From Cinnamomum chago (Eukaryota; Streptophyta; Magnoliopsida; Laurales; Lauraceae), in assembly GCA_038049695.1 (NCBI GenBank), contig CP142458.1:42377501-42441500 (forward strand): a DNA stretch of 64,000 bases, given 5' to 3'. A program made the translations under genes and the position numbers. The notes under the pieces were generated by a model. The model made no database searches, was not told the origin of the DNA, and was given only the letters and a program-made list of their open reading frames with translations. Every line of letters begins with the position of its first letter. The first letter of the stretch is position 1. Of this stretch, positions 1-64,000 are shown one piece after another.

Positions 1-942
1 CAAAACTTTCATAGCATATGCTTTCCATAGTTAGATTATATGATGCTATGATTAATAAACCCCATTTCATCATGGATAGCTCTAATTTGGATTTTTCCTA
101 ATAGTTAAGCTTTTAAATCCATTTTAGAGTGATTGATTTAATAGTCATATCCTTAAATCTCAATTGGTATTCTTTGTTTTTCCAATTGATATCCATGATT
201 GTTTTTCCCATTGACCTTGCTCTTTTGGTAATTTGATCATATTGAGCTTTATAGTTAATTGAATCTAATCCTTCTCTTGAAGTTGACCCTCAATTGGTTA
301 AACCATCTTCTTCTTGCACCTAATAGTTAAAACTTGTCAAAAGTTTGACAAAAGAAGAGAATGGATTGAGGGGGAGTGTAAACCTTCATAGGAAGTATTA
401 GTTTTGATCAAATTCACCCTTGGATTGCCTTTGAGCCCTTAGAGATTAAATCCACACATGATAGCCTGTTATGTATTTCATTTTCGATTTCATTTGTTAA
501 CAGGTGCTACTAAAGGTATTTTCCTTGTTTCATGTGTGTAGGTACCTTTGCAATTTAATGGCAAAGGGGGAGAAAATATGCAAGTTCTCAAAAGGGTAAA
601 GAGAATGTCCAAGTTTCCTAAGGGGAGAGTTGTGTATGATCTTCTACAAGGGGAGAGAATGCATATCTTGCCAAAGGAAGAGAGAGGCATGGTCAAAGGG
701 GGAGAGCAACTAGAAGAAAGAAAGCTTGGAGCTAAAGAAGATGCTTGGCCATAAAGAAAGAAAGATTGAAGAATGATCAAGCACCAAGCATCATGAAGAT
801 TGAAGAAAAGAGCCCAAGAGCCCAAGCTAAGAGGAGGAGCATCCAAGAAGATTTCAAGACTTGTCCAGCAGAGGGGGAGCTAAAGACTAAGTGTGTTTTT
901 TCAGTGGTGAGTGTGTTGCCATCAAATTGCAAAGGGGGAGAT
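1..942 (+). mobile_element. Element L: 3' part of non-coding internal region of a Sirevirus-like LARD
   Basis: This stretch aligns by eye with the last ~950 bases of the internal regions of the tandem array (for example 33200-34146), with scattered substitutions and small indels. It has no gag or pol reading frame. It shows repeated purine tracts of the GGGGGAG type near 369, 565, 640, 698 and 872, and the final tract before the LTR at 931-942. Inverted repeats seen in the array are kept: 10-17 with 43-50, and the 9-bp near-zero-loop hairpin around 336-356. The rest of the element lies left of the window. The small reading frames here are purine-tract translations and are not believed to be genes. 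Confidence 0.85.
931..942 (+). other. Polypurine tract of element L
   Basis: AAAGGGGGAGAT lies directly upstream of the LTR start at 943. This is the expected primer site for plus-strand DNA synthesis. It is the last of a series of similar tracts (multiple PPTs), a trait known from Sireviruses. Confidence 0.8.
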
Positions 943-1409
943 TGTTAGGAATTTTGTAGATTGCAATTTGATGGATGCATAATCATTTTAGCATCATTTG
1001 ATTTACTCACTTGCTTTGATTTAAAGAAATCTTGAAATCTTGTTTTATACATGCATGGTTTTTAAGAGTTGTAAAAGTTTTGATTTATGCATGTTTTGTT
1101 TTCAATCTTGGATGCATTGGTTTTTAGAAAAGAATTTTAAGAAATCAAGCTAGCCTTTGTTTCTAAAGTTTTCAAATCTTTTTAGGCTTTGTGTGGTTCA
1201 TGTTTTAAAAACCCTTAGAATGATTTAAAACATGTTTTCAAGCTTGATTTAATGGCCCAAAAAATTCCCAACCAAAATTACTTTAAAAAATACATTTTTG
1301 GGAAAACAGGACCTTTAGCGGCGGAAAAACCACTTTTACCGGCGGTTTCTGTGTCCGCCGCTAAAAGCAGTTTTTCAAACGGTCACTTTTTTAACCGTTG
1401 TGTGTTCTG

Positions 1410-1480
1410 GGTCGACCGCAACCTTTGTCTAGGTCGACCGGGGACTAGCCGTTGACAACTTTTGGCTATAAAAATGAGTT
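1410..1480 (+). promoter_or_regulatory. LTR promoter of L: GGTCGACC palindromes plus TATA box
   Basis: Two GGTCGACC palindromes (1410-1417 and 1432-1439) are followed about 28 bases later by TATAAAA at 1467-1473. The same order, palindromes then TAGCCGTTG then TATA, occurs in the array LTRs at 29220-29380. Promoter use is inferred from position and sequence. Confidence 0.6.
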
Positions 1481-2277
1481 CTTTCCTTTGTCCAAAGTTG
1501 GAGATTTTTAAGCCTTCTTTGAGGAGCTTTGAGACAAGATAAAGGGGATGAACTAAGAGAGACCAAAGGGGTCATTAAGTGAAGCTTAAGCTTGGATCAA
1601 CTAAGTTAAATCTCCAAGTAAGTTTTACTTTTAATTAATCATTTGTTATGTGCTTTATTTGAAACTTTGGAAAATGATTTCAAGCATGATAACAATGATG
1701 TGTTGAATCCATTCTTCCCTTCATCTTTGATATTCAAGATTGGATTCATCACTTTGATTTCAACCTAAGTTTTGTTTTACACTTTCTTAATCATGCTTAG
1801 CCTAAATCTTTGATTTCTTTTATTGCATGATTATTTCACTTGGTTGAAACTTCCCTTGTTGTTTTCATTCATTTAATCTTTAGTCAAATTAGTTTTGAAA
1901 ACAACATTGCACATGCATCACTTGATTAGGCTTAAACACTTTCATACAACTTGTGATCTTTAGATTTTCATATCATTCACAAGTGTGTAATTGTTCAAGT
2001 GATTTGCATAGAACTTCAATCATATCTTTTTGTGCCTTAAACTTTCAAATTGCATTAAGCATAAATTGATTGAGCTTACTTTTAAACTTGATTGAAGTTT
2101 TCACATACACACTTCATAAGCATACATCTTTGCATTTCTTTGAGTGTTTGTGTGAGTTAGTTTTCATTTTCATATCCACCTATTTAGAGGCAAATTAATT
2201 TGAGCTTAAATTGTAATCTCTTAGAGTGTTGTGTAAACACTATCTTTGAGAAAATCTTCTTGATTTGTAAAGGTTAT

Positions 2278-2402
2278 TGCTTAGCCTAAGAAAAGCATTG
2301 TGTAAGGGTTATTGCTTAGCCTTGAAAAGCATCTTGTAAAGGTTGTTGTTGAGCCTAGAAAAACAACTTTGTATAGGTTATTGCTTAGCCTTTGAAAAAG
2401 CA
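2278..2402 (+). repeat. AGCCT-loop hairpin minirepeats in LTR L
   Basis: Four consecutive units of roughly 35 bases each form a small stem-loop around a constant AGCCT: TGCTT 2278-2282 with AAGCA 2293-2297; TGCTT 2313-2317 with AAGCA 2327-2331; GTTGTT 2345-2350 with AACAAC 2362-2367; TGCTT 2382-2386 with AAGCA 2398-2402. In the third unit both stem arms differ from the others but still pair. That is the signature of selection on, or duplication of, an RNA hairpin. Confidence 0.7.
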
Positions 2403-2669
2403 TAAATAGTGGAAATCCGGTGGGGTGATTAGATCACAAGCCGATAGTGGATGTAGGCATTGAGGCCGAACCACTATAAACCTTGGTGTTGTGGTGCTTG
2501 CTTTTGTGGTGATTGTTTTTATTAGCTTCCGCATATTGTTTGATTAATCATCACATGTGACTAGTTTATATTAAGAAATTAAAATTGTTTTTAATTGGTC
2601 ATATTTGTAGCACACCCTATTCACCCCCCCCCCCCGCCCCCTCTAGGGTTAGGATCCCAAGGACTTTCA

Positions 2670-3583
2670 ATGATATGATCAAAGATTGGTTCCAAGTCAA
2701 GTTATTTTAAGGAAGTTCAGTTTCTTAAATTAGTGTTACCAATGTGCCCATCTCATGGGTCATCAACACTAATTAGAACTCTTTCCAAAAATTACTTTGA
2801 TTTGACCAATTTTAGTAACTTGCTATGTTTGGATCATATTTGGAAATATTCTAAATTAAGCATGCATCCATAAATAGAAATTGCTAAGATTAGAAACTAG
2901 TCCTCTCCTCCACATGGCCCTAGCGGAATAGACTTCTTGGACTTCTAGACTTTCCAAAACTTTGGAATTCCTCAAACTCTTTGGGCAAGTCCAAAACTCT
3001 TTTGGTAATCTTCAAGCTCTTTGATTAGGAGTCCAACTTTACTTTCCTTCTTCGTCTCGAATATCGCCAGAATTTACAATTTTAGAAAAATTACATAAAT
3101 TCCTATGCCTCGATTATGAGACTTACATTGTAATCTGAACATGGAAATAAAAGGGCTCTAGGGAAATTCACCATGCCTTGCCCTTTCACAGGAAACCAAG
3201 GAAACCATGATGCCCTTTACACTTAACCTCAAATAAACCAATAACCATAAAAAGAAAGTAAAAGACTTGTGGGCCATATGGAGAGGACATTATCACTTGC
3301 AAGTTAGTATCTCATACAACAAAGCATCTCACAAAACCAGGTTACCAAACCACAATGGAAAAACAAGATGCCAAAGGTAGCCACCCTTTTAATACATGCA
3401 CTTCGCAGAGGGGGTCCAGGGGTGTCCCCCGGCGGGGTTCGAGCTGGCGCGAGGCTAATATTTAAGATGGCGTGAGGCTAATATTTTCCTTACAATGGCC
3501 CTATGGTGGAAAACCATGGGGATTTCTCAATTTAAATGCCCCGCTCCCACTTAATATTTTAGAATTGAGGATTACCTTATAGG
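2670..3583 (-). repeat. Unclassified repeat, copy 1; likely copia-type LTR debris
   Basis: No gene is visible. Positions 2670-3330 match 18440-19080 in the same orientation, with many substitutions and small indels. The two copies now flank gypsy element A. Read on the minus strand the block contains a TATA-like CTATTTATGG and a purine/pyrimidine layout like a copia LTR, but neither the ends nor a TSD can be fixed. Positions 3340-3583 include a GC-rich patch around 3408-3475 (GGGGGTCCAGGGGTG...) and no reading frame of note. Confidence 0.5.
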
Positions 3584-3588
3584 TATAT
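3584..3588. repeat. Target-site duplication of gypsy element A (left)
   Basis: TATAT lies immediately before the LTR start at 3589 and matches TATAT at 18407-18411 immediately after the 3' LTR. Confidence 0.9.
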
Positions 3589-4533
3589 TGTTAGACCCCG
3601 ACCCAGACCAACTCGATTAGTGTGCGATTAGTATTTGTTTAGTCCTAAGTGGGTTTAGTGGTCGTTGGGTTAGAAGTAATTAGTTTAGTCTTGGACATAG
3701 CTTTGGGAATTTTGAGAACGTTTAGTGTTAGTCTGACACACTCAGGAAGGCCTGAGCGCACGTGTAAGCTTGGGAAGATCGTATCGGTTTCCGCTTGATT
3801 GTGATTTAGATTTCATCTAAATGATTTTTATATGTGTTACAACTTTCGTCTTAAGCACATTCATGTTTGAAGCCCAAAAACCCATGTTTTGGCCCAAAGA
3901 GGGTAAATTTGTCTTTTATGCAGAAATCTGGACACAATTTTCGAGATCTCAAAACCATGTCAAAAATATATTTTTGGGAACTTGATTTTTCGACGATCGT
4001 TTTATTCTTCTTCGTCAAAGTCATCCGAGGCCCACAAGATTGTGTTTTAATCATTTCAAGGTTCAAGCTAATTGGGGCCCATTAGCATCACTTAAGCCCC
4101 ATCTCCCTCTCTTTTCATTCACTTTACCAAATCTCTGCAATCTCTTGACCTAGGGCTGGAAAATCCCTTTTTCCCTTCCATCTTCCTCACCTTGCATGAT
4201 CTAGCTAGAGGAGTCCAAAGAAAATTCTAAGGACATCATCTTCTTCATCTCCTTGCAAGCTTTCCATTGGTACAAATTTCTTGGAGTTTCTTGTGGGACA
4301 AGCTCATCATTTTCTTCACCTCTTCTTGTTTAACCATTGTTAGGTAAGAGTTTCAACCCATACTTTTCATGAAGTCTTTTTAGTTCCTTAAGATCATGTT
4401 TTTCATGTGTACAAACCCTTTTGTTAAAATGGGTTCCTTGTTTCCATTTTTGAGTGAGTTTTGTGTGGTTTTCTTGGGTTTTTTGTAGTTCTTTGGATTG
4501 GCTTGAGTGAAGTGCTTGGAGAAGAGTGTTTAG
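3589..4533 (+). repeat. 5' LTR of element A, first part
   Basis: Starts TGTTAGACCCCGACCC and matches 15388-16329 of the 3' LTR. It is interrupted at TTTAG (4529-4533) by solo LTR D and resumes at 8466. Confidence 0.9.
4529..4533. repeat. TSD of solo LTR D (left)
   Basis: TTTAG here is duplicated at 8461-8465. The uninterrupted site survives in the 3' LTR of A at about 16325-16329, which proves the insertion. Confidence 0.9.
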
Positions 4534-5938
4534 TGTGAGAACCCGACCCCTAATCTCTTGGATTAGTGTTGTTTTGTTTGTGGATTAGTTCTTTTAGTGG
4601 GATTAGTAGTTGTTGGGTTGAGTTTGTGAGCTAGAATGGGTTTTCTTCTAGTTTTGGGCTTTTGAGTGCTTTAGTAGCTAGTGGGGCCCTTTGGGGGTTC
4701 CCTTTTCGGCTTTGCATTTACTTGTGAGATTTTTCCGATTTGTTTCGTATTGTGTTTTTGGCCCGTTTCATTCATCTTGAGGAATCCTACAACTTTCATG
4801 TTGATCCCGTATCCATTTGAGAACCCGAAACCCGATTTCTGGGCCTTGAGGGCAAAACAGTCATTGCACACCAAATCTGTACCCAAAACTTGATATTCCC
4901 GAAACCCACGAAACATATACTTTTTGAAAACTAGATATTTCGAAGATCATTTCTTCCTCCTTCGTCGAATCCATCCGAGGTCCCGAATTAGATGATTTCA
5001 GCCACCCAAGTTCTTTAAGTTGTGGGACCCAAACCTCACTTGCTTATAAGAGGAACCCATCTCCTTCATTCATTCCATTCTCCATTGTTCCAGCACAACT
5101 ATTGAGCCTAGGGCTTTTCTTGCAACTTCTTCCTCTTCTTCTTGCTTCTTCATCTCCAAGCCACACAAAGAGTTCATCAATCAAGAAATGGAGACCATCT
5201 TCTTCTTCCTCTTCACCATGGCTCCCTATTGATACCATTTTTGGAGAAATCTCCCAACCTAGAGACCTCCCTTGAGCTTGTTCTTCTCATTTGAAAGTCA
5301 TCCAAGTAAGTGTTCTTCTTCATCTTCTAGATTTGTAATCTTCTAGCCTTAGAGAAGCTCCACCTTGATTATTGAAAGGTTTCCTTGTCATTGCATTGTT
5401 TGACCCATTTTAGGGTTTGTTTTGGGGGTTTTTGTAGAGATTGTGGATCTTGAGCTTGAGAGGTGATTAGGAGCTTGATTTGCTTGATTAGAGTCAAAGG
5501 CAAGTGGATGAATGGATGGTTTGAATGTTATTAAGTTTTATGAGAAAATCCTAAGTTTTATTACTTATTCTTGATCATTGGATACATGTTTGCACATATG
5601 CTTCTTGTCACATTTCTATTGATTTCGAAATGCATATGAATGGGTTTTTCTCTCTTGTTAAATCTCTTGGAACTCTTGGAAATGTATGCATTTCATTTGG
5701 TCAAGTTTGTTCATATGGTTTTATAAGGAATGAGGTTGGATTGGCTATTCATGGTTATGTTTATAAGTTATATTGTCTTGAATTGATACTCATTTAAAGA
5801 GGTGTTTGAATTTAATTGTTCATTGGAGTTCTAATGAGGATTTGAAGTGATTATGGAAGAGAAATGCTAGTGGTTTAAGTGTTGGAAAGGAAAGGAAAAA
5901 GGAAGGAAAAATCAGTGTCCCGGACCTGCTGCATGCCC

Positions 5939-6017
5939 AGGTCCGATCGATCGGACCTACAGGCCGATCGATCGGCCTGTCTTTTAACTGTAAGGCTTTT
6001 TGGGCCGATCGATCGGA
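5939..6017. repeat. Cluster of long perfect palindromes with GATCGATC core
   Basis: A 20-bp perfect palindrome at 5939-5958 and a 22-bp one at 5959-5980 abut each other. A third copy at 6005-6016 has the same CCGATCGATCGG core. They lie upstream of a TATATA at about 6088, the same layout as the GGTCGACC clusters in the Sirevirus-like LTRs, although the core differs. Confidence 0.8.
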
Positions 6018-7048
6018 CCCTGTACAGTGAAATTTGATATTGTTTTTTTTTTTGGGAACCTTTGGGCTTTCTATGAGTCCTAGGGGTATATACCTTAGTG
6101 TTAAGACCAATTGTACCCTAATCTAAGGTCTCTAAGACTAGGGAACAAAAAGGAAAGAATGGTGATGATCTAGACACTAATTCTTGGTTTTAGGTGGGAC
6201 CCTGGCTACCCTCTTTGGACTTTTTGGACCATGTGTGAGAATGTCTTGAGCCGACAAGCCTCACGGTTGGTTCGGTGGCATCGGAGTTCAATCCATTTCA
6301 ATCTTGAACGGGATGGAACGAAGCGATATCTTCTTTATATCTAAACACAAGTCTTTCCCTTGGTTATCGCGAATTCTATTCCTTTCGGTGACTGAATAGG
6401 TTGCTCGATGTTTCCGGATTAATGTCATGCCTAGGATGGACCGTTTATGATCTTGATTCTTTTCTATTGTAACATCTAGTACTACCCATAAGCTCATTTT
6501 AAGTTTGGAAAATCGAAAAGTGCATAAGGAGCCCGGAATGTCTTCAAACTCAAGGAGTACCAAGTAATTATTATAATCGACATACGGGACCCCTATTCAC
6601 TTAAATAGATCTTGAAATCAATATTCTTCCCGAAATGGTATAGTGTATTATATTTCCTCATTTCCCGAGATTTGCACCACATGACTTGTTTCCCGAAAGC
6701 ATTGAAGTTACTCTGGTAACAGTTATTGTCCCGAAGTGCATTGCACCACATGATATGTCAGTGTGCCCTTGAGCACCCCCCGTCTTGCCCGTTTGATTAT
6801 GTATTTGTACTTGATTTACTTGCATTGTCTCGATTGTATTTGACCTATGAGTCGGCACCACTAAGCTTGGATAACCTTGTTGGTCTGATCCACCGACTTG
6901 GAGATCCCCCTCTTGTCCCGCCAGCTGCAGCTTGGATCTCGCTACCCGGTTATTACCGTGGTCTTGTCCCGATACAGCAGATTGCTACTGTGGTCCCCGA
7001 TGCCCAGCTCGCTACCTTGGTCATGTATAGTATATGTATATGCATTCA

Positions 7049-7160
7049 TGAGATCCACTGTTTCTCCTCACCTCGAGTGACTGAGATCAGTGCCTAGTAT
7101 ATGTATGTATATGAGATCCCCTGTTTCTCCTCACCTCGAGTGACTGAGATCAGGGCCTAG
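7049..7160 (+). repeat. Tandem duplication, period about 63 bp
   Basis: Two copies of a unit containing GTTTCTCCTCACCTCGAGTG, separated by a TATGTATGTAT stretch, lie side by side within solo LTR D. Confidence 0.8.
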
Positions 7161-7380
7161 TTATTAGTCTATCGCTTTAGTGATAGAGGACTTAGCTTCG
7201 TGCGGTTGCCATCTTGCCAGTTCCCGATTCCTTGGATACCCGACATGTTTTATATTGCTTACTTGCTTTCCGATAAATGATTCGTTTCCTTTATGAAAGT
7301 TGTTATTTAAACAAGTGTTAATATTCTCCAATGTAAATTCAGTTATTATTATATTGCCTTCTGTTCTTTGTACCCGTACA

Positions 7381-7840
7381 TGTTTTAAATGAATGCCGGT
7401 AGGGCGAATACCCATGCTTTTACATATGTTTCACACGATCGATGGTTTTACTAGATTTATGTGATTACACATGTTTTAAATGATTACCCGAATTGTTAAA
7501 TATCCGTGCTTTGTTTTAAATGACACTTGTTTGCCAGATTCCTACGTTTATACCTGTTTTAAACGATACCCGGTTTGTTAAATATCCGTATTTCTACATA
7601 GGTTTCAAATGGACATTGGTTTTGCTAGACTGTTATGAATACCTGGTTTGTTGTATACTTAAGTTTTTACTTAAGTTTCAAATGAACGTTGTTTTGCCAT
7701 ACCACTATATTTATACGTGTTTTAAACTAACACCCGATTGTCAAATATCTATGATTATAGATGATGTAAACGAACACATGTTTTATTAGATATTCATGTT
7801 TTACCCATGCTTGACATGAATACAGGTTTTCCCCGAGATT
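7381..7840 (+). repeat. Decayed minisatellite, unit about 43 bp, in solo LTR D
   Basis: TGTTTTAAATGA-like starts recur at about 7381, 7428, 7471, 7513, 7555, 7599, 7676, 7717 and 7761. Each is followed by CCGGTTTGTTAAATATCCG-like text and a TTTATAC-like end. Copies are strongly diverged, and two alternating subtypes seem to be present. Confidence 0.6.
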
Positions 7841-8460
7841 CCCGACTTTTGCACCGTTTAATTATATGCAGCATTTGATCGAGTATCATGATTTATCTTA
7901 TGTTTTATTCTTCAGTATATTTGTTATCTTTTCATCCACCTGCCAGACCGTCGTGTCTGACCCACTACTTTTGGTACTCAGGTTCAGATTTCTTCGTCCT
8001 GAGTTGAGTGCTTGAGTTAGCTGTGGAGCCATGTTTTGCAGGTTGTTCTATCGGCTATGTCATGTAGACATTGAGCTTGACATCGGAGCTACGTCACATT
8101 TGGGTAGTACTTTATAGCTTATTGTTGTATGGCTTCTATTAGCCTTTTTCTTGGGGATTCTTAATTAATGTACTTTGATAATTGTAACTTGAACATATTT
8201 GGGAATGTAATATCCTGTTACTGTCAGCTCTGTAATTTATTGTGATGGTTACTCCAGTCTGATATGATTCTTGATATAATAGCTTTGTGCTAAAGGTTGA
8301 GTGCGACGCGGAATCCGATGGCCACGGACTTCGGGTCGCAACGCCACAAATGCTTCCGCAAAATATTCAAAATGTGTTGTCTTCACACACGCGGATCTTG
8401 GGAGAAGTAAAATACATTATCCCATTCCCGCCCCCGAGGTTCCGGTTCGGGGGCGTGACA

Positions 8461-8465
8461 TTTAG
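8461..8465. repeat. TSD of solo LTR D (right)
   Basis: TTTAG, identical to 4529-4533. Confidence 0.9.
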
Positions 8466-10538
8466 CAATTGGGCAAGGCAAGTAATCTCTATAGGACCAT
8501 TGTGCATGTGTATTTTGAGCTTCATTGTTGTTTTAGAAATTTTGCATATAAATATGTTTATAAGCTTCATGATCATGTCTTCCTTGGATTGAATGTTTGA
8601 AATTGGGAAAAATGTGTGTCTTGTCCCTTGGAGAGCATGTAGGCTCAGGGAGTGCAAGTGGAATGAGAAACAAGAAGAAGGGAAGAAGGAAATGTGAAAA
8701 CCTACACTGAATTGCATTTCCCGTGCATTTTCGGTCAGCCGTCGGTCGGCTGGCGGCTAGCCGAAATCCTCATTTCGGTTAATCGCGAGCTGGCCGAGCT
8801 CGGCGGTTCCCTTTCCAGAAGTTGACATTCCGACAGTGGGTTTCGGTTAGCTTGATGGTTAGCAAGCGGCTAGCCGCTATACCCCATGTCGGCTAACCGT
8901 TGTCGGCTCCTTTTTCCGAGAGCTATATTTCAGACTGGATTCCCCGCGGTCAGCCCTACGGTCAGCTTACGGCTAACCGCCAAGTCTCAGTTCGGCTAAC
9001 CGTAAGCTAACCGCAGTCAGTTCGGTTTCTTTTCTAGAGGGCTGCGTTGGACCTGGATTTCCAGCGGTCAGCCTGTCGGTCAGCTGGCGGCTGGCCGCCA
9101 GACCCTAGTTGAGCTAGCCGACACCTGACCGCGAGGTGACCGAAATTGACAAATTACCTGTTTTGAAGAGTCTTTGCAAGAATGAAAACTAGAACATGTT
9201 AAATGGCCTTTAGCCTGATATTATGCACTCGAAACCCGAGATGTCCTTGAACTTCTGGGGCACCAATTCTGCTTTAATTCCAACATCTGGGCTTCGGCTG
9301 CACAACGATCAACCAAAGGTCCTTGCGTGAGCTTGATAGGCTTTGTATTCGTACTTTGGTTTCGATATAATGAATATCATCGTGTACTCGTTTTGAAGTT
9401 TAAGTACAAGCTCATTTTGAAGTTTAAGTACAAGATCGTTTTGAAGATGTGTTTCAAGAGAAAAGGGGATCACTTCCTAAGCATGTTATGCATATTAATT
9501 ATGCCCTTGCTAGTCGTGTTCATCGTGTTTCGATAAGTGATTTCCTCCTTTTTATCTCGACATGTTTTGATAGTGTTTCGCGTGTTTTGTGCATTCATGA
9601 ATTAAGTAACACCACTGAGCTTGGACTGCCCTTTCAGTTTGATCCACTGTCTGGGGGTCCTTAAACATGTGGGTTGTCTGCAGACTGGTCGTGTATTTAT
9701 TACGCATCGTGCGTGTCCGGTTCCGCGGTCGGAATTCCTGTCTTTGTGGGAAATCGTGTCGTGATTATATTATGTATACCGTGCGTGTCGTGCGTGCTTG
9801 CTCTTTTCATTATATAAATGATAGAGAAAGGATGAGCTCTTTGTGGATTGTAACTATTCATGCTATTATAAGTACTCATGCTAGTTTGTTTTAGTATCTC
9901 AGCTCAGTTAAAGATTTCTGTAAATGTATCTCAGTCAGTATAGTATTCCAAATCAAGGATTTGCTTATATGTTTTTCTTTAACGTTATTGGTTTGTGTTT
10001 GTTCCTAAATTGATTACCTGCCAAACCATTGTGTTTCACCCTTGTTTGTTGGTGCCCAGGTGCAGGAGACGTTACCTTTGAGGAGGAGCGTCAGGAGGAG
10101 GCTTGTGAGCCAACCCCTGTGAGAGAGTGGCAGCCCGACGATGTCATCTAGACGTCGGGCGGGTTCTTGAGTCTCGTCATCATTTTGTTGGGGTTTCCTT
10201 TAACTATTTTAGAGAAGTGTATTGGCCTCTGTTGGCCTCTTATGGATTGTAATTAAACTTAAATTACTTTTGAGTCTGTCTTATAACTTGAACTATGTTG
10301 GGAATGCCATGTTAGTTTCTTTCTTTGATACTATGTCTTGTGATCATGTTGGTTTAGCACTTAAACATTTACTGGTGCTTAGCATGATGTGTTTTGCTAC
10401 ATGCTTCCGCAAACTTGATTGTGTGAGTCAGATTCCGCGTGTCTTTGGGAATCCTCACCGCGGGAACCTGTGGGAAGGTATATCTCCAATGTACACAACG
10501 TACGTCGCGGGCCCGGGATCCGTTCCGGGGTCGCGACA
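8466..10538 (+). repeat. 5' LTR of element A, second part
   Basis: Continues the LTR after the D insertion and ends GGGGTCGCGACA at 10538, just before the PBS. It matches 16330-18406. Joined with the first part it is about 3018 bp, compared with 3019 bp for the 3' LTR. It includes the palindrome-rich block (8730-9150) and a short direct repeat TTTTGAAGTTTAAGTACAAG at about 9391-9434. Confidence 0.9.
8718..9150. repeat. GC-rich field of GGCTAGCC / GGTTAGC / GGTCAGC motifs in LTR A
   Basis: Dozens of short self-complementary words such as GGCTAGCCG, GGCTAACCG, CGGTTAGC and CGGTCAGC occur on both strands within a locally GC-rich island of an otherwise AT-rich LTR. The matching block of the 3' LTR (16590-17010) differs by whole-motif gains and losses. 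A related field lies in LTR B at about 26750-27040. Confidence 0.7.
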
Positions 10539-10542
10539 GGAC

Positions 10543-10554
10543 TGGTATCAGAGC
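10543..10554 (+). other. Primer-binding site of element A
   Basis: TGGTATCAGAGC starts four bases after the LTR end. It is the standard plant retrotransposon match to the 3' end of initiator methionine tRNA. Confidence 0.92.
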
Positions 10555-10697
10555 AGGACATGTTTCAGCACTTAAAAGAAACTAGAAAGGTCTTAGGAAT
10601 GTGGCGAGGGTTCGTGAGTTCGATAGATTCATTCGTATAGGATCTTAGAAACCCTTATACTATGTTATTGTGTTCTAACTCTTTCTTTTACAGCACT

Positions 10698-11903
10698 ATG
10701 CCCCCAAGAAAAGCTCCAAACCATCATGCTTCAGGCAGTAATCAGAATGAGTCAGACGCATCTGATACACCAACAACCACACAATTTTAGGAACTTATGC
10801 AAGCAGTGATAGCACAGCAAAGGCAAGCTAATGAGAACCAAGCCAGATTTCAAGAACAACTAGCTAAGAAAGATGATGAAATGACACAAGTTCAAAGGCA
10901 GTTGTTGGAAGTACTTCAGAACAGGAACGTAGCACCACCCGTGGGTCCACAGATTGTTATTCAAAATAGGGATCCTGACCCTAATGCTTTATTTGAGAAA
11001 TTTAGGAAGAGAGCACCCAAGGAATTCTCGGGAAATGAGGACCCGTTGGTGGCAGATGACTGGCTAGTCAATACTGAGAAAATCTTAGATGTCTTCTTGT
11101 GCACGGGAATACAGAAGGTCAATCTCACAGCTTCACTATTCTATGGACTTGCAGATAGGTGGTGGCAAACAGTCAAGGACCCATATGCAGTGATGGCAGA
11201 CGAAGAGGCATGGGCAGCATTCAAGACACAGTTTCAAGATAAATACATTCCCTCTCATGTCAAGAGGCAGAAGGCCATCGAATTTCAAGAGCTCAAGCAA
11301 GGTAGCATGACGGTGCTAGATTACGTCACCAAGTTTGAAAGATTGGCTAGATATGCTACCGAGCTTATTGACACTGAAAGGAAGAAGATAACAAAGTTCT
11401 TGGAAGGATTGAACCCGATCATCATGAGGGATGTCATAGGAGTAGTACCTCCAGCTACATACGATGAGGCAGTCAAGCGGGCATATACATTTGAAGATAT
11501 TAACAACATGATTGTTCAGGACAGGAAGCAGCACTATCAGCAGCAGAATCAGAGGCAACAACAGAGCAAGAAGCCAAGGCAAGAACAAGGCCAAGTGAGG
11601 CAAGGGTGTGGACATTGTGGCAAGAATCATGAAACACACGAATGTCGTAAGGCCATGGGTGCCTGTTTCAAGTGTGGGGCTATGAACCATGCAATCAAGG
11701 ATTAACCACTACTTCAGAATCAAGGGAACAGAAACCAGCAGCAGAGACAAGTAGCTCCTCAGAATCAAGCACCAGCTCAGAATCAGATTAGACCACCTCA
11801 GCAGCAGCAGGTTAGGCCACCAGCACAGAACCAGAATGCTCGTCCTCCACAGCAGAATAGGCATGGCCAAGGAAGGCAGAACCAAGTACCAAATAGACTA
11901 TAG
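10698..11903 (+). pseudogene. gag: gag portion of element A
   Basis: The N-terminus is a Q/N-rich coiled-coil-like segment (about 10797-10930), followed by the Retrotrans_gag fold (FEKFRKRAPKEFSG ... EFQELKQGSMTV...YVTKFERL) and a basic Q-rich linker. Two CCHC-type knuckles follow, CGHCGKNHETHEC and CFKCGAMNHAIKD; the second lacks its final cysteine because of TAA at 11703. A Q/P-rich tail (11710-11900) leads to TAG 11901. Confidence 0.88.
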
Positions 11904-12440
11904 ATGCATGGACGTTTGTATTATCTCAACCGTGCAGATGCTGAAGCTGCAGAAGACGTGGTAGAAGGTAAACTTCTTGTTTGTGGGGTAGAAGCCCAGA
12001 TTTTATTTGATCCTGGATCCACACATTCCTTTGCATCTCCTAGTTTTGCTAAGATGATTGATGCACCATATAGTGAGTTGGATTACATTTTAGTAGTGAC
12101 CACTACAGTAGGGAAACAAGTTGTGTGTAGAACCCATTACCCTAGTTGTACAGTTTTGTTAGGAGATGTTAATCTACCGGCCAACCTCATAGTTTTGGAC
12201 ATGCATGATTTTGATGTCATTTTAGGCATGGATTGGTTAGAAGCATATCATGCCACTATGGATTGTTTTAGTAAGACCATCACATTCAGATTCCAAGGGC
12301 CACAGGCAGAATTGATATTTCGGGGGAACAGGAGAAAAACGCAGGTAGGGTTTATTTCAGTCTTGAAGGCAAGCAGATTAGTTCAGAGTGGGTGCCAGGC
12401 ATTTATTGGGTTTATCACAGAGGATAAATAGTCCCAAGGG

Positions 12441-14654
12441 GTGGAGGATATCCCCATTGTGTGTGAATTTCCGGATGTTTTTCCAGAAGAAATCCCGGGT
12501 TTACCACCAATCAAAGAAGTTGAGTTCACAATTGAATTCCTTCCAGGGACAGCTCCAATCTCGATTGCACCATACAGGATGGCTCCAGCAGAAATGGGTG
12601 AGCTAAAGCTCCAATTGCAAGATTTGTTGAGCAAAGGCTTCATTAGGCCAAGTGTTTCACCGTGGGGAGCACCGGTGTTATTTGTGAAAAAGAAGGATGG
12701 GAGTTTGAGAATGTGCATCGACTACAGGAAGTTGAACCATGTGACCGTGAAGAACAAGTATCCTTTGCCAAGGATAGACGAATTGTTTGATCAATTGCAA
12801 GGAGCAGCCTATTTTTCCAAGATAGACTTGAGGTCAGGGTACCATCAGTTGAGAGTTAGAGACTCAGATGTTCAGAAGACAGCCTTTAGGACAAGATATG
12901 GGCACTATGAGTTCTTAGTGATGCCCTTTGGTTTGACAAATGCACCCGCAATCTTTATGGCTCTAATGAACAAGGTCTTTGCACCTGATTTGGATCACTC
13001 CACAGTAGTATTTATTGATGATGTCCTTCTGTATTCCAAGAGTAAGAAGGAGCATGAAGAACATTTGAGGACAGCGTTGCAACTCTTGAGGGACAGCCAG
13101 CTGTATGCAAAACTCAGTAAGTGTGAATTCTGGTTAGAGCAAGTTGCTTTTCTAGGCCATATGATCTCCAGAGAAGGTTTAGCAGTTGATCCAGCCAAGA
13201 TAGAGGCAGTTGTTAGTTGGGCAAGGCCAAGCAGTGTGATAGAAATTAGAAGCTTCTTGGGGTTAGCAGGTTACTACAGAAGATTTGTCCAAGGTTTTTC
13301 GTCCATTGCAGCCCCGCTGACAAAATTGACTAGGAAGAATGTCCCGTTTGTGTGGACCGACCAGTGTGAAACCAGTTTTCAAGAGTTGAAAGGAAGGTTA
13401 ACCACCGCCCCAATCCTTACATTACCTTCGGGTAACGGTGGATTTATTGTTTACACCGATGCTTCGAACGTGGGATTGGGTTGTGTATTGATGCAAGAGG
13501 GCAAGGTGATTGCTTATGGCTCGAGACAGTTGAAGGACCATGAGAAGAATTATGTGACTCACGACTTGGAGTTGGCAGCAGTTGTTTTCGCATTGAAGAT
13601 GTGGAGACACTACCTCTACGGAGAGAAGTTTGAAGTCCATTCCGACCACCGAAGTTTGCAGTATTTGTTCTTGCAGAAGGATTTGAACATGAGACAGAGG
13701 AGGTGGATTGAGTATATCAAAGATTATGACTTCCCAATCAAGTATCATCTAGGCAAAGTGAATGTGGTAGCTGATGCATTGAGCAGGAAATCAGTGGTTA
13801 TGGTCAATTTGAGAGGAATGGGTGTCTTACAGCAGTTTGAAGAGTTGGGTGTAGAAGTGCAAACCCTAAGATTGGGTGCGATGTTAGCAAACATGACAGT
13901 ATCAGAACCTACCTTCATCCAGAAGATCAAGGAAAATCAGTTGCAAGACCCAGACTTGGCTAAGATAGTAGAGGTTATTGCAGAACGTCCCGATTTCAAG
14001 ATGGTGAATGGGATATTGTATTTTCGTGACCGGTTGTGTGTGCCAAATGTGGATGATTTGAAGAGCGAAATAATGAATGAAGCTCACAACACGAGATATT
14101 CTATGCATCCGGATAGCACGAAGATGTACCACAATTTGAAGAATAGATTTTGGTGGAACAGCATGAAGAGAGAGATAGCAGCTTTTGTGTCTCGTTGTCT
14201 AACTTGTCAGTTGATCAAGGCAGAGCATCAGAAGCCTCCAGGTTTATTACAGCCTTTGGAGATTCCGGAGTGGAAATGGGAGCACATTACCATGGATTTT
14301 GTTTCCGGTTTGCCGAATACCAAGAAAGGAAATAATGCAGTTTGGATTATTGTAGACCGTCTGACAAAGTCTGCTCACTTCATTCCGATGAAGACAGGGA
14401 ACATGATGCATATGGCACCACTTGCAAAGTTATTTGTTGATGAGATTGTTAGTAAACATGGCCAGCCCGTCTCCATTACTTCAGACAGAGACAGTAGGTT
14501 AGTTTCAAAGTTTTGGAAAACTCTTCATGAGTCGATGGGTACCAAAGTTCAGTTCAGCACAGCTTATCATCCTCAGACCGATGGTCAGTCAGAAAGGACG
14601 ATACAGACTCTCGAAGACATGTTGCGTGCTTGTGTATTGGATTTCAAGATTTAG
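12441..14654 (+). pseudogene. pol: RT - RNase H - integrase block of element A (longest uninterrupted stretch)
   Basis: An uninterrupted 737-codon stretch bounded by TAG 12429 and TAG 14652. RT motifs visible are [49 protein letters not shown] and [11 protein letters not shown]. The RNase H region shows [11 protein letters not shown] and [14 protein letters not shown]. Integrase shows the H-H-C-C zinc segment (14070-14215), [19 protein letters not shown] and the Glu in [13 protein letters not shown]. The integrase C-terminus and chromodomain follow after the stop. Confidence 0.92.
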
Positions 14655-15350
14655 TGGGATGAGTGCTTACCTCTTTGTGAATTTGCTTATAACAATAGTT
14701 ACCACTCTAGCATTGGTATGGCACCTTTTGAGGCACTTTATGGTAGGAGATGCAGAACTCCGGTTTGCTGGGAAGAAGTCGGTGAACGTAGTTTCCATGG
14801 ACCGGCGATAGTTGGAGAGACAAGTGACAAGGTCAAGTTGATTCAAGAATGTTTGAAGATCGCCCGGAGTAGGCAGAAGAGTTATGCAGACACTCGCCGA
14901 AGAGAATTGCAGTTTCGGGTGGGTGACAAGGTGTTCTTGAAGATCTCACCAGTTAGAGGGACTTTGAGATTCGGACAGAAGGGAAAATTATCTAGAAAAT
15001 TTATTGGTCCGTATGAGATTTTGAGCAAGATTGGAGATGTTGCGTATAGGCTTGCGTTACCGCCGGAACTCTCCGGGGTACACAATGTTTTTCATGTTTC
15101 TATGCTCAAGAAATATGTCTCTAGTCCTGCACACATTCTACAGCATGATCCTTTGGAGATTCGAGAAGATGCCTCGTATGTGGAAAGACCGATCAAGATC
15201 ATTGACACCAAGGAGCAGGAGTTGAGAAACCGGACCATTCATTGGGTCAAGGTACATTGGGAAAATCACGAGCCAGAAGAAGCCACCTGGGAATTGAGAG
15301 AGCAAGTGCAAAGGAAGTATCCACAGCTTTTACCAGAGGTAATTGTGTGA
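14655..15350 (+). pseudogene. Integrase C-terminus and chromodomain of element A
   Basis: Same frame after TAG 14652. It has YGRRCRTPVCWEE, GDKVFLKISPVRG, GPYEILSKIGDVAYRLALP, FHVSMLKKY, and a chromodomain-like end with VKVHWENHEPEEATWE. Chromodomains steer integration of chromoviruses into heterochromatin marked on histone H3; that role is family knowledge and is not shown here. Confidence 0.88.
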
Positions 15351-15374
15351 TTTATTTGGTGGACCAAATTTCCT

Positions 15375-15387
15375 AAGGGGTGGAGGA
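15375..15387 (+). other. Polypurine tract of element A
   Basis: AAGGGGTGGAGGA lies directly before the 3' LTR start TGTTAGACC at 15388. The same tract precedes LTR B on the minus strand (60525-60540). Confidence 0.9.
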
Positions 15388-18300
15388 TGTTAGACCCCGA
15401 CCCAGACCAAGTCGATTAGTGTGCGATTAGTATGTGTTTAGTCCTAAGTGGGTTTAGTGGTCGTTGGGTTAGAAGTAATTAGTTTAGTCTTGGACATAGC
15501 TTTGGGAATTTTGAGAACGTTTAGTGTTAGTCTGACACACTTAGGAAGCCCTGAGCGCAAGTGTAAGCTTGGGAAGATCTATCGGTTTCCGCTTGATTGT
15601 GATTTAGATTTCATCTGAATGATTTTTATATGTGTTACAACTTTCTTCATAAGCACATTCATGTTTGAAGCCCAAAAACCCATGTTTTGGCCCAAAGAGG
15701 GTAAAATTGTCTTTTATGCACAAATCTGGACACAATTTTCGAGATCTCAAAACCATGTCAAAAATATATTTTTGGGAACTTGATTTTTCGACGATCGTTT
15801 TATTCTTCTTCGTCGAAGTCATCCAAGGCCTATAAGATTGTGTTTTAATCATTTCAAGGTTCAAGCTAATTGGGGCCCATTAGCATCACTTAAGCCCCAT
15901 CTCCCTCTCTTTTCATTCACTTTACCAAATCTCTGCAATCTCTTGACCTAGGGCTGGAAAATCCCTTTTTCCCTTCCATCTTCCTCACCTTGCATGATCT
16001 AGCTAGAGGAGTCCAAAGAAAATTCTAAGGACATCATCTTCTTCATCTCCTTGCAAGCTTTCCATTGGTACAAATTTCTTGGAGTTTCTTGTGGGACAAG
16101 CTCATCATTTTCTTCACCTCTTCTTGTTTAACCATTGTTAGGTAAGAGTTTCAACCCATACTTTTCATGAAGTCTTTTTAGTTCCTTAAGATCATATTTT
16201 TCATGTGTACAAACCCTTTTGTTAAAATGGGTTCCTTGTTTCCATTTTTGAGTGAGTTTTGTGTGGTTTTCTTGGGTTTTTGTAGTCCTTTGGATTGGCT
16301 TGAGTGAAGTGCTTGGAGAGGAGTGTTTAGCAATTGGGCAAGGCAAGTAATCTCTATAGGACCATTGTGCATGTGTATTTTAAGCTTCATTGTTGTTTTA
16401 GAAATTTTGCATATAAATATGTTTATAAGCTTCATGATCATGTCTTCCTTGGATTGAATGTTTGAAATTGGGAAAAATGTGTGTCTTGTCCCTTGGAGAG
16501 CATGTAGGCTCAGGGAGTGCAAGTGGAATGAGAAACAAGAAGAAGGGAAGAAGGAAATGTGAAAACCTGAATTGAACTGCATTTCCCGTGCATTTTCGGT
16601 CAGCCGTCGGTCGGCTGGCGGCTAGCCGAAATCCTCATTTCGATTAACCGCGAGCTGACCGAGCTCGGCGGTTCCCATTCCAGAAGCTGACATTCCGACA
16701 GTGGGCTTCGGTCAGCTTGACGGTTAGCAAGCGGCTAGCCGCCATACCCGATGTCGGCTAACCGGTGGCCAACCGCGCGTTGTCGGCTCCTTTTTCCGAA
16801 AGCTATATTTCAGACTGGATTCCTCGCAGTCAGCCCTACGGTCAGCTTACGGCTAACCGCCAAGTCTCAGTTCGGCTAACCGTAAGCTAACCGCAGTCAG
16901 TTCGGTTTCCTTTCCAGAGGGCTGCGTTGGACCTAGATTTCCAGCGGTCAGCTGGCGGCTGGCCGCCAGACCCTAGTTGAGCTAGCCGACACCTGACCGC
17001 GAGGTGACCGAAATTGACAAATTACCTGTTTTGAAGAGTCTTTGCAAGAATGAAAACTAGAACATGTTAAATGGCCTTTAGCCTGATATTATGCACTCGA
17101 AACCCGAGATGTCCTTGAACTTCTGGGGCACCAATTCTGCTTTAATTCCAACATCTGGGCTTCGGCTGCACAACGATCAACCAAAGGTCCTTGCGTGAGC
17201 TTGATAGGCTTTGTATTCGTACTTTGGTTTCGATATAATGAATATCATCGTGTACTCGTTTTGAAGTTTAAGTACAAGCTCATTTTGAAGTTTAAGTACA
17301 AGATCGTTTTGAAGATGTGTTTCAAGAGAAAAGGGGACCACTTCCTAAGCATGTTATGCATATTAATTATGCCCTTGCTAGTCGTGTTCATCGTGTTTCG
17401 ATAAGTGATTTCCTCCTTTTTATCTCGACATGTTTTGATAGTGTTTCGCGTGTTTTGTGCATTCATGAATTAAGTAACACCACTGAGCTTGGACTGCCCT
17501 TTCAGTTTGATCCACTGTCTGGGGGTCCTTAAACATGTGGGTTGTCTGCAGACTGGTCGTGTATTTATTACGCATCGTGCGTGTCCGGTTCCGCGGTCGG
17601 AATTCCTGTCTTTGTGGGAAATCGTGTCGTGATTATATTATGTATACCGTGCGTGTCGTGCGTGCTTGCTCTTTTCATTATATAAATGATAGAGAAAGGA
17701 TGGGCTCTTTGTGGATTGTAACTATTCATGCTATTATAAGTACTCATGCTAGTTTGTTTTAGTATCTCAGCTCAGTTAAAGATTTCTGTAAATGTATCTC
17801 GGTCAGTATAGTATTCCAAATCAAGGATTTGCTTATATGTTTTTCTTTAACGTTATTGGTTTGTGTTTGTTCCTAAATTGATTACCTGCCAAACCATTGT
17901 GTTTCACCCTTGTTTGTTGGTGCCCAGGTGCAGGAGACGTTACCTTTGAGGAGGAGCGTCAGGAGGAGGCTTGTGAGCCAACCCCTGTGAGAGAGTGGCA
18001 GCCCGACGATGTCATCTAGACGTCAGGCGGGTTCTTGAGTCTCGTCATCATTTTGTTGGGGTTTCCTTTAACTATTTTAGAGAAGTGTATTGGCCTCTGT
18101 TGGCCTCTTATGGATTGTAATTAAACTTAAATTACTTTTGAGTCTGTCTTATAACTTGAACTATGTTGGGAATGCCATGTTAGTTTCTTTCTTTGATACT
18201 ATGTCTTGTGATCATGTTGTTTTAGCACTTAAAAATTTCTTGGTGCTTAGCATGATGTGTTTTGCTACATGCTTCCGCAAACTTGATTGTGTGAGTCAGA

Positions 18301-18406
18301 TTCCGCGTGTCTTTGGGAATCCTCACCGCGAGAACCTGTGGGAAGGTATATCTCCAATGTACACAACGCACGTCGCGGGCCCCGGATCCGTTCCGGGGTC
18401 GCGACA
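15388..18406 (+). repeat. 3' LTR of element A (3019 bp)
   Basis: TGTTAGACCCCG ... GGGGTCGCGACA. It is collinear with 3589-4533 plus 8466-10538. Visible LTR-LTR differences include a lost GGTCAGCCTGTC-like motif (around 16945) and a gained GGTGGCCAACCGC-like motif (around 16765) in the palindrome field. It holds the intact empty site for D. Confidence 0.93.
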
Positions 18407-18411
18407 TATAT
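18407..18411. repeat. Target-site duplication of gypsy element A (right)
   Basis: TATAT, matching 3584-3588. Confidence 0.9.
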
Positions 18412-19445
18412 GGGCCCACATATATTAATATCAAATCATCTCATGATATGACCAATGATCGGATCCAAGTCAAGTTATATTTAAAGAAAGTCCAGTTTCT
18501 AAAATTGGTGTTATCAACGGGGTCCATCTCATGGGTCCAACTAATTAGAACTCTTTCCAAAAATTAATTTTATTTGACTAATAATATTAACTTGCTATGT
18601 TGGATCAAATTTGGAAACATTTTAAAACAAGCATTCAGCCATAAATAGAAAGTGCTAAATTTAGAAACTAGTCATCTCCCCCACATGGCCTAAGCAGAAT
18701 AGACTTCTTGGACTTCTAAACTTTCCAAAACTTTGAGATTCCTCAAACTCTTTGGGCATCTCCAAAACACTTTTGGTAATCTTCAAACTCTTTGATTAGG
18801 AGTCCAACATCACTCTCCTTCTTCGTCTTGGACATCGCCAGAATTTACAAATTTAGAAAATTACATAAATTCCTATGTCTCAGTATTGAGACTTACATGG
18901 TAATCTAAACATGGAATTAAAAGGGCTATATGGAAATTCACAATGCCTTACCCTTTCACTGGAAACCAAGGAAACCATGATGCCCTTTACACTTAGCCTC
19001 AAATAAACCAAATAACCATAAAAAGAAAGCAAAAGACTTGGGGCCATATGGAGAGGATATAAACCTGCAAAGTTAGTATCATGAACATAGTAGGAACTAG
19101 GTTTAAAAGATACCATTATCATCTCATGATGAAAATCCCAGATTGTCAAAAGTAAGGTTCTGCACTCTATTCGCTCGAGCGAACCTGGATCCACTCGAGT
19201 GGACACTTTCCAAAGGCTGGTCCGCTCGAGCGGATCCAGGTCCGCTAGAGTGACCTACTCGGGAAACCTGCAGAAAAATCCTTTTTTTCTGACCGAACCA
19301 GTCCCTTCTATTGCATTCATACAAGATACAATATGCATAATAACATCAAATCTAATCCTTACAAAGCCCTAGGTCTATCCTCTTCACATCTCATGCAAAG
19401 ATTAGATCTAGACAACTGATCTAATTATAATAGAGATGAGGTATG
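18412..19445 (-). repeat. Unclassified copia-type remnant, including repeat copy 2
   Basis: Positions 18440-19080 match 2670-3330. The remaining bases up to the PBS-like site at 19446 show no gag or pol. At 19168-19250 there is a cluster of CTCGAG palindromes, including 14-bp perfect ones at 19170-19183, 19190-19203 and 19221-19234. Because the PBS of X1 faces left, this stretch may be the 5' untranslated internal region of a minus-strand copia element, but coding evidence is lacking. Confidence 0.5.
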
Positions 19446-19457
19446 GCTCTGATGCAA
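19446..19457 (-). other. PBS-like site next to LTR X1
   Basis: On the minus strand the text next to the LTR edge reads TGCATCAGAGC, a near match to the TGGTATCAGAGC consensus, starting a few bases inside the LTR boundary at 19460. Confidence 0.6.
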
Positions 19458-19459
19458 AT

Positions 19460-21175
19460 TGTTGGAAAAAGGTGGGCTTCATGGATAGATTTCAAAAACT
19501 TTTGACCCACTAGATGCAGGGATCAATTATCCATAAGGCTTCAAACCGGATCCAGGATCCAATCCTCAAACTCATAGACCAAGATCAGTAGAATAACTAT
19601 CTCTAAGATAGAAAATAACATCACCATGAATCCACAATAAATCTACAACATACAAGGAGTAGGATTTACCTTGGGAGCTTGGTAGCGCTCTAATGGAGAA
19701 GTAGACAACTTGTTGGAGAAGAACTCTTTCTTTCTAACAAATTAGAATCTGCAAGACCCAATCGTCTTTCACGCTATGTCCCGAATCAGATCTCTTTTCT
19801 AAAGGAGATGGTTGGGATCTCCAAGAGAACACATTTAGAAGCTCTAAGGAATTCGGAAGAGAACTAGGAGGGAGAGAGAAGGCGTGCAACACTTGCTCAA
19901 GAAAGGGCTGGACGTCCAAGGCTTTGGGCGTGCAACTCCTTGGGATTAGAGGTGTGGACGTCCAAGTCACCCTCATCTATTTATAGCTTTTGCAACTCCT
20001 CTTACTAATTAAAATAGAAGTCCTACTTCCATTAAGAATTAATAACTTTCTCCTTTTTAATTATTATAGAAGTCTCACTTCCACAACAATTAGTAACCTA
20101 CTATTACCATTATTAGAAGTCTCACTTCAAATAGAAATAGTAACATTCTAATTCCTTCATATTAGAGTTCAAGTAGGATTAGTAACTTTCTAATAACTTG
20201 GGCTAGCGTGGGAACCACTAGGGATTCCATAGAAAGTTGGCTCCAACTGAGAACCGCGACCCCACATCTCATGTGCAATCCGGGCCCATAGTTAATTGCA
20301 AATAACTCCACTATATAAATGCAATTACACTCTAGTCTTAGGATTAAATTCCAAAAAAGACCCTAAACTTCCCTATTACCACAAGTAGGCCCCTAAATTT
20401 ATATCCATGGATCAATTGAACCTGTCCACCAAATTGGATTCATATCTTATTATCCTTGAGCCCTAATTAATTATAGTGATCATTAGTACCTATCCAATTA
20501 ACTCTTAATTGAAATGGGTGCGCACTTACCAATGATAATTCCATTAATTGGCACAAGGGGATAATTGGGATAGATTCCATCTTGACCATTGAATATACCA
20601 ATAGTCTTACTACCACGTACCCAAGACACCGAGGTGTTGACCTACAATTGGCCTCACTCATTGGTGACTCAAAGCAAATGAATAGATAGAAGCTTGAGTT
20701 CATTAATGTCTCAGGATTATGAGCCTATTGCTAGGGAATTATGAGAGGAGACCTTAAAATAAAGACAGTGTACATAAGGTGCTTCTCATGGACCTTCAAT
20801 ACATTTAATGTACCAGCATCATAATCCAGTATCTTACATTCTGATGATCGAGATAAATCACACTATCTTATAGTGATCAAAGTGCTGCAACCTTATCAGA
20901 TGAGATGTCCAATCTCATCACTGGTTATGAAGATATTTTAGTACAAGATTTGCGACACATGTCTCATGTATGTGGATCTCATCCATACACATGTATTACA
21001 TCTAGTATACTTGAGAACTCCGGTTCATCTCATGAACCATCATGTCATTTGTATTGGTTGTGTAAGAAAGTAATAAAACACCGTTCATCTCATAAAAGTA
21101 AAACATGATTATATTGATAAATAAAGAAATTAATAAATTTATTACATCATCTAATGGATTGAGACCATAAAGCTT
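19460..21175 (-). repeat. LTR X1 (copia-type, minus strand; right end approximate)
   Basis: Starts (plus-strand text) TGTTGGAAAAAGGTGGGC beside the PBS-like site and resembles X2 along its length. X2 ends in a clear CTAACA terminus. X1 loses the match after about 21175, so its outer end is decayed. No coding. Small perfect hairpins occur, such as CACTAT/ATAGTG near 20862-20875. Confidence 0.65.
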
Positions 21176-21446
21176 CAGCTAATTGTTATTGTATTCGAAG
21201 AAATGTTTATACCTCACAGCGGTCTTCGATCTAGATGGGACATGATTGGGGCCAGGTTGCAATGTCGGAAAGTTTTGAATTGGCCCTAATCGCACGCATA
21301 ACACCAATTTCACGTCTGGGGGGGTGACACCACCTATAAACCACTTCCACTCTCAGCCCCCCACCTGTTCCACTCTCAGTCTCTACCTGTCCTAGCCACA
21401 TCTCACCACATAAAACTACACCACCATCAAAACTGCCCACGTAAGT
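21176..21446. other. Spacer between LTRs X1 and X2, nothing recognised
   Basis: About 270 bases with pyrimidine-rich text on the plus strand (21330-21420). There is no reading frame, repeat or TE signature I can name. Confidence 0.5.
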
Positions 21447-23106
21447 GAGCCTCGTGGATAGATTTTCAAAACTTTTGACCCACTTGACTCAGGGATCAAG
21501 TATCCAGAAGGCTATAAATCACATCCAGGATGCAATCCCTCTTTCTCATCAATCATGTACAGCAATATAACCTATCTAGAAGATAGAAATCAGTAACTAC
21601 ATGTAACAAAAAAATCTACAACAAGTAAAGAAGCAAATTATACCTTTGTAGCCCGGTAGTGCTCTAATCGAGGAGAAGACAACCAACTAGAACAAGAACT
21701 CTTCTTGAAGTAATTAGAGATCTCCAAGACCTTGTTGTCTTCCATGCTATGACCCTCTATCAGATCTCTTTTCTCAAGAAGATGTGTGGGATCTTCAAGA
21801 GAAAACCGTACTAAAAACTCCAAGGAACTAGAAGGTAACTAGAAGAGAGAAGAGGAGAATAAGAGTTGTACAACACTTGCACTAGAGGCTCTTGGGTGTG
21901 GGTATTATGTCATGGACGTCCAAGGGGTGTATTCACCTTTAAATAGCCCTCAAGTCTCCTCTCTTATCTCTCTTACTAATTTGTATTAGAAGTAACACTT
22001 CCACACAAATTAGTAGCTTACTGTTACCACTATTAGAAGTCCCACTTCAAATAGAAATAGTAACTTTCTAATTCCTTCCTTTTAGAGTTTAAGTAAGAAT
22101 AGAATCTTTCTAATACTTGGGCTAACGTGGGGACCACTAGGGATTCCTTAGAAAGCTGGCTCCAACTGGGACACGCGACCCCACATCTCATGTGTAATCC
22201 GGGCCCACGGTTAATTGCAAATAACACCACTATATAAATGCAATTGCACTCTAGTCTTAGGAATAAATTACAATGAACACCCTACACTTCCTAATTACCA
22301 CAAGTAGGCCCCTCTATCATTATCCATGGATCAATTGGAATAAATCTGTCCCATTCAATCTTAGATCCACATCTTATTATCCTTGAGCCCCAATTAATTA
22401 CAGTGATCATCAGTACCATCCAATTAACTCTTAATCGAGATTGGTGCGCACTTACTAATGATAGATTCATTAATTGGCACAAGGGTATAATGTAGATAGA
22501 TTCCATATTGACCATTGGATGTTCCCACAGTCCTACTACCACGTACCCAAGACACCGAGGTGTTGACCTACAGTTGGCCTCACTCATTGGTGACTCAAAG
22601 CAAATGAATAGATAGAAACTTGAGTTCATTAATGTCTCAGGATTAAGAGTCTATTGCTAGGGATTTATCAGAGCAATCCTTACATCGAGACGGTATTTCA
22701 TAAGGTGCTTCTCCTGGTCCTTCAATACATCCAATGTACCAGCACTATGATCCAGAATCTTACATTCTAATGATCGAGACAAATCACACTATCTCATAGT
22801 GATCAAAGTGCTGCAACCTTATCAAATGAGATGCCCAGTCTCATCACTGGTTGTGAAGATATTTTAAGTATAAGATTTGTGACACATGTTTCCCGTATGT
22901 GGATCTCATCCATATACATATATCACATCTAATATACTAATGGGACCCGGTTCATCTCATGAACCATTATGTCATATGTATTGGTCATGTGCATTAAGTA
23001 ATAAACATCATTCATCTCATGAAAGGAAAGCATGATTTTATTGATAAATAAAGAAATTAATTAGTTTATTACATCAACTGATGGGTTGAGTCCATACAAT
23101 CTAACA
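21447..23106 (-). repeat. LTR X2 (copia-type, minus strand), left end truncated
   Basis: Homologous to X1 but clearly diverged. It lacks roughly the first dozen bases seen in X1. Its right end, read on the minus strand, is TGTTAGATTGTATGGACTC, a proper LTR start. With only 270 bp between X2 and X1 the pair cannot be a complete element. X2 is probably a separate solo or truncated LTR of the same family. Confidence 0.6.
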
Positions 23107-23294
23107 ATGCATGAGAAATAAGAACCCGAAACCATCTCATCCAGTCCAACCTGCTCATCAGGCATTACTGAGCCTCTCGATCCATAACTGAATCCACTCC
23201 ACTGACCCATTCAACCCAACTTACAGCCCATCACAGCCCATCTGACTATACAACTCACAACCCATCTTTGGGACTTACTGCAAAAGGCAATCCA
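23107..23294. other. Unassigned sequence between X2 and LTR C
   Basis: Short C/A-rich stretch with repeated CAGCCCATC-like words (23225-23270). No gene recognised. It is probably the oldest host or TE sequence exposed in the window. Confidence 0.4.
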
Positions 23295-25193
23295 TGTAAG
23301 ACCCCGACCCGAGTGATTCCGATTAGCGTTAATTAAGTCGCGTGTTAACTCTAAGCGAGATCAGTAGATTTTGGTTAAGTTGGGAATAAAATAGTTTAAG
23401 TTATAGCTTTGAGAATTTTGAGTGCCTTTATGATTAGTGGGACCCTTTAGGGGTTCCTTTTTGTGATTTTATGTGTACTTGAGGGTTTACTCGAAGTTCC
23501 AATAATTCATATTTCAATCCCATTAGACTCATATCGTTAATCTCTTCAATTTTTGTGTTGACTTCATCCCCGTTCGAGACCCCGAAACCTGACTTTCCCA
23601 ATGTTGAGGGCAAAATAGTCATTTTACACCAAATCTGGACACGAAATTTGATGTTCTCGAAACCCTTGAAATATATATGTTATAGAAACTAGATATTTCG
23701 ACAATCGTTTTTCCCTTCTTTGTCGAACTCATCCGAGGTACCGAAAGCCATGATTTCAACCCGATAAGATTTGCTAATGGTGGAGCCCATCTCCACTTGT
23801 ATAAAAGGAGAACCCTCTTTCTCTTTTCCCTTTTTCCAGCTCAAACCCATCCAAGCTAGGGTTTTTCTTCTTCATCTTCTCCTTCTTGCTCTTCCATCTC
23901 TAAATCCCTATCAAACTTGCACCAATAGCAAAATGGAAGTTATCTTCTCCTTCCTTACTACTAGAACTCTCTTTGGATGCCATTAATGGTGTAAGCCCAA
24001 CCACATTGGAGTTTCCTTGTAGCTAATCTTTCCTATTTGGGAACCTTACAAGTAAGCTTCTCCTCTAATCTCTTAGATTTGGTTTCTTCTCACCCTTGAG
24101 AGTCTCCATCTCCATTATTTCAAGCTTCTTCTTCCCCGTTCTTGGTTCTGACACTTAGGGTTTGTATTTGGGGATTTTTGAATGTGTTGTAGGTCATCCT
24201 TGAGAAGAGTGTGATTGGAGCTTGTTTTGCTAAGCTTGGGCCTAAGGTAAGTGGATGATTAGATATTATGAGCATTGAATGGCTTTTAAGAGAAATATGG
24301 TTGACTTGTCATTTTTCTTCATGTTATTCTTGACTTGCATTGATTTTGAAATAAATGCATATGAAAGAGTTTTATTAACTCATTTAATGTTTTGGAAATG
24401 TTGATACATAATCTCTTAGCTAGCATTTGTTTATTATACTAATGAATCTTGGTGAATGATGGATTTCCTTTCTCTTTCTTGTGGTTGAATGTGAATGGAA
24501 AGAAGGAGATTCAGTGATTGTTTATAGAGGTTTTGAAGAAGCTTTGAATGGTGTTTGAAGGAAGTTTTGAGCCACCCAATTTGGGGTGGAAATGAAGCTC
24601 AAAGGGTTTTGTAAGAAGAGAAAAATGAAGGAACAGAACTGTTCACGGAATCATTTTCTGGACAGTTTGCTCAAGCGAACTTGACAGTCCGCTCGAGCGA
24701 ACCCAAGTCCGCTCGAGCGAAGGTTAATGTTCATTTGGGGCTAGGTTGGGAGCAGAAATGTGACGTTTAAATGATTGGAAAATGTTTGTCGGGAGCCCTA
24801 TTGGAATGAGGAAATTTATACGTAGTGTTTGAAGCCCGTTTGAGGAAGAAACTCCATCACGAAGATTCATTGAAGTTTTTGAAATTACTAAGGTGTATAA
24901 GGAGCCCGGAATGTTTCCAAAATTTAATGAGTACTAAGTCTATACTGAAATAGACATACGGGACCCCTATTCACCTTTAACTAATCTTGAATCCCGATAC
25001 TTGTCCCGGAATTTCGAAAGTTTAATTGTATTCCATTGTTCCCGAATTATGATTTATCATTCCCGAAAACACTGAATTTGTACTTGTAGCATTTTGCTAG
25101 CCCGATGTGCATTGCTCGAAATAAAGTGAAAATTGTGCCTTGAGCACTCCCGTCCCGCCCGTTTATACAATTGCATCATATGTATTTTATACA
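23295..25193 (+). repeat. LTR C (gypsy-type, + strand), 5' part, cut by element B
   Basis: Starts TGTAAGACCCCGACCCGAGTG, the same terminal pattern as LTRs A, B and D, and runs parallel to solo LTR D up to the point equivalent to about 6800 in D. It then stops abruptly at 25193, where the minus-strand LTR of B begins. Contains CGCTCGAGCG palindromes (24690-24699, 24710-24719). The missing remainder should lie to the right of the window, beyond the end of element B. Confidence 0.75.
24667..24722. repeat. CGCTCGAGCG palindrome cluster in LTR C
   Basis: Two exact CGCTCGAGCG copies and one GCTCAAGCG variant occur within 56 bases. They correspond in LTR position to the GATCGATC cluster of solo LTR D. 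Confidence 0.7.
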
Positions 25194-27182
25194 TGTCGCG
25201 ACCCTGGACTGGGTCAAGGAGGCCTAATCCAGGATCGCGACCTTAAAAATTAATTTAGAACCTCTGATGGATGTTGCCATGGGACATGTATATTTATTTT
25301 GGCCAATACATACACGAGCCAATAAAACGATACCACCCGTGTACGTGATTTCCCACAGGTGTCCGCGGTGATGATATCACATCAATATAACATTTATTTA
25401 AGTGCAGAAGCGTGTAGTAAATCAAACATTCAATTCAACTCTAGTCATAAGACGATAACACATTTATAACAAGTATCAGAATGAACAATGATCATAAGTG
25501 CTTTCCCCAAAAGAACGTTAAAGTTTATACAAAAGATCATTTAATTACATTCCCAAAAATAAAGACAAATAAAGGTCAGTAAATCTAAAAGTTCCCAAAA
25601 GAATGGTTAGTCATAACCCAAGGTATTACACATCTCGAGCATCCAAATGTCTAGACGACATCATTGGCATGCCACTCAACTAACTGCTGCAGTTCTCCGA
25701 CCGCCTCCTCGTGCTCCTCCTCGGGAAAACCAACAACGGGACCTGAGTACCAAAATAATAGGTCAAACGCAACGGCTTGGCAAGAGGGTGAAAAGATAGA
25801 ACAATACATATGATAAATGGATTTCCTTAGAAAACATTTAAACCTGTTTAAATAATAATTTTCATAAAGAAAGGAAACATTTAATGGAAAACATATATGC
25901 AATGTAAAACATGTTAGGTATCCAAAGAAAACGGGAAACAAACAAGATGGCAACCACACGAAGCTGAGTCCTCTATCACCGAAGTGACAAGAGCATATCG
26001 GGATGTTGACCTCAGTCACCGAAGTGAGGAGGTACAACAAAATTTACATATACATATATAATAATTCGGGACATGACCACAGAAGCGAACCGGGCATCGG
26101 GAACCACAGTAGCAATCTGCGGCATCGGGACAAGACCACGGTAATAATCGGGTAGCTGGATCCAAACTGCAGCTGGCGGGACGGGTGGGGGATCTCCAAG
26201 TTAGTCGATCAGACTGACAAGGTTATCCAAGCTTAGTGGTGCCGACTTATAGGTCAAGTAATAAAATCACTACATGTATAAAATCTATCAAGTGCAAGTA
26301 CATAAACGGGCGGGACATGGGTGCTTAGAAGCATGAATATCAATACCTTTCGAGAATGTACATTGGGCTAGCAAAATGCCAAAATACCATCTCAATGCTT
26401 TCAGGAATGATAAATCATAATTGATGAATTTCGAGAACAATGTAATATAATTGGACTTTCAAATCTCGGGATAAATATCGGGATTCAAGACTGGTTCAAG
26501 GTGAATAGGGATCCCGTATGTCAATATTAATATAGACTCGGTACTCCTTGAGTTTGGAGACATTCCGGGTTCCTTATATACTTTTGAAAAATCGAGACTT
26601 CAATAAATCTTTGTGACATGGTTTCTTTCTCAAAGGGGTTTCATACATCACTCCAGATAAACAGTCATCATCATTCTCTAAACGGGTCCACAAATGATTG
26701 GGATAGAAACCCCTTTTTTATTTCTCTTAAATTTGAAAATTCCTGGGAAAGTCGGTCACCTGGTGGTTAGCCGCTGGCTAACCGTAGGGCTGACCGTGGG
26801 TTTCCAGTCTGGATACGGAACACTGGAAATGTAACCGAAATGGTTACGGATAGCTGGCAGTTAGCCGCCGATAGGCTCGGTGGTTAGCCGCTGGCTGACC
26901 GCAAGGCTGACCGCATCTTCAGAAGGGAAAAGCAGCTCTCTGGAATTGTAACCGCAACGGGTCGGTTAGCTGGCGGTTAACCGACAGTCACCAGGCAGCT
27001 AGCCGACAGGCGACCGTCAGCTGACCGTCAGGTGCGGGAAAATCCCACCGTGTCCAGATTTGAGCCCTTTTCTTCCTCAAAACCAATCTCCTTACTTCTC
27101 ATTCATTTCCTGTAATAAAATGAGCTAAAAGCTCCTCCAATTCATCATTCAACACTTCTCCTATAAACATTCATCAAATCAC
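25194..27182 (-). repeat. 3' LTR of gypsy element B, distal part (minus strand)
   Basis: On the minus strand this is the end of an LTR finishing GGGTCGCGACA at 25194. It carries the motif field of GGTTAGCC/GGCTAACC words (26750-27040) seen in LTR A, and matches the D/A LTR type (for example the GCAGCTTGGATC region near 26155-26175). It is interrupted at ATCAC (27178-27182) by copia element S and resumes at 59313. Confidence 0.85.
27178..27182. repeat. TSD of copia element S (left)
   Basis: ATCAC, repeated at 59308-59312. Confidence 0.92.
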
Positions 27183-28267
27183 TGAAAAGACCAAGACCGA
27201 ATCCTAGAGGGGGGGGGGGGTGAATAGGATGAGCTCTAAAAACCTAGACCAATTTGAATTCTTTAAACTTTTAAGTCAATTAAGATTTGATGAAGATTAA
27301 TTATCTTGTGATAGATAGGAATCTCTAAGATAAGTATACACAAGGAATCACCAACTACAATCTTCATTCAACCAAAAGTAAATCATTCATGTAAAGAGAG
27401 CAAAAGATCAATCACCATGACAAGCACATTTATAGTGGTTCGGCCAAATTGCCTACATCCACTCCCGGTACACCTATCGGATTTCACTAAGTCACTTAAG
27501 GTTTAGGATCACCTCAAACCTTACAATGCATCACTATGTTTTTCAAGGCTAAACATAAATCTTTACAACATATGCTTTTCAAGGCTAAGCATAAACCTTA
27601 ACAACTAGAACTTTTCTCTTAGGAAATATGCCTATGAATGCATGGATTAAGAGAACTATATAAGTGCAAAAGAGTGCCTCTAAATAGGCTAAATAGAAAG
27701 TGAAAACCTCAACTTCTAGAAGCATGCATATGAATGACAAAGTTTATGAAAAATGCATTTACTAGAAATTACTCTTTCTCTTTTTGAAAAGATACAATCT
27801 GGAATGATGCAAAGATGATAATCATATGTTTGAGAAAGAGTGGATTGTCTAACACATGAGTTTAACAATGTGAACTAACTTGTTTTCAAAGAAGATATAC
27901 TAAAGTCTAGCAAGTTAACTTTGAAACAAGAAAACTATATCATGTGTAACAAAGACAATATGTTGCATTCATAAAACTCATGAGATTTCTAAAGTACTAA
28001 GCATGTTATGAAGGACAACATTTTAATTAGAAAAGCATCGTGTTAATCATGCATTGAAGGAAATCAAAGATAGTGAAACAAAACATGATTTTGAAATACT
28101 TAGGATTAGAGAAAGCACACCCATTAGAAGATCAAAGGTTGAATCATTGGAATGGCTTCATAATCCCTTCAAAGATGCTCTTAAAAAGTTGCAAGTCCTT
28201 GGCCTCAAAAGTCTCTTGAGTTTCAGCAACTTTTTCCAAACAAAAAGCCACTTTTTATAAAGAAAAA

Positions 28268-28377
28268 GTTCCCAACGGCTAGTCCCCGGTCGACCTGGTA
28301 CAGGGCCGGGTCGACCGGGTACTCCCAACGGCTAGTCCCCGGTCGACCTGGTACAGGGCCGGGTCGACCGGGTACTC
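28268..28377. repeat. 54-bp tandem duplication of the palindrome unit in the 3' LTR of S
   Basis: Two consecutive copies of a unit beginning CCCAACGGCTAGTCCCCGG and ending GGTCGACCGGGTACTC. The 5' LTR of S has one copy (58779-58832), so the duplication arose after insertion or during the last reverse transcription. Confidence 0.88.
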
Positions 28378-28819
28378 ACAACGGCTAGAAATCAGACCGT
28401 TGAAGCTACAGAACCCTGTCGACCTGCAGTGTGCCCGGTCGACCGGCCACACAGGCAGGTCGACCTGATGATGCCCAGAAATTTGAATTTTTGGAGAAAC
28501 TTGCAATATATAGGGCAACATTCCAGGGGACTTTGAGGCACAAATCCAAGCATGAATTCATCACTGAAAGAAGATGAAAAACTGAATTTCTAAAGTCATG
28601 AAAACTCCAAATCAAAATAATGATTTTAAAGATAAAAACTTTGGAAAGCTTGAATGATTTTTGAAATAAAAAACTCCATGATCTTAAGAGATAAACCTGA
28701 ATTGAAAATCATGCATATCATGAGATAAAAACAAAGATTAAGAAAGAGAAATATGTGTGAAGATCCTAAGACAAAGACCATGAATGAATGAGAGGACAAG
28801 CTTATGAAAGTGAATGCAT

Positions 28820-28824
28820 CCTAT
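28820..28824. repeat. TSD of the LARD array (left)
   Basis: CCTAT precedes LTR1 and is repeated at 52324-52328 after LTR5. The undisturbed site CCTATCAAATTGC is present in the other LTR of S at about 59274-59286. Confidence 0.95.
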
Positions 28825-29219
28825 TGTTAGGAATTTTGTAGATTGCAATTTGATGGATGCATTTTCATTCTAGCATCATTTGATTTACACACTTGCATTG
28901 GTTTTAAATAAACTTGAAATCTTGTTTTATTCATGCATTGCTTTTAAGATTTGTAAAAGTATTGATTTATGCATGAATTGTTTTTTAATCTTGGATGCAT
29001 TTGATTTAGAAAAGAGTTTTCAAGAAATCAAGCAAGCCTTTGTTTTAAAAGTTTTGAATCTTTTTAGGCTTTTTATGTCATGTTTTAAAAACCATTAAAA
29101 TCTTTAAAACATGTTTTCCAAGCTTGATTTAGTGGCCAAAAGGTCCCCCAAAGAAATAACTTTGAAATGTGCAAAAGTTGGAAATTTTGCAAAAAGGGGG
29201 CTGTCCCGGCAGTGTCGCC

Positions 29220-29380
29220 GGTCGACCGAGAGGCAGGTCTCGGTCGACCGAGACAACTGCAGGCAAAAATTGCCTGGGAGCACCAACGGTCAGAAATATG
29301 ACCGTTGTGTGTTCTCGGTCGACCGAGGCCTGTTTGCCGGTCGACCGAGAACTAGCCGTTGGCCACTTTTCCCTATAAAT
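29220..29380 (+). promoter_or_regulatory. LARD LTR promoter region: GGTCGACC palindromes and TATA box
   Basis: Four GGTCGACC sites occur; one extends to an 18-bp perfect palindrome (29237-29254). A separate 9-bp-stem hairpin is at 29286-29308. TATAAAT at 29374-29380 follows about 28 bases after the last palindrome. Copies lie at +5322, +10644, +15966 and +21288. Palindrome-rich cis regions are known from maize Sirevirus LTRs; promoter activity here is inferred. Confidence 0.6.
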
Positions 29381-29541
29381 ATGAGTTCTTTCCCTTGCCA
29401 AAAGTTGGGAATTTTTAACCCCTCCTTGAGAGGATTTGAGGCATATCAAAAGGGAAAAGAACCAAGGGATGAAGGGGAAGATTAGGAAAGCTAAAGCTTG
29501 GATTAATGAAGTTAAACCACCAAGTAGGCTCTTCCTTTCTT

Positions 29542-30137
29542 AATCATATGTTTGCATGCTCTTGTTTTATTTTTGGTAAATCATTTCTAGCATGTTAAAC
29601 TATGTTTGTGTTGTGTCCTTAACATATTTTATGTTTTGAGTTGATTTATTGTTTTGGATACAACATCACATGATTCAATCCAAGTAGTACTTGAATTGGT
29701 AAATCAAAGTAGATCATGTTAATGAAAGAACTTTGGTAAATCATATGTAACATGATCCATATACTTGGTTGAATCTTTGATTGTTGTTTTCCATCATAAG
29801 AACATCTCTCTCAAAACTAACTTATGTTTTGGATTCAACTTCTTTACAAATCATATGTTTTCATGTTTTGTTTTATCATTGGTAAATCTTTGTAACATGT
29901 TAATCTATGATGTGTTGTATCCTTAGCATGTGTTATATTTTGAATAGATCTATTGTTTTGGATACATCACCATTGATTCATCAAAGTAGTACTTTATCTT
30001 TGGTAAATCTAAGTAGATCATGTTAATGAAATATGTAACATGATTCATATACTTTGTTGAATCATTGGTTGTTGTTTTTCCATCATAAGAAAATCTCTTT
30101 CAAATGTATCTTATGTTTTGGATTCAACATCATTACA
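29542..30137 (+). repeat. Diverged ~300-bp tandem duplication inside the LARD LTR
   Basis: Units 29542-29848 and 29849-30137 both open AATCATATGTTT and share the order GGTAAATC, ATGTTAA, GGATACA, AAGTAGTACTT, AGATCATGTTAATGAAA, TTGTTGAATC-like and CCATCATAAGAA. A third start at 30138 then diverges. They are also hairpin-rich, for example ATGTTAA/TTAACAT and ACATGAT/ATCATGT. Confidence 0.75.
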
Positions 30138-30658
30138 AATCATATGTGTATTATTGTTTTTAAAGTATCAACTTGCTTTACTTTGATAGGTATATCATTT
30201 TCAAGTTGTCTTTATAATTACATATGATTTGTCCCCTTACTTCAATCAAATCTAATTTTATGTATTGAGCTTCATTGATGATTTGATTGACATCCCTATG
30301 CATCACATGTTTAGAGCTAATCCATTTTATACAACTTGTGTAACTTTGATATCATTAACAAGTTGTTACTTTTAACATGTGATTGCATTATATCCTCAAT
30401 CATAAATGTTTTTGAGCTAAAACTTTCAAAAGCCTTAGGCATACATTTATGAGCTTTCATTTTAAAAATGATTGAGGACATCACACACACACACTTCATT
30501 TGTTTTCATCTTTGCATTCATAGTGTGAGTGTGTATTTGTATTTCACTTCCATATCCGCCTATTTTAGAGGCAAATGTAATGAGCTAAAATGAATCTCCA
30601 TCTAGTGTATTAAAGACACAACTTAGTGAGATAACCAACCTATGGTTGAAGAGGTTAT

Positions 30659-30782
30659 TGCTTAGCCTATAAAAGCATATTGTATAGGTTGATGTTAAGC
30701 CTTGAAAAACATCAATGTAAAGGTTATTGCTTAGCCTTGGAAAGCATATTGTAAAGGTTATTGCTTAGCCTATTGAAAAGCA
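30659..30782 (+). repeat. AGCCT-loop hairpin minirepeats in LARD LTR1
   Basis: Stem-loops around a constant AGCCT or AAGCCT: TGCTT 30659-30663 with AAGCA 30673-30677; GATGTT 30691-30696 with AACATC 30708-30713; TGCTT 30728-30732 with AAGCA 30742-30746; TGCTT 30762-30766 with AAGCA 30778-30782. The second unit has different but paired arms. In LTR2 (35982) and LTR5 (51998) single substitutions break one pair each. This lies in the predicted 5' leader, about 260 bases before the PBS. Confidence 0.75.
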
Positions 30783-31039
30783 TAAATAGTGGAAATCCGG
30801 TGGGGTGTTGGTTCACAAGCCGGTAGTGGATGTAGGCATTGAGGCCGAACCACTATAAATACTTGTGTGATGGTGCTTGCTTTGTGGTGATTGTTTTCTT
30901 TAAGCTTCCGCATTTTGTTTGATAATCATCACTTATGACTAGTTTGTTTTAAAGAAGTTAAAATTGTTAAAATTGGTCATAAAAGAAGCTCACCCTATTC
31001 ACCCCCCCTCTAGGGTTCGGATCCCCATGGACTTACAAG

Positions 31040-31051
31040 TGGTATCAGAGC
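31040..31051 (+). other. Primer-binding site of LARD internal 1
   Basis: TGGTATCAGAGC, two bases after LTR1. Copies at 36362, 41684 and 47006. Confidence 0.92.
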
Positions 31052-31184
31052 GGGTTACTCCATTTTAGGGCTTAACAACCCGGAGTTGATCCTTGCTAGA
31101 TTTGAACCCTAGTGTTGTGATTTAATTGCATATCTTTTTAAAGATTTCCACTATGTTTGAAAATGAATTTCCCTAGCCTCATTG

Positions 31185-33551
31185 CACCACTCTAAGACTT
31201 TTACAAGTTATATCTTCTAGAGTTGGTGAGTCCTCAAAGTGATCTCTCAAGGACACATTTTCAAGACCTTAGGTGTATTTTCAAAGGTAGACTATTTGAG
31301 TAACCTTAAGGCCTTGATACCCCTAGACCAACCTATGCTTTTTAGTTATATCTTTTTGTTGGTCTTGTCACATTTGCATTTTGTTTCTTTAAAGTCACAT
31401 CTTTTAAAATGCAATATTTCTTTGTGATCATTTGATTTTGACTTCATGAACTTTTTTAGTTATATCTCATGGTTTTCAAAATCCCTTGATTGCAATACTT
31501 TCATGATGGATTTGCATGTTGTTCATTTAGTAATATCTCTTGTTGTGCATATCTAGTCATGATCAATTGATTGTGATTACAAATGCTTTCATAGCTAGTT
31601 TTTCATGATCAATTGATGTTGGAAAATCATTTGATGTTTGTCATAGTTAGATCCTTTTTGGAAATCAAATGATTTGAAGCAACCTAAGTTTTCCATTGAT
31701 TTACAAGTTATATCTCTTGATATGGAAAATTTGTAAGTGTCTATTGTTTTTACAAATTGAAAAACTTTACAATAGTACACTTCTTGTTTTTCAAAATCAC
31801 TTGCTCTTAATTCTATAAATGATTCTTTGTTGGAATTTCATACATTGAAGTGATTTGAAAAACTTTGGAAAATGTTCTAAGCTCTATTAGTTATATTTAT
31901 AGAAGCATTTTCCTTGAATTTATTTCCTTGTGCCTAATTATGATTGTATCTTTTGAAAGGAAATAATTTTTACAAACAATTTGCATCTTTACTCATTGAG
32001 TTACATTCTTTATGCAAATTGATTTTGTTGTCTTACATTGCATGGTTGGATATGATTTCATTGATTTGCATGTTTGTGCCTAACTTGGTATATTCTCATT
32101 AATGCATGTTGATGAGTGTTTATGTGCTTTATAGTAAAATCTTGTATTTTAGCTTTTTAAGTACATATGTGATTTTATGTGCTAAGTTCATTTGGTATAA
32201 ACCTCATATCTTTTTCCATTGCATTGTAAGCTTAGTGCATTTGCTAAGAGTGGAGATGTTACATGATAGCTTAATGAATCATTTTAGATGAATTGGAATT
32301 AAACCATTGTTCTTAATAGGTATATCCATTTATGTGGTCCATCTTCATCTTTATGTGATCCATGATGTCTCTCTAACTTCATACCTTCTTGTGCTTACAT
32401 AGTTATATTCTTTATTGATGTTTGGTATGAGTTAGATCTTGAATGTTGATTGATCCTCTCTATGCAAATGTCAAATCGTTCTATGTATGGTTGTGGTATT
32501 GATTATATTTGTTGAAACCATACTAGAACTCTAATCCATCCTCTATGCCTTATAGTCATTTCTATTTGGATGGTTATGATGTTGATTCATGTACTTTCTC
32601 TAAATGATGTTATTCATATACATGTTTCAACTTCATAGTAGTGTTCTTAATCATATGAAACTCTTTGAAACCCATGTCTCATATTTCTATATGTTTGATG
32701 GATATCCTAGATGTTGAATTCATATGATTTTGACACTTTGAAAATTGCATGCATTACCAAGTAATATCTTTTTGCATTGCAATTTATCTTGTTCATCACT
32801 ATGCTCAATAGTCATATCCTTAAAAGTGATGAATATGCATTTATGATGATTGATGGAATTTTTGTCACATTCTTGCTCTTTATCATGTTATCAAATTCAA
32901 TTGGATTCAATTGGTATAATGTTTGATTGATTTGATTTCTTGTGAATGTGATAAAACTTGTGTACATTGGATTGAACTTGATAAGTAATATGGTTGTTCC
33001 ATGTCACACACCATTAGCATCATTATGCTCATGTTGCCACCTCTCTTTGCTCATATAGGTATATCTCATGACCACCATGTTTATGTGTTCATAATATTGG
33101 TTGGTTATTAGTTGAGGTTGGCTTCATGTTTGAATTTCATTTCACTCTTTCATGCACCTTAATAAGTCATATTTATTGATTGAATGAAATGATTTTCAAA
33201 ATCTTACATAGCATATGATTTTCATAAGTAATATTGATTGATGCTATGTTTGAGTAAACCCCATATCATGGATAGCTCTAATTTGGATTTTTCCTAATAG
33301 GTATATTTTTAAATCCATTTTAGAGTGATTGATTTAAATAGTCATATCCTAAATCTCAATTGGTATTCTTTGTCTTTCCAATTGATATCCATGATGGCTT
33401 TTCCCATTAGACCTTGCTTTCTTTTGGCAATTTGATCATATGAGCTTGATAGTTAAATGAATCTAATCCTTTCTTTGAAGTTGACCCTCACTTGGTTAAA
33501 CCATCTTCTTCTTGTACCTAATAGTTAAATCTTTGTCAAAAGTTTGACAAA
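31185..33551 (+). repeat. Stem-loop array: at least 28 consecutive inverted repeats, loops with an ATATCT-type motif
   Basis: Paired arms seen (left/right): 31185-31194/31218-31228, 31262-31274/31303-31316, 31325-31332/31358-31365, 31374-31382/31406-31414, 31434-31441/31476-31483, 31509-31516/31546-31553, 31624-31635/31664-31675, 31689-31696/31722-31729, 31735-31747/31769-31782, 31794-31802/31848-31856, 31867-31878/31901-31913, 31920-31928/31958-31966, 31977-31986/32012-32021, 32373-32385/32424-32435, 32479-32492/32516-32528, 32533-32541/32568-32575, 32581-32593/32619-32631, 32624-32630/32665-32671, 32742-32752/32774-32785, 32792-32800/32825-32833, 32890-32901/32926-32936, 32964-32970/32999-33004, 33134-33144/33181-33190, 33206-33214/33241-33249, 33284-33290/33311-33317, 33331-33336/33350-33355, 33356-33363/33378-33385, 33532-33540/33543-33551. 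Stems are unrelated to each other. Many loops carry AGTTATATCT or close variants (31206, 31344, 31458, 31529, 31706, 32401, 32760, 32810, 33340). Repeated in internals 2-4. Confidence 0.8.
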
Positions 33552-33566
33552 AGAAGAGAATGGATT

Positions 33567-34146
33567 GAGGGGGAGTGTAAACCTTCATAGGAAGTATTAG
33601 TTGTGATCAAATTGACCCTAGGATTGCCTTTGAACCCTTAGAGACTTCTACCTCACATGATAGCCTGTTATGTATTTCATCTTCGATTTCATTTGTTAAC
33701 AGGTGCTACTAATGGTATTTTCCTTGTTTCATGTGTGTAGGTACCTTTGCAATTTAATGGCAAAGGGGGAGAAATTATGCAAGTTCTCAATAGGGTGAAG
33801 AGAATGTCCAAGCTTCCTAAGGGGAGAGTTGTGTATGATCTTCTACAAAGGGAGAGAATGCATAGCTTGCCAAAGGGAGAAAGAGGCATGGTCAAAGGGG
33901 GAGAGCTAATAGAAGAAAGAAAGCTTGGAAGCTAAAGAAGATGCTTGGATAAAGAGAGAAAGAAGAAAGAAAGCTTGAAGGTTGATCAAGCTCCAAGCAT
34001 CATGAAGATTGAAGTCCAAGAGCCCAAGCTTTGAGAAGAAGCATCCAAGAAGATTTCAAGACTTGTCCAGCTGAGGGGGAGCTGAAGACTTAGTGTGTAA
34101 TGTTCAGTGGTGAGTGAGTTTGCCATCAAATTGCAAAGGGGGAGAT
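33567..34146 (+). other. Multiple polypurine tracts (MPPT) at the 3' end of LARD internal 1
   Basis: Tracts at 33567-33575, 33762-33771, 33819-33828, 33847-33856, about 33872-33885, 33893-33904, 34073-34081 and the terminal 34135-34146, all GGGGGAG- or GGGAGA-like. Multiple PPTs are a described Sirevirus feature. The terminal one abuts LTR2. Confidence 0.8.
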
Positions 34147-36359
34147 TGTTAGGAATTTTGTAGATTGCAATTTGATGGATGCATTTTCATTCTAGCATCA
34201 TTTGATTTACACACTTGCATTGGTTTTAAATAAACTTGAAATCTTGTTTTATTCATGCATTGCTTTTAAGATTTGTAAAAGTATTGATTTATGCATGAAT
34301 TGTTTTTTAATCTTGGATGCATTTGATTTAGAAAAGAGTTTTCAAGAAATCAAGCAAGCCTTTGTTTTAAAAGTTTTGAATCTTTTTAGGCTTTTTATGT
34401 CATGTTTTAAAAACCATTAAAATCTTTAAAACATGTTTTCCAAGCTTGATTTAGTGGCCAAAAGGTCCCCCAAAGAAATAACTTTGAAATGTGCAAAAGT
34501 TGGAAATTTTGCAAAAAGGGGGCTGTCCCGGCAGTGTCGCCGGTCGACCGAGAGGCAGGTCTCGGTCGACCGAGACAACTGCAGGCAAAAATTGCCTGGG
34601 AGCACCAACGGTCAGAAATATGACCGTTGTGTGTTCTCGGTCGACCGAGGCCTGTTTGCCGGTCGACCGAGAACTAGCCGTTGGCCACTTTTCCCTATAA
34701 ATATGAGTTCTTTCCCTTGCCAAAAGTTGGGAATTTTTAACCCCTCCTTGAGAGGATTTGAGGCATATCAAAAGGGAAAAGAACCAAGGGATGAAGGGGA
34801 AGATTAGGAAAGCTAAAGCTTGGATTAATGAAGTTAAACCACCAAGTAGGCTCTTCCTTTCTTAATCATATGTTTGCATGCTCTTGTTTTATTTTTGGTA
34901 AATCATTTCTAGCATGTTAAACTATGTTTGTGTTGTGTCCTTAACATATTTTATGTTTTGAGTTGATTTATTGTTTTGGATACAACATCACATGATTCAA
35001 TCCAAGTAGTACTTGAATTGGTAAATCAAAGTAGATCATGTTAATGAAAGAACTTTGGTAAATCATATGTAACATGATCCATATACTTGGTTGAATCTTT
35101 GATTGTTGTTTTCCATCATAAGAACATCTCTCTCAAAACTAACTTATGTTTTGGATTCAACTTCTTTACAAATCATATGTTTTCATGTTTTGTTTTATCA
35201 TTGGTAAATCTTTGTAACATGTTAATCTATGATGTGTTGTATCCTTAGCATGTGTTATATTTTGAATAGATCTATTGTTTTGGATACATCACCATTGATT
35301 CATCAAAGTAGTACTTTATCTTTGGTAAATCTAAGTAGATCATGTTAATGAAATATGTAACATGATTCATATACTTTGTTGAATCATTGGTTGTTGTTTT
35401 TCCATCATAAGAAAATCTCTTTCAAATGTATCTTATGTTTTGGATTCAACATCATTACAAATCATATGTGTATTATTGTTTTTAAAGTATCAACTTGCTT
35501 TACTTTGATAGGTATATCATTTTCAAGTTGTCTTTATAATTACATATGATTTGTCCCCTTACTTCAATCAAATCTAATTTTATGTATTGAGCTTCATTGA
35601 TGATTTGATTGACATCCCTATGCATCACATGTTTAGAGCTAATCCATTTTATACAACTTGTGTAACTTTGATATCATTAACAAGTTGTTACTTTTAACAT
35701 GTGATTGCATTATATCCTCAATCATAAATGTTTTTGAGCTAAAACTTTCAAAAGCCTTAGGCATACATTTATGAGCTTTCATTTTAAAAATGATTGAGGA
35801 CATCACACACACACACTTCATTTGTTTTCATCTTTGCATTCATAGTGTGAGTGTGTATTTGTATTTCACTTCCATATCCGCCTATTTTAGAGGCAAATGT
35901 AATGAGCTAAAATGAATCTCCATCTAGTGTATTAAAGACACAACTTAGTGAGATAACCAACCTATGGTTGAAGAGGTTATTCCTTAGCCTATAAAAGCAT
36001 ATTGTATAGGTTGATGTTAAGCCTTGAAAAACATCAATGTAAAGGTTATTGCTTAGCCTTGGAAAGCATATTGTAAAGGTTATTGCTTAGCCTATTGAAA
36101 AGCATAAATAGTGGAAATCCGGTGGGGTGTTGGTTCACAAGCCGGTAGTGGATGTAGGCATTGAGGCCGAACCACTATAAATACTTGTGTGATGGTGCTT
36201 GCTTTGTGGTGATTGTTTTCTTTAAGCTTCCGCATTTTGTTTGATAATCATCACTTATGACTAGTTTGTTTTAAAGAAGTTAAAATTGTTAAAATTGGTC
36301 ATAAAAGAAGCTCACCCTATTCACCCCCCCTCTAGGGTTCGGATCCCCATGGACTTACA
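34147..36359 (+). repeat. LARD LTR2
   Basis: Same as LTR1 with one visible private change, G to C at 35982 (TGCTT to TCCTT in the first AGCCT hairpin). Confidence 0.93.
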
Positions 36360-39300
36360 AGTGGTATCAGAGCGGGTTACTCCATTTTAGGGCTTAACAA
36401 CCCGGAGTTGATCCTTGCTAGATTTGAACCCTAGTGTTGTGATTTAATTGCATATCTTTTTAAAGATTTCCACTATGTTTGAAAATGAATTTCCCTAGCC
36501 TCATTGCACCACTCTAAGACTTTTACAAGTTATATCTTCTAGAGTTGGTGAGTCCTCAAAGTGATCTCTCAAGGACACATTTTCAAGACCTTAGGTGTAT
36601 TTTCAAAGGTAGACTATTTGAGTAACCTTAAGGCCTTGATACCCCTAGACCAACCTATGCTTTTTAGTTATATCTTTTTGTTGGTCTTGTCACATTTGCA
36701 TTTTGTTTCTTTAAAGTCACATCTTTTAAAATGCAATATTTCTTTGTGATCATTTGATTTTGACTTCATGAACTTTTTTAGTTATATCTCATGGTTTTCA
36801 AAATCCCTTGATTGCAATACTTTCATGATGGATTTGCATGTTGTTCATTTAGTAATATCTCTTGTTGTGCATATCTAGTCATGATCAATTGATTGTGATT
36901 ACAAATGCTTTCATAGCTAGTTTTTCATGATCAATTGATGTTGGAAAATCATTTGATGTTTGTCATAGTTAGATCCTTTTTGGAAATCAAATGATTTGAA
37001 GCAACCTAAGTTTTCCATTGATTTACAAGTTATATCTCTTGATATGGAAAATTTGTAAGTGTCTATTGTTTTTACAAATTGAAAAACTTTACAATAGTAC
37101 ACTTCTTGTTTTTCAAAATCACTTGCTCTTAATTCTATAAATGATTCTTTGTTGGAATTTCATACATTGAAGTGATTTGAAAAACTTTGGAAAATGTTCT
37201 AAGCTCTATTAGTTATATTTATAGAAGCATTTTCCTTGAATTTATTTCCTTGTGCCTAATTATGATTGTATCTTTTGAAAGGAAATAATTTTTACAAACA
37301 ATTTGCATCTTTACTCATTGAGTTACATTCTTTATGCAAATTGATTTTGTTGTCTTACATTGCATGGTTGGATATGATTTCATTGATTTGCATGTTTGTG
37401 CCTAACTTGGTATATTCTCATTAATGCATGTTGATGAGTGTTTATGTGCTTTATAGTAAAATCTTGTATTTTAGCTTTTTAAGTACATATGTGATTTTAT
37501 GTGCTAAGTTCATTTGGTATAAACCTCATATCTTTTTCCATTGCATTGTAAGCTTAGTGCATTTGCTAAGAGTGGAGATGTTACATGATAGCTTAATGAA
37601 TCATTTTAGATGAATTGGAATTAAACCATTGTTCTTAATAGGTATATCCATTTATGTGGTCCATCTTCATCTTTATGTGATCCATGATGTCTCTCTAACT
37701 TCATACCTTCTTGTGCTTACATAGTTATATTCTTTATTGATGTTTGGTATGAGTTAGATCTTGAATGTTGATTGATCCTCTCTATGCAAATGTCAAATCG
37801 TTCTATGTATGGTTGTGGTATTGATTATATTTGTTGAAACCATACTAGAACTCTAATCCATCCTCTATGCCTTATAGTCATTTCTATTTGGATGGTTATG
37901 ATGTTGATTCATGTACTTTCTCTAAATGATGTTATTCATATACATGTTTCAACTTCATAGTAGTGTTCTTAATCATATGAAACTCTTTGAAACCCATGTC
38001 TCATATTTCTATATGTTTGATGGATATCCTAGATGTTGAATTCATATGATTTTGACACTTTGAAAATTGCATGCATTACCAAGTAATATCTTTTTGCATT
38101 GCAATTTATCTTGTTCATCACTATGCTCAATAGTCATATCCTTAAAAGTGATGAATATGCATTTATGATGATTGATGGAATTTTTGTCACATTCTTGCTC
38201 TTTATCATGTTATCAAATTCAATTGGATTCAATTGGTATAATGTTTGATTGATTTGATTTCTTGTGAATGTGATAAAACTTGTGTACATTGGATTGAACT
38301 TGATAAGTAATATGGTTGTTCCATGTCACACACCATTAGCATCATTATGCTCATGTTGCCACCTCTCTTTGCTCATATAGGTATATCTCATGACCACCAT
38401 GTTTATGTGTTCATAATATTGGTTGGTTATTAGTTGAGGTTGGCTTCATGTTTGAATTTCATTTCACTCTTTCATGCACCTTAATAAGTCATATTTATTG
38501 ATTGAATGAAATGATTTTCAAAATCTTACATAGCATATGATTTTCATAAGTAATATTGATTGATGCTATGTTTGAGTAAACCCCATATCATGGATAGCTC
38601 TAATTTGGATTTTTCCTAATAGGTATATTTTTAAATCCATTTTAGAGTGATTGATTTAAATAGTCATATCCTAAATCTCAATTGGTATTCTTTGTCTTTC
38701 CAATTGATATCCATGATGGCTTTTCCCATTAGACCTTGCTTTCTTTTGGCAATTTGATCATATGAGCTTGATAGTTAAATGAATCTAATCCTTTCTTTGA
38801 AGTTGACCCTCACTTGGTTAAACCATCTTCTTCTTGTACCTAATAGTTAAATCTTTGTCAAAAGTTTGACAAAAGAAGAGAATGGATTGAGGGGGAGTGT
38901 AAACCTTCATAGGAAGTATTAGTTGTGATCAAATTGACCCTAGGATTGCCTTTGAACCCTTAGAGACTTCTACCTCACATGATAGCCTGTTATGTATTTC
39001 ATCTTCGATTTCATTTGTTAACAGGTGCTACTAATGGTATTTTCCTTGTTTCATGTGTGTAGGTACCTTTGCAATTTAATGGCAAAGGGGGAGAAATTAT
39101 GCAAGTTCTCAATAGGGTGAAGAGAATGTCCAAGCTTCCTAAGGGGAGAGTTGTGTATGATCTTCTACAAAGGGAGAGAATGCATAGCTTGCCAAAGGGA
39201 GAAAGAGGCATGGTCAAAGGGGGAGAGCTAATAGAAGAAAGAAAGCTTGGAAGCTAAAGAAGATGCTTGGATAAAGAGAGAAAGAAGAAAGAAAGCTTGA

Positions 39301-39468
39301 AGGTTGATCAAGCTCCAAGCATCATGAAGATTGAAGTCCAAGAGCCCAAGCTTTGAGAAGAAGCATCCAAGAAGATTTCAAGACTTGTCCAGCTGAGGGG
39401 GAGCTGAAGACTTAGTGTGTAATGTTCAGTGGTGAGTGAGTTTGCCATCAAATTGCAAAGGGGGAGAT
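36360..39468 (+). mobile_element. LARD internal region 2 (non-coding)
   Basis: Copy of internal 1 at +5322, with PBS 36362-36373, stem-loop array 36507-38873 and terminal PPT 39457-39468. It shares C at 37716 with internal 1, where internals 3 and 4 have T. Confidence 0.92.
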
Positions 39469-41681
39469 TGTTAGGAATTTTGTAGATTGCAATTTGATGG
39501 ATGCATTTTCATTCTAGCATCATTTGATTTACACACTTGCATTGGTTTTAAATAAACTTGAAATCTTGTTTTATTCATGCATTGCTTTTAAGATTTGTAA
39601 AAGTATTGATTTATGCATGAATTGTTTTTTAATCTTGGATGCATTTGATTTAGAAAAGAGTTTTCAAGAAATCAAGCAAGCCTTTGTTTTAAAAGTTTTG
39701 AATCTTTTTAGGCTTTTTATGTCATGTTTTAAAAACCATTAAAATCTTTAAAACATGTTTTCCAAGCTTGATTTAGTGGCCAAAAGGTCCCCCAAAGAAA
39801 TAACTTTGAAATGTGCAAAAGTTGGAAATTTTGCAAAAAGGGGGCTGTCCCGGCAGTGTCGCCGGTCGACCGAGAGGCAGGTCTCGGTCGACCGAGACAA
39901 CTGCAGGCAAAAATTGCCTGGGAGCACCAACGGTCAGAAATATGACCGTTGTGTGTTCTCGGTCGACCGAGGCCTGTTTGCCGGTCGACCGAGAACTAGC
40001 CGTTGGCCACTTTTCCCTATAAATATGAGTTCTTTCCCTTGCCAAAAGTTGGGAATTTTTAACCCCTCCTTGAGAGGATTTGAGGCATATCAAAAGGGAA
40101 AAGAACCAAGGGATGAAGGGGAAGATTAGGAAAGCTAAAGCTTGGATTAATGAAGTTAAACCACCAAGTAGGCTCTTCCTTTCTTAATCATATGTTTGCA
40201 TGCTCTTGTTTTATTTTTGGTAAATCATTTCTAGCATGTTAAACTATGTTTGTGTTGTGTCCTTAACATATTTTATGTTTTGAGTTGATTTATTGTTTTG
40301 GATACAACATCACATGATTCAATCCAAGTAGTACTTGAATTGGTAAATCAAAGTAGATCATGTTAATGAAAGAACTTTGGTAAATCATATGTAACATGAT
40401 CCATATACTTGGTTGAATCTTTGATTGTTGTTTTCCATCATAAGAACATCTCTCTCAAAACTAACTTATGTTTTGGATTCAACTTCTTTACAAATCATAT
40501 GTTTTCATGTTTTGTTTTATCATTGGTAAATCTTTGTAACATGTTAATCTATGATGTGTTGTATCCTTAGCATGTGTTATATTTTGAATAGATCTATTGT
40601 TTTGGATACATCACCATTGATTCATCAAAGTAGTACTTTATCTTTGGTAAATCTAAGTAGATCATGTTAATGAAATATGTAACATGATTCATATACTTTG
40701 TTGAATCATTGGTTGTTGTTTTTCCATCATAAGAAAATCTCTTTCAAATGTATCTTATGTTTTGGATTCAACATCATTACAAATCATATGTGTATTATTG
40801 TTTTTAAAGTATCAACTTGCTTTACTTTGATAGGTATATCATTTTCAAGTTGTCTTTATAATTACATATGATTTGTCCCCTTACTTCAATCAAATCTAAT
40901 TTTATGTATTGAGCTTCATTGATGATTTGATTGACATCCCTATGCATCACATGTTTAGAGCTAATCCATTTTATACAACTTGTGTAACTTTGATATCATT
41001 AACAAGTTGTTACTTTTAACATGTGATTGCATTATATCCTCAATCATAAATGTTTTTGAGCTAAAACTTTCAAAAGCCTTAGGCATACATTTATGAGCTT
41101 TCATTTTAAAAATGATTGAGGACATCACACACACACACTTCATTTGTTTTCATCTTTGCATTCATAGTGTGAGTGTGTATTTGTATTTCACTTCCATATC
41201 CGCCTATTTTAGAGGCAAATGTAATGAGCTAAAATGAATCTCCATCTAGTGTATTAAAGACACAACTTAGTGAGATAACCAACCTATGGTTGAAGAGGTT
41301 ATTGCTTAGCCTATAAAAGCATATTGTATAGGTTGATGTTAAGCCTTGAAAAACATCAATGTAAAGGTTATTGCTTAGCCTTGGAAAGCATATTGTAAAG
41401 GTTATTGCTTAGCCTATTGAAAAGCATAAATAGTGGAAATCCGGTGGGGTGTTGGTTCACAAGCCGGTAGTGGATGTAGGCATTGAGGCCGAACCACTAT
41501 AAATACTTGTGTGATGGTGCTTGCTTTGTGGTGATTGTTTTCTTTAAGCTTCCGCATTTTGTTTGATAATCATCACTTATGACTAGTTTGTTTTAAAGAA
41601 GTTAAAATTGTTAAAATTGGTCATAAAAGAAGCTCACCCTATTCACCCCCCCTCTAGGGTTCGGATCCCCATGGACTTACA
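39469..41681 (+). repeat. LARD LTR3
   Basis: Copy at +10644 of LTR1. I see no difference from LTR1 in the stretches compared. Confidence 0.93.
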
Positions 41682-44600
41682 AGTGGTATCAGAGCGGGTT
41701 ACTCCATTTTAGGGCTTAACAACCCGGAGTTGATCCTTGCTAGATTTGAACCCTAGTGTTGTGATTTAATTGCATATCTTTTTAAAGATTTCCACTATGT
41801 TTGAAAATGAATTTCCCTAGCCTCATTGCACCACTCTAAGACTTTTACAAGTTATATCTTCTAGAGTTGGTGAGTCCTCAAAGTGATCTCTCAAGGACAC
41901 ATTTTCAAGACCTTAGGTGTATTTTCAAAGGTAGACTATTTGAGTAACCTTAAGGCCTTGATACCCCTAGACCAACCTATGCTTTTTAGTTATATCTTTT
42001 TGTTGGTCTTGTCACATTTGCATTTTGTTTCTTTAAAGTCACATCTTTTAAAATGCAATATTTCTTTGTGATCATTTGATTTTGACTTCATGAACTTTTT
42101 TAGTTATATCTCATGGTTTTCAAAATCCCTTGATTGCAATACTTTCATGATGGATTTGCATGTTGTTCATTTAGTAATATCTCTTGTTGTGCATATCTAG
42201 TCATGATCAATTGATTGTGATTACAAATGCTTTCATAGCTAGTTTTTCATGATCAATTGATGTTGGAAAATCATTTGATGTTTGTCATAGTTAGATCCTT
42301 TTTGGAAATCAAATGATTTGAAGCAACCTAAGTTTTCCATTGATTTACAAGTTATATCTCTTGATATGGAAAATTTGTAAGTGTCTATTGTTTTTACAAA
42401 TTGAAAAACTTTACAATAGTACACTTCTTGTTTTTCAAAATCACTTGCTCTTAATTCTATAAATGATTCTTTGTTGGAATTTCATACATTGAAGTGATTT
42501 GAAAAACTTTGGAAAATGTTCTAAGCTCTATTAGTTATATTTATAGAAGCATTTTCCTTGAATTTATTTCCTTGTGCCTAATTATGATTGTATCTTTTGA
42601 AAGGAAATAATTTTTACAAACAATTTGCATCTTTACTCATTGAGTTACATTCTTTATGCAAATTGATTTTGTTGTCTTACATTGCATGGTTGGATATGAT
42701 TTCATTGATTTGCATGTTTGTGCCTAACTTGGTATATTCTCATTAATGCATGTTGATGAGTGTTTATGTGCTTTATAGTAAAATCTTGTATTTTAGCTTT
42801 TTAAGTACATATGTGATTTTATGTGCTAAGTTCATTTGGTATAAACCTCATATCTTTTTCCATTGCATTGTAAGCTTAGTGCATTTGCTAAGAGTGGAGA
42901 TGTTACATGATAGCTTAATGAATCATTTTAGATGAATTGGAATTAAACCATTGTTCTTAATAGGTATATCCATTTATGTGGTCCATCTTCATCTTTATGT
43001 GATCCATGATGTCTCTCTAACTTCATACCTTCTTGTGTTTACATAGTTATATTCTTTATTGATGTTTGGTATGAGTTAGATCTTGAATGTTGATTGATCC
43101 TCTCTATGCAAATGTCAAATCGTTCTATGTATGGTTGTGGTATTGATTATATTTGTTGAAACCATACTAGAACTCTAATCCATCCTCTATGCCTTATAGT
43201 CATTTCTATTTGGATGGTTATGATGTTGATTCATGTACTTTCTCTAAATGATGTTATTCATATACATGTTTCAACTTCATAGTAGTGTTCTTAATCATAT
43301 GAAACTCTTTGAAACCCATGTCTCATATTTCTATATGTTTGATGGATATCCTAGATGTTGAATTCATATGATTTTGACACTTTGAAAATTGCATGCATTA
43401 CCAAGTAATATCTTTTTGCATTGCAATTTATCTTGTTCATCACTATGCTCAATAGTCATATCCTTAAAAGTGATGAATATGCATTTATGATGATTGATGG
43501 AATTTTTGTCACATTCTTGCTCTTTATCATGTTATCAAATTCAATTGGATTCAATTGGTATAATGTTTGATTGATTTGATTTCTTGTGAATGTGATAAAA
43601 CTTGTGTACATTGGATTGAACTTGATAAGTAATATGGTTGTTCCATGTCACACACCATTAGCATCATTATGCTCATGTTGCCACCTCTCTTTGCTCATAT
43701 AGGTATATCTCATGACCACCATGTTTATGTGTTCATAATATTGGTTGGTTATTAGTTGAGGTTGGCTTCATGTTTGAATTTCATTTCACTCTTTCATGCA
43801 CCTTAATAAGTCATATTTATTGATTGAATGAAATGATTTTCAAAATCTTACATAGCATATGATTTTCATAAGTAATATTGATTGATGCTATGTTTGAGTA
43901 AACCCCATATCATGGATAGCTCTAATTTGGATTTTTCCTAATAGGTATATTTTTAAATCCATTTTAGAGTGATTGATTTAAATAGTCATATCCTAAATCT
44001 CAATTGGTATTCTTTGTCTTTCCAATTGATATCCATGATGGCTTTTCCCATTAGACCTTGCTTTCTTTTGGCAATTTGATCATATGAGCTTGATAGTTAA
44101 ATGAATCTAATCCTTTCTTTGAAGTTGACCCTCACTTGGTTAAACCATCTTCTTCTTGTACCTAATAGTTAAATCTTTGTCAAAAGTTTGACAAAAGAAG
44201 AGAATGGATTGAGGGGGAGTGTAAACCTTCATAGGAAGTATTAGTTGTGATCAAATTGACCCTAGGATTGCCTTTGAACCCTTAGAGACTTCTACCTCAC
44301 ATGATAGCCTGTTATGTATTTCATCTTCGATTTCATTTGTTAACAGGTGCTACTAATGGTATTTTCCTTGTTTCATGTGTGTAGGTACCTTTGCAATTTA
44401 ATGGCAAAGGGGGAGAAATTATGCAAGTTCTCAATAGGGTGAAGAGAATGTCCAAGCTTCCTAAGGGGAGAGTTGTGTATGATCTTCTACAAAGGGAGAG
44501 AATGCATAGCTTGCCAAAGGGAGAAAGAGGCATGGTCAAAGGGGGAGAGCTAATAGAAGAAAGAAAGCTTGGAAGCTAAAGAAGATGCTTGGATAAAGAG

Positions 44601-44790
44601 AGAAAGAAGAAAGAAAGCTTGAAGGTTGATCAAGCTCCAAGCATCATGAAGATTGAAGTCCAAGAGCCCAAGCTTTGAGAAGAAGCATCCAAGAAGATTT
44701 CAAGACTTGTCCAGCTGAGGGGGAGCTGAAGACTTAGTGTGTAATGTTCAGTGGTGAGTGAGTTTGCCATCAAATTGCAAAGGGGGAGAT
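41682..44790 (+). mobile_element. LARD internal region 3 (non-coding)
   Basis: Copy at +10644, with PBS 41684-41695 and stem-loop array 41829-44195. T at 43038 is shared with internal 4 only. Confidence 0.92.
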
Positions 44791-47003
44791 TGTTAGGAAT
44801 TTTGTAGATTGCAATTTGATGGATGCATTTTCATTCTAGCATCATTTGATTTACACACTTGCATTGGTTTTAAATAAACTTGAAATCTTGTTTTATTCAT
44901 GCATTGCTTTTAAGATTTGTAAAAGTATTGATTTATGCATGAATTGTTTTTTAATCTTGGATGCATTTGATTTAGAAAAGAGTTTTCAAGAAATCAAGCA
45001 AGCCTTTGTTTTAAAAGTTTTGAATCTTTTTAGGCTTTTTATGTCATGTTTTAAAAACCATTAAAATCTTTAAAACATGTTTTCCAAGCTTGATTTAGTG
45101 GCCAAAAGGTCCCCCAAAGAAATAACTTTGAAATGTGCAAAAGTTGGAAATTTTGCAAAAAGGGGGCTGTCCCGGCAGTGTCGCCGGTCGACCGAGAGGC
45201 AGGTCTCGGTCGACCGAGACAACTGCAGGCAAAAATTGCCTGGGAGCACCAACGGTCAGAAATATGACCGTTGTGTGTTCTCGGTCGACCGAGGCCTGTT
45301 TGCCGGTCGACCGAGAACTAGCCGTTGGCCACTTTTCCCTATAAATATGAGTTCTTTCCCTTGCCAAAAGTTGGGAATTTTTAACCCCTCCTTGAGAGGA
45401 TTTGAGGCATATCAAAAGGGAAAAGAACCAAGGGATGAAGGGGAAGATTAGGAAAGCTAAAGCTTGGATTAATGAAGTTAAACCACCAAGTAGGCTCTTC
45501 CTTTCTTAATCATATGTTTGCATGCTCTTGTTTTATTTTTGGTAAATCATTTCTAGCATGTTAAACTATGTTTGTGTTGTGTCCTTAACATATTTTATGT
45601 TTTGAGTTGATTTATTGTTTTGGATACAACATCACATGATTCAATCCAAGTAGTACTTGAATTGGTAAATCAAAGTAGATCATGTTAATGAAAGAACTTT
45701 GGTAAATCATATGTAACATGATCCATATACTTGGTTGAATCTTTGATTGTTGTTTTCCATCATAAGAACATCTCTCTCAAAACTAACTTATGTTTTGGAT
45801 TCAACTTCTTTACAAATCATATGTTTTCATGTTTTGTTTTATCATTGGTAAATCTTTGTAACATGTTAATCTATGATGTGTTGTATCCTTAGCATGTGTT
45901 ATATTTTGAATAGATCTATTGTTTTGGATACATCACCATTGATTCATCAAAGTAGTACTTTATCTTTGGTAAATCTAAGTAGATCATGTTAATGAAATAT
46001 GTAACATGATTCATATACTTTGTTGAATCATTGGTTGTTGTTTTTCCATCATAAGAAAATCTCTTTCAAATGTATCTTATGTTTTGGATTCAACATCATT
46101 ACAAATCATATGTGTATTATTGTTTTTAAAGTATCAACTTGCTTTACTTTGATAGGTATATCATTTTCAAGTTGTCTTTATAATTACATATGATTTGTCC
46201 CCTTACTTCAATCAAATCTAATTTTATGTATTGAGCTTCATTGATGATTTGATTGACATCCCTATGCATCACATGTTTAGAGCTAATCCATTTTATACAA
46301 CTTGTGTAACTTTGATATCATTAACAAGTTGTTACTTTTAACATGTGATTGCATTATATCCTCAATCATAAATGTTTTTGAGCTAAAACTTTCAAAAGCC
46401 TTAGGCATACATTTATGAGCTTTCATTTTAAAAATGATTGAGGACATCACACACACACACTTCATTTGTTTTCATCTTTGCATTCATAGTGTGAGTGTGT
46501 ATTTGTATTTCACTTCCATATCCGCCTATTTTAGAGGCAAATGTAATGAGCTAAAATGAATCTCCATCTAGTGTATTAAAGACACAACTTAGTGAGATAA
46601 CCAACCTATGGTTGAAGAGGTTATTGCTTAGCCTATAAAAGCATATTGTATAGGTTGATGTTAAGCCTTGAAAAACATCAATGTAAAGGTTATTGCTTAG
46701 CCTTGGAAAGCATATTGTAAAGGTTATTGCTTAGCCTATTGAAAAGCATAAATAGTGGAAATCCGGTGGGGTGTTGGTTCACAAGCCGGTAGTGGATGTA
46801 GGCATTGAGGCCGAACCACTATAAATACTTGTGTGATGGTGCTTGCTTTGTGGTGATTGTTTTCTTTAAGCTTCCGCATTTTGTTTGATAATCATCACTT
46901 ATGACTAGTTTGTTTTAAAGAAGTTAAAATTGTTAAAATTGGTCATAAAAGAAGCTCACCCTATTCACCCCCCCTCTAGGGTTCGGATCCCCATGGACTT
47001 ACA
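44791..47003 (+). repeat. LARD LTR4
   Basis: Copy at +15966 of LTR1, no private change noticed. Confidence 0.93.
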
Positions 47004-50000
47004 AGTGGTATCAGAGCGGGTTACTCCATTTTAGGGCTTAACAACCCGGAGTTGATCCTTGCTAGATTTGAACCCTAGTGTTGTGATTTAATTGCATATC
47101 TTTTTAAAGATTTCCACTATGTTTGAAAATGAATTTCCCTAGCCTCATTGCACCACTCTAAGACTTTTACAAGTTATATCTTCTAGAGTTGGTGAGTCCT
47201 CAAAGTGATCTCTCAAGGACACATTTTCAAGACCTTAGGTGTATTTTCAAAGGTAGACTATTTGAGTAACCTTAAGGCCTTGATACCCCTAGACCAACCT
47301 ATGCTTTTTAGTTATATCTTTTTGTTGGTCTTGTCACATTTGCATTTTGTTTCTTTAAAGTCACATCTTTTAAAATGCAATATTTCTTTGTGATCATTTG
47401 ATTTTGACTTCATGAACTTTTTTAGTTATATCTCATGGTTTTCAAAATCCCTTGATTGCAATACTTTCATGATGGATTTGCATGTTGTTCATTTAGTAAT
47501 ATCTCTTGTTGTGCATATCTAGTCATGATCAATTGATTGTGATTACAAATGCTTTCATAGCTAGTTTTTCATGATCAATTGATGTTGGAAAATCATTTGA
47601 TGTTTGTCATAGTTAGATCCTTTTTGGAAATCAAATGATTTGAAGCAACCTAAGTTTTCCATTGATTTACAAGTTATATCTCTTGATATGGAAAATTTGT
47701 AAGTGTCTATTGTTTTTACAAATTGAAAAACTTTACAATAGTACACTTCTTGTTTTTCAAAATCACTTGCTCTTAATTCTATAAATGATTCTTTGTTGGA
47801 ATTTCATACATTGAAGTGATTTGAAAAACTTTGGAAAATGTTCTAAGCTCTATTAGTTATATTTATAGAAGCATTTTCCTTGAATTTATTTCCTTGTGCC
47901 TAATTATGATTGTATCTTTTGAAAGGAAATAATTTTTACAAACAATTTGCATCTTTACTCATTGAGTTACATTCTTTATGCAAATTGATTTTGTTGTCTT
48001 ACATTGCATGGTTGGATATGATTTCATTGATTTGCATGTTTGTGCCTAACTTGGTATATTCTCATTAATGCATGTTGATGAGTGTTTATGTGCTTTATAG
48101 TAAAATCTTGTATTTTAGCTTTTTAAGTACATATGTGATTTTATGTGCTAAGTTCATTTGGTATAAACCTCATATCTTTTTCCATTGCATTGTAAGCTTA
48201 GTGCATTTGCTAAGAGTGGAGATGTTACATGATAGCTTAATGAATCATTTTAGATGAATTGGAATTAAACCATTGTTCTTAATAGGTATATCCATTTATG
48301 TGGTCCATCTTCATCTTTATGTGATCCATGATGTCTCTCTAACTTCATACCTTCTTGTGTTTACATAGTTATATTCTTTATTGATGTTTGGTATGAGTTA
48401 GATCTTGAATGTTGATTGATCCTCTCTATGCAAATGTCAAATCGTTCTATGTATGGTTGTGGTATTGATTATATTTGTTGAAACCATACTAGAACTCTAA
48501 TCCATCCTCTATGCCTTATAGTCATTTCTATTTGGATGGTTATGATGTTGATTCATGTACTTTCTCTAAATGATGTTATTCATATACATGTTTCAACTTC
48601 ATAGTAGTGTTCTTAATCATATGAAACTCTTTGAAACCCATGTCTCATATTTCTATATGTTTGATGGATATCCTAGATGTTGAATTCATATGATTTTGAC
48701 ACTTTGAAAATTGCATGCATTACCAAGTAATATCTTTTTGCATTGCAATTTATCTTGTTCATCACTATGCTCAATAGTCATATCCTTAAAAGTGATGAAT
48801 ATGCATTTATGATGATTGATGGAATTTTTGTCACATTCTTGCTCTTTATCATGTTATCAAATTCAATTGGATTCAATTGGTATAATGTTTGATTGATTTG
48901 ATTTCTTGTGAATGTGATAAAACTTGTGTACATTGGATTGAACTTGATAAGTAATATGGTTGTTCCATGTCACACACCATTAGCATCATTATGCTCATGT
49001 TGCCACCTCTCTTTGCTCATATAGGTATATCTCATGACCACCATGTTTATGTGTTCATAATATTGGTTGGTTATTAGTTGAGGTTGGCTTCATGTTTGAA
49101 TTTCATTTCACTCTTTCATGCACCTTAATAAGTCATATTTATTGATTGAATGAAATGATTTTCAAAATCTTACATAGCATATGATTTTCATAAGTAATAT
49201 TGATTGATGCTATGTTTGAGTAAACCCCATATCATGGATAGCTCTAATTTGGATTTTTCCTAATAGGTATATTTTTAAATCCATTTTAGAGTGATTGATT
49301 TAAATAGTCATATCCTAAATCTCAATTGGTATTCTTTGTCTTTCCAATTGATATCCATGATGGCTTTTCCCATTAGACCTTGCTTTCTTTTGGCAATTTG
49401 ATCATATGAGCTTGATAGTTAAATGAATCTAATCCTTTCTTTGAAGTTGACCCTCACTTGGTTAAACCATCTTCTTCTTGTACCTAATAGTTAAATCTTT
49501 GTCAAAAGTTTGACAAAAGAAGAGAATGGATTGAGGGGGAGTGTAAACCTTCATAGGAAGTATTAGTTGTGATCAAATTGACCCTAGGATTGCCTTTGAA
49601 CCCTTAGAGACTTCTACCTCACATGATAGCCTGTTATGTATTTCATCTTCGATTTCATTTGTTAACAGGTGCTACTAATGGTATTTTCCTTGTTTCATGT
49701 GTGTAGGTACCTTTGCAATTTAATGGCAAAGGGGGAGAAATTATGCAAGTTCTCAATAGGGTGAAGAGAATGTCCAAGCTTCCTAAGGGGAGAGTTGTGT
49801 ATGATCTTCTACAAAGGGAGAGAATGCATAGCTTGCCAAAGGGAGAAAGAGGCATGGTCAAAGGGGGAGAGCTAATAGAAGAAAGAAAGCTTGGAAGCTA
49901 AAGAAGATGCTTGGATAAAGAGAGAAAGAAGAAAGAAAGCTTGAAGGTTGATCAAGCTCCAAGCATCATGAAGATTGAAGTCCAAGAGCCCAAGCTTTGA

Positions 50001-50112
50001 GAAGAAGCATCCAAGAAGATTTCAAGACTTGTCCAGCTGAGGGGGAGCTGAAGACTTAGTGTGTAATGTTCAGTGGTGAGTGAGTTTGCCATCAAATTGC
50101 AAAGGGGGAGAT
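47004..50112 (+). mobile_element. LARD internal region 4 (non-coding)
   Basis: Copy at +15966, with PBS 47006-47017 and stem-loop array 47151-49517. T at 48360 is shared with internal 3. Confidence 0.92.
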
Positions 50113-52323
50113 TGTTAGGAATTTTGTAGATTGCAATTTGATGGATGCATTTTCATTCTAGCATCATTTGATTTACACACTTGCATTGGTTTTAAATAAA
50201 CTTGAAATCTTGTTTTATTCATGCATTGCTTTTAAGATTTGTAAAAGTATTGATTTATGCATGAATTGTTTTTTAATCTTGGATGCATTTGATTTAGAAA
50301 AGAGTTTTCAAGAAATCAAGCAAGCCTTTGTTTTAAAAGTTTTGAATCTTTTTAGGCTTTTTATGTCATGTTTTAAAAACCATTAAAATCTTTAAAACAT
50401 GTTTTCCAAGCTTGATTTAGTGGCCAAAAGGTCCCCCAAAGAAATAACTTTGAAATGTGCAAAAGTTGGAAATTTTGCAAAAAGGGGGCTGTCCCGGCAG
50501 TGTCGCCGGTCGACCGAGAGGCAGGTCTCGGTCGACCGAGACAACTGCAGGCAAAAATTGCCTGGGAGCACCAACGGTCAGAAATATGACCGTTGTGTGT
50601 TCTCGGTCGACCGAGGCCTGTTTGCCGGTCGACCGAGAACTAGCCGTTGGCCACTTTTCCCTATAAATATGAGTTCTTTCCCTTGCCAAAAGTTGGGAAT
50701 TTTTAACCCCTCCTTGAGAGGATTTGAGGCATATCAAAAGGGAAAAGAACCAAGGGATGAAGGGGAAGATTAGGAAAGCTAAAGCTTGGATTAATGAAGT
50801 TAAACCACCAAGTAGGCTCTTCCTTTCTTAATCATATGTTTGCATGCTCTTGTTTTATTTTTGGTAAATCATTTCTAGCATGTTAAACTATGTTTGTGTT
50901 GTGTCCTTAACATATTTTATGTTTTGAGTTGATTTATTGTTTTGGATACAACATCACATGATTCAATCCAAGTAGTACTTGAATTGGTAAATCAAAGTAG
51001 ATCATGTTAATGAAAGAACTTTGGTAAATCATATGTAACATGATCCATATACTTGGTTGAATCTTTGATTGTTGTTTTCCATCATAAGAACATCTCTCTC
51101 AAAACTAACTTATGTTTTGGATTCAACTTCTTTACAAATCATATGTTTTCATGTTTTGTTTTATCATTGGTAAATCTTTGTAACATGTTAATCTATGATG
51201 TGTTGTATCCTTAGCATGTGTTATATTTTGAATAGATCTATTGTTTTGGATACATCACCATTGATTCATCAAAGTAGTACTTTATCTTTGGTAAATCTAA
51301 GTAGATCATGTTAATGAAATATGTAACATGATTCATATACTTTGTTGAATCATTGGTTGTTGTTTTTCCATCATAAGAAAATCTCTTTCAAATGTATCTT
51401 ATGTTTTGGATTCAACATCATTACAAATCATATGTGTATTATTGTTTTTAAAGTATCAACTTGCTTTACTTTGATAGGTATATCATTTTCAAGTTGTCTT
51501 TATAATTACATATGATTTGTCCCCTTACTTCAATCAAATCTAATTTTATGTATTGAGCTTCATTGATGATTTGATTGACATCCCTATGCATCACATGTTT
51601 AGAGCTAATCCATTTTATACAACTTGTGTAACTTTGATATCATTAACAAGTTGTTACTTTTAACATGTGATTGCATTATATCCTCAATCATAAATGTTTT
51701 TGACCTAAAACTTTCAAAAGCCTTAGGCATACATTTATGAGCTTTCATTTTAAAAATGATTGAGGACATCACACACACACTTCATTTGTTTTCATCTTTG
51801 CATTCATAGTGTGAGTGTGTATTTGTATTTCACTTCCATATCCGCCTATTTTAGAGGCAAATGTAATGAGCTAAAATGAATCTCCATCTAGTGTATTAAA
51901 GACACAACTTAGTGAGATAACCAACCTATGGTTGAAGAGGTTATTGCTTAGCCTATAAAAGCATATTGTATAGGTTGATGTTAAGCCTTGAAAAACAGCA
52001 ATGTAAAGGTTATTGCTTAGCCTTGGAAAGCATATTGTAAAGGTTATTGCTTAGCCTATTGAAAAGCATAAATAGTGGAAATCCGGTGGGGTGTTGGTTC
52101 ACAAGCCGGTAGTGGATGTAGGCATTGAGGCCGAACCACTATAAATACTTGTGTGATGGTGCTTGCTTTGTGGTGATTGTTTTTTTTAAGCTTCCGCATT
52201 TTGTTTGATAATCATCACTTATGACTAGTTTGTTTTAAAGAAGTTAAAATTGTTAAAATTGGTCATAAAAGAAGCTCACCCTATTCACCCCCCCTCTAGG
52301 GTTCGGATCCCCATGGACTTACA
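50113..52323 (+). repeat. LARD LTR5 (2211 bp), the most diverged copy
   Basis: Outer 3' LTR. Private differences seen: G to C at 51704, a 2-bp shorter AC run near 51766-51780, T to G at 51998 (breaks the GATGTT/AACATC hairpin) and C to T at about 52184. LTR1-4 lack all of these. Confidence 0.93.
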
Positions 52324-52328
52324 CCTAT
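52324..52328. repeat. TSD of the LARD array (right)
   Basis: CCTAT, matching 28820-28824. Confidence 0.95.
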
Positions 52329-52357
52329 CAAATTGCAACAAAACAAAAACTCTAACA
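52329..52357 (-). repeat. 3' LTR of S, remaining 29 bp
   Basis: CAAATTGCAAC ... CTCTAACA. Corresponds to 59279-59307 of the 5' LTR. The minus-strand LTR start TGTTAGAG is at 52357. Confidence 0.9.
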
Positions 52358-52793
52358 ATCTCCCCCTTTGCAATTTGATGGCAACTCTTGAAGCTTGAAC
52401 TCTCTCTCAATCTCCTTTGAAACTAGAACAACAACTTCTTTGGATGTTTAAAGAGCTTTGGATATTTAAGGAGCTTTGGATATTTGGGAGCATTGGATAT
52501 TTTGGAGCTTTGGATTTTCCTTGCAGGAGCGACGACATAAAACGACCAACCTAGAAGCTATACAAAATAACACTCTAGGTAAAGCTACTCCCCCTCAACA
52601 TAAGCAACCCTTGAATCTTCTCCCCCTCAATTGGTGAACACTTTGAGGAACACTTGATATTTCTCTCCCCCTTTGACATCTAATTGCAAAGGAGCTTGCC
52701 CATCAAAGATAAAACAAACAACCTCGTTAGTAGTACCTGTTTATAAGAGATATAAAAATAAAATGTGGTAACAGGTGATTAGCCAACAAGAAT
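52358..52793 (-). other. 3' untranslated region of S with multiple polypurine tracts
   Basis: No gene. On the minus strand, GGGGGAG-type tracts occur at 52358-52371 (main PPT, next to the LTR), about 52588-52595, 52620-52627 and 52664-52672. Between them are GGAGCTTTGGATATT-like tandem words (52450-52520 on the plus strand). This is the Sirevirus MPPT layout. Confidence 0.75.
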
Positions 52794-55772
52794 TTAGAAT
52801 TCAGGGCAAGGGCCAATGCCCAATTGATGTCTCAATTTTATGAAACGATCATTTCCAAGGGGTTTAGTAAATAGGTCAGCCAATTGGGTATATGTAGGAA
52901 CAAACATTAACTCAATAGTGCCTTGGTCAGCATGATCACGCAAGAAATGATAGCGAATGTCAATGTGCTTAGTACGAGAGTGCTGAACAGGATTTTTAGA
53001 AATACTAATGGCACTAGAGTTGTCACACATGATAGGCATGCATTGTTGTGGACCATTATAATCTAACAAAGTTTGTTTCATCCACAACAATTGGGCACAA
53101 CAGCTACCTGCAGCAATATATTCAGCTTCTGCAGTAGACAATGATACATAATTTTGCTTTTTGCTATGCCAGGCTACTAAGCAGTTCCCTAAGAAATAGC
53201 AGCAGCCACTAGTGCTTTTCCTATCATCTATTGATCCTGCCCAATCTGCATCACTATATCCAATTAATTGCAGAGTTGAGTCATGAGGATACCAGATACC
53301 ATAGTGAGAAGTCCAATTAATATATTTTATGATACGTTTAACAACTTTAATGTGAGACTCTCGGGGGTCAGATTGATACCTAGCACATATTCCAACGCTA
53401 AACGAGATATCAGGGCGGCTAGCAGTGAGATAGAGAAGGCTTCCTATCATGCTCCTATAAAGTTTCTGGTCAGCTTTCTTACCCTGAAGATCACTAGATA
53501 TTTTAGTAGTGGAGCCCATGGGATTGCAACTAGTCTTAGATTCTCCTAAGCCAAACTTTTTCACTATTTCTAGAGCAAACTTGGATTGACTAAGGAACAT
53601 ACCATGATCAGTCTGACTAACTTGTAATCCTAGAAAGAATTGCAGGGGACCGACCAGACTCATCTCAAAAGTGGAGCTCATCAATTCTGAAAATCCTTGT
53701 TCTAGTTTCTCTGAAGTAGATCCAAATACTATATCATCAACATAGATTTGGGCTACAAGAATGTTTTGATCAATCTTCTTGATAAACAGAGTCTTATCAA
53801 CTTTCCCACATTCAAAATCATTTTCAATCAGATGATTTGTAAGCTTTTCATACCAAGCCCGAGGTGCTTGTTTTAATCCATAGAGAGCTTTCTTGAGCTT
53901 ATAAACATACTCAGGATGATGAGGGTCTTCACAGCCTTCAGGTTGAGTAACATAAACATCTTCTTCAATTTCTCCATTCAAGAAGGCACTTTTGACATCC
54001 ATCTGAAATAGTTTGATTCTCATGCTACTAGAATAACTCAATAGAATTCTTATGGACTCCAAATGGGCTACAGGAGCAAAAGTTTCTTCAAAATCAATTC
54101 CTTCTATTTGAGCATATCCTTTTGCTACTAGTCTAGCTTTGTTTCTCACAACATTTCCAAATTCATCTGACTTGTTCTTGAAAATCCATTTAGTGCCTAT
54201 GGGATTTTTCTCTGCAGGCAATGGGACAAGATCCCAAACATCATTTTTCTTAAACTGATTCAATTCTTCTTGCATAGCTTCCATCCATTCAGATTTTGAT
54301 TCAGCTTCAGAAAAATTCTTAGGCTCGATTTGAGAGACAAAGGAGTAATGAGCACATAGGTTTTGAACTTGTCTCCGGGTCATAACCCCACTGCTGATAT
54401 CTCCAATAACATTATCCAAAGTGTGATTTTTCATTAATTTTGTTGGAACAATGGCTTTGGAAGGAATGCTTTTATTACTATCTTTTGGATTAGATTGATC
54501 AATATCCATTTCAATTTCATCATTGTCTTGAAGAATTCTTCCAACTTGATTTGCGTCATTAATGACAACATGAGCTGACTCCATTATAGCCATGGTTCTA
54601 TGATTAAAAACTCTGTATGCTTTGCTCCTTTCAGAATAGCCTAGGAAAATTCCTTCATCAGATTTAGGTTCAAATTTTTTTAACTGCTCCCTATCTCTTA
54701 GAATGTAACATTTGCTTCCAAACACTTTCAAATACCCCAAATTAGGTTTTATTTCAAAATAAAGTTCGTAAGGAGTTTTGTTGGTATTCTTAGTGAGATA
54801 GACTCTGTTGATGAGATAACAGGCAGTATTCACAGCTTCAGCCCATAGATTACGAGAGAGATTCTTTTCACTAAGCATGGTCCTAGCCATTTCTTGAATA
54901 ACTCTATTTCTCCTTTCAGCTACTCCATTTTGTTGAGGATTTTTAGGAGCAGAGTATTGATGATTAATTCCATGACTCTCGCAAAATTTAGCGAATTTTT
55001 CATTTTCAAATTCTCCCCCATGATCACTTCTGATCTTCCGAATTTTACAGTCCCTTTCTACTTGAATCTTATTGCAAATCCTTATGATATTGTCCACAGC
55101 ATCCGATTTGGCATGAAGAAAGGCAACCCATCCAAAACGAGAATGATCATCGACCATAACTAGGATAAATTTCTTTCCTCCAATACTTTGCACTGGTGCA
55201 GGTCCAATTAAGTCCATGTGGATTAATTCAAAAGGACGAGAAGACGATATATCCTTTAAACCTTTAAAGCTCTTCTTGATTTGTTTTCCCAGTTGACAAG
55301 CCTTACAGAGTTCAGATTTTTCATCACTTAACTTGGGAATCCCTTTCATTATTTCATTCTTTGACAAGGTTTTCATCAATTTGAAATTTATGTGACCCAT
55401 CCTTTGGTGCCATAAGTAATTCTCTTGATCTTTAGTTATCAAGCACCTAGATTCATTCTCATCACATTCTTCTATAATGTAAATGTTTCCTTTTGTTCTT
55501 GATCCAGTAAGAATAACTTGATGGGTTTTATCATTTACCACTTTGCAAGATTGACTATCAAATACTACCTTGTTTCCTTTGTCACATAATTGGCTAATGC
55601 TAAGAAGATTATGTTTCAATCCTTCCACAAGGAATACATCATTTAATGTTGGTATTTGATCTCCTTTCACACTTCCCTTGCCAATGATTTGAGCTTTACT
55701 ATTGTCTCCAAACGAAACATTTCCTCCATCATATTCCACTATAGAGCTGAATCTAGATCGGTCTCCTGTCAT
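52794..55772 (-). pseudogene. pol: Integrase - RT - RNase H of S (992 codons open)
   Basis: From the first Met (within the protease motif): GAG-pre-integrase zinc segment HQRMGH...CKACQLGK (about 121-165), integrase core with HMDLIGP, VDDHSRF, SDHGGEF and NGVAERRNR (about 186-290), RVT_2 reverse transcriptase from [12 protein letters not shown] to YVDDIVFGS (about 530-680), and RNase H with [18 protein letters not shown] and KHIDIRYHF (about 845-950). All catalytic-type residues are visible. Integrase upstream of RT is the copia order. No envelope-like frame follows, since the 3' UTR starts directly. Confidence 0.92.
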
Positions 55773-55994
55773 GTGTTTAGAACAACCACTATCTAAGAAC
55801 TAAGTAGGGTTTTCCTTTGCTTTTAAAGCGGTTTGAACTAGGAGACTCTCAAAGTTTGTTCCTTTTACCATCCAAGTGGATAAAGGGGATTTATAGGGAA
55901 TGGTCTTGGGGACAAATTTGAAAGGTATTCTAGAAGGATTTTTGAGAGACAACCTAATTTTGTATGGGCAATTAGGGACATGTCCACTACGATT

Positions 55995-57218
55995 TCAAAA
56001 ATGACAAGTCCATCTAGGTGTATAATTTCTCTCAACTATAGGTTTGTGGGGACTCCTAGTAGATGCTTGAAAACTATTCTTCATGACACTAGGGGAACCT
56101 TCAAAACCTATTCCTTTCTTGTCACCATAAATTTTATGCATGTCCAACATTTGATAAAATTTGTCATTTCCCAAGGTGAATTTTTCAACAATGAATTTTC
56201 CTTTATTAAGTTTTATTTGGAGAGAGTTTGTTTCAAGTTGACTAGATTCAAGCTTGGATTGTAAATTATGAATTTGTTTTTGAGCATGAGTTAAATCTTC
56301 ATTAAGAGTGGTGATTTGATGTTCCAAGTTGTTTTTCTCATTGATTGTTAATTTCAATTCATCTTTTATGATACTCACTTCATTTACAAGCTTTTTGGAA
56401 TCTTCTTTTAAAATTTTATTTTTCTTAAGTAAGATTTCCCAATTTTCATATAGTTCATTATAAGCTTGTTGAATTCCATCATCTTCATCTTCTTCATTTG
56501 TTTCTTCTTGCCCTAATGTGTCATCTATTAATGTATTATGCTCATTTGGATCTTCAATAGATGAAAGTAGAAGCCAATTAGAGAAATTTTCATCTTCATC
56601 ATTAGAGGATTCATTTTTGTCACACTCTTCATCATCCTCATCCCAAGTTATGTTTAAAGCCTTTTTTCCTTTCTTATCTCCTTTTTCAAATTCTTTAGGG
56701 GTGGAGCAATTTTGAGCAATGTGTCCAAACCCCTTGCAATTGTAACATTGCACATCCTTTTTACTTAGAGATCCTTTGGGATTTCTTTGGAATCTAGGAC
56801 TTTTGCTTTCACTAAAAATTTTATTGTTCTTGTTGTTACTAAAGAACTTTTTAAATTTCTTAACAAATAAAGCATTGTCCTCATCACTATCAACATCACT
56901 TTCATTTTCTTTGGAATGAGAGGAAAAGGCTACTCCTTTCTTTTTGCCTTGAACTTCAAAGTCTAATTCATATGTAAGGAGATTTCCTCTTAGTTCTTCA
57001 ATTTTGATTTTGTCAACATCTTTGCTTTTTGTTATGGCAACAATTTTAGGTTTGAATCTTTTTGGGAGAGATCTTAAAATTTTTCTAACAGCTTTAGATT
57101 CATCCATCTTTTCTCCTAGGCCTATAAGAGAGTTGACAATTTCCATGAATGTAGAGTAGAATTCATCAAATGTTTCTTCTTCAAGCATCTTAATGTCTTC
57201 TAATTTAGAGGTCAACAT
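55995..57218 (-). pseudogene. gag: gag portion of S (open stretch)
   Basis: Contains a UBN2-like gag core (ETFDEFYSTFMEIVNSLIGLG ... ILRSLPKRFKPKIVAI), a CCHC knuckle CYNCKGFGHIAQNC and an acidic stretch (DEDDEECDKNESSNDEDE). A long coiled coil of about 90 residues (EILLKKNKILKE ... LQSKLESSQLE) follows. Coding-quality sequence also extends upstream of the first Met (…EIWDTLETTHEGTDQVKIAKIQ). Acidic and coiled-coil extensions after the knuckle are common in large Sirevirus Gag proteins. Confidence 0.85.
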
Positions 57219-57678
57219 TTGAATTTTGGCTATCTTGACCTGATCTGTGCCTTCATGGGTGGTCTCTAGGGTATCCCAAATTTCCTTAGCAGTGTTGCAA
57301 TTAACTACTCTATTAAATTCTTCTTGAGATAGAGCACAATATAGAGAATTTTTTGCCTTAGCATTTAAGTTTGCTCTATCCTTTTCTCCTTGAGTCCAAG
57401 TATTTTTGGGTTTGATTTTTATGGATATAACATTCCCCTCAGAGTCTTTTCCTGTGGTAGTGGATAGCCATCTTCAATGATGTTCCACACATCTAAGTTT
57501 TGGGATTCTAAGAACACTTACATTCTGACTTTCCAATAGCGATAGTGTGTTTCATTAAACAGAGGAGGTCTATTGGTGGCATTTCCTTCACCCAATTGAG
57601 ATTGCATGCTGGCAACAAAAGAAAAACACTCACTAGGATTCTAACTCTAGGTGGTTAAACCAAAACAAGAGCAACCTT

Positions 57679-57690
57679 GCTCTGATACCA
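57679..57690 (-). other. Primer-binding site of S
   Basis: TGGTATCAGAGC on the minus strand, two bases from the LTR edge at 57693. Confidence 0.92.
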
Positions 57691-57692
57691 AT

Positions 57693-59307
57693 TGAAAGAC
57701 CAAGACCGAATCCTATAGGGGGGGGGGTGAATAGGATGAGCTCTAAAAACCTAGACCAATTTGAATTCTTTTAACTTTTAAGTCAATTAAGATTTGATGA
57801 AGATTAATTATCTTGTGATAGATAGGAATCTCTAAGATAAGCATACACAAGGAATCACCAACTACAATCTTCATTCAACCAAAAGTAAATCATTCATGTA
57901 AAGAGAGCAAAAGATCAATCACCATGACAAGCACATTTATAGTGGTTCGGCCAAATTGCCTACATCCACTCCCGGTACACCTACCGGATTTCACTAAGTC
58001 ACTTAAGGTTTAGGATCACCTCAAACCTTACAATTCATCACTATGTTTTTCAAGGCTAAACATAAACCTTTACAACATATGCTTTTCAAGGCTAAGCATA
58101 AACCTTAACAACTAGAACTTTTCTCTTAGGAAATATGCCTATGAATGCATGGATTAAGAGAACTATATAAGTGCAAAAGAGTGCCTCTAAATAGGCTAAA
58201 TAGAAAGTGAAAACCTCAACTTCTAGAAGCATGCATATGAATGACAAAGTTTATGAAAAATGCATTTACTAGAAATTACTCTTTCTCTTTTTGAAAAGAT
58301 ACAATCTTGAATGATGCAAAGATGATAATCATATGTTTGAGAAAGAGTGGATTGTCTAACACATGAGTTTAACAATGTGAACTAACTTGTTTTCAAAGAA
58401 GATATACTAAAGTCTAGCAAGTTAATTTTGAAACAAGAAAACTATATCATGTGTAACAAAGACAATATGTTGCATTCATAAAACTCATGAGATTTCTAAA
58501 GTACTAAGCATGTTATGAAGGACAACATTTTAATTAGAAAAGCATCGTGTTAATCATGCATTGAAGGAAATCAAAGATAGTGAAACAAAACATGATTTTG
58601 AAATACTTAGGATTAGAGAAAGCACACCCATTTGAAGATCAAAGGTTGAATCATTGGAATGGCTTCATAATCCCTTCAAAGATGCTCTTGAAAAGTTGCA
58701 AGTCCTTGGCCTCAAAAGTTTCTTGAGTTTCAGTAACTTTTTCCAAACAAAAAGCCACTTTTTATAAAGAAAAAGTTCCCAACAGCTAGTCCCCGGTCAA
58801 CCTGGTACAGGGCCGGGTCGACCGGGTACTCACAACGGCTAGAAATCAGACCGTTGGAGCTACAGAACCCTGTCGACCTGCAGTGTGCCCGGTCGACCGG
58901 CCACACAGGCAGGTCGACCTGATGATGCCCAGAAATTTGAGTTTTTGGAGAAACTTGCAATATATAGGGCAACATTCCAGGGGACTTTGAGGCACAAATC
59001 CAAGCATGAACTCATCACTGAAAGAAGATGAAAAACTGAATTTCTAAAGTCATGAAAACTCCAAATCAAAATAATGATTTTAAAGATAGAAACTTTGGAA
59101 AGCTTGAATGATTTTTGAAATAAAAAACTCCATGATCTTAAGAGATAAACCTGAATTGAAAATCATGCATATCATGAGATAAAAACAAAGATTAAGAAAG
59201 AGAAATATGCATGAAGATCCTAAGACAAAGACCATGAATGAATGAGAGGACAAGCTTATGAAAGTGAATGCATCCTATCAAATTGCAAAAAAATAAAAAC
59301 TCTAACA
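57693..59307 (-). repeat. 5' LTR of S (1615 bp)
   Basis: Minus strand, from TGTTAGAG at 59307 to TTTCA at 57693. Blocks: GGTCGACC-type palindromes (58812-58920), a TATA-like TATAAA (58760-58768), AGCCT-loop hairpins (58041-58110) and the ACCACTATA block (about 57935-57995). A G-run of 10 at 57718-57727 is an LTR-end feature; the 3' copy has a longer run (27209-27220). Confidence 0.9.
58041..58110 (-). repeat. AGCCT-loop hairpins in the LTR of S
   Basis: On the minus strand ATGCTT...AAGCAT and TATGTTT...AAACATA both enclose AGCCTTGAA. The two stems differ at both arms yet pair, as in L and the array. Confidence 0.7.
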
Positions 59308-59312
59308 ATCAC
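59308..59312. repeat. TSD of copia element S (right)
   Basis: ATCAC, matching 27178-27182. Confidence 0.92.
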
Positions 59313-60524
59313 TTCTTTCTTCAACCCATCCAATCACAAGAGAAGAGAAAGTAAAACCACCAATCACAAGGACTCATTTAAGCTATCAACAAGTAATAGA
59401 GAACGATTAAAACCAATGTTTCTAAAACATTAAATGAGCTAGCAAGATGCATTGATGAGCATTTATTTCAAATCAATGCAAGTGGTTAAACATGAATGAC
59501 AAATCAACCACATTTCTCATGAAAACATTTAATACTAAAACTATCCATTCATCCACTTGCCTTAGGTCCAAGTTAATCAAAAGAAACCACTTAATCACTC
59601 TTCCAAGCCAAGATCTCCAAGCTATACAAAAACCTCCAAAAACAAACCCTAAAAGGGTTAAAACAATGGAATAGAAAGAGGGAACTTCCAATAATGGAGA
59701 TGGAGTTCCTCTAGGGCCATAAGAACACAAATCTAGAAAATGGAGGGGATTGCTTACTTGTAGGTTCTCCAAATGGGCAAGGCTAGCTCAATGAGGATCT
59801 TGGAAAGGGAGGTTTTCTCCACAAATGGTATCAAAAGAGAGCTCTAAAAGAGAGGAAGAAGAAGATAACATGCATTTTCCCATTGGCAAGGTTTTGGTGG
59901 AGATTGGGAGAGCAAGAAGAAGGAGAAGAAATGGCAAGAAGAAACCCTAGACAGCTCCAGCCACTTCTCTCCCATGTTTTGAGTCAAGAAGAAAGGTAAA
60001 GTGGAATGGATTTCCTTCTTATAGCAATTGAGATGGGCTCCACCACTTGAAATTCTTGTGGGGCTGAAATCATGGTTTTCGGGTCCTCGGATGAATTCGA
60101 CAAAGAAGAGAAGAGTGATCACCGAAATATCTAGTTTCCAAAAAGTATATGTTTCAAGGGTTTTGAGAATATCAAATTTGGGTACAGAGTTAGTGTAAAA
60201 AGATTGTTTTGCCCTCAATGCTAGGAAAGTCAGGTTTCGAGATTCCGAACAGGAACGGGATCAAAATAAAAGTTGTCGAGATTAACAAGATGAGTAAAAC
60301 AGGGTTAAAATGCAAATCACAAGAATCTCAAAAAATCCCTCAAGCAAATACAAAGTCAAAAGAGGAACCCCCAAAGGGCCCCACTAAACACAAGGGCACT
60401 CCAAATCTCCCAAAGCTATAACAAAAGCTATTCTAATCCCAACTATCAAAATCACTAATCATGCTTAGAACTAAAACACGACTTAATCAGTACTAATCGA
60501 GGTCACTCGGGTCGGGGTCTTACA
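59313..60524 (-). repeat. 3' LTR of gypsy element B, proximal part
   Basis: Minus-strand LTR starting TGTAAGACCCCGACCCGAGTG at 60524 and continuing leftward to the S insertion. With 25194-27182 the LTR totals about 3.2 kb, close to LTR A. Confidence 0.87.
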
Positions 60525-61544
60525 TCCTCCACCCCTTGGGACATTTGGTCCACCAAATGAAATACCAAACTCACCTCAGGTAGTAGATGTGGATACTTCT
60601 TCTGCACTTGATCTCGTAATTCCCATGTTGCTTTTTCCGGTCCATGATTCTCCCAAAGTACCTTTACCCACTGAATAGTCTGTGTCCTCAATTCTTATTC
60701 CTTCGTATCAATGATCTAAACTGGCTTCTCAGCATATGTAGCATCTTCTCTGATTTCCAAAGGTTCATGCCGGAGTACATGCAAAGGGTTAGGAGCGTAC
60801 TTTTTCAACTTAGACACATGGAATACGTTATGTACACTGGATAGCTCGGGTGGTAAGGCTAATCTATAAGCCACGTCACCAATCTTGCTCATGATGTCAT
60901 TCGGTCCAATGTATCTCCGTGACAGCTTGCCTTTCTGTCCAAATCTCAATGTTCCCCTAGTCGGTGACGCTTTTAAGAAAACCTTATCTCCTTCTTTGAA
61001 CTGTAAATCCCTTCGGTGAGAGTTTGCATAGCTTTTCTATCTACTCCAGGCTACTTTCAGACGTTCTTGAATCAATTTGACTTTATCGCTCATCTCACTA
61101 ATCATAGTCGGTCCATGAAAACTACGAATGCCAACTTCTTCCTAACAAACCGGTGTTTTACACCTTCTGCCATACAAAGCCTCAATAGGAGCCATTCCAA
61201 TGCTCAAATGGTAGCTGTTGTTGTAGGCAAACTCACACAACGGTAGAGTCTCATCCCATTGAGTCTTGAAATCTAACACACAAGCACGGAGCAAATCCTC
61301 AAGAGTCTGAATTGTTCTCTCTGATTGGCCATCTGTCTGAGGGTGACAAGCCGTGCTGAATTGTAGCTTCGTACCCATAGACTCATGTAGTGTCCTCCAA
61401 AATCTCGAGACGAATCTGCTGTCTCTGTCAGATGTGATCGAAACTGGTTGACCATATCTGTTGACAATCTCATTAACAAACAACTCTGCTAATGGTAGCA
61501 TGTGCATCTTCTTTCCTGTCCTCATTGGAATGAAATGAGTTGAC
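60503..61544 (-). pseudogene. Integrase C-terminal half and chromodomain of gypsy element B, four in-frame stops
   Basis: A single frame from the LTR R insertion point (61544) shows [68 protein letters not shown] and VKVLWENHGPEKATWE, close to element A. In-frame stops are at 61142-61144, 61037-61039, 60716-60718 and 60695-60697. The usual terminal stop is absent and the frame runs on through the PPT into the LTR, ending near 60503. The N-terminal integrase, RT and gag should lie beyond the R and Q insertions, to the right of the window. Confidence 0.88.
60525..60540 (-). other. Polypurine tract of element B
   Basis: Minus strand CCCAAGGGGTGGAGGA directly before the LTR, equivalent to 15375-15387 of A. 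Confidence 0.88.
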
Positions 61545-63111
61545 TGAAAGTCCTGAGGATCCTAACCCTAGAGGGGGGGTGAATAGGGTGTGCTACAAAT
61601 ATGACCAATTAAGACAAATTTTAATTTCTTAACATAAACTAGTCACATGTGATGAATAATCAAACAATATGCGGAAGCTAATATAAACAATCACCACAAA
61701 AGCATGCACCACAACACAAAGGTTTATAGTGGTTCGGCCTCAATGCCTACGTCCACTACCGGCTTGTGATCTAATCACCCCACCGGATTTCCACTATTTA
61801 TGCTTTTTACTAGGCTAAGCAATAACCCTTACAATGTTGTTTTTCTAGGCTAAACAACAACTCTCAATGTGCTTTTCTAGGCTAAGCAATAACCATTACA
61901 AATGAGAGATTTCTCAAAGAAGGTGTCTATGCAAGAACACTCTAAGAGATACAATTAAAGCTCAATGTAATTGCCTCTACAATAGGCTAATGTGAAAGTG
62001 AAAAACAAACTCACACAAACACTAAAAGAATGCAAATGTGTATGCTCATGATGTGTGTGTGTGAGAACTTCAATCAAGTTTAAAAAGAAGGCTTATTCAA
62101 ATGTATGCTGAAAGCATTTCAAAGTTTAAGGCACATAAAAGATTTGATTGAAGTTTAATGCAAATCACATGTATGTAAAACAACTTGTTAATGATATGAA
62201 AATCAAAGAATCACAGGTTGTATGAAAATGACTAACTTAGAACATGTGATGCATGTGCAATGTTGTTTTCAAAACCAAATTAATTTTACTAATGTTTAAA
62301 TGAATGAAAACAACAAGTAATGTTTCAACCAAGTAAAAGACTCATGCTTTGAAAGAAAAACAAAGATTTTGTCTAAGCATGATTAAGAAAGTTTTTACAA
62401 CAACTTGGATTGAAAACAAAGTGAGGAATCCAATCTTAATTAGATCAAAGATTAAGAGAAGAATGGATTCAACACATCATAGTTATCATGCTAAAATCAT
62501 TTACCAAAAATCAGAACAAAGCATATAACCTATGATTAAGAGAGGTAGAGCTTACTTAGAGATTTGACTTCATTAATCCAAGTATTAGCTCTCCAAAAGA
62601 TCCTTTGGTCTCTCTTAGTTCATCCCCTTTTCTTTGTCTCAAAGCTCCTCAAAAGAGTCTTCAAAATCTCCAACTTTTGAAAAGGAAAGAACTTCATTTT
62701 ATACTCAAAAAGTTGAGTTCTGCGAGTGCCCGGTCAACCCCATGACAGGGCCCGGTCGACCTGGCCTTCACAACGGTAAAAAAAATGACCGTTTGAAAAA
62801 TGGCCAACGGTAGTGTACCCGGTCGACCCCATGACAGGGCCCAGTCGACCCCATACACAGCGTTTCTGGCCCGGGACCAAAATTCCCAAAATTGCATATT
62901 TTTTCCATATTTCAAAGTCTTTTCAAGTGGGGATTTTTGGGCCATTAAATCAAGCTTGGAAACATGTTTTAAATCAAGCTAAGTGGTTTAAAAACATGAA
63001 ACACAAAAAGCCTAAAATGATTTGAAACATTAAAACCAAAGGCTAGCTTGATTTGATAAAACTCTTTTCACATTTAAATGCATACAAAAATGATTTTGAA
63101 AATGATGAATG
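61545..63111 (-). repeat. LTR R (Sirevirus-like, minus strand), interrupted at 63111
   Basis: Plus-strand text starts TGAAAGTCCTGAGGATCC, the reverse complement of the LTR L end, and follows L backwards. Blocks: conserved GTGGTTCGGCC segment (61727-61801), AGCCT-loop hairpins (61800-61887), a TATA-like site (62697-62703) and GGTCGACC-type palindromes (about 62752-62845, partly mutated). It has not reached its TGTTAGGAATT end when LTR Q begins. The five bases left of it are TTGAC. It abuts integrase sequence of B directly, so this is the outer edge of a 3' LTR or of a solo LTR. Confidence 0.82.
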
Positions 63112-64000
63112 TGTTGGGATTGGTGTATGCCCTAAAGCCCACTGACTGCACTCACATCTCTGTTACTGGATATTTATTGGTTATTTAATAGAAGGACTCT
63201 TTTCTCTTACTTCTTGTATATTTATGGTTGTGTAAGCCCATTGTTTCTAGTAAATGACTTGGGTGTGTAGTGGCTACACACAGTTAGGTCTGAGTCATGG
63301 ACACTTGAAACAATAAACTTGTTCATAACTGAGAGATGGAGTTGGGCACTTCATCTTGGTATAAGTTATAGTGAGATACTCTCCTGTATTCAGGGTGACT
63401 TACCTAAGTCACAGGAGGCTTTTCCGGATTTATCTCATTAGTGCATGTGTCATGCATTGAACAGGACTACTTGTAGGTGTGATCTCTAAAATAGTACTAT
63501 CACTGAGAGAGATCAAATCACCTTATGCTACTGAGTGACCAGTGCTCTTAATCTTGAGCATATGTGGATGAACTGACGAAGTCGAGTTCTTGTACTTTAA
63601 TTCACTATGGGTGAGATCCTGTTCATGGGTCAACAACTTTATGTTTTGGGTACTCGAGCTTGATTAGTTAAGACGTGCAGATGCAATAAAGAATCTATGC
63701 CATCTTGTGATGGAGTGATCGTCCCCTTAGAATTATCCGATTAATCATCAGAATCTAAGATCTTAGTATATGGATGTTCCATATGGATATTGAACTTGTG
63801 GGTCGCTCCCTGGACCAAGAGAATGATATCCACATGATGATTAAGTCAAGGATATGAAGTTCTAAGGTTGAGATATAATCAAGAAGGTTGATAGTACATC
63901 GGATAACCTGACTTGATTATGGATGTTACATAGAGGGGCATTTTGGTCATTTCACTTGGTAGCTCGAAGACAAATGTCATTCCCTGACGAGCTTAATTCA
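63112..64000 (+). repeat. LTR Q (copia-type), runs off the window
   Basis: Starts TGTTGGGATTGGTGTATGCC exactly where LTR R stops, with flanking GAATG. The style of the text (CTTAATCTTGAGCAT, GGACCAAGAGAATGATATCC) resembles copia LTRs. It contains compact perfect hairpins, GTGTGTAG/CTACACAC near 63263-63281 and GATCTCT/AGAGATC near 63481-63516. No end, PBS or coding region is within the window, so family and orientation are tentative. Confidence 0.5.

Follow-up and report, generated by a model that had tools for sequence, protein, structure and literature searches.

How is a non-coding LTR element recognised and mobilised by the proteins of others? Such elements are presumed to rely on trans-complementation (PMC7215508, in the part of that article consulted). 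The stretch of DNA analysed here (the window, 64,000 nt; all coordinates are positions in it, on the forward strand) contains an element whose interior carries a chain of stem-loops (31185..33551, plus strand), located by repeat counts and motif scans. The stems are mostly unrelated, and the loops carry the word AGTNATATC(T). The origin, the constraint and the proposed role of this chain are considered below.

Host element and tandem array

The chain lies in a non-autonomous Sirevirus of 5.3 kb. Self-comparison and inspection of the ends gave a tandem array of five LTRs and four interiors (period 5322 bp), the whole of which is bounded by a single pair of target-site duplications (CCTAT, 28820..28824 on the left and 52324-52328 on the right). 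The 5' LTR of the first unit (TG...CA, 2213 bp, 28825..31037, plus strand) was delimited by self-comparison, by its ends and by the target-site duplication, and the first internal region (3.1 kb, 31038..34146, plus strand) by self-comparison and a frame scan; no frame of at least 130 amino acids was found in this region on either strand. Placed by the 5322-bp period, the chain recurs on the plus strand at 36507..38873, 41829..44195 and 47151..49517 in the second, third and fourth units.

Like Sireviruses (PMC2829016), the element has polypurine octamers, an AT/TG attachment site, an inverted repeat at the terminal polypurine tract and a poly-C tract; unlike autonomous Sireviruses, it lacks gag-pol. 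The octamer AGGGGGAG occurs five times within 33568..34144 (plus strand; at 33568, 33764, 33896, 34074 and 34137), clustered before the 3' LTR as in Sireviruses, and the terminal copy is followed by AT and then by TG. This copy is enclosed by the inverted repeat 34123-34136/34165-34178, the left arm of which abuts the octamer, likewise a Sirevirus trait. The poly-C tract at the end of the LTR (31000) and the primer binding site TGGTATCAGAGC (31040) were read from the sequence of 31000..31051 (plus strand). Each LTR carries four exact copies of the palindrome CGGTCGACCG (29219..29347, plus strand, in the first unit), with CTATAAATA 25 bp beyond the last (at 29373); the sequence is the same as that of a Vitis element. 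CGG-CCG palindromic boxes have been described upstream of the TATA box in 13 of 21 Sirevirus LTRs, with at least eight copies in each (PMC2829016), a level above that found here.

The array is inserted into another Sirevirus, the gag and pol frames of which (52794..57473, minus strand) represent a candidate helper type. The chain was not seen in this host (52324-59278), where the loop motif occurs four times in sense and three times in antisense orientation.

Stem-loop chain

Inverted repeats were counted with loops of 10-60 nt and compared with 300 dinucleotide shuffles. In 31185-33551, 18 non-overlapping perfect inverted repeats with arms of at least 8 were obtained (shuffled mean 3.27, sd 1.69, maximum 8), together with 10 for arms of at least 9 (0.96 shuffled) and 6 for arms of at least 10 (0.26 shuffled). 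A chance origin of the chain is rejected by these counts, in agreement with an earlier, sequence-only reading of this DNA. The six perfect stems named in that reading proved right when each was checked letter by letter; its figure of at least 28 hairpins hinges on allowing bulges, and the perfect ones number 18 (arm 8) to 22 (arm 7). That the stems share no sequence was roughly true: words of at least six letters are common to 7 of the 153 stem pairs (2.9 expected from shuffled arms). Because the stems differ to this extent, identity of the chain with the Sirevirus LTR palindromes was rejected. A known RNA family was rejected as well, since Rfam 15 gave no match at the gathering threshold in 29000-36500. 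The excess of inverted repeats extends beyond the interior: 20000-22366 contains 8 (2.0 shuffled), and the LTR of the first unit is itself rich in hairpins (15 versus 2.9 shuffled).

Individual hairpins were located on the plus strand by repeat and motif scans. Stems of 8 bp with a motif in the loop stand at 31434..31483 (with inner CATGA/TCATG), 31867..31913, 32742..32785 and 33137..33192; those of 9 bp at 31374..31414, 32792..32833 and 33206..33249; one of 10 bp at 31977..32021 and one of 12 bp at 31624..31675. A further 10-bp hairpin, at 31562..31617, has no motif match. The core hairpin at 31728-31758 competes with the stem 31689/31722 from the earlier reading; both are present.

Loop motif

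Twenty-one copies of the word AGTNATATC(T) lie on the sense strand of 31185-33551, and none on the other. With one mismatch allowed, AGTTATAT was found 21 times on the plus strand (3.1 expected) and once on the minus strand, and the 15 most enriched eight-letter words of the stretch are all variants of the motif. Ten of the 21 motifs fall within the loops of core hairpins (mean under shifting 3.4; ten reached in 13 of 2357 shifts), and no motif overlaps a core stem (5.4 expected). When the motif positions were shifted along the sequence, pairing between the flanks peaked at the 21 motifs themselves: of 2356 shifts, only those of −1 to −5 did as well or better. The corresponding numbers in four other copies were 3 to 7 among about 1740-2250, with the best shifts between −5 and +1. 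The earlier claim of a mid-loop motif therefore stands as regards a non-random occurrence at a fixed loop position (0.48-0.67 of the loop in all ten motif-bearing core hairpins), and it applies to 10 of the 18 core loops. The LTR at 28825..31037 contains GGTA[AT]ATC six times in sense and never in antisense orientation.

Copies of the element in the same genome were assigned to subfamilies A, B and C, with 21 motifs per copy in A, 18-19 in C and 9-14 in B. The motif varies at positions 4 and 6 among A copies; in the alignment of 31185-31745, positions 8 and 9 are as variable as these, and the motif columns of B are conserved only a little better than the other loop positions.

Local hairpins might serve compaction only, shortening and protecting the RNA without any specific ligand. 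Such a role would fit the eight of 18 core hairpins in which a motif match is missing, as well as the LTR hairpins, which are of other sequence and are likewise enriched and less variable than their surroundings. A motif that is confined to the sense strand, kept at one position of the loop and placed outside the core stems, however, calls for a reader, and compaction alone is accordingly considered rather improbable.

RNA folding

With pairs at most 120 nt apart, the sense strand of the whole stretch folds with z = −10.3. Six 394-nt windows of the chain gave z values of −2.3 to −5.1 in sense, as compared with −0.3 to +0.7 for five coding windows of the neighbouring Sirevirus and −1.7 to +1.3 for six other windows; the folding z-scores that had been proposed together with the sequence-only reading thus place the chain as more stable than the controls. 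In antisense, the six chain windows are also stable (z −1.8 to −6.3), and the strand is therefore not told by folding energy.

Variation among family copies

For the comparison of diversity, stems were defined on the reference, which was excluded from the copies, and 16 of 24 A copies were taken as A. The A alignment was made without L001-L004 (the units of the array itself), and the copy at window positions 1-947 is outside most counts. The set of 13 B copies is without L044; L057 (a repeat of L037) and L029-L036 were left unused.

Core stems are 2.5 to 10 times less variable than their own loops in A, B and C copies. Stem diversity against that of non-motif loop was 0.019 versus 0.063 in A (stems lower in 16 of 18 hairpins), 0.058 versus 0.145 in a first B comparison (5 of 5), 0.025 versus 0.107 in a second (6 of 8) and 0.009 versus 0.087 in C (7 of 8). 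One-sided stem variants were set against the numbers expected at non-stem rates: 14 of the G-U type were seen (16.8 expected), 3 of the A-C type (17.4 expected) and 25 transversions (51.8 expected), with p = 0.005. When 20 B copies were scored with their own hairpins, 23 G-U states and 3 A-C states were obtained (p about 5e-4, with the mutation spectrum allowed for). DNA-only palindromes and antisense RNA were rejected as the selected form on the grounds of this asymmetry. Judged by the variation among copies, the sense RNA of the chain is under constraint, and its stems are protected. The idea of a structured RNA with a repeated loop motif, put forward in the earlier reading, is supported by the low variability of the arms and by the acceptance of transitions that mostly pair in sense. 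Stems of the LTR are also less variable than their surroundings, with a small G-U/A-C count of 10 versus 6.

Hairpin 1 (AGACCAAC/GTTGGTCT, 31325..31365, plus strand) is shared by subfamilies A, B and C and also turned up at three of the five distant loci; its pattern was unmatched in four of 57 sequences (L044, L052, L068 and L069). Of the 19 matched B copies, 18 retain its eight pairs in full, as do the three distant loci, where G-U and U-G pairs occur. At the outer pair, a mismatch of A with A was read in 21 of the 25 A sequences and in 4 of the 6 from C; a clean exchange of A-T for T-A at this pair was dropped, as A-A stands in most A copies. In the hairpin at 33206..33249, the outer pair is A-T, and it is T-A in the copy at window positions 9-51.

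Two-sided compensation between subfamilies was compared with a re-pairing control. Over all predicted pairs, compensated cells numbered 79 as against a control mean of 27.1 (sd 13.0; maximum 81 in 300 runs), and 30 versus 13.1 (sd 8.4, largest 51) in a second comparison. Within core stems, compensated and uncompensated two-sided cells numbered 4 versus 6, 17 versus 12 (13 of the 17 from one pair) and 1 versus 3, and within B three pairs were compensated versus 2.2. One-sided cells in core stems broke rather than kept the pair in 77 versus 34, 48 versus 12 and 46 versus 37 cases, and much of the breaking sits at few sites, such as the outer pair of hairpin 1. As to whether the arms mutate without compensation, the outcome is thus divided: transitions mostly keep the pairing, whereas two-sided compensation is scarce and some changes break pairs. 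For two block losses, a placement exists in which every predicted pair stays intact; the loss of 32275..32367 (plus strand) from six C-type copies allows such a placement. Contrary to a modular reading, the block difference 32013-32460 in B copies breaks at least 17 predicted pairs, and a gap of 26 bases in L042 breaks 16.

An origin at the level of DNA or of reverse transcription (template switching, quasi-palindrome correction or cruciforms), with no function of the RNA, would agree with the loss of entire hairpins as blocks in some copies and with the weak two-sided compensation; reverse transcriptase can skip hairpins. DNA processes are strand-symmetric, yet the stems tolerate G-U but not A-C transitions in sense and the loop motif is sense-only, and a several-fold lower stem diversity is unexpected from unbiased correction. 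This origin is disfavoured and is regarded as very improbable.

The hairpins might instead engage the plant silencing machinery as double-stranded RNA, as the earlier reading also suggested, serving it as substrates or as decoys; small-RNA hot spots of maize Sirevirus LTRs, where palindrome clusters attract small RNAs (PMC10760457 and PMC5311732, in the excerpts consulted), would be the parallel. The maize palindromes, however, are one repeated stem in the LTR, whereas the stems differ here, and the hairpins are conserved. Stems of 8-12 bp are also short for Dicer-like cutting, and a silencing role is held to be quite improbable.

Sister subfamilies and Gag-like ORF

Upstream of the chain, sister subfamilies of this genome have a Gag-like ORF with coiled coil and zinc knuckle. 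The window itself contains the 3' interior end of a B-subfamily copy (1..947, plus strand), the Gag-like ORF of which lies just beyond it (L037:506-2074). The B-element protein (about 520 aa, with zinc knuckle and coiled coil) is lysine-rich. Its ORF is open in 9 of 13 B-type loci, which is 9 of the 20 loci of the set; 52 of 82 scored matches are without a stop, 12 of the 52 being units of one array. With dN/dS values of 0.24-0.69 (36 pairs among nine open copies), the B ORF is, on this codon-level evidence, under purifying selection. The coiled coil of the protein shows weak similarity to the neighbouring Sirevirus Gag; no Pfam capsid family was detected at E values up to 1, and the ORF tested is without RT. 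Two relatives (80 and 64% identity) were found in public assemblies. A scan of viral contigs with the Gag-like alignment returned 211 pattern stretches and no relative among them, and the PDB comparison with the start of ORF2 found nothing.

In B elements the chain begins directly after the ORF stop; in A and C elements the chain is longer and the ORF absent. None of five loci of more distant subfamilies aligns to the chain by blastn; hairpins are few in four of the five, and L069 runs into unrelated sequence. The genome holds 6196 and 9370 first-look candidate places of the family, few of which were scored. The earlier label of LARD fits only the non-coding subfamily A; the element is not isolated but belongs to a large family in which others carry the Gag-like ORF.

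The sense RNA structure could be read by a host protein and not by Gag, with a part in stability, retention or nuclear export of the RNA, or in translation control, the chain then being the 3' untranslated region of the Gag-like ORF. The structural evidence for such a reader is identical to that for docking of Gag, and the position of the B chain directly behind the ORF is the usual place for such elements. A and C, by contrast, have no ORF and yet a longer chain, and host RNA signals generally consist of a single element or a handful, as against about 20 here. We regard a host reader as unlikely, although less so than the alternatives weighed above.

Proposed role of the chain

The interior is proposed to be a functional sense RNA whose successive hairpins serve as docking sites for a protein, most probably Gag/nucleocapsid in packaging, a reading to which we give about an even chance; the loop-reading protein, its identity as Gag and the outcome in packaging are inferred. 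The interior RNA would fold into about 20 or more independent stem-loops, many loops of which (about 23-40 nt) would present AGUNAUAUC(U) just past the middle on the 3' side, with the stems as interchangeable scaffolds and the loop as the signal. The most likely reader would be a nucleocapsid-type Gag, supplied by sister B elements or by an autonomous Sirevirus; the Gag of the host Sirevirus has no obvious reason to know the motif, because the chain was not seen in that element. With many Gag copies bound along its length, an RNA would be drawn and compacted into virus-like particles, in the way of dispersed packaging signals in some RNA viruses, and ORF-less elements would be packaged in trans by offering more motif sites than B. 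Such repeated docking might also help the RNA to be copied by proteins of a relative. The Gag binding or packaging in trans suggested in the earlier reading is compatible with these results.

More tentatively, coding may have been traded for the array of docking hairpins, so that ORF-bearing and protein-less relatives would compete for one nucleocapsid through the number of AGUNAUAUC loops. The competing series, equally tentative, may comprise elements in which a Gag-like ORF is joined by a second ORF and hairpins are few, Gag-only elements of medium chain length, and protein-less parasites, whose chain is long. If true, a retroelement would possess a dispersed, SELEX-like packaging code, which would explain the spread of a non-coding LARD at the expense of its helper. 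The family supplies a candidate signal, a loop motif at a fixed position repeated about 20 times, and because chain length varies naturally among members that have the Gag-like ORF and those that lack it, and candidate places number in the thousands, the idea is open to a direct test.

Comparison with known systems

TR-GAG elements are gag-only non-autonomous plant LTR elements. B elements resemble them in having LTRs and a Gag-like ORF with no pol found, and differ from them in an ORF without recognisable capsid domain and in the hairpin chain that follows it. The tandem arrays are shared with Cassandra and Wukong, likewise non-autonomous LTR elements (PMC7215508, as far as consulted); unlike these, the unit is 5-6 kb long and not a TRIM, and the arrays stand apart from the hairpin finding. 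Repeated motifs of Sireviruses consist of a single palindrome and are found either upstream of env or in the LTR; the chain is interior, and what recurs in it is the loop, not the stem.

As in LARDs (e.g., Sukkula, from partial sources), an LTR element has a long non-coding interior, encodes no protein and is presumed to depend on a helper. The large non-coding interior of LARDs is found here (2.2-kb LTRs, 3.1-kb interior), and so is a conserved RNA secondary structure, albeit with weak two-sided compensation; members are not all non-coding. Compared with LARDs as these sources describe them, the family stands out by its numerous small hairpins, in which the stems differ and a single loop motif recurs, by a sense-strand signature of constraint among copies and by a Gag-like ORF in sister copies. 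No retrotransposon of such architecture was found in the literature covered, the original LARD description being outside its scope.

LARDs with structured RNA are already known, as are the dispersed packaging hairpins of RNA viruses. The coat protein of satellite tobacco necrosis virus (STNV) recognises stem-loops with the loop motif AXXA (PMC3593212), and hepatitis B virus (HBV) has coat-protein-recognised stem-loops with the loop motif RGAG (PMC7612645), both as given in the excerpts consulted. Like the dispersed packaging signals of STNV, MS2 and HBV, the chain places many stem-loops with a short common loop motif on one RNA. In those viruses protein binding has been tested and the genomes are coding, whereas the present element has a non-coding interior with loops of mostly 23-40 nt and is known from its sequence. 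The proposed docking array would extend the concept of dispersed packaging signals from RNA viruses to retrotransposons.

Window element, array and family

Self-comparison of the window gave a 5322-bp unit in head-to-tail repeats at 28825-52323 (four interiors and five LTRs, each LTR 2213 bp), the units being ~99.9% identical to one another. A single 5-bp duplication, CCTAT, flanks the whole array, which therefore grew after insertion or went in as an array. The 3.1-kb interior of the unit holds no frame of at least 130 aa. Sirevirus criteria taken from part of the Results of PMC2829016 were applied to the element, which carries an AT/TG site and five AGGGGGAG octamers, the last hugged by an inverted repeat; CGGTCGACCG boxes lie upstream of the TATA box, and a poly-C tract precedes the primer binding site.

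A search of the 1.06-Gb host genome (40 of 6196 candidates scored) returned at least 45 matches in at least 40 unit places and at least 25 separate loci, at least 8 of these being arrays by our own grouping. Tandem LTR-interior arrays are common in the family (28825-52323 in the window, G000:C1:77729778-77797199 in the same genome, and others), and C1 carries 12 family matches spaced ~6 kb apart. Next to a partial, diverged LTR of the family at 61545-63087 (minus strand) lies a stretch that resembles the integrase region of the Ty3-type element (14374-15448). A Ty3-type gag-pol with chromodomain (10791-15350) lies between repeats 97-98% identical (3589-4533 with 8461-10538, and 15388-18406), the left one interrupted by ~3.9 kb of other sequence.

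The fetched copies sort into three subfamilies: A is window-like, C is similar to A but lacks one block, and B has an interior that opens with a frame of ~520 aa. The B frame combines a long coiled coil with a CCHC zinc knuckle and a lysine-rich tail, and shows weak similarity to the Gag of the neighbouring Sirevirus over the coiled-coil part of the latter. Of the 20 fetched loci, 9 have an open frame of >450 aa; these are 9 of the 13 B-type loci, and dN/dS was 0.24-0.69 across the 36 comparisons among them. When the genome was searched with the B frame (9370 first-look candidates), 52 of 82 scored matches were stop-free, 12 of the 52 being units of one array. Two protein relatives (80 and 64% identity) were found in a collection of 5.8 billion proteins.

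Hairpins and loop motif

The sequence-only reading had described a chain of stem-loops at 31185-33551, in a non-coding retrotransposon interior, whose loops are related and whose stems are not, and this description held: 18 inverted repeats with arms of at least 8 were counted against 3.27 in shuffled sequence (sd 1.69, 300 shuffles), and all six perfect stems that it named were exact on a letter check. An unsupervised word search returned variants of the loop motif as the top enriched words. The motif occurs 21 times in sense and 0 times in antisense in the interior. Of these 21 occurrences, 10 are in core-hairpin loops (18 core hairpins), each centred at 0.48-0.67 of its loop, and no occurrence overlaps a core stem (5.4 expected). 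When all 21 motifs were slid along the sequence, flank pairing peaked at most 5 bases from the true register, with a like outcome in four other copies. In B the chain comes after the frame. Eight B copies carry 10-18 perfect hairpins each and three C copies 15-17 (shuffled mean 1.7-3.5); the longest chains belong to the protein-less copies.

RNA folding exceeded shuffles in stability in six chain windows read in sense (z of -2.3 to -5.1), and did not in five coding controls. Folding energy cannot name the strand, because these six windows also fold stably in antisense (z -1.8 to -6.3), which inverted repeats should do. The inverted-repeat excess is common to the LTR and, more weakly, to 20000-22366, so that hairpin excess per se is not unique to the chain. 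The LTR (28825-31037) has hairpins beyond its CG-rich palindromes and contains GGTA[AT]ATC, a word related to the loop motif (6 sense, 0 antisense). At 20000-22366, 8 inverted repeats with arms of at least 8 (2.0 in shuffles) lie within or beside an 87% identical repeat pair (20046-21169 and 21963-23096).

Constraint on the sense RNA

Diversity was measured among copies other than the reference, on which the core stems were defined. Stem and non-motif loop values were 0.019 and 0.063 in A, 0.058 and 0.145 as well as 0.025 and 0.107 in B, and 0.009 and 0.087 in C. Outside the core hairpins diversity was 0.046 (A), 0.080 and 0.072 (B) and 0.062 (C), a contrast with stems (1.4 to 7 times) smaller than that against loops.

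In the sense RNA, one transition in a Watson-Crick pair leaves a G-U pair in some cases and an A-C mismatch in the others; these roles swap in antisense RNA and are equal in DNA. G-U-type variants were about as frequent in stems as outside them (14, 16.8 expected), A-C-type variants were rare (3, 17.4 expected) and transversions were halved (25, 51.8 expected; p = 0.005). In 20 B copies, judged on their own hairpins, G-U to A-C counts were 23 to 3 when a pair had to occur in 3 or more copies, 45 to 12 for all pairs and 16 to 2 with a minimum of 8 copies (p ~5e-4 and 3e-4, mutation spectrum from all columns). All these counts treat each variant as an independent event, although the copies are related. 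Because stem transitions are mostly G-U and A-C is rare, the constraint is assigned, from sequence comparison, to the sense RNA.

Compensation and block differences

Several observations do not fit this picture, and two-sided stem compensation is weak. Between subfamilies, it lay above the mean of a re-pairing control when all predicted pairs were taken (79 against 27.1, sd 13.0, and 30 against 13.1, sd 8.4), single control runs reaching 81 and 51. In core stems, compensated and uncompensated two-sided cells numbered 4 and 6 in A, 17 and 12 in 31185-31745 (one pair supplying 13 of the 17) and 1 and 3 in 32461-33551. Among one-sided cells, pair-breaking exceeded pair-keeping (77 vs 34, 48 vs 12 and 46 vs 37, respectively), much of the breaking being concentrated at few sites. 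Within B, 3 compensated pairs were found (2.2 expected). The outer pair of hairpin 1, the first of the chain (31325-31365), is A-A in 21 and A-T in 4 of 25 A sequences. The B copies with a match, 19 in number, have T-A there, and three distant loci have A-T or G-U.

Variation of the loop motif in A copies is concentrated at positions 4 and 6, the other positions changing little; this contrast is weaker in 32461-33551, and in 31185-31745 positions 8 and 9 are equally variable. Two of three distinct large block differences can be placed without breaking predicted pairs (chance ~0.03 and 0.04), the third breaks at least 17, and a 26-base gap breaks 16. Hairpins may possibly be gained and lost as modules.

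Distant relatives

Five more distant loci were read, and their first 420 nt held 9 hairpins of arm length 8 or more (3.6 in shuffles, maximum 8). Hairpin 1 recurs in L065, L066 and L067. Loci L065-L068 retain a few hairpins 3' of the frame and then have a second frame; the long chain thus stands where these relatives have that second frame. In the three distant loci tested, the second frame matched PF20167, a plant transposon protein family, below the Pfam cut-off. It starts with MARTKQT in three of the four loci L065-L068 and with MAGNKQT in the fourth; we take the former to resemble the histone H3 N-terminal tail. Comparison of 28 residues from this start with the PDB gave no match.

Proposed role and comparison with known systems

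Selection maintains short sense-RNA stems whose letters differ between hairpins, and one word at a fixed place in many loops. On the simplest reading, a protein would recognise the stem-borne loop at many sites along one RNA. A candidate reader is the Gag-derived protein of RNA-binding type encoded by sister copies. Rival explanations are a host RNA-binding protein, pure compaction of the RNA, silencing and a mutational origin of the hairpins. Nucleocapsid docking and packaging is favoured, at about an even chance, since sister copies encode the Gag-derived protein and protein-less copies carry the longest chains.

Structured LARD RNA is already on record (PMC7215508). Such a chain architecture was not found in the literature searched, at the level of titles and abstract openings among the matches listed. 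Dispersed packaging signals are reported in hepatitis B virus (RGAG, PMC7612645) and in satellite tobacco necrosis virus, where as many as 30 stem-loops carry AXXA (PMC3593212), and their layout, a repeated loop motif on stems, is like that of the chain.
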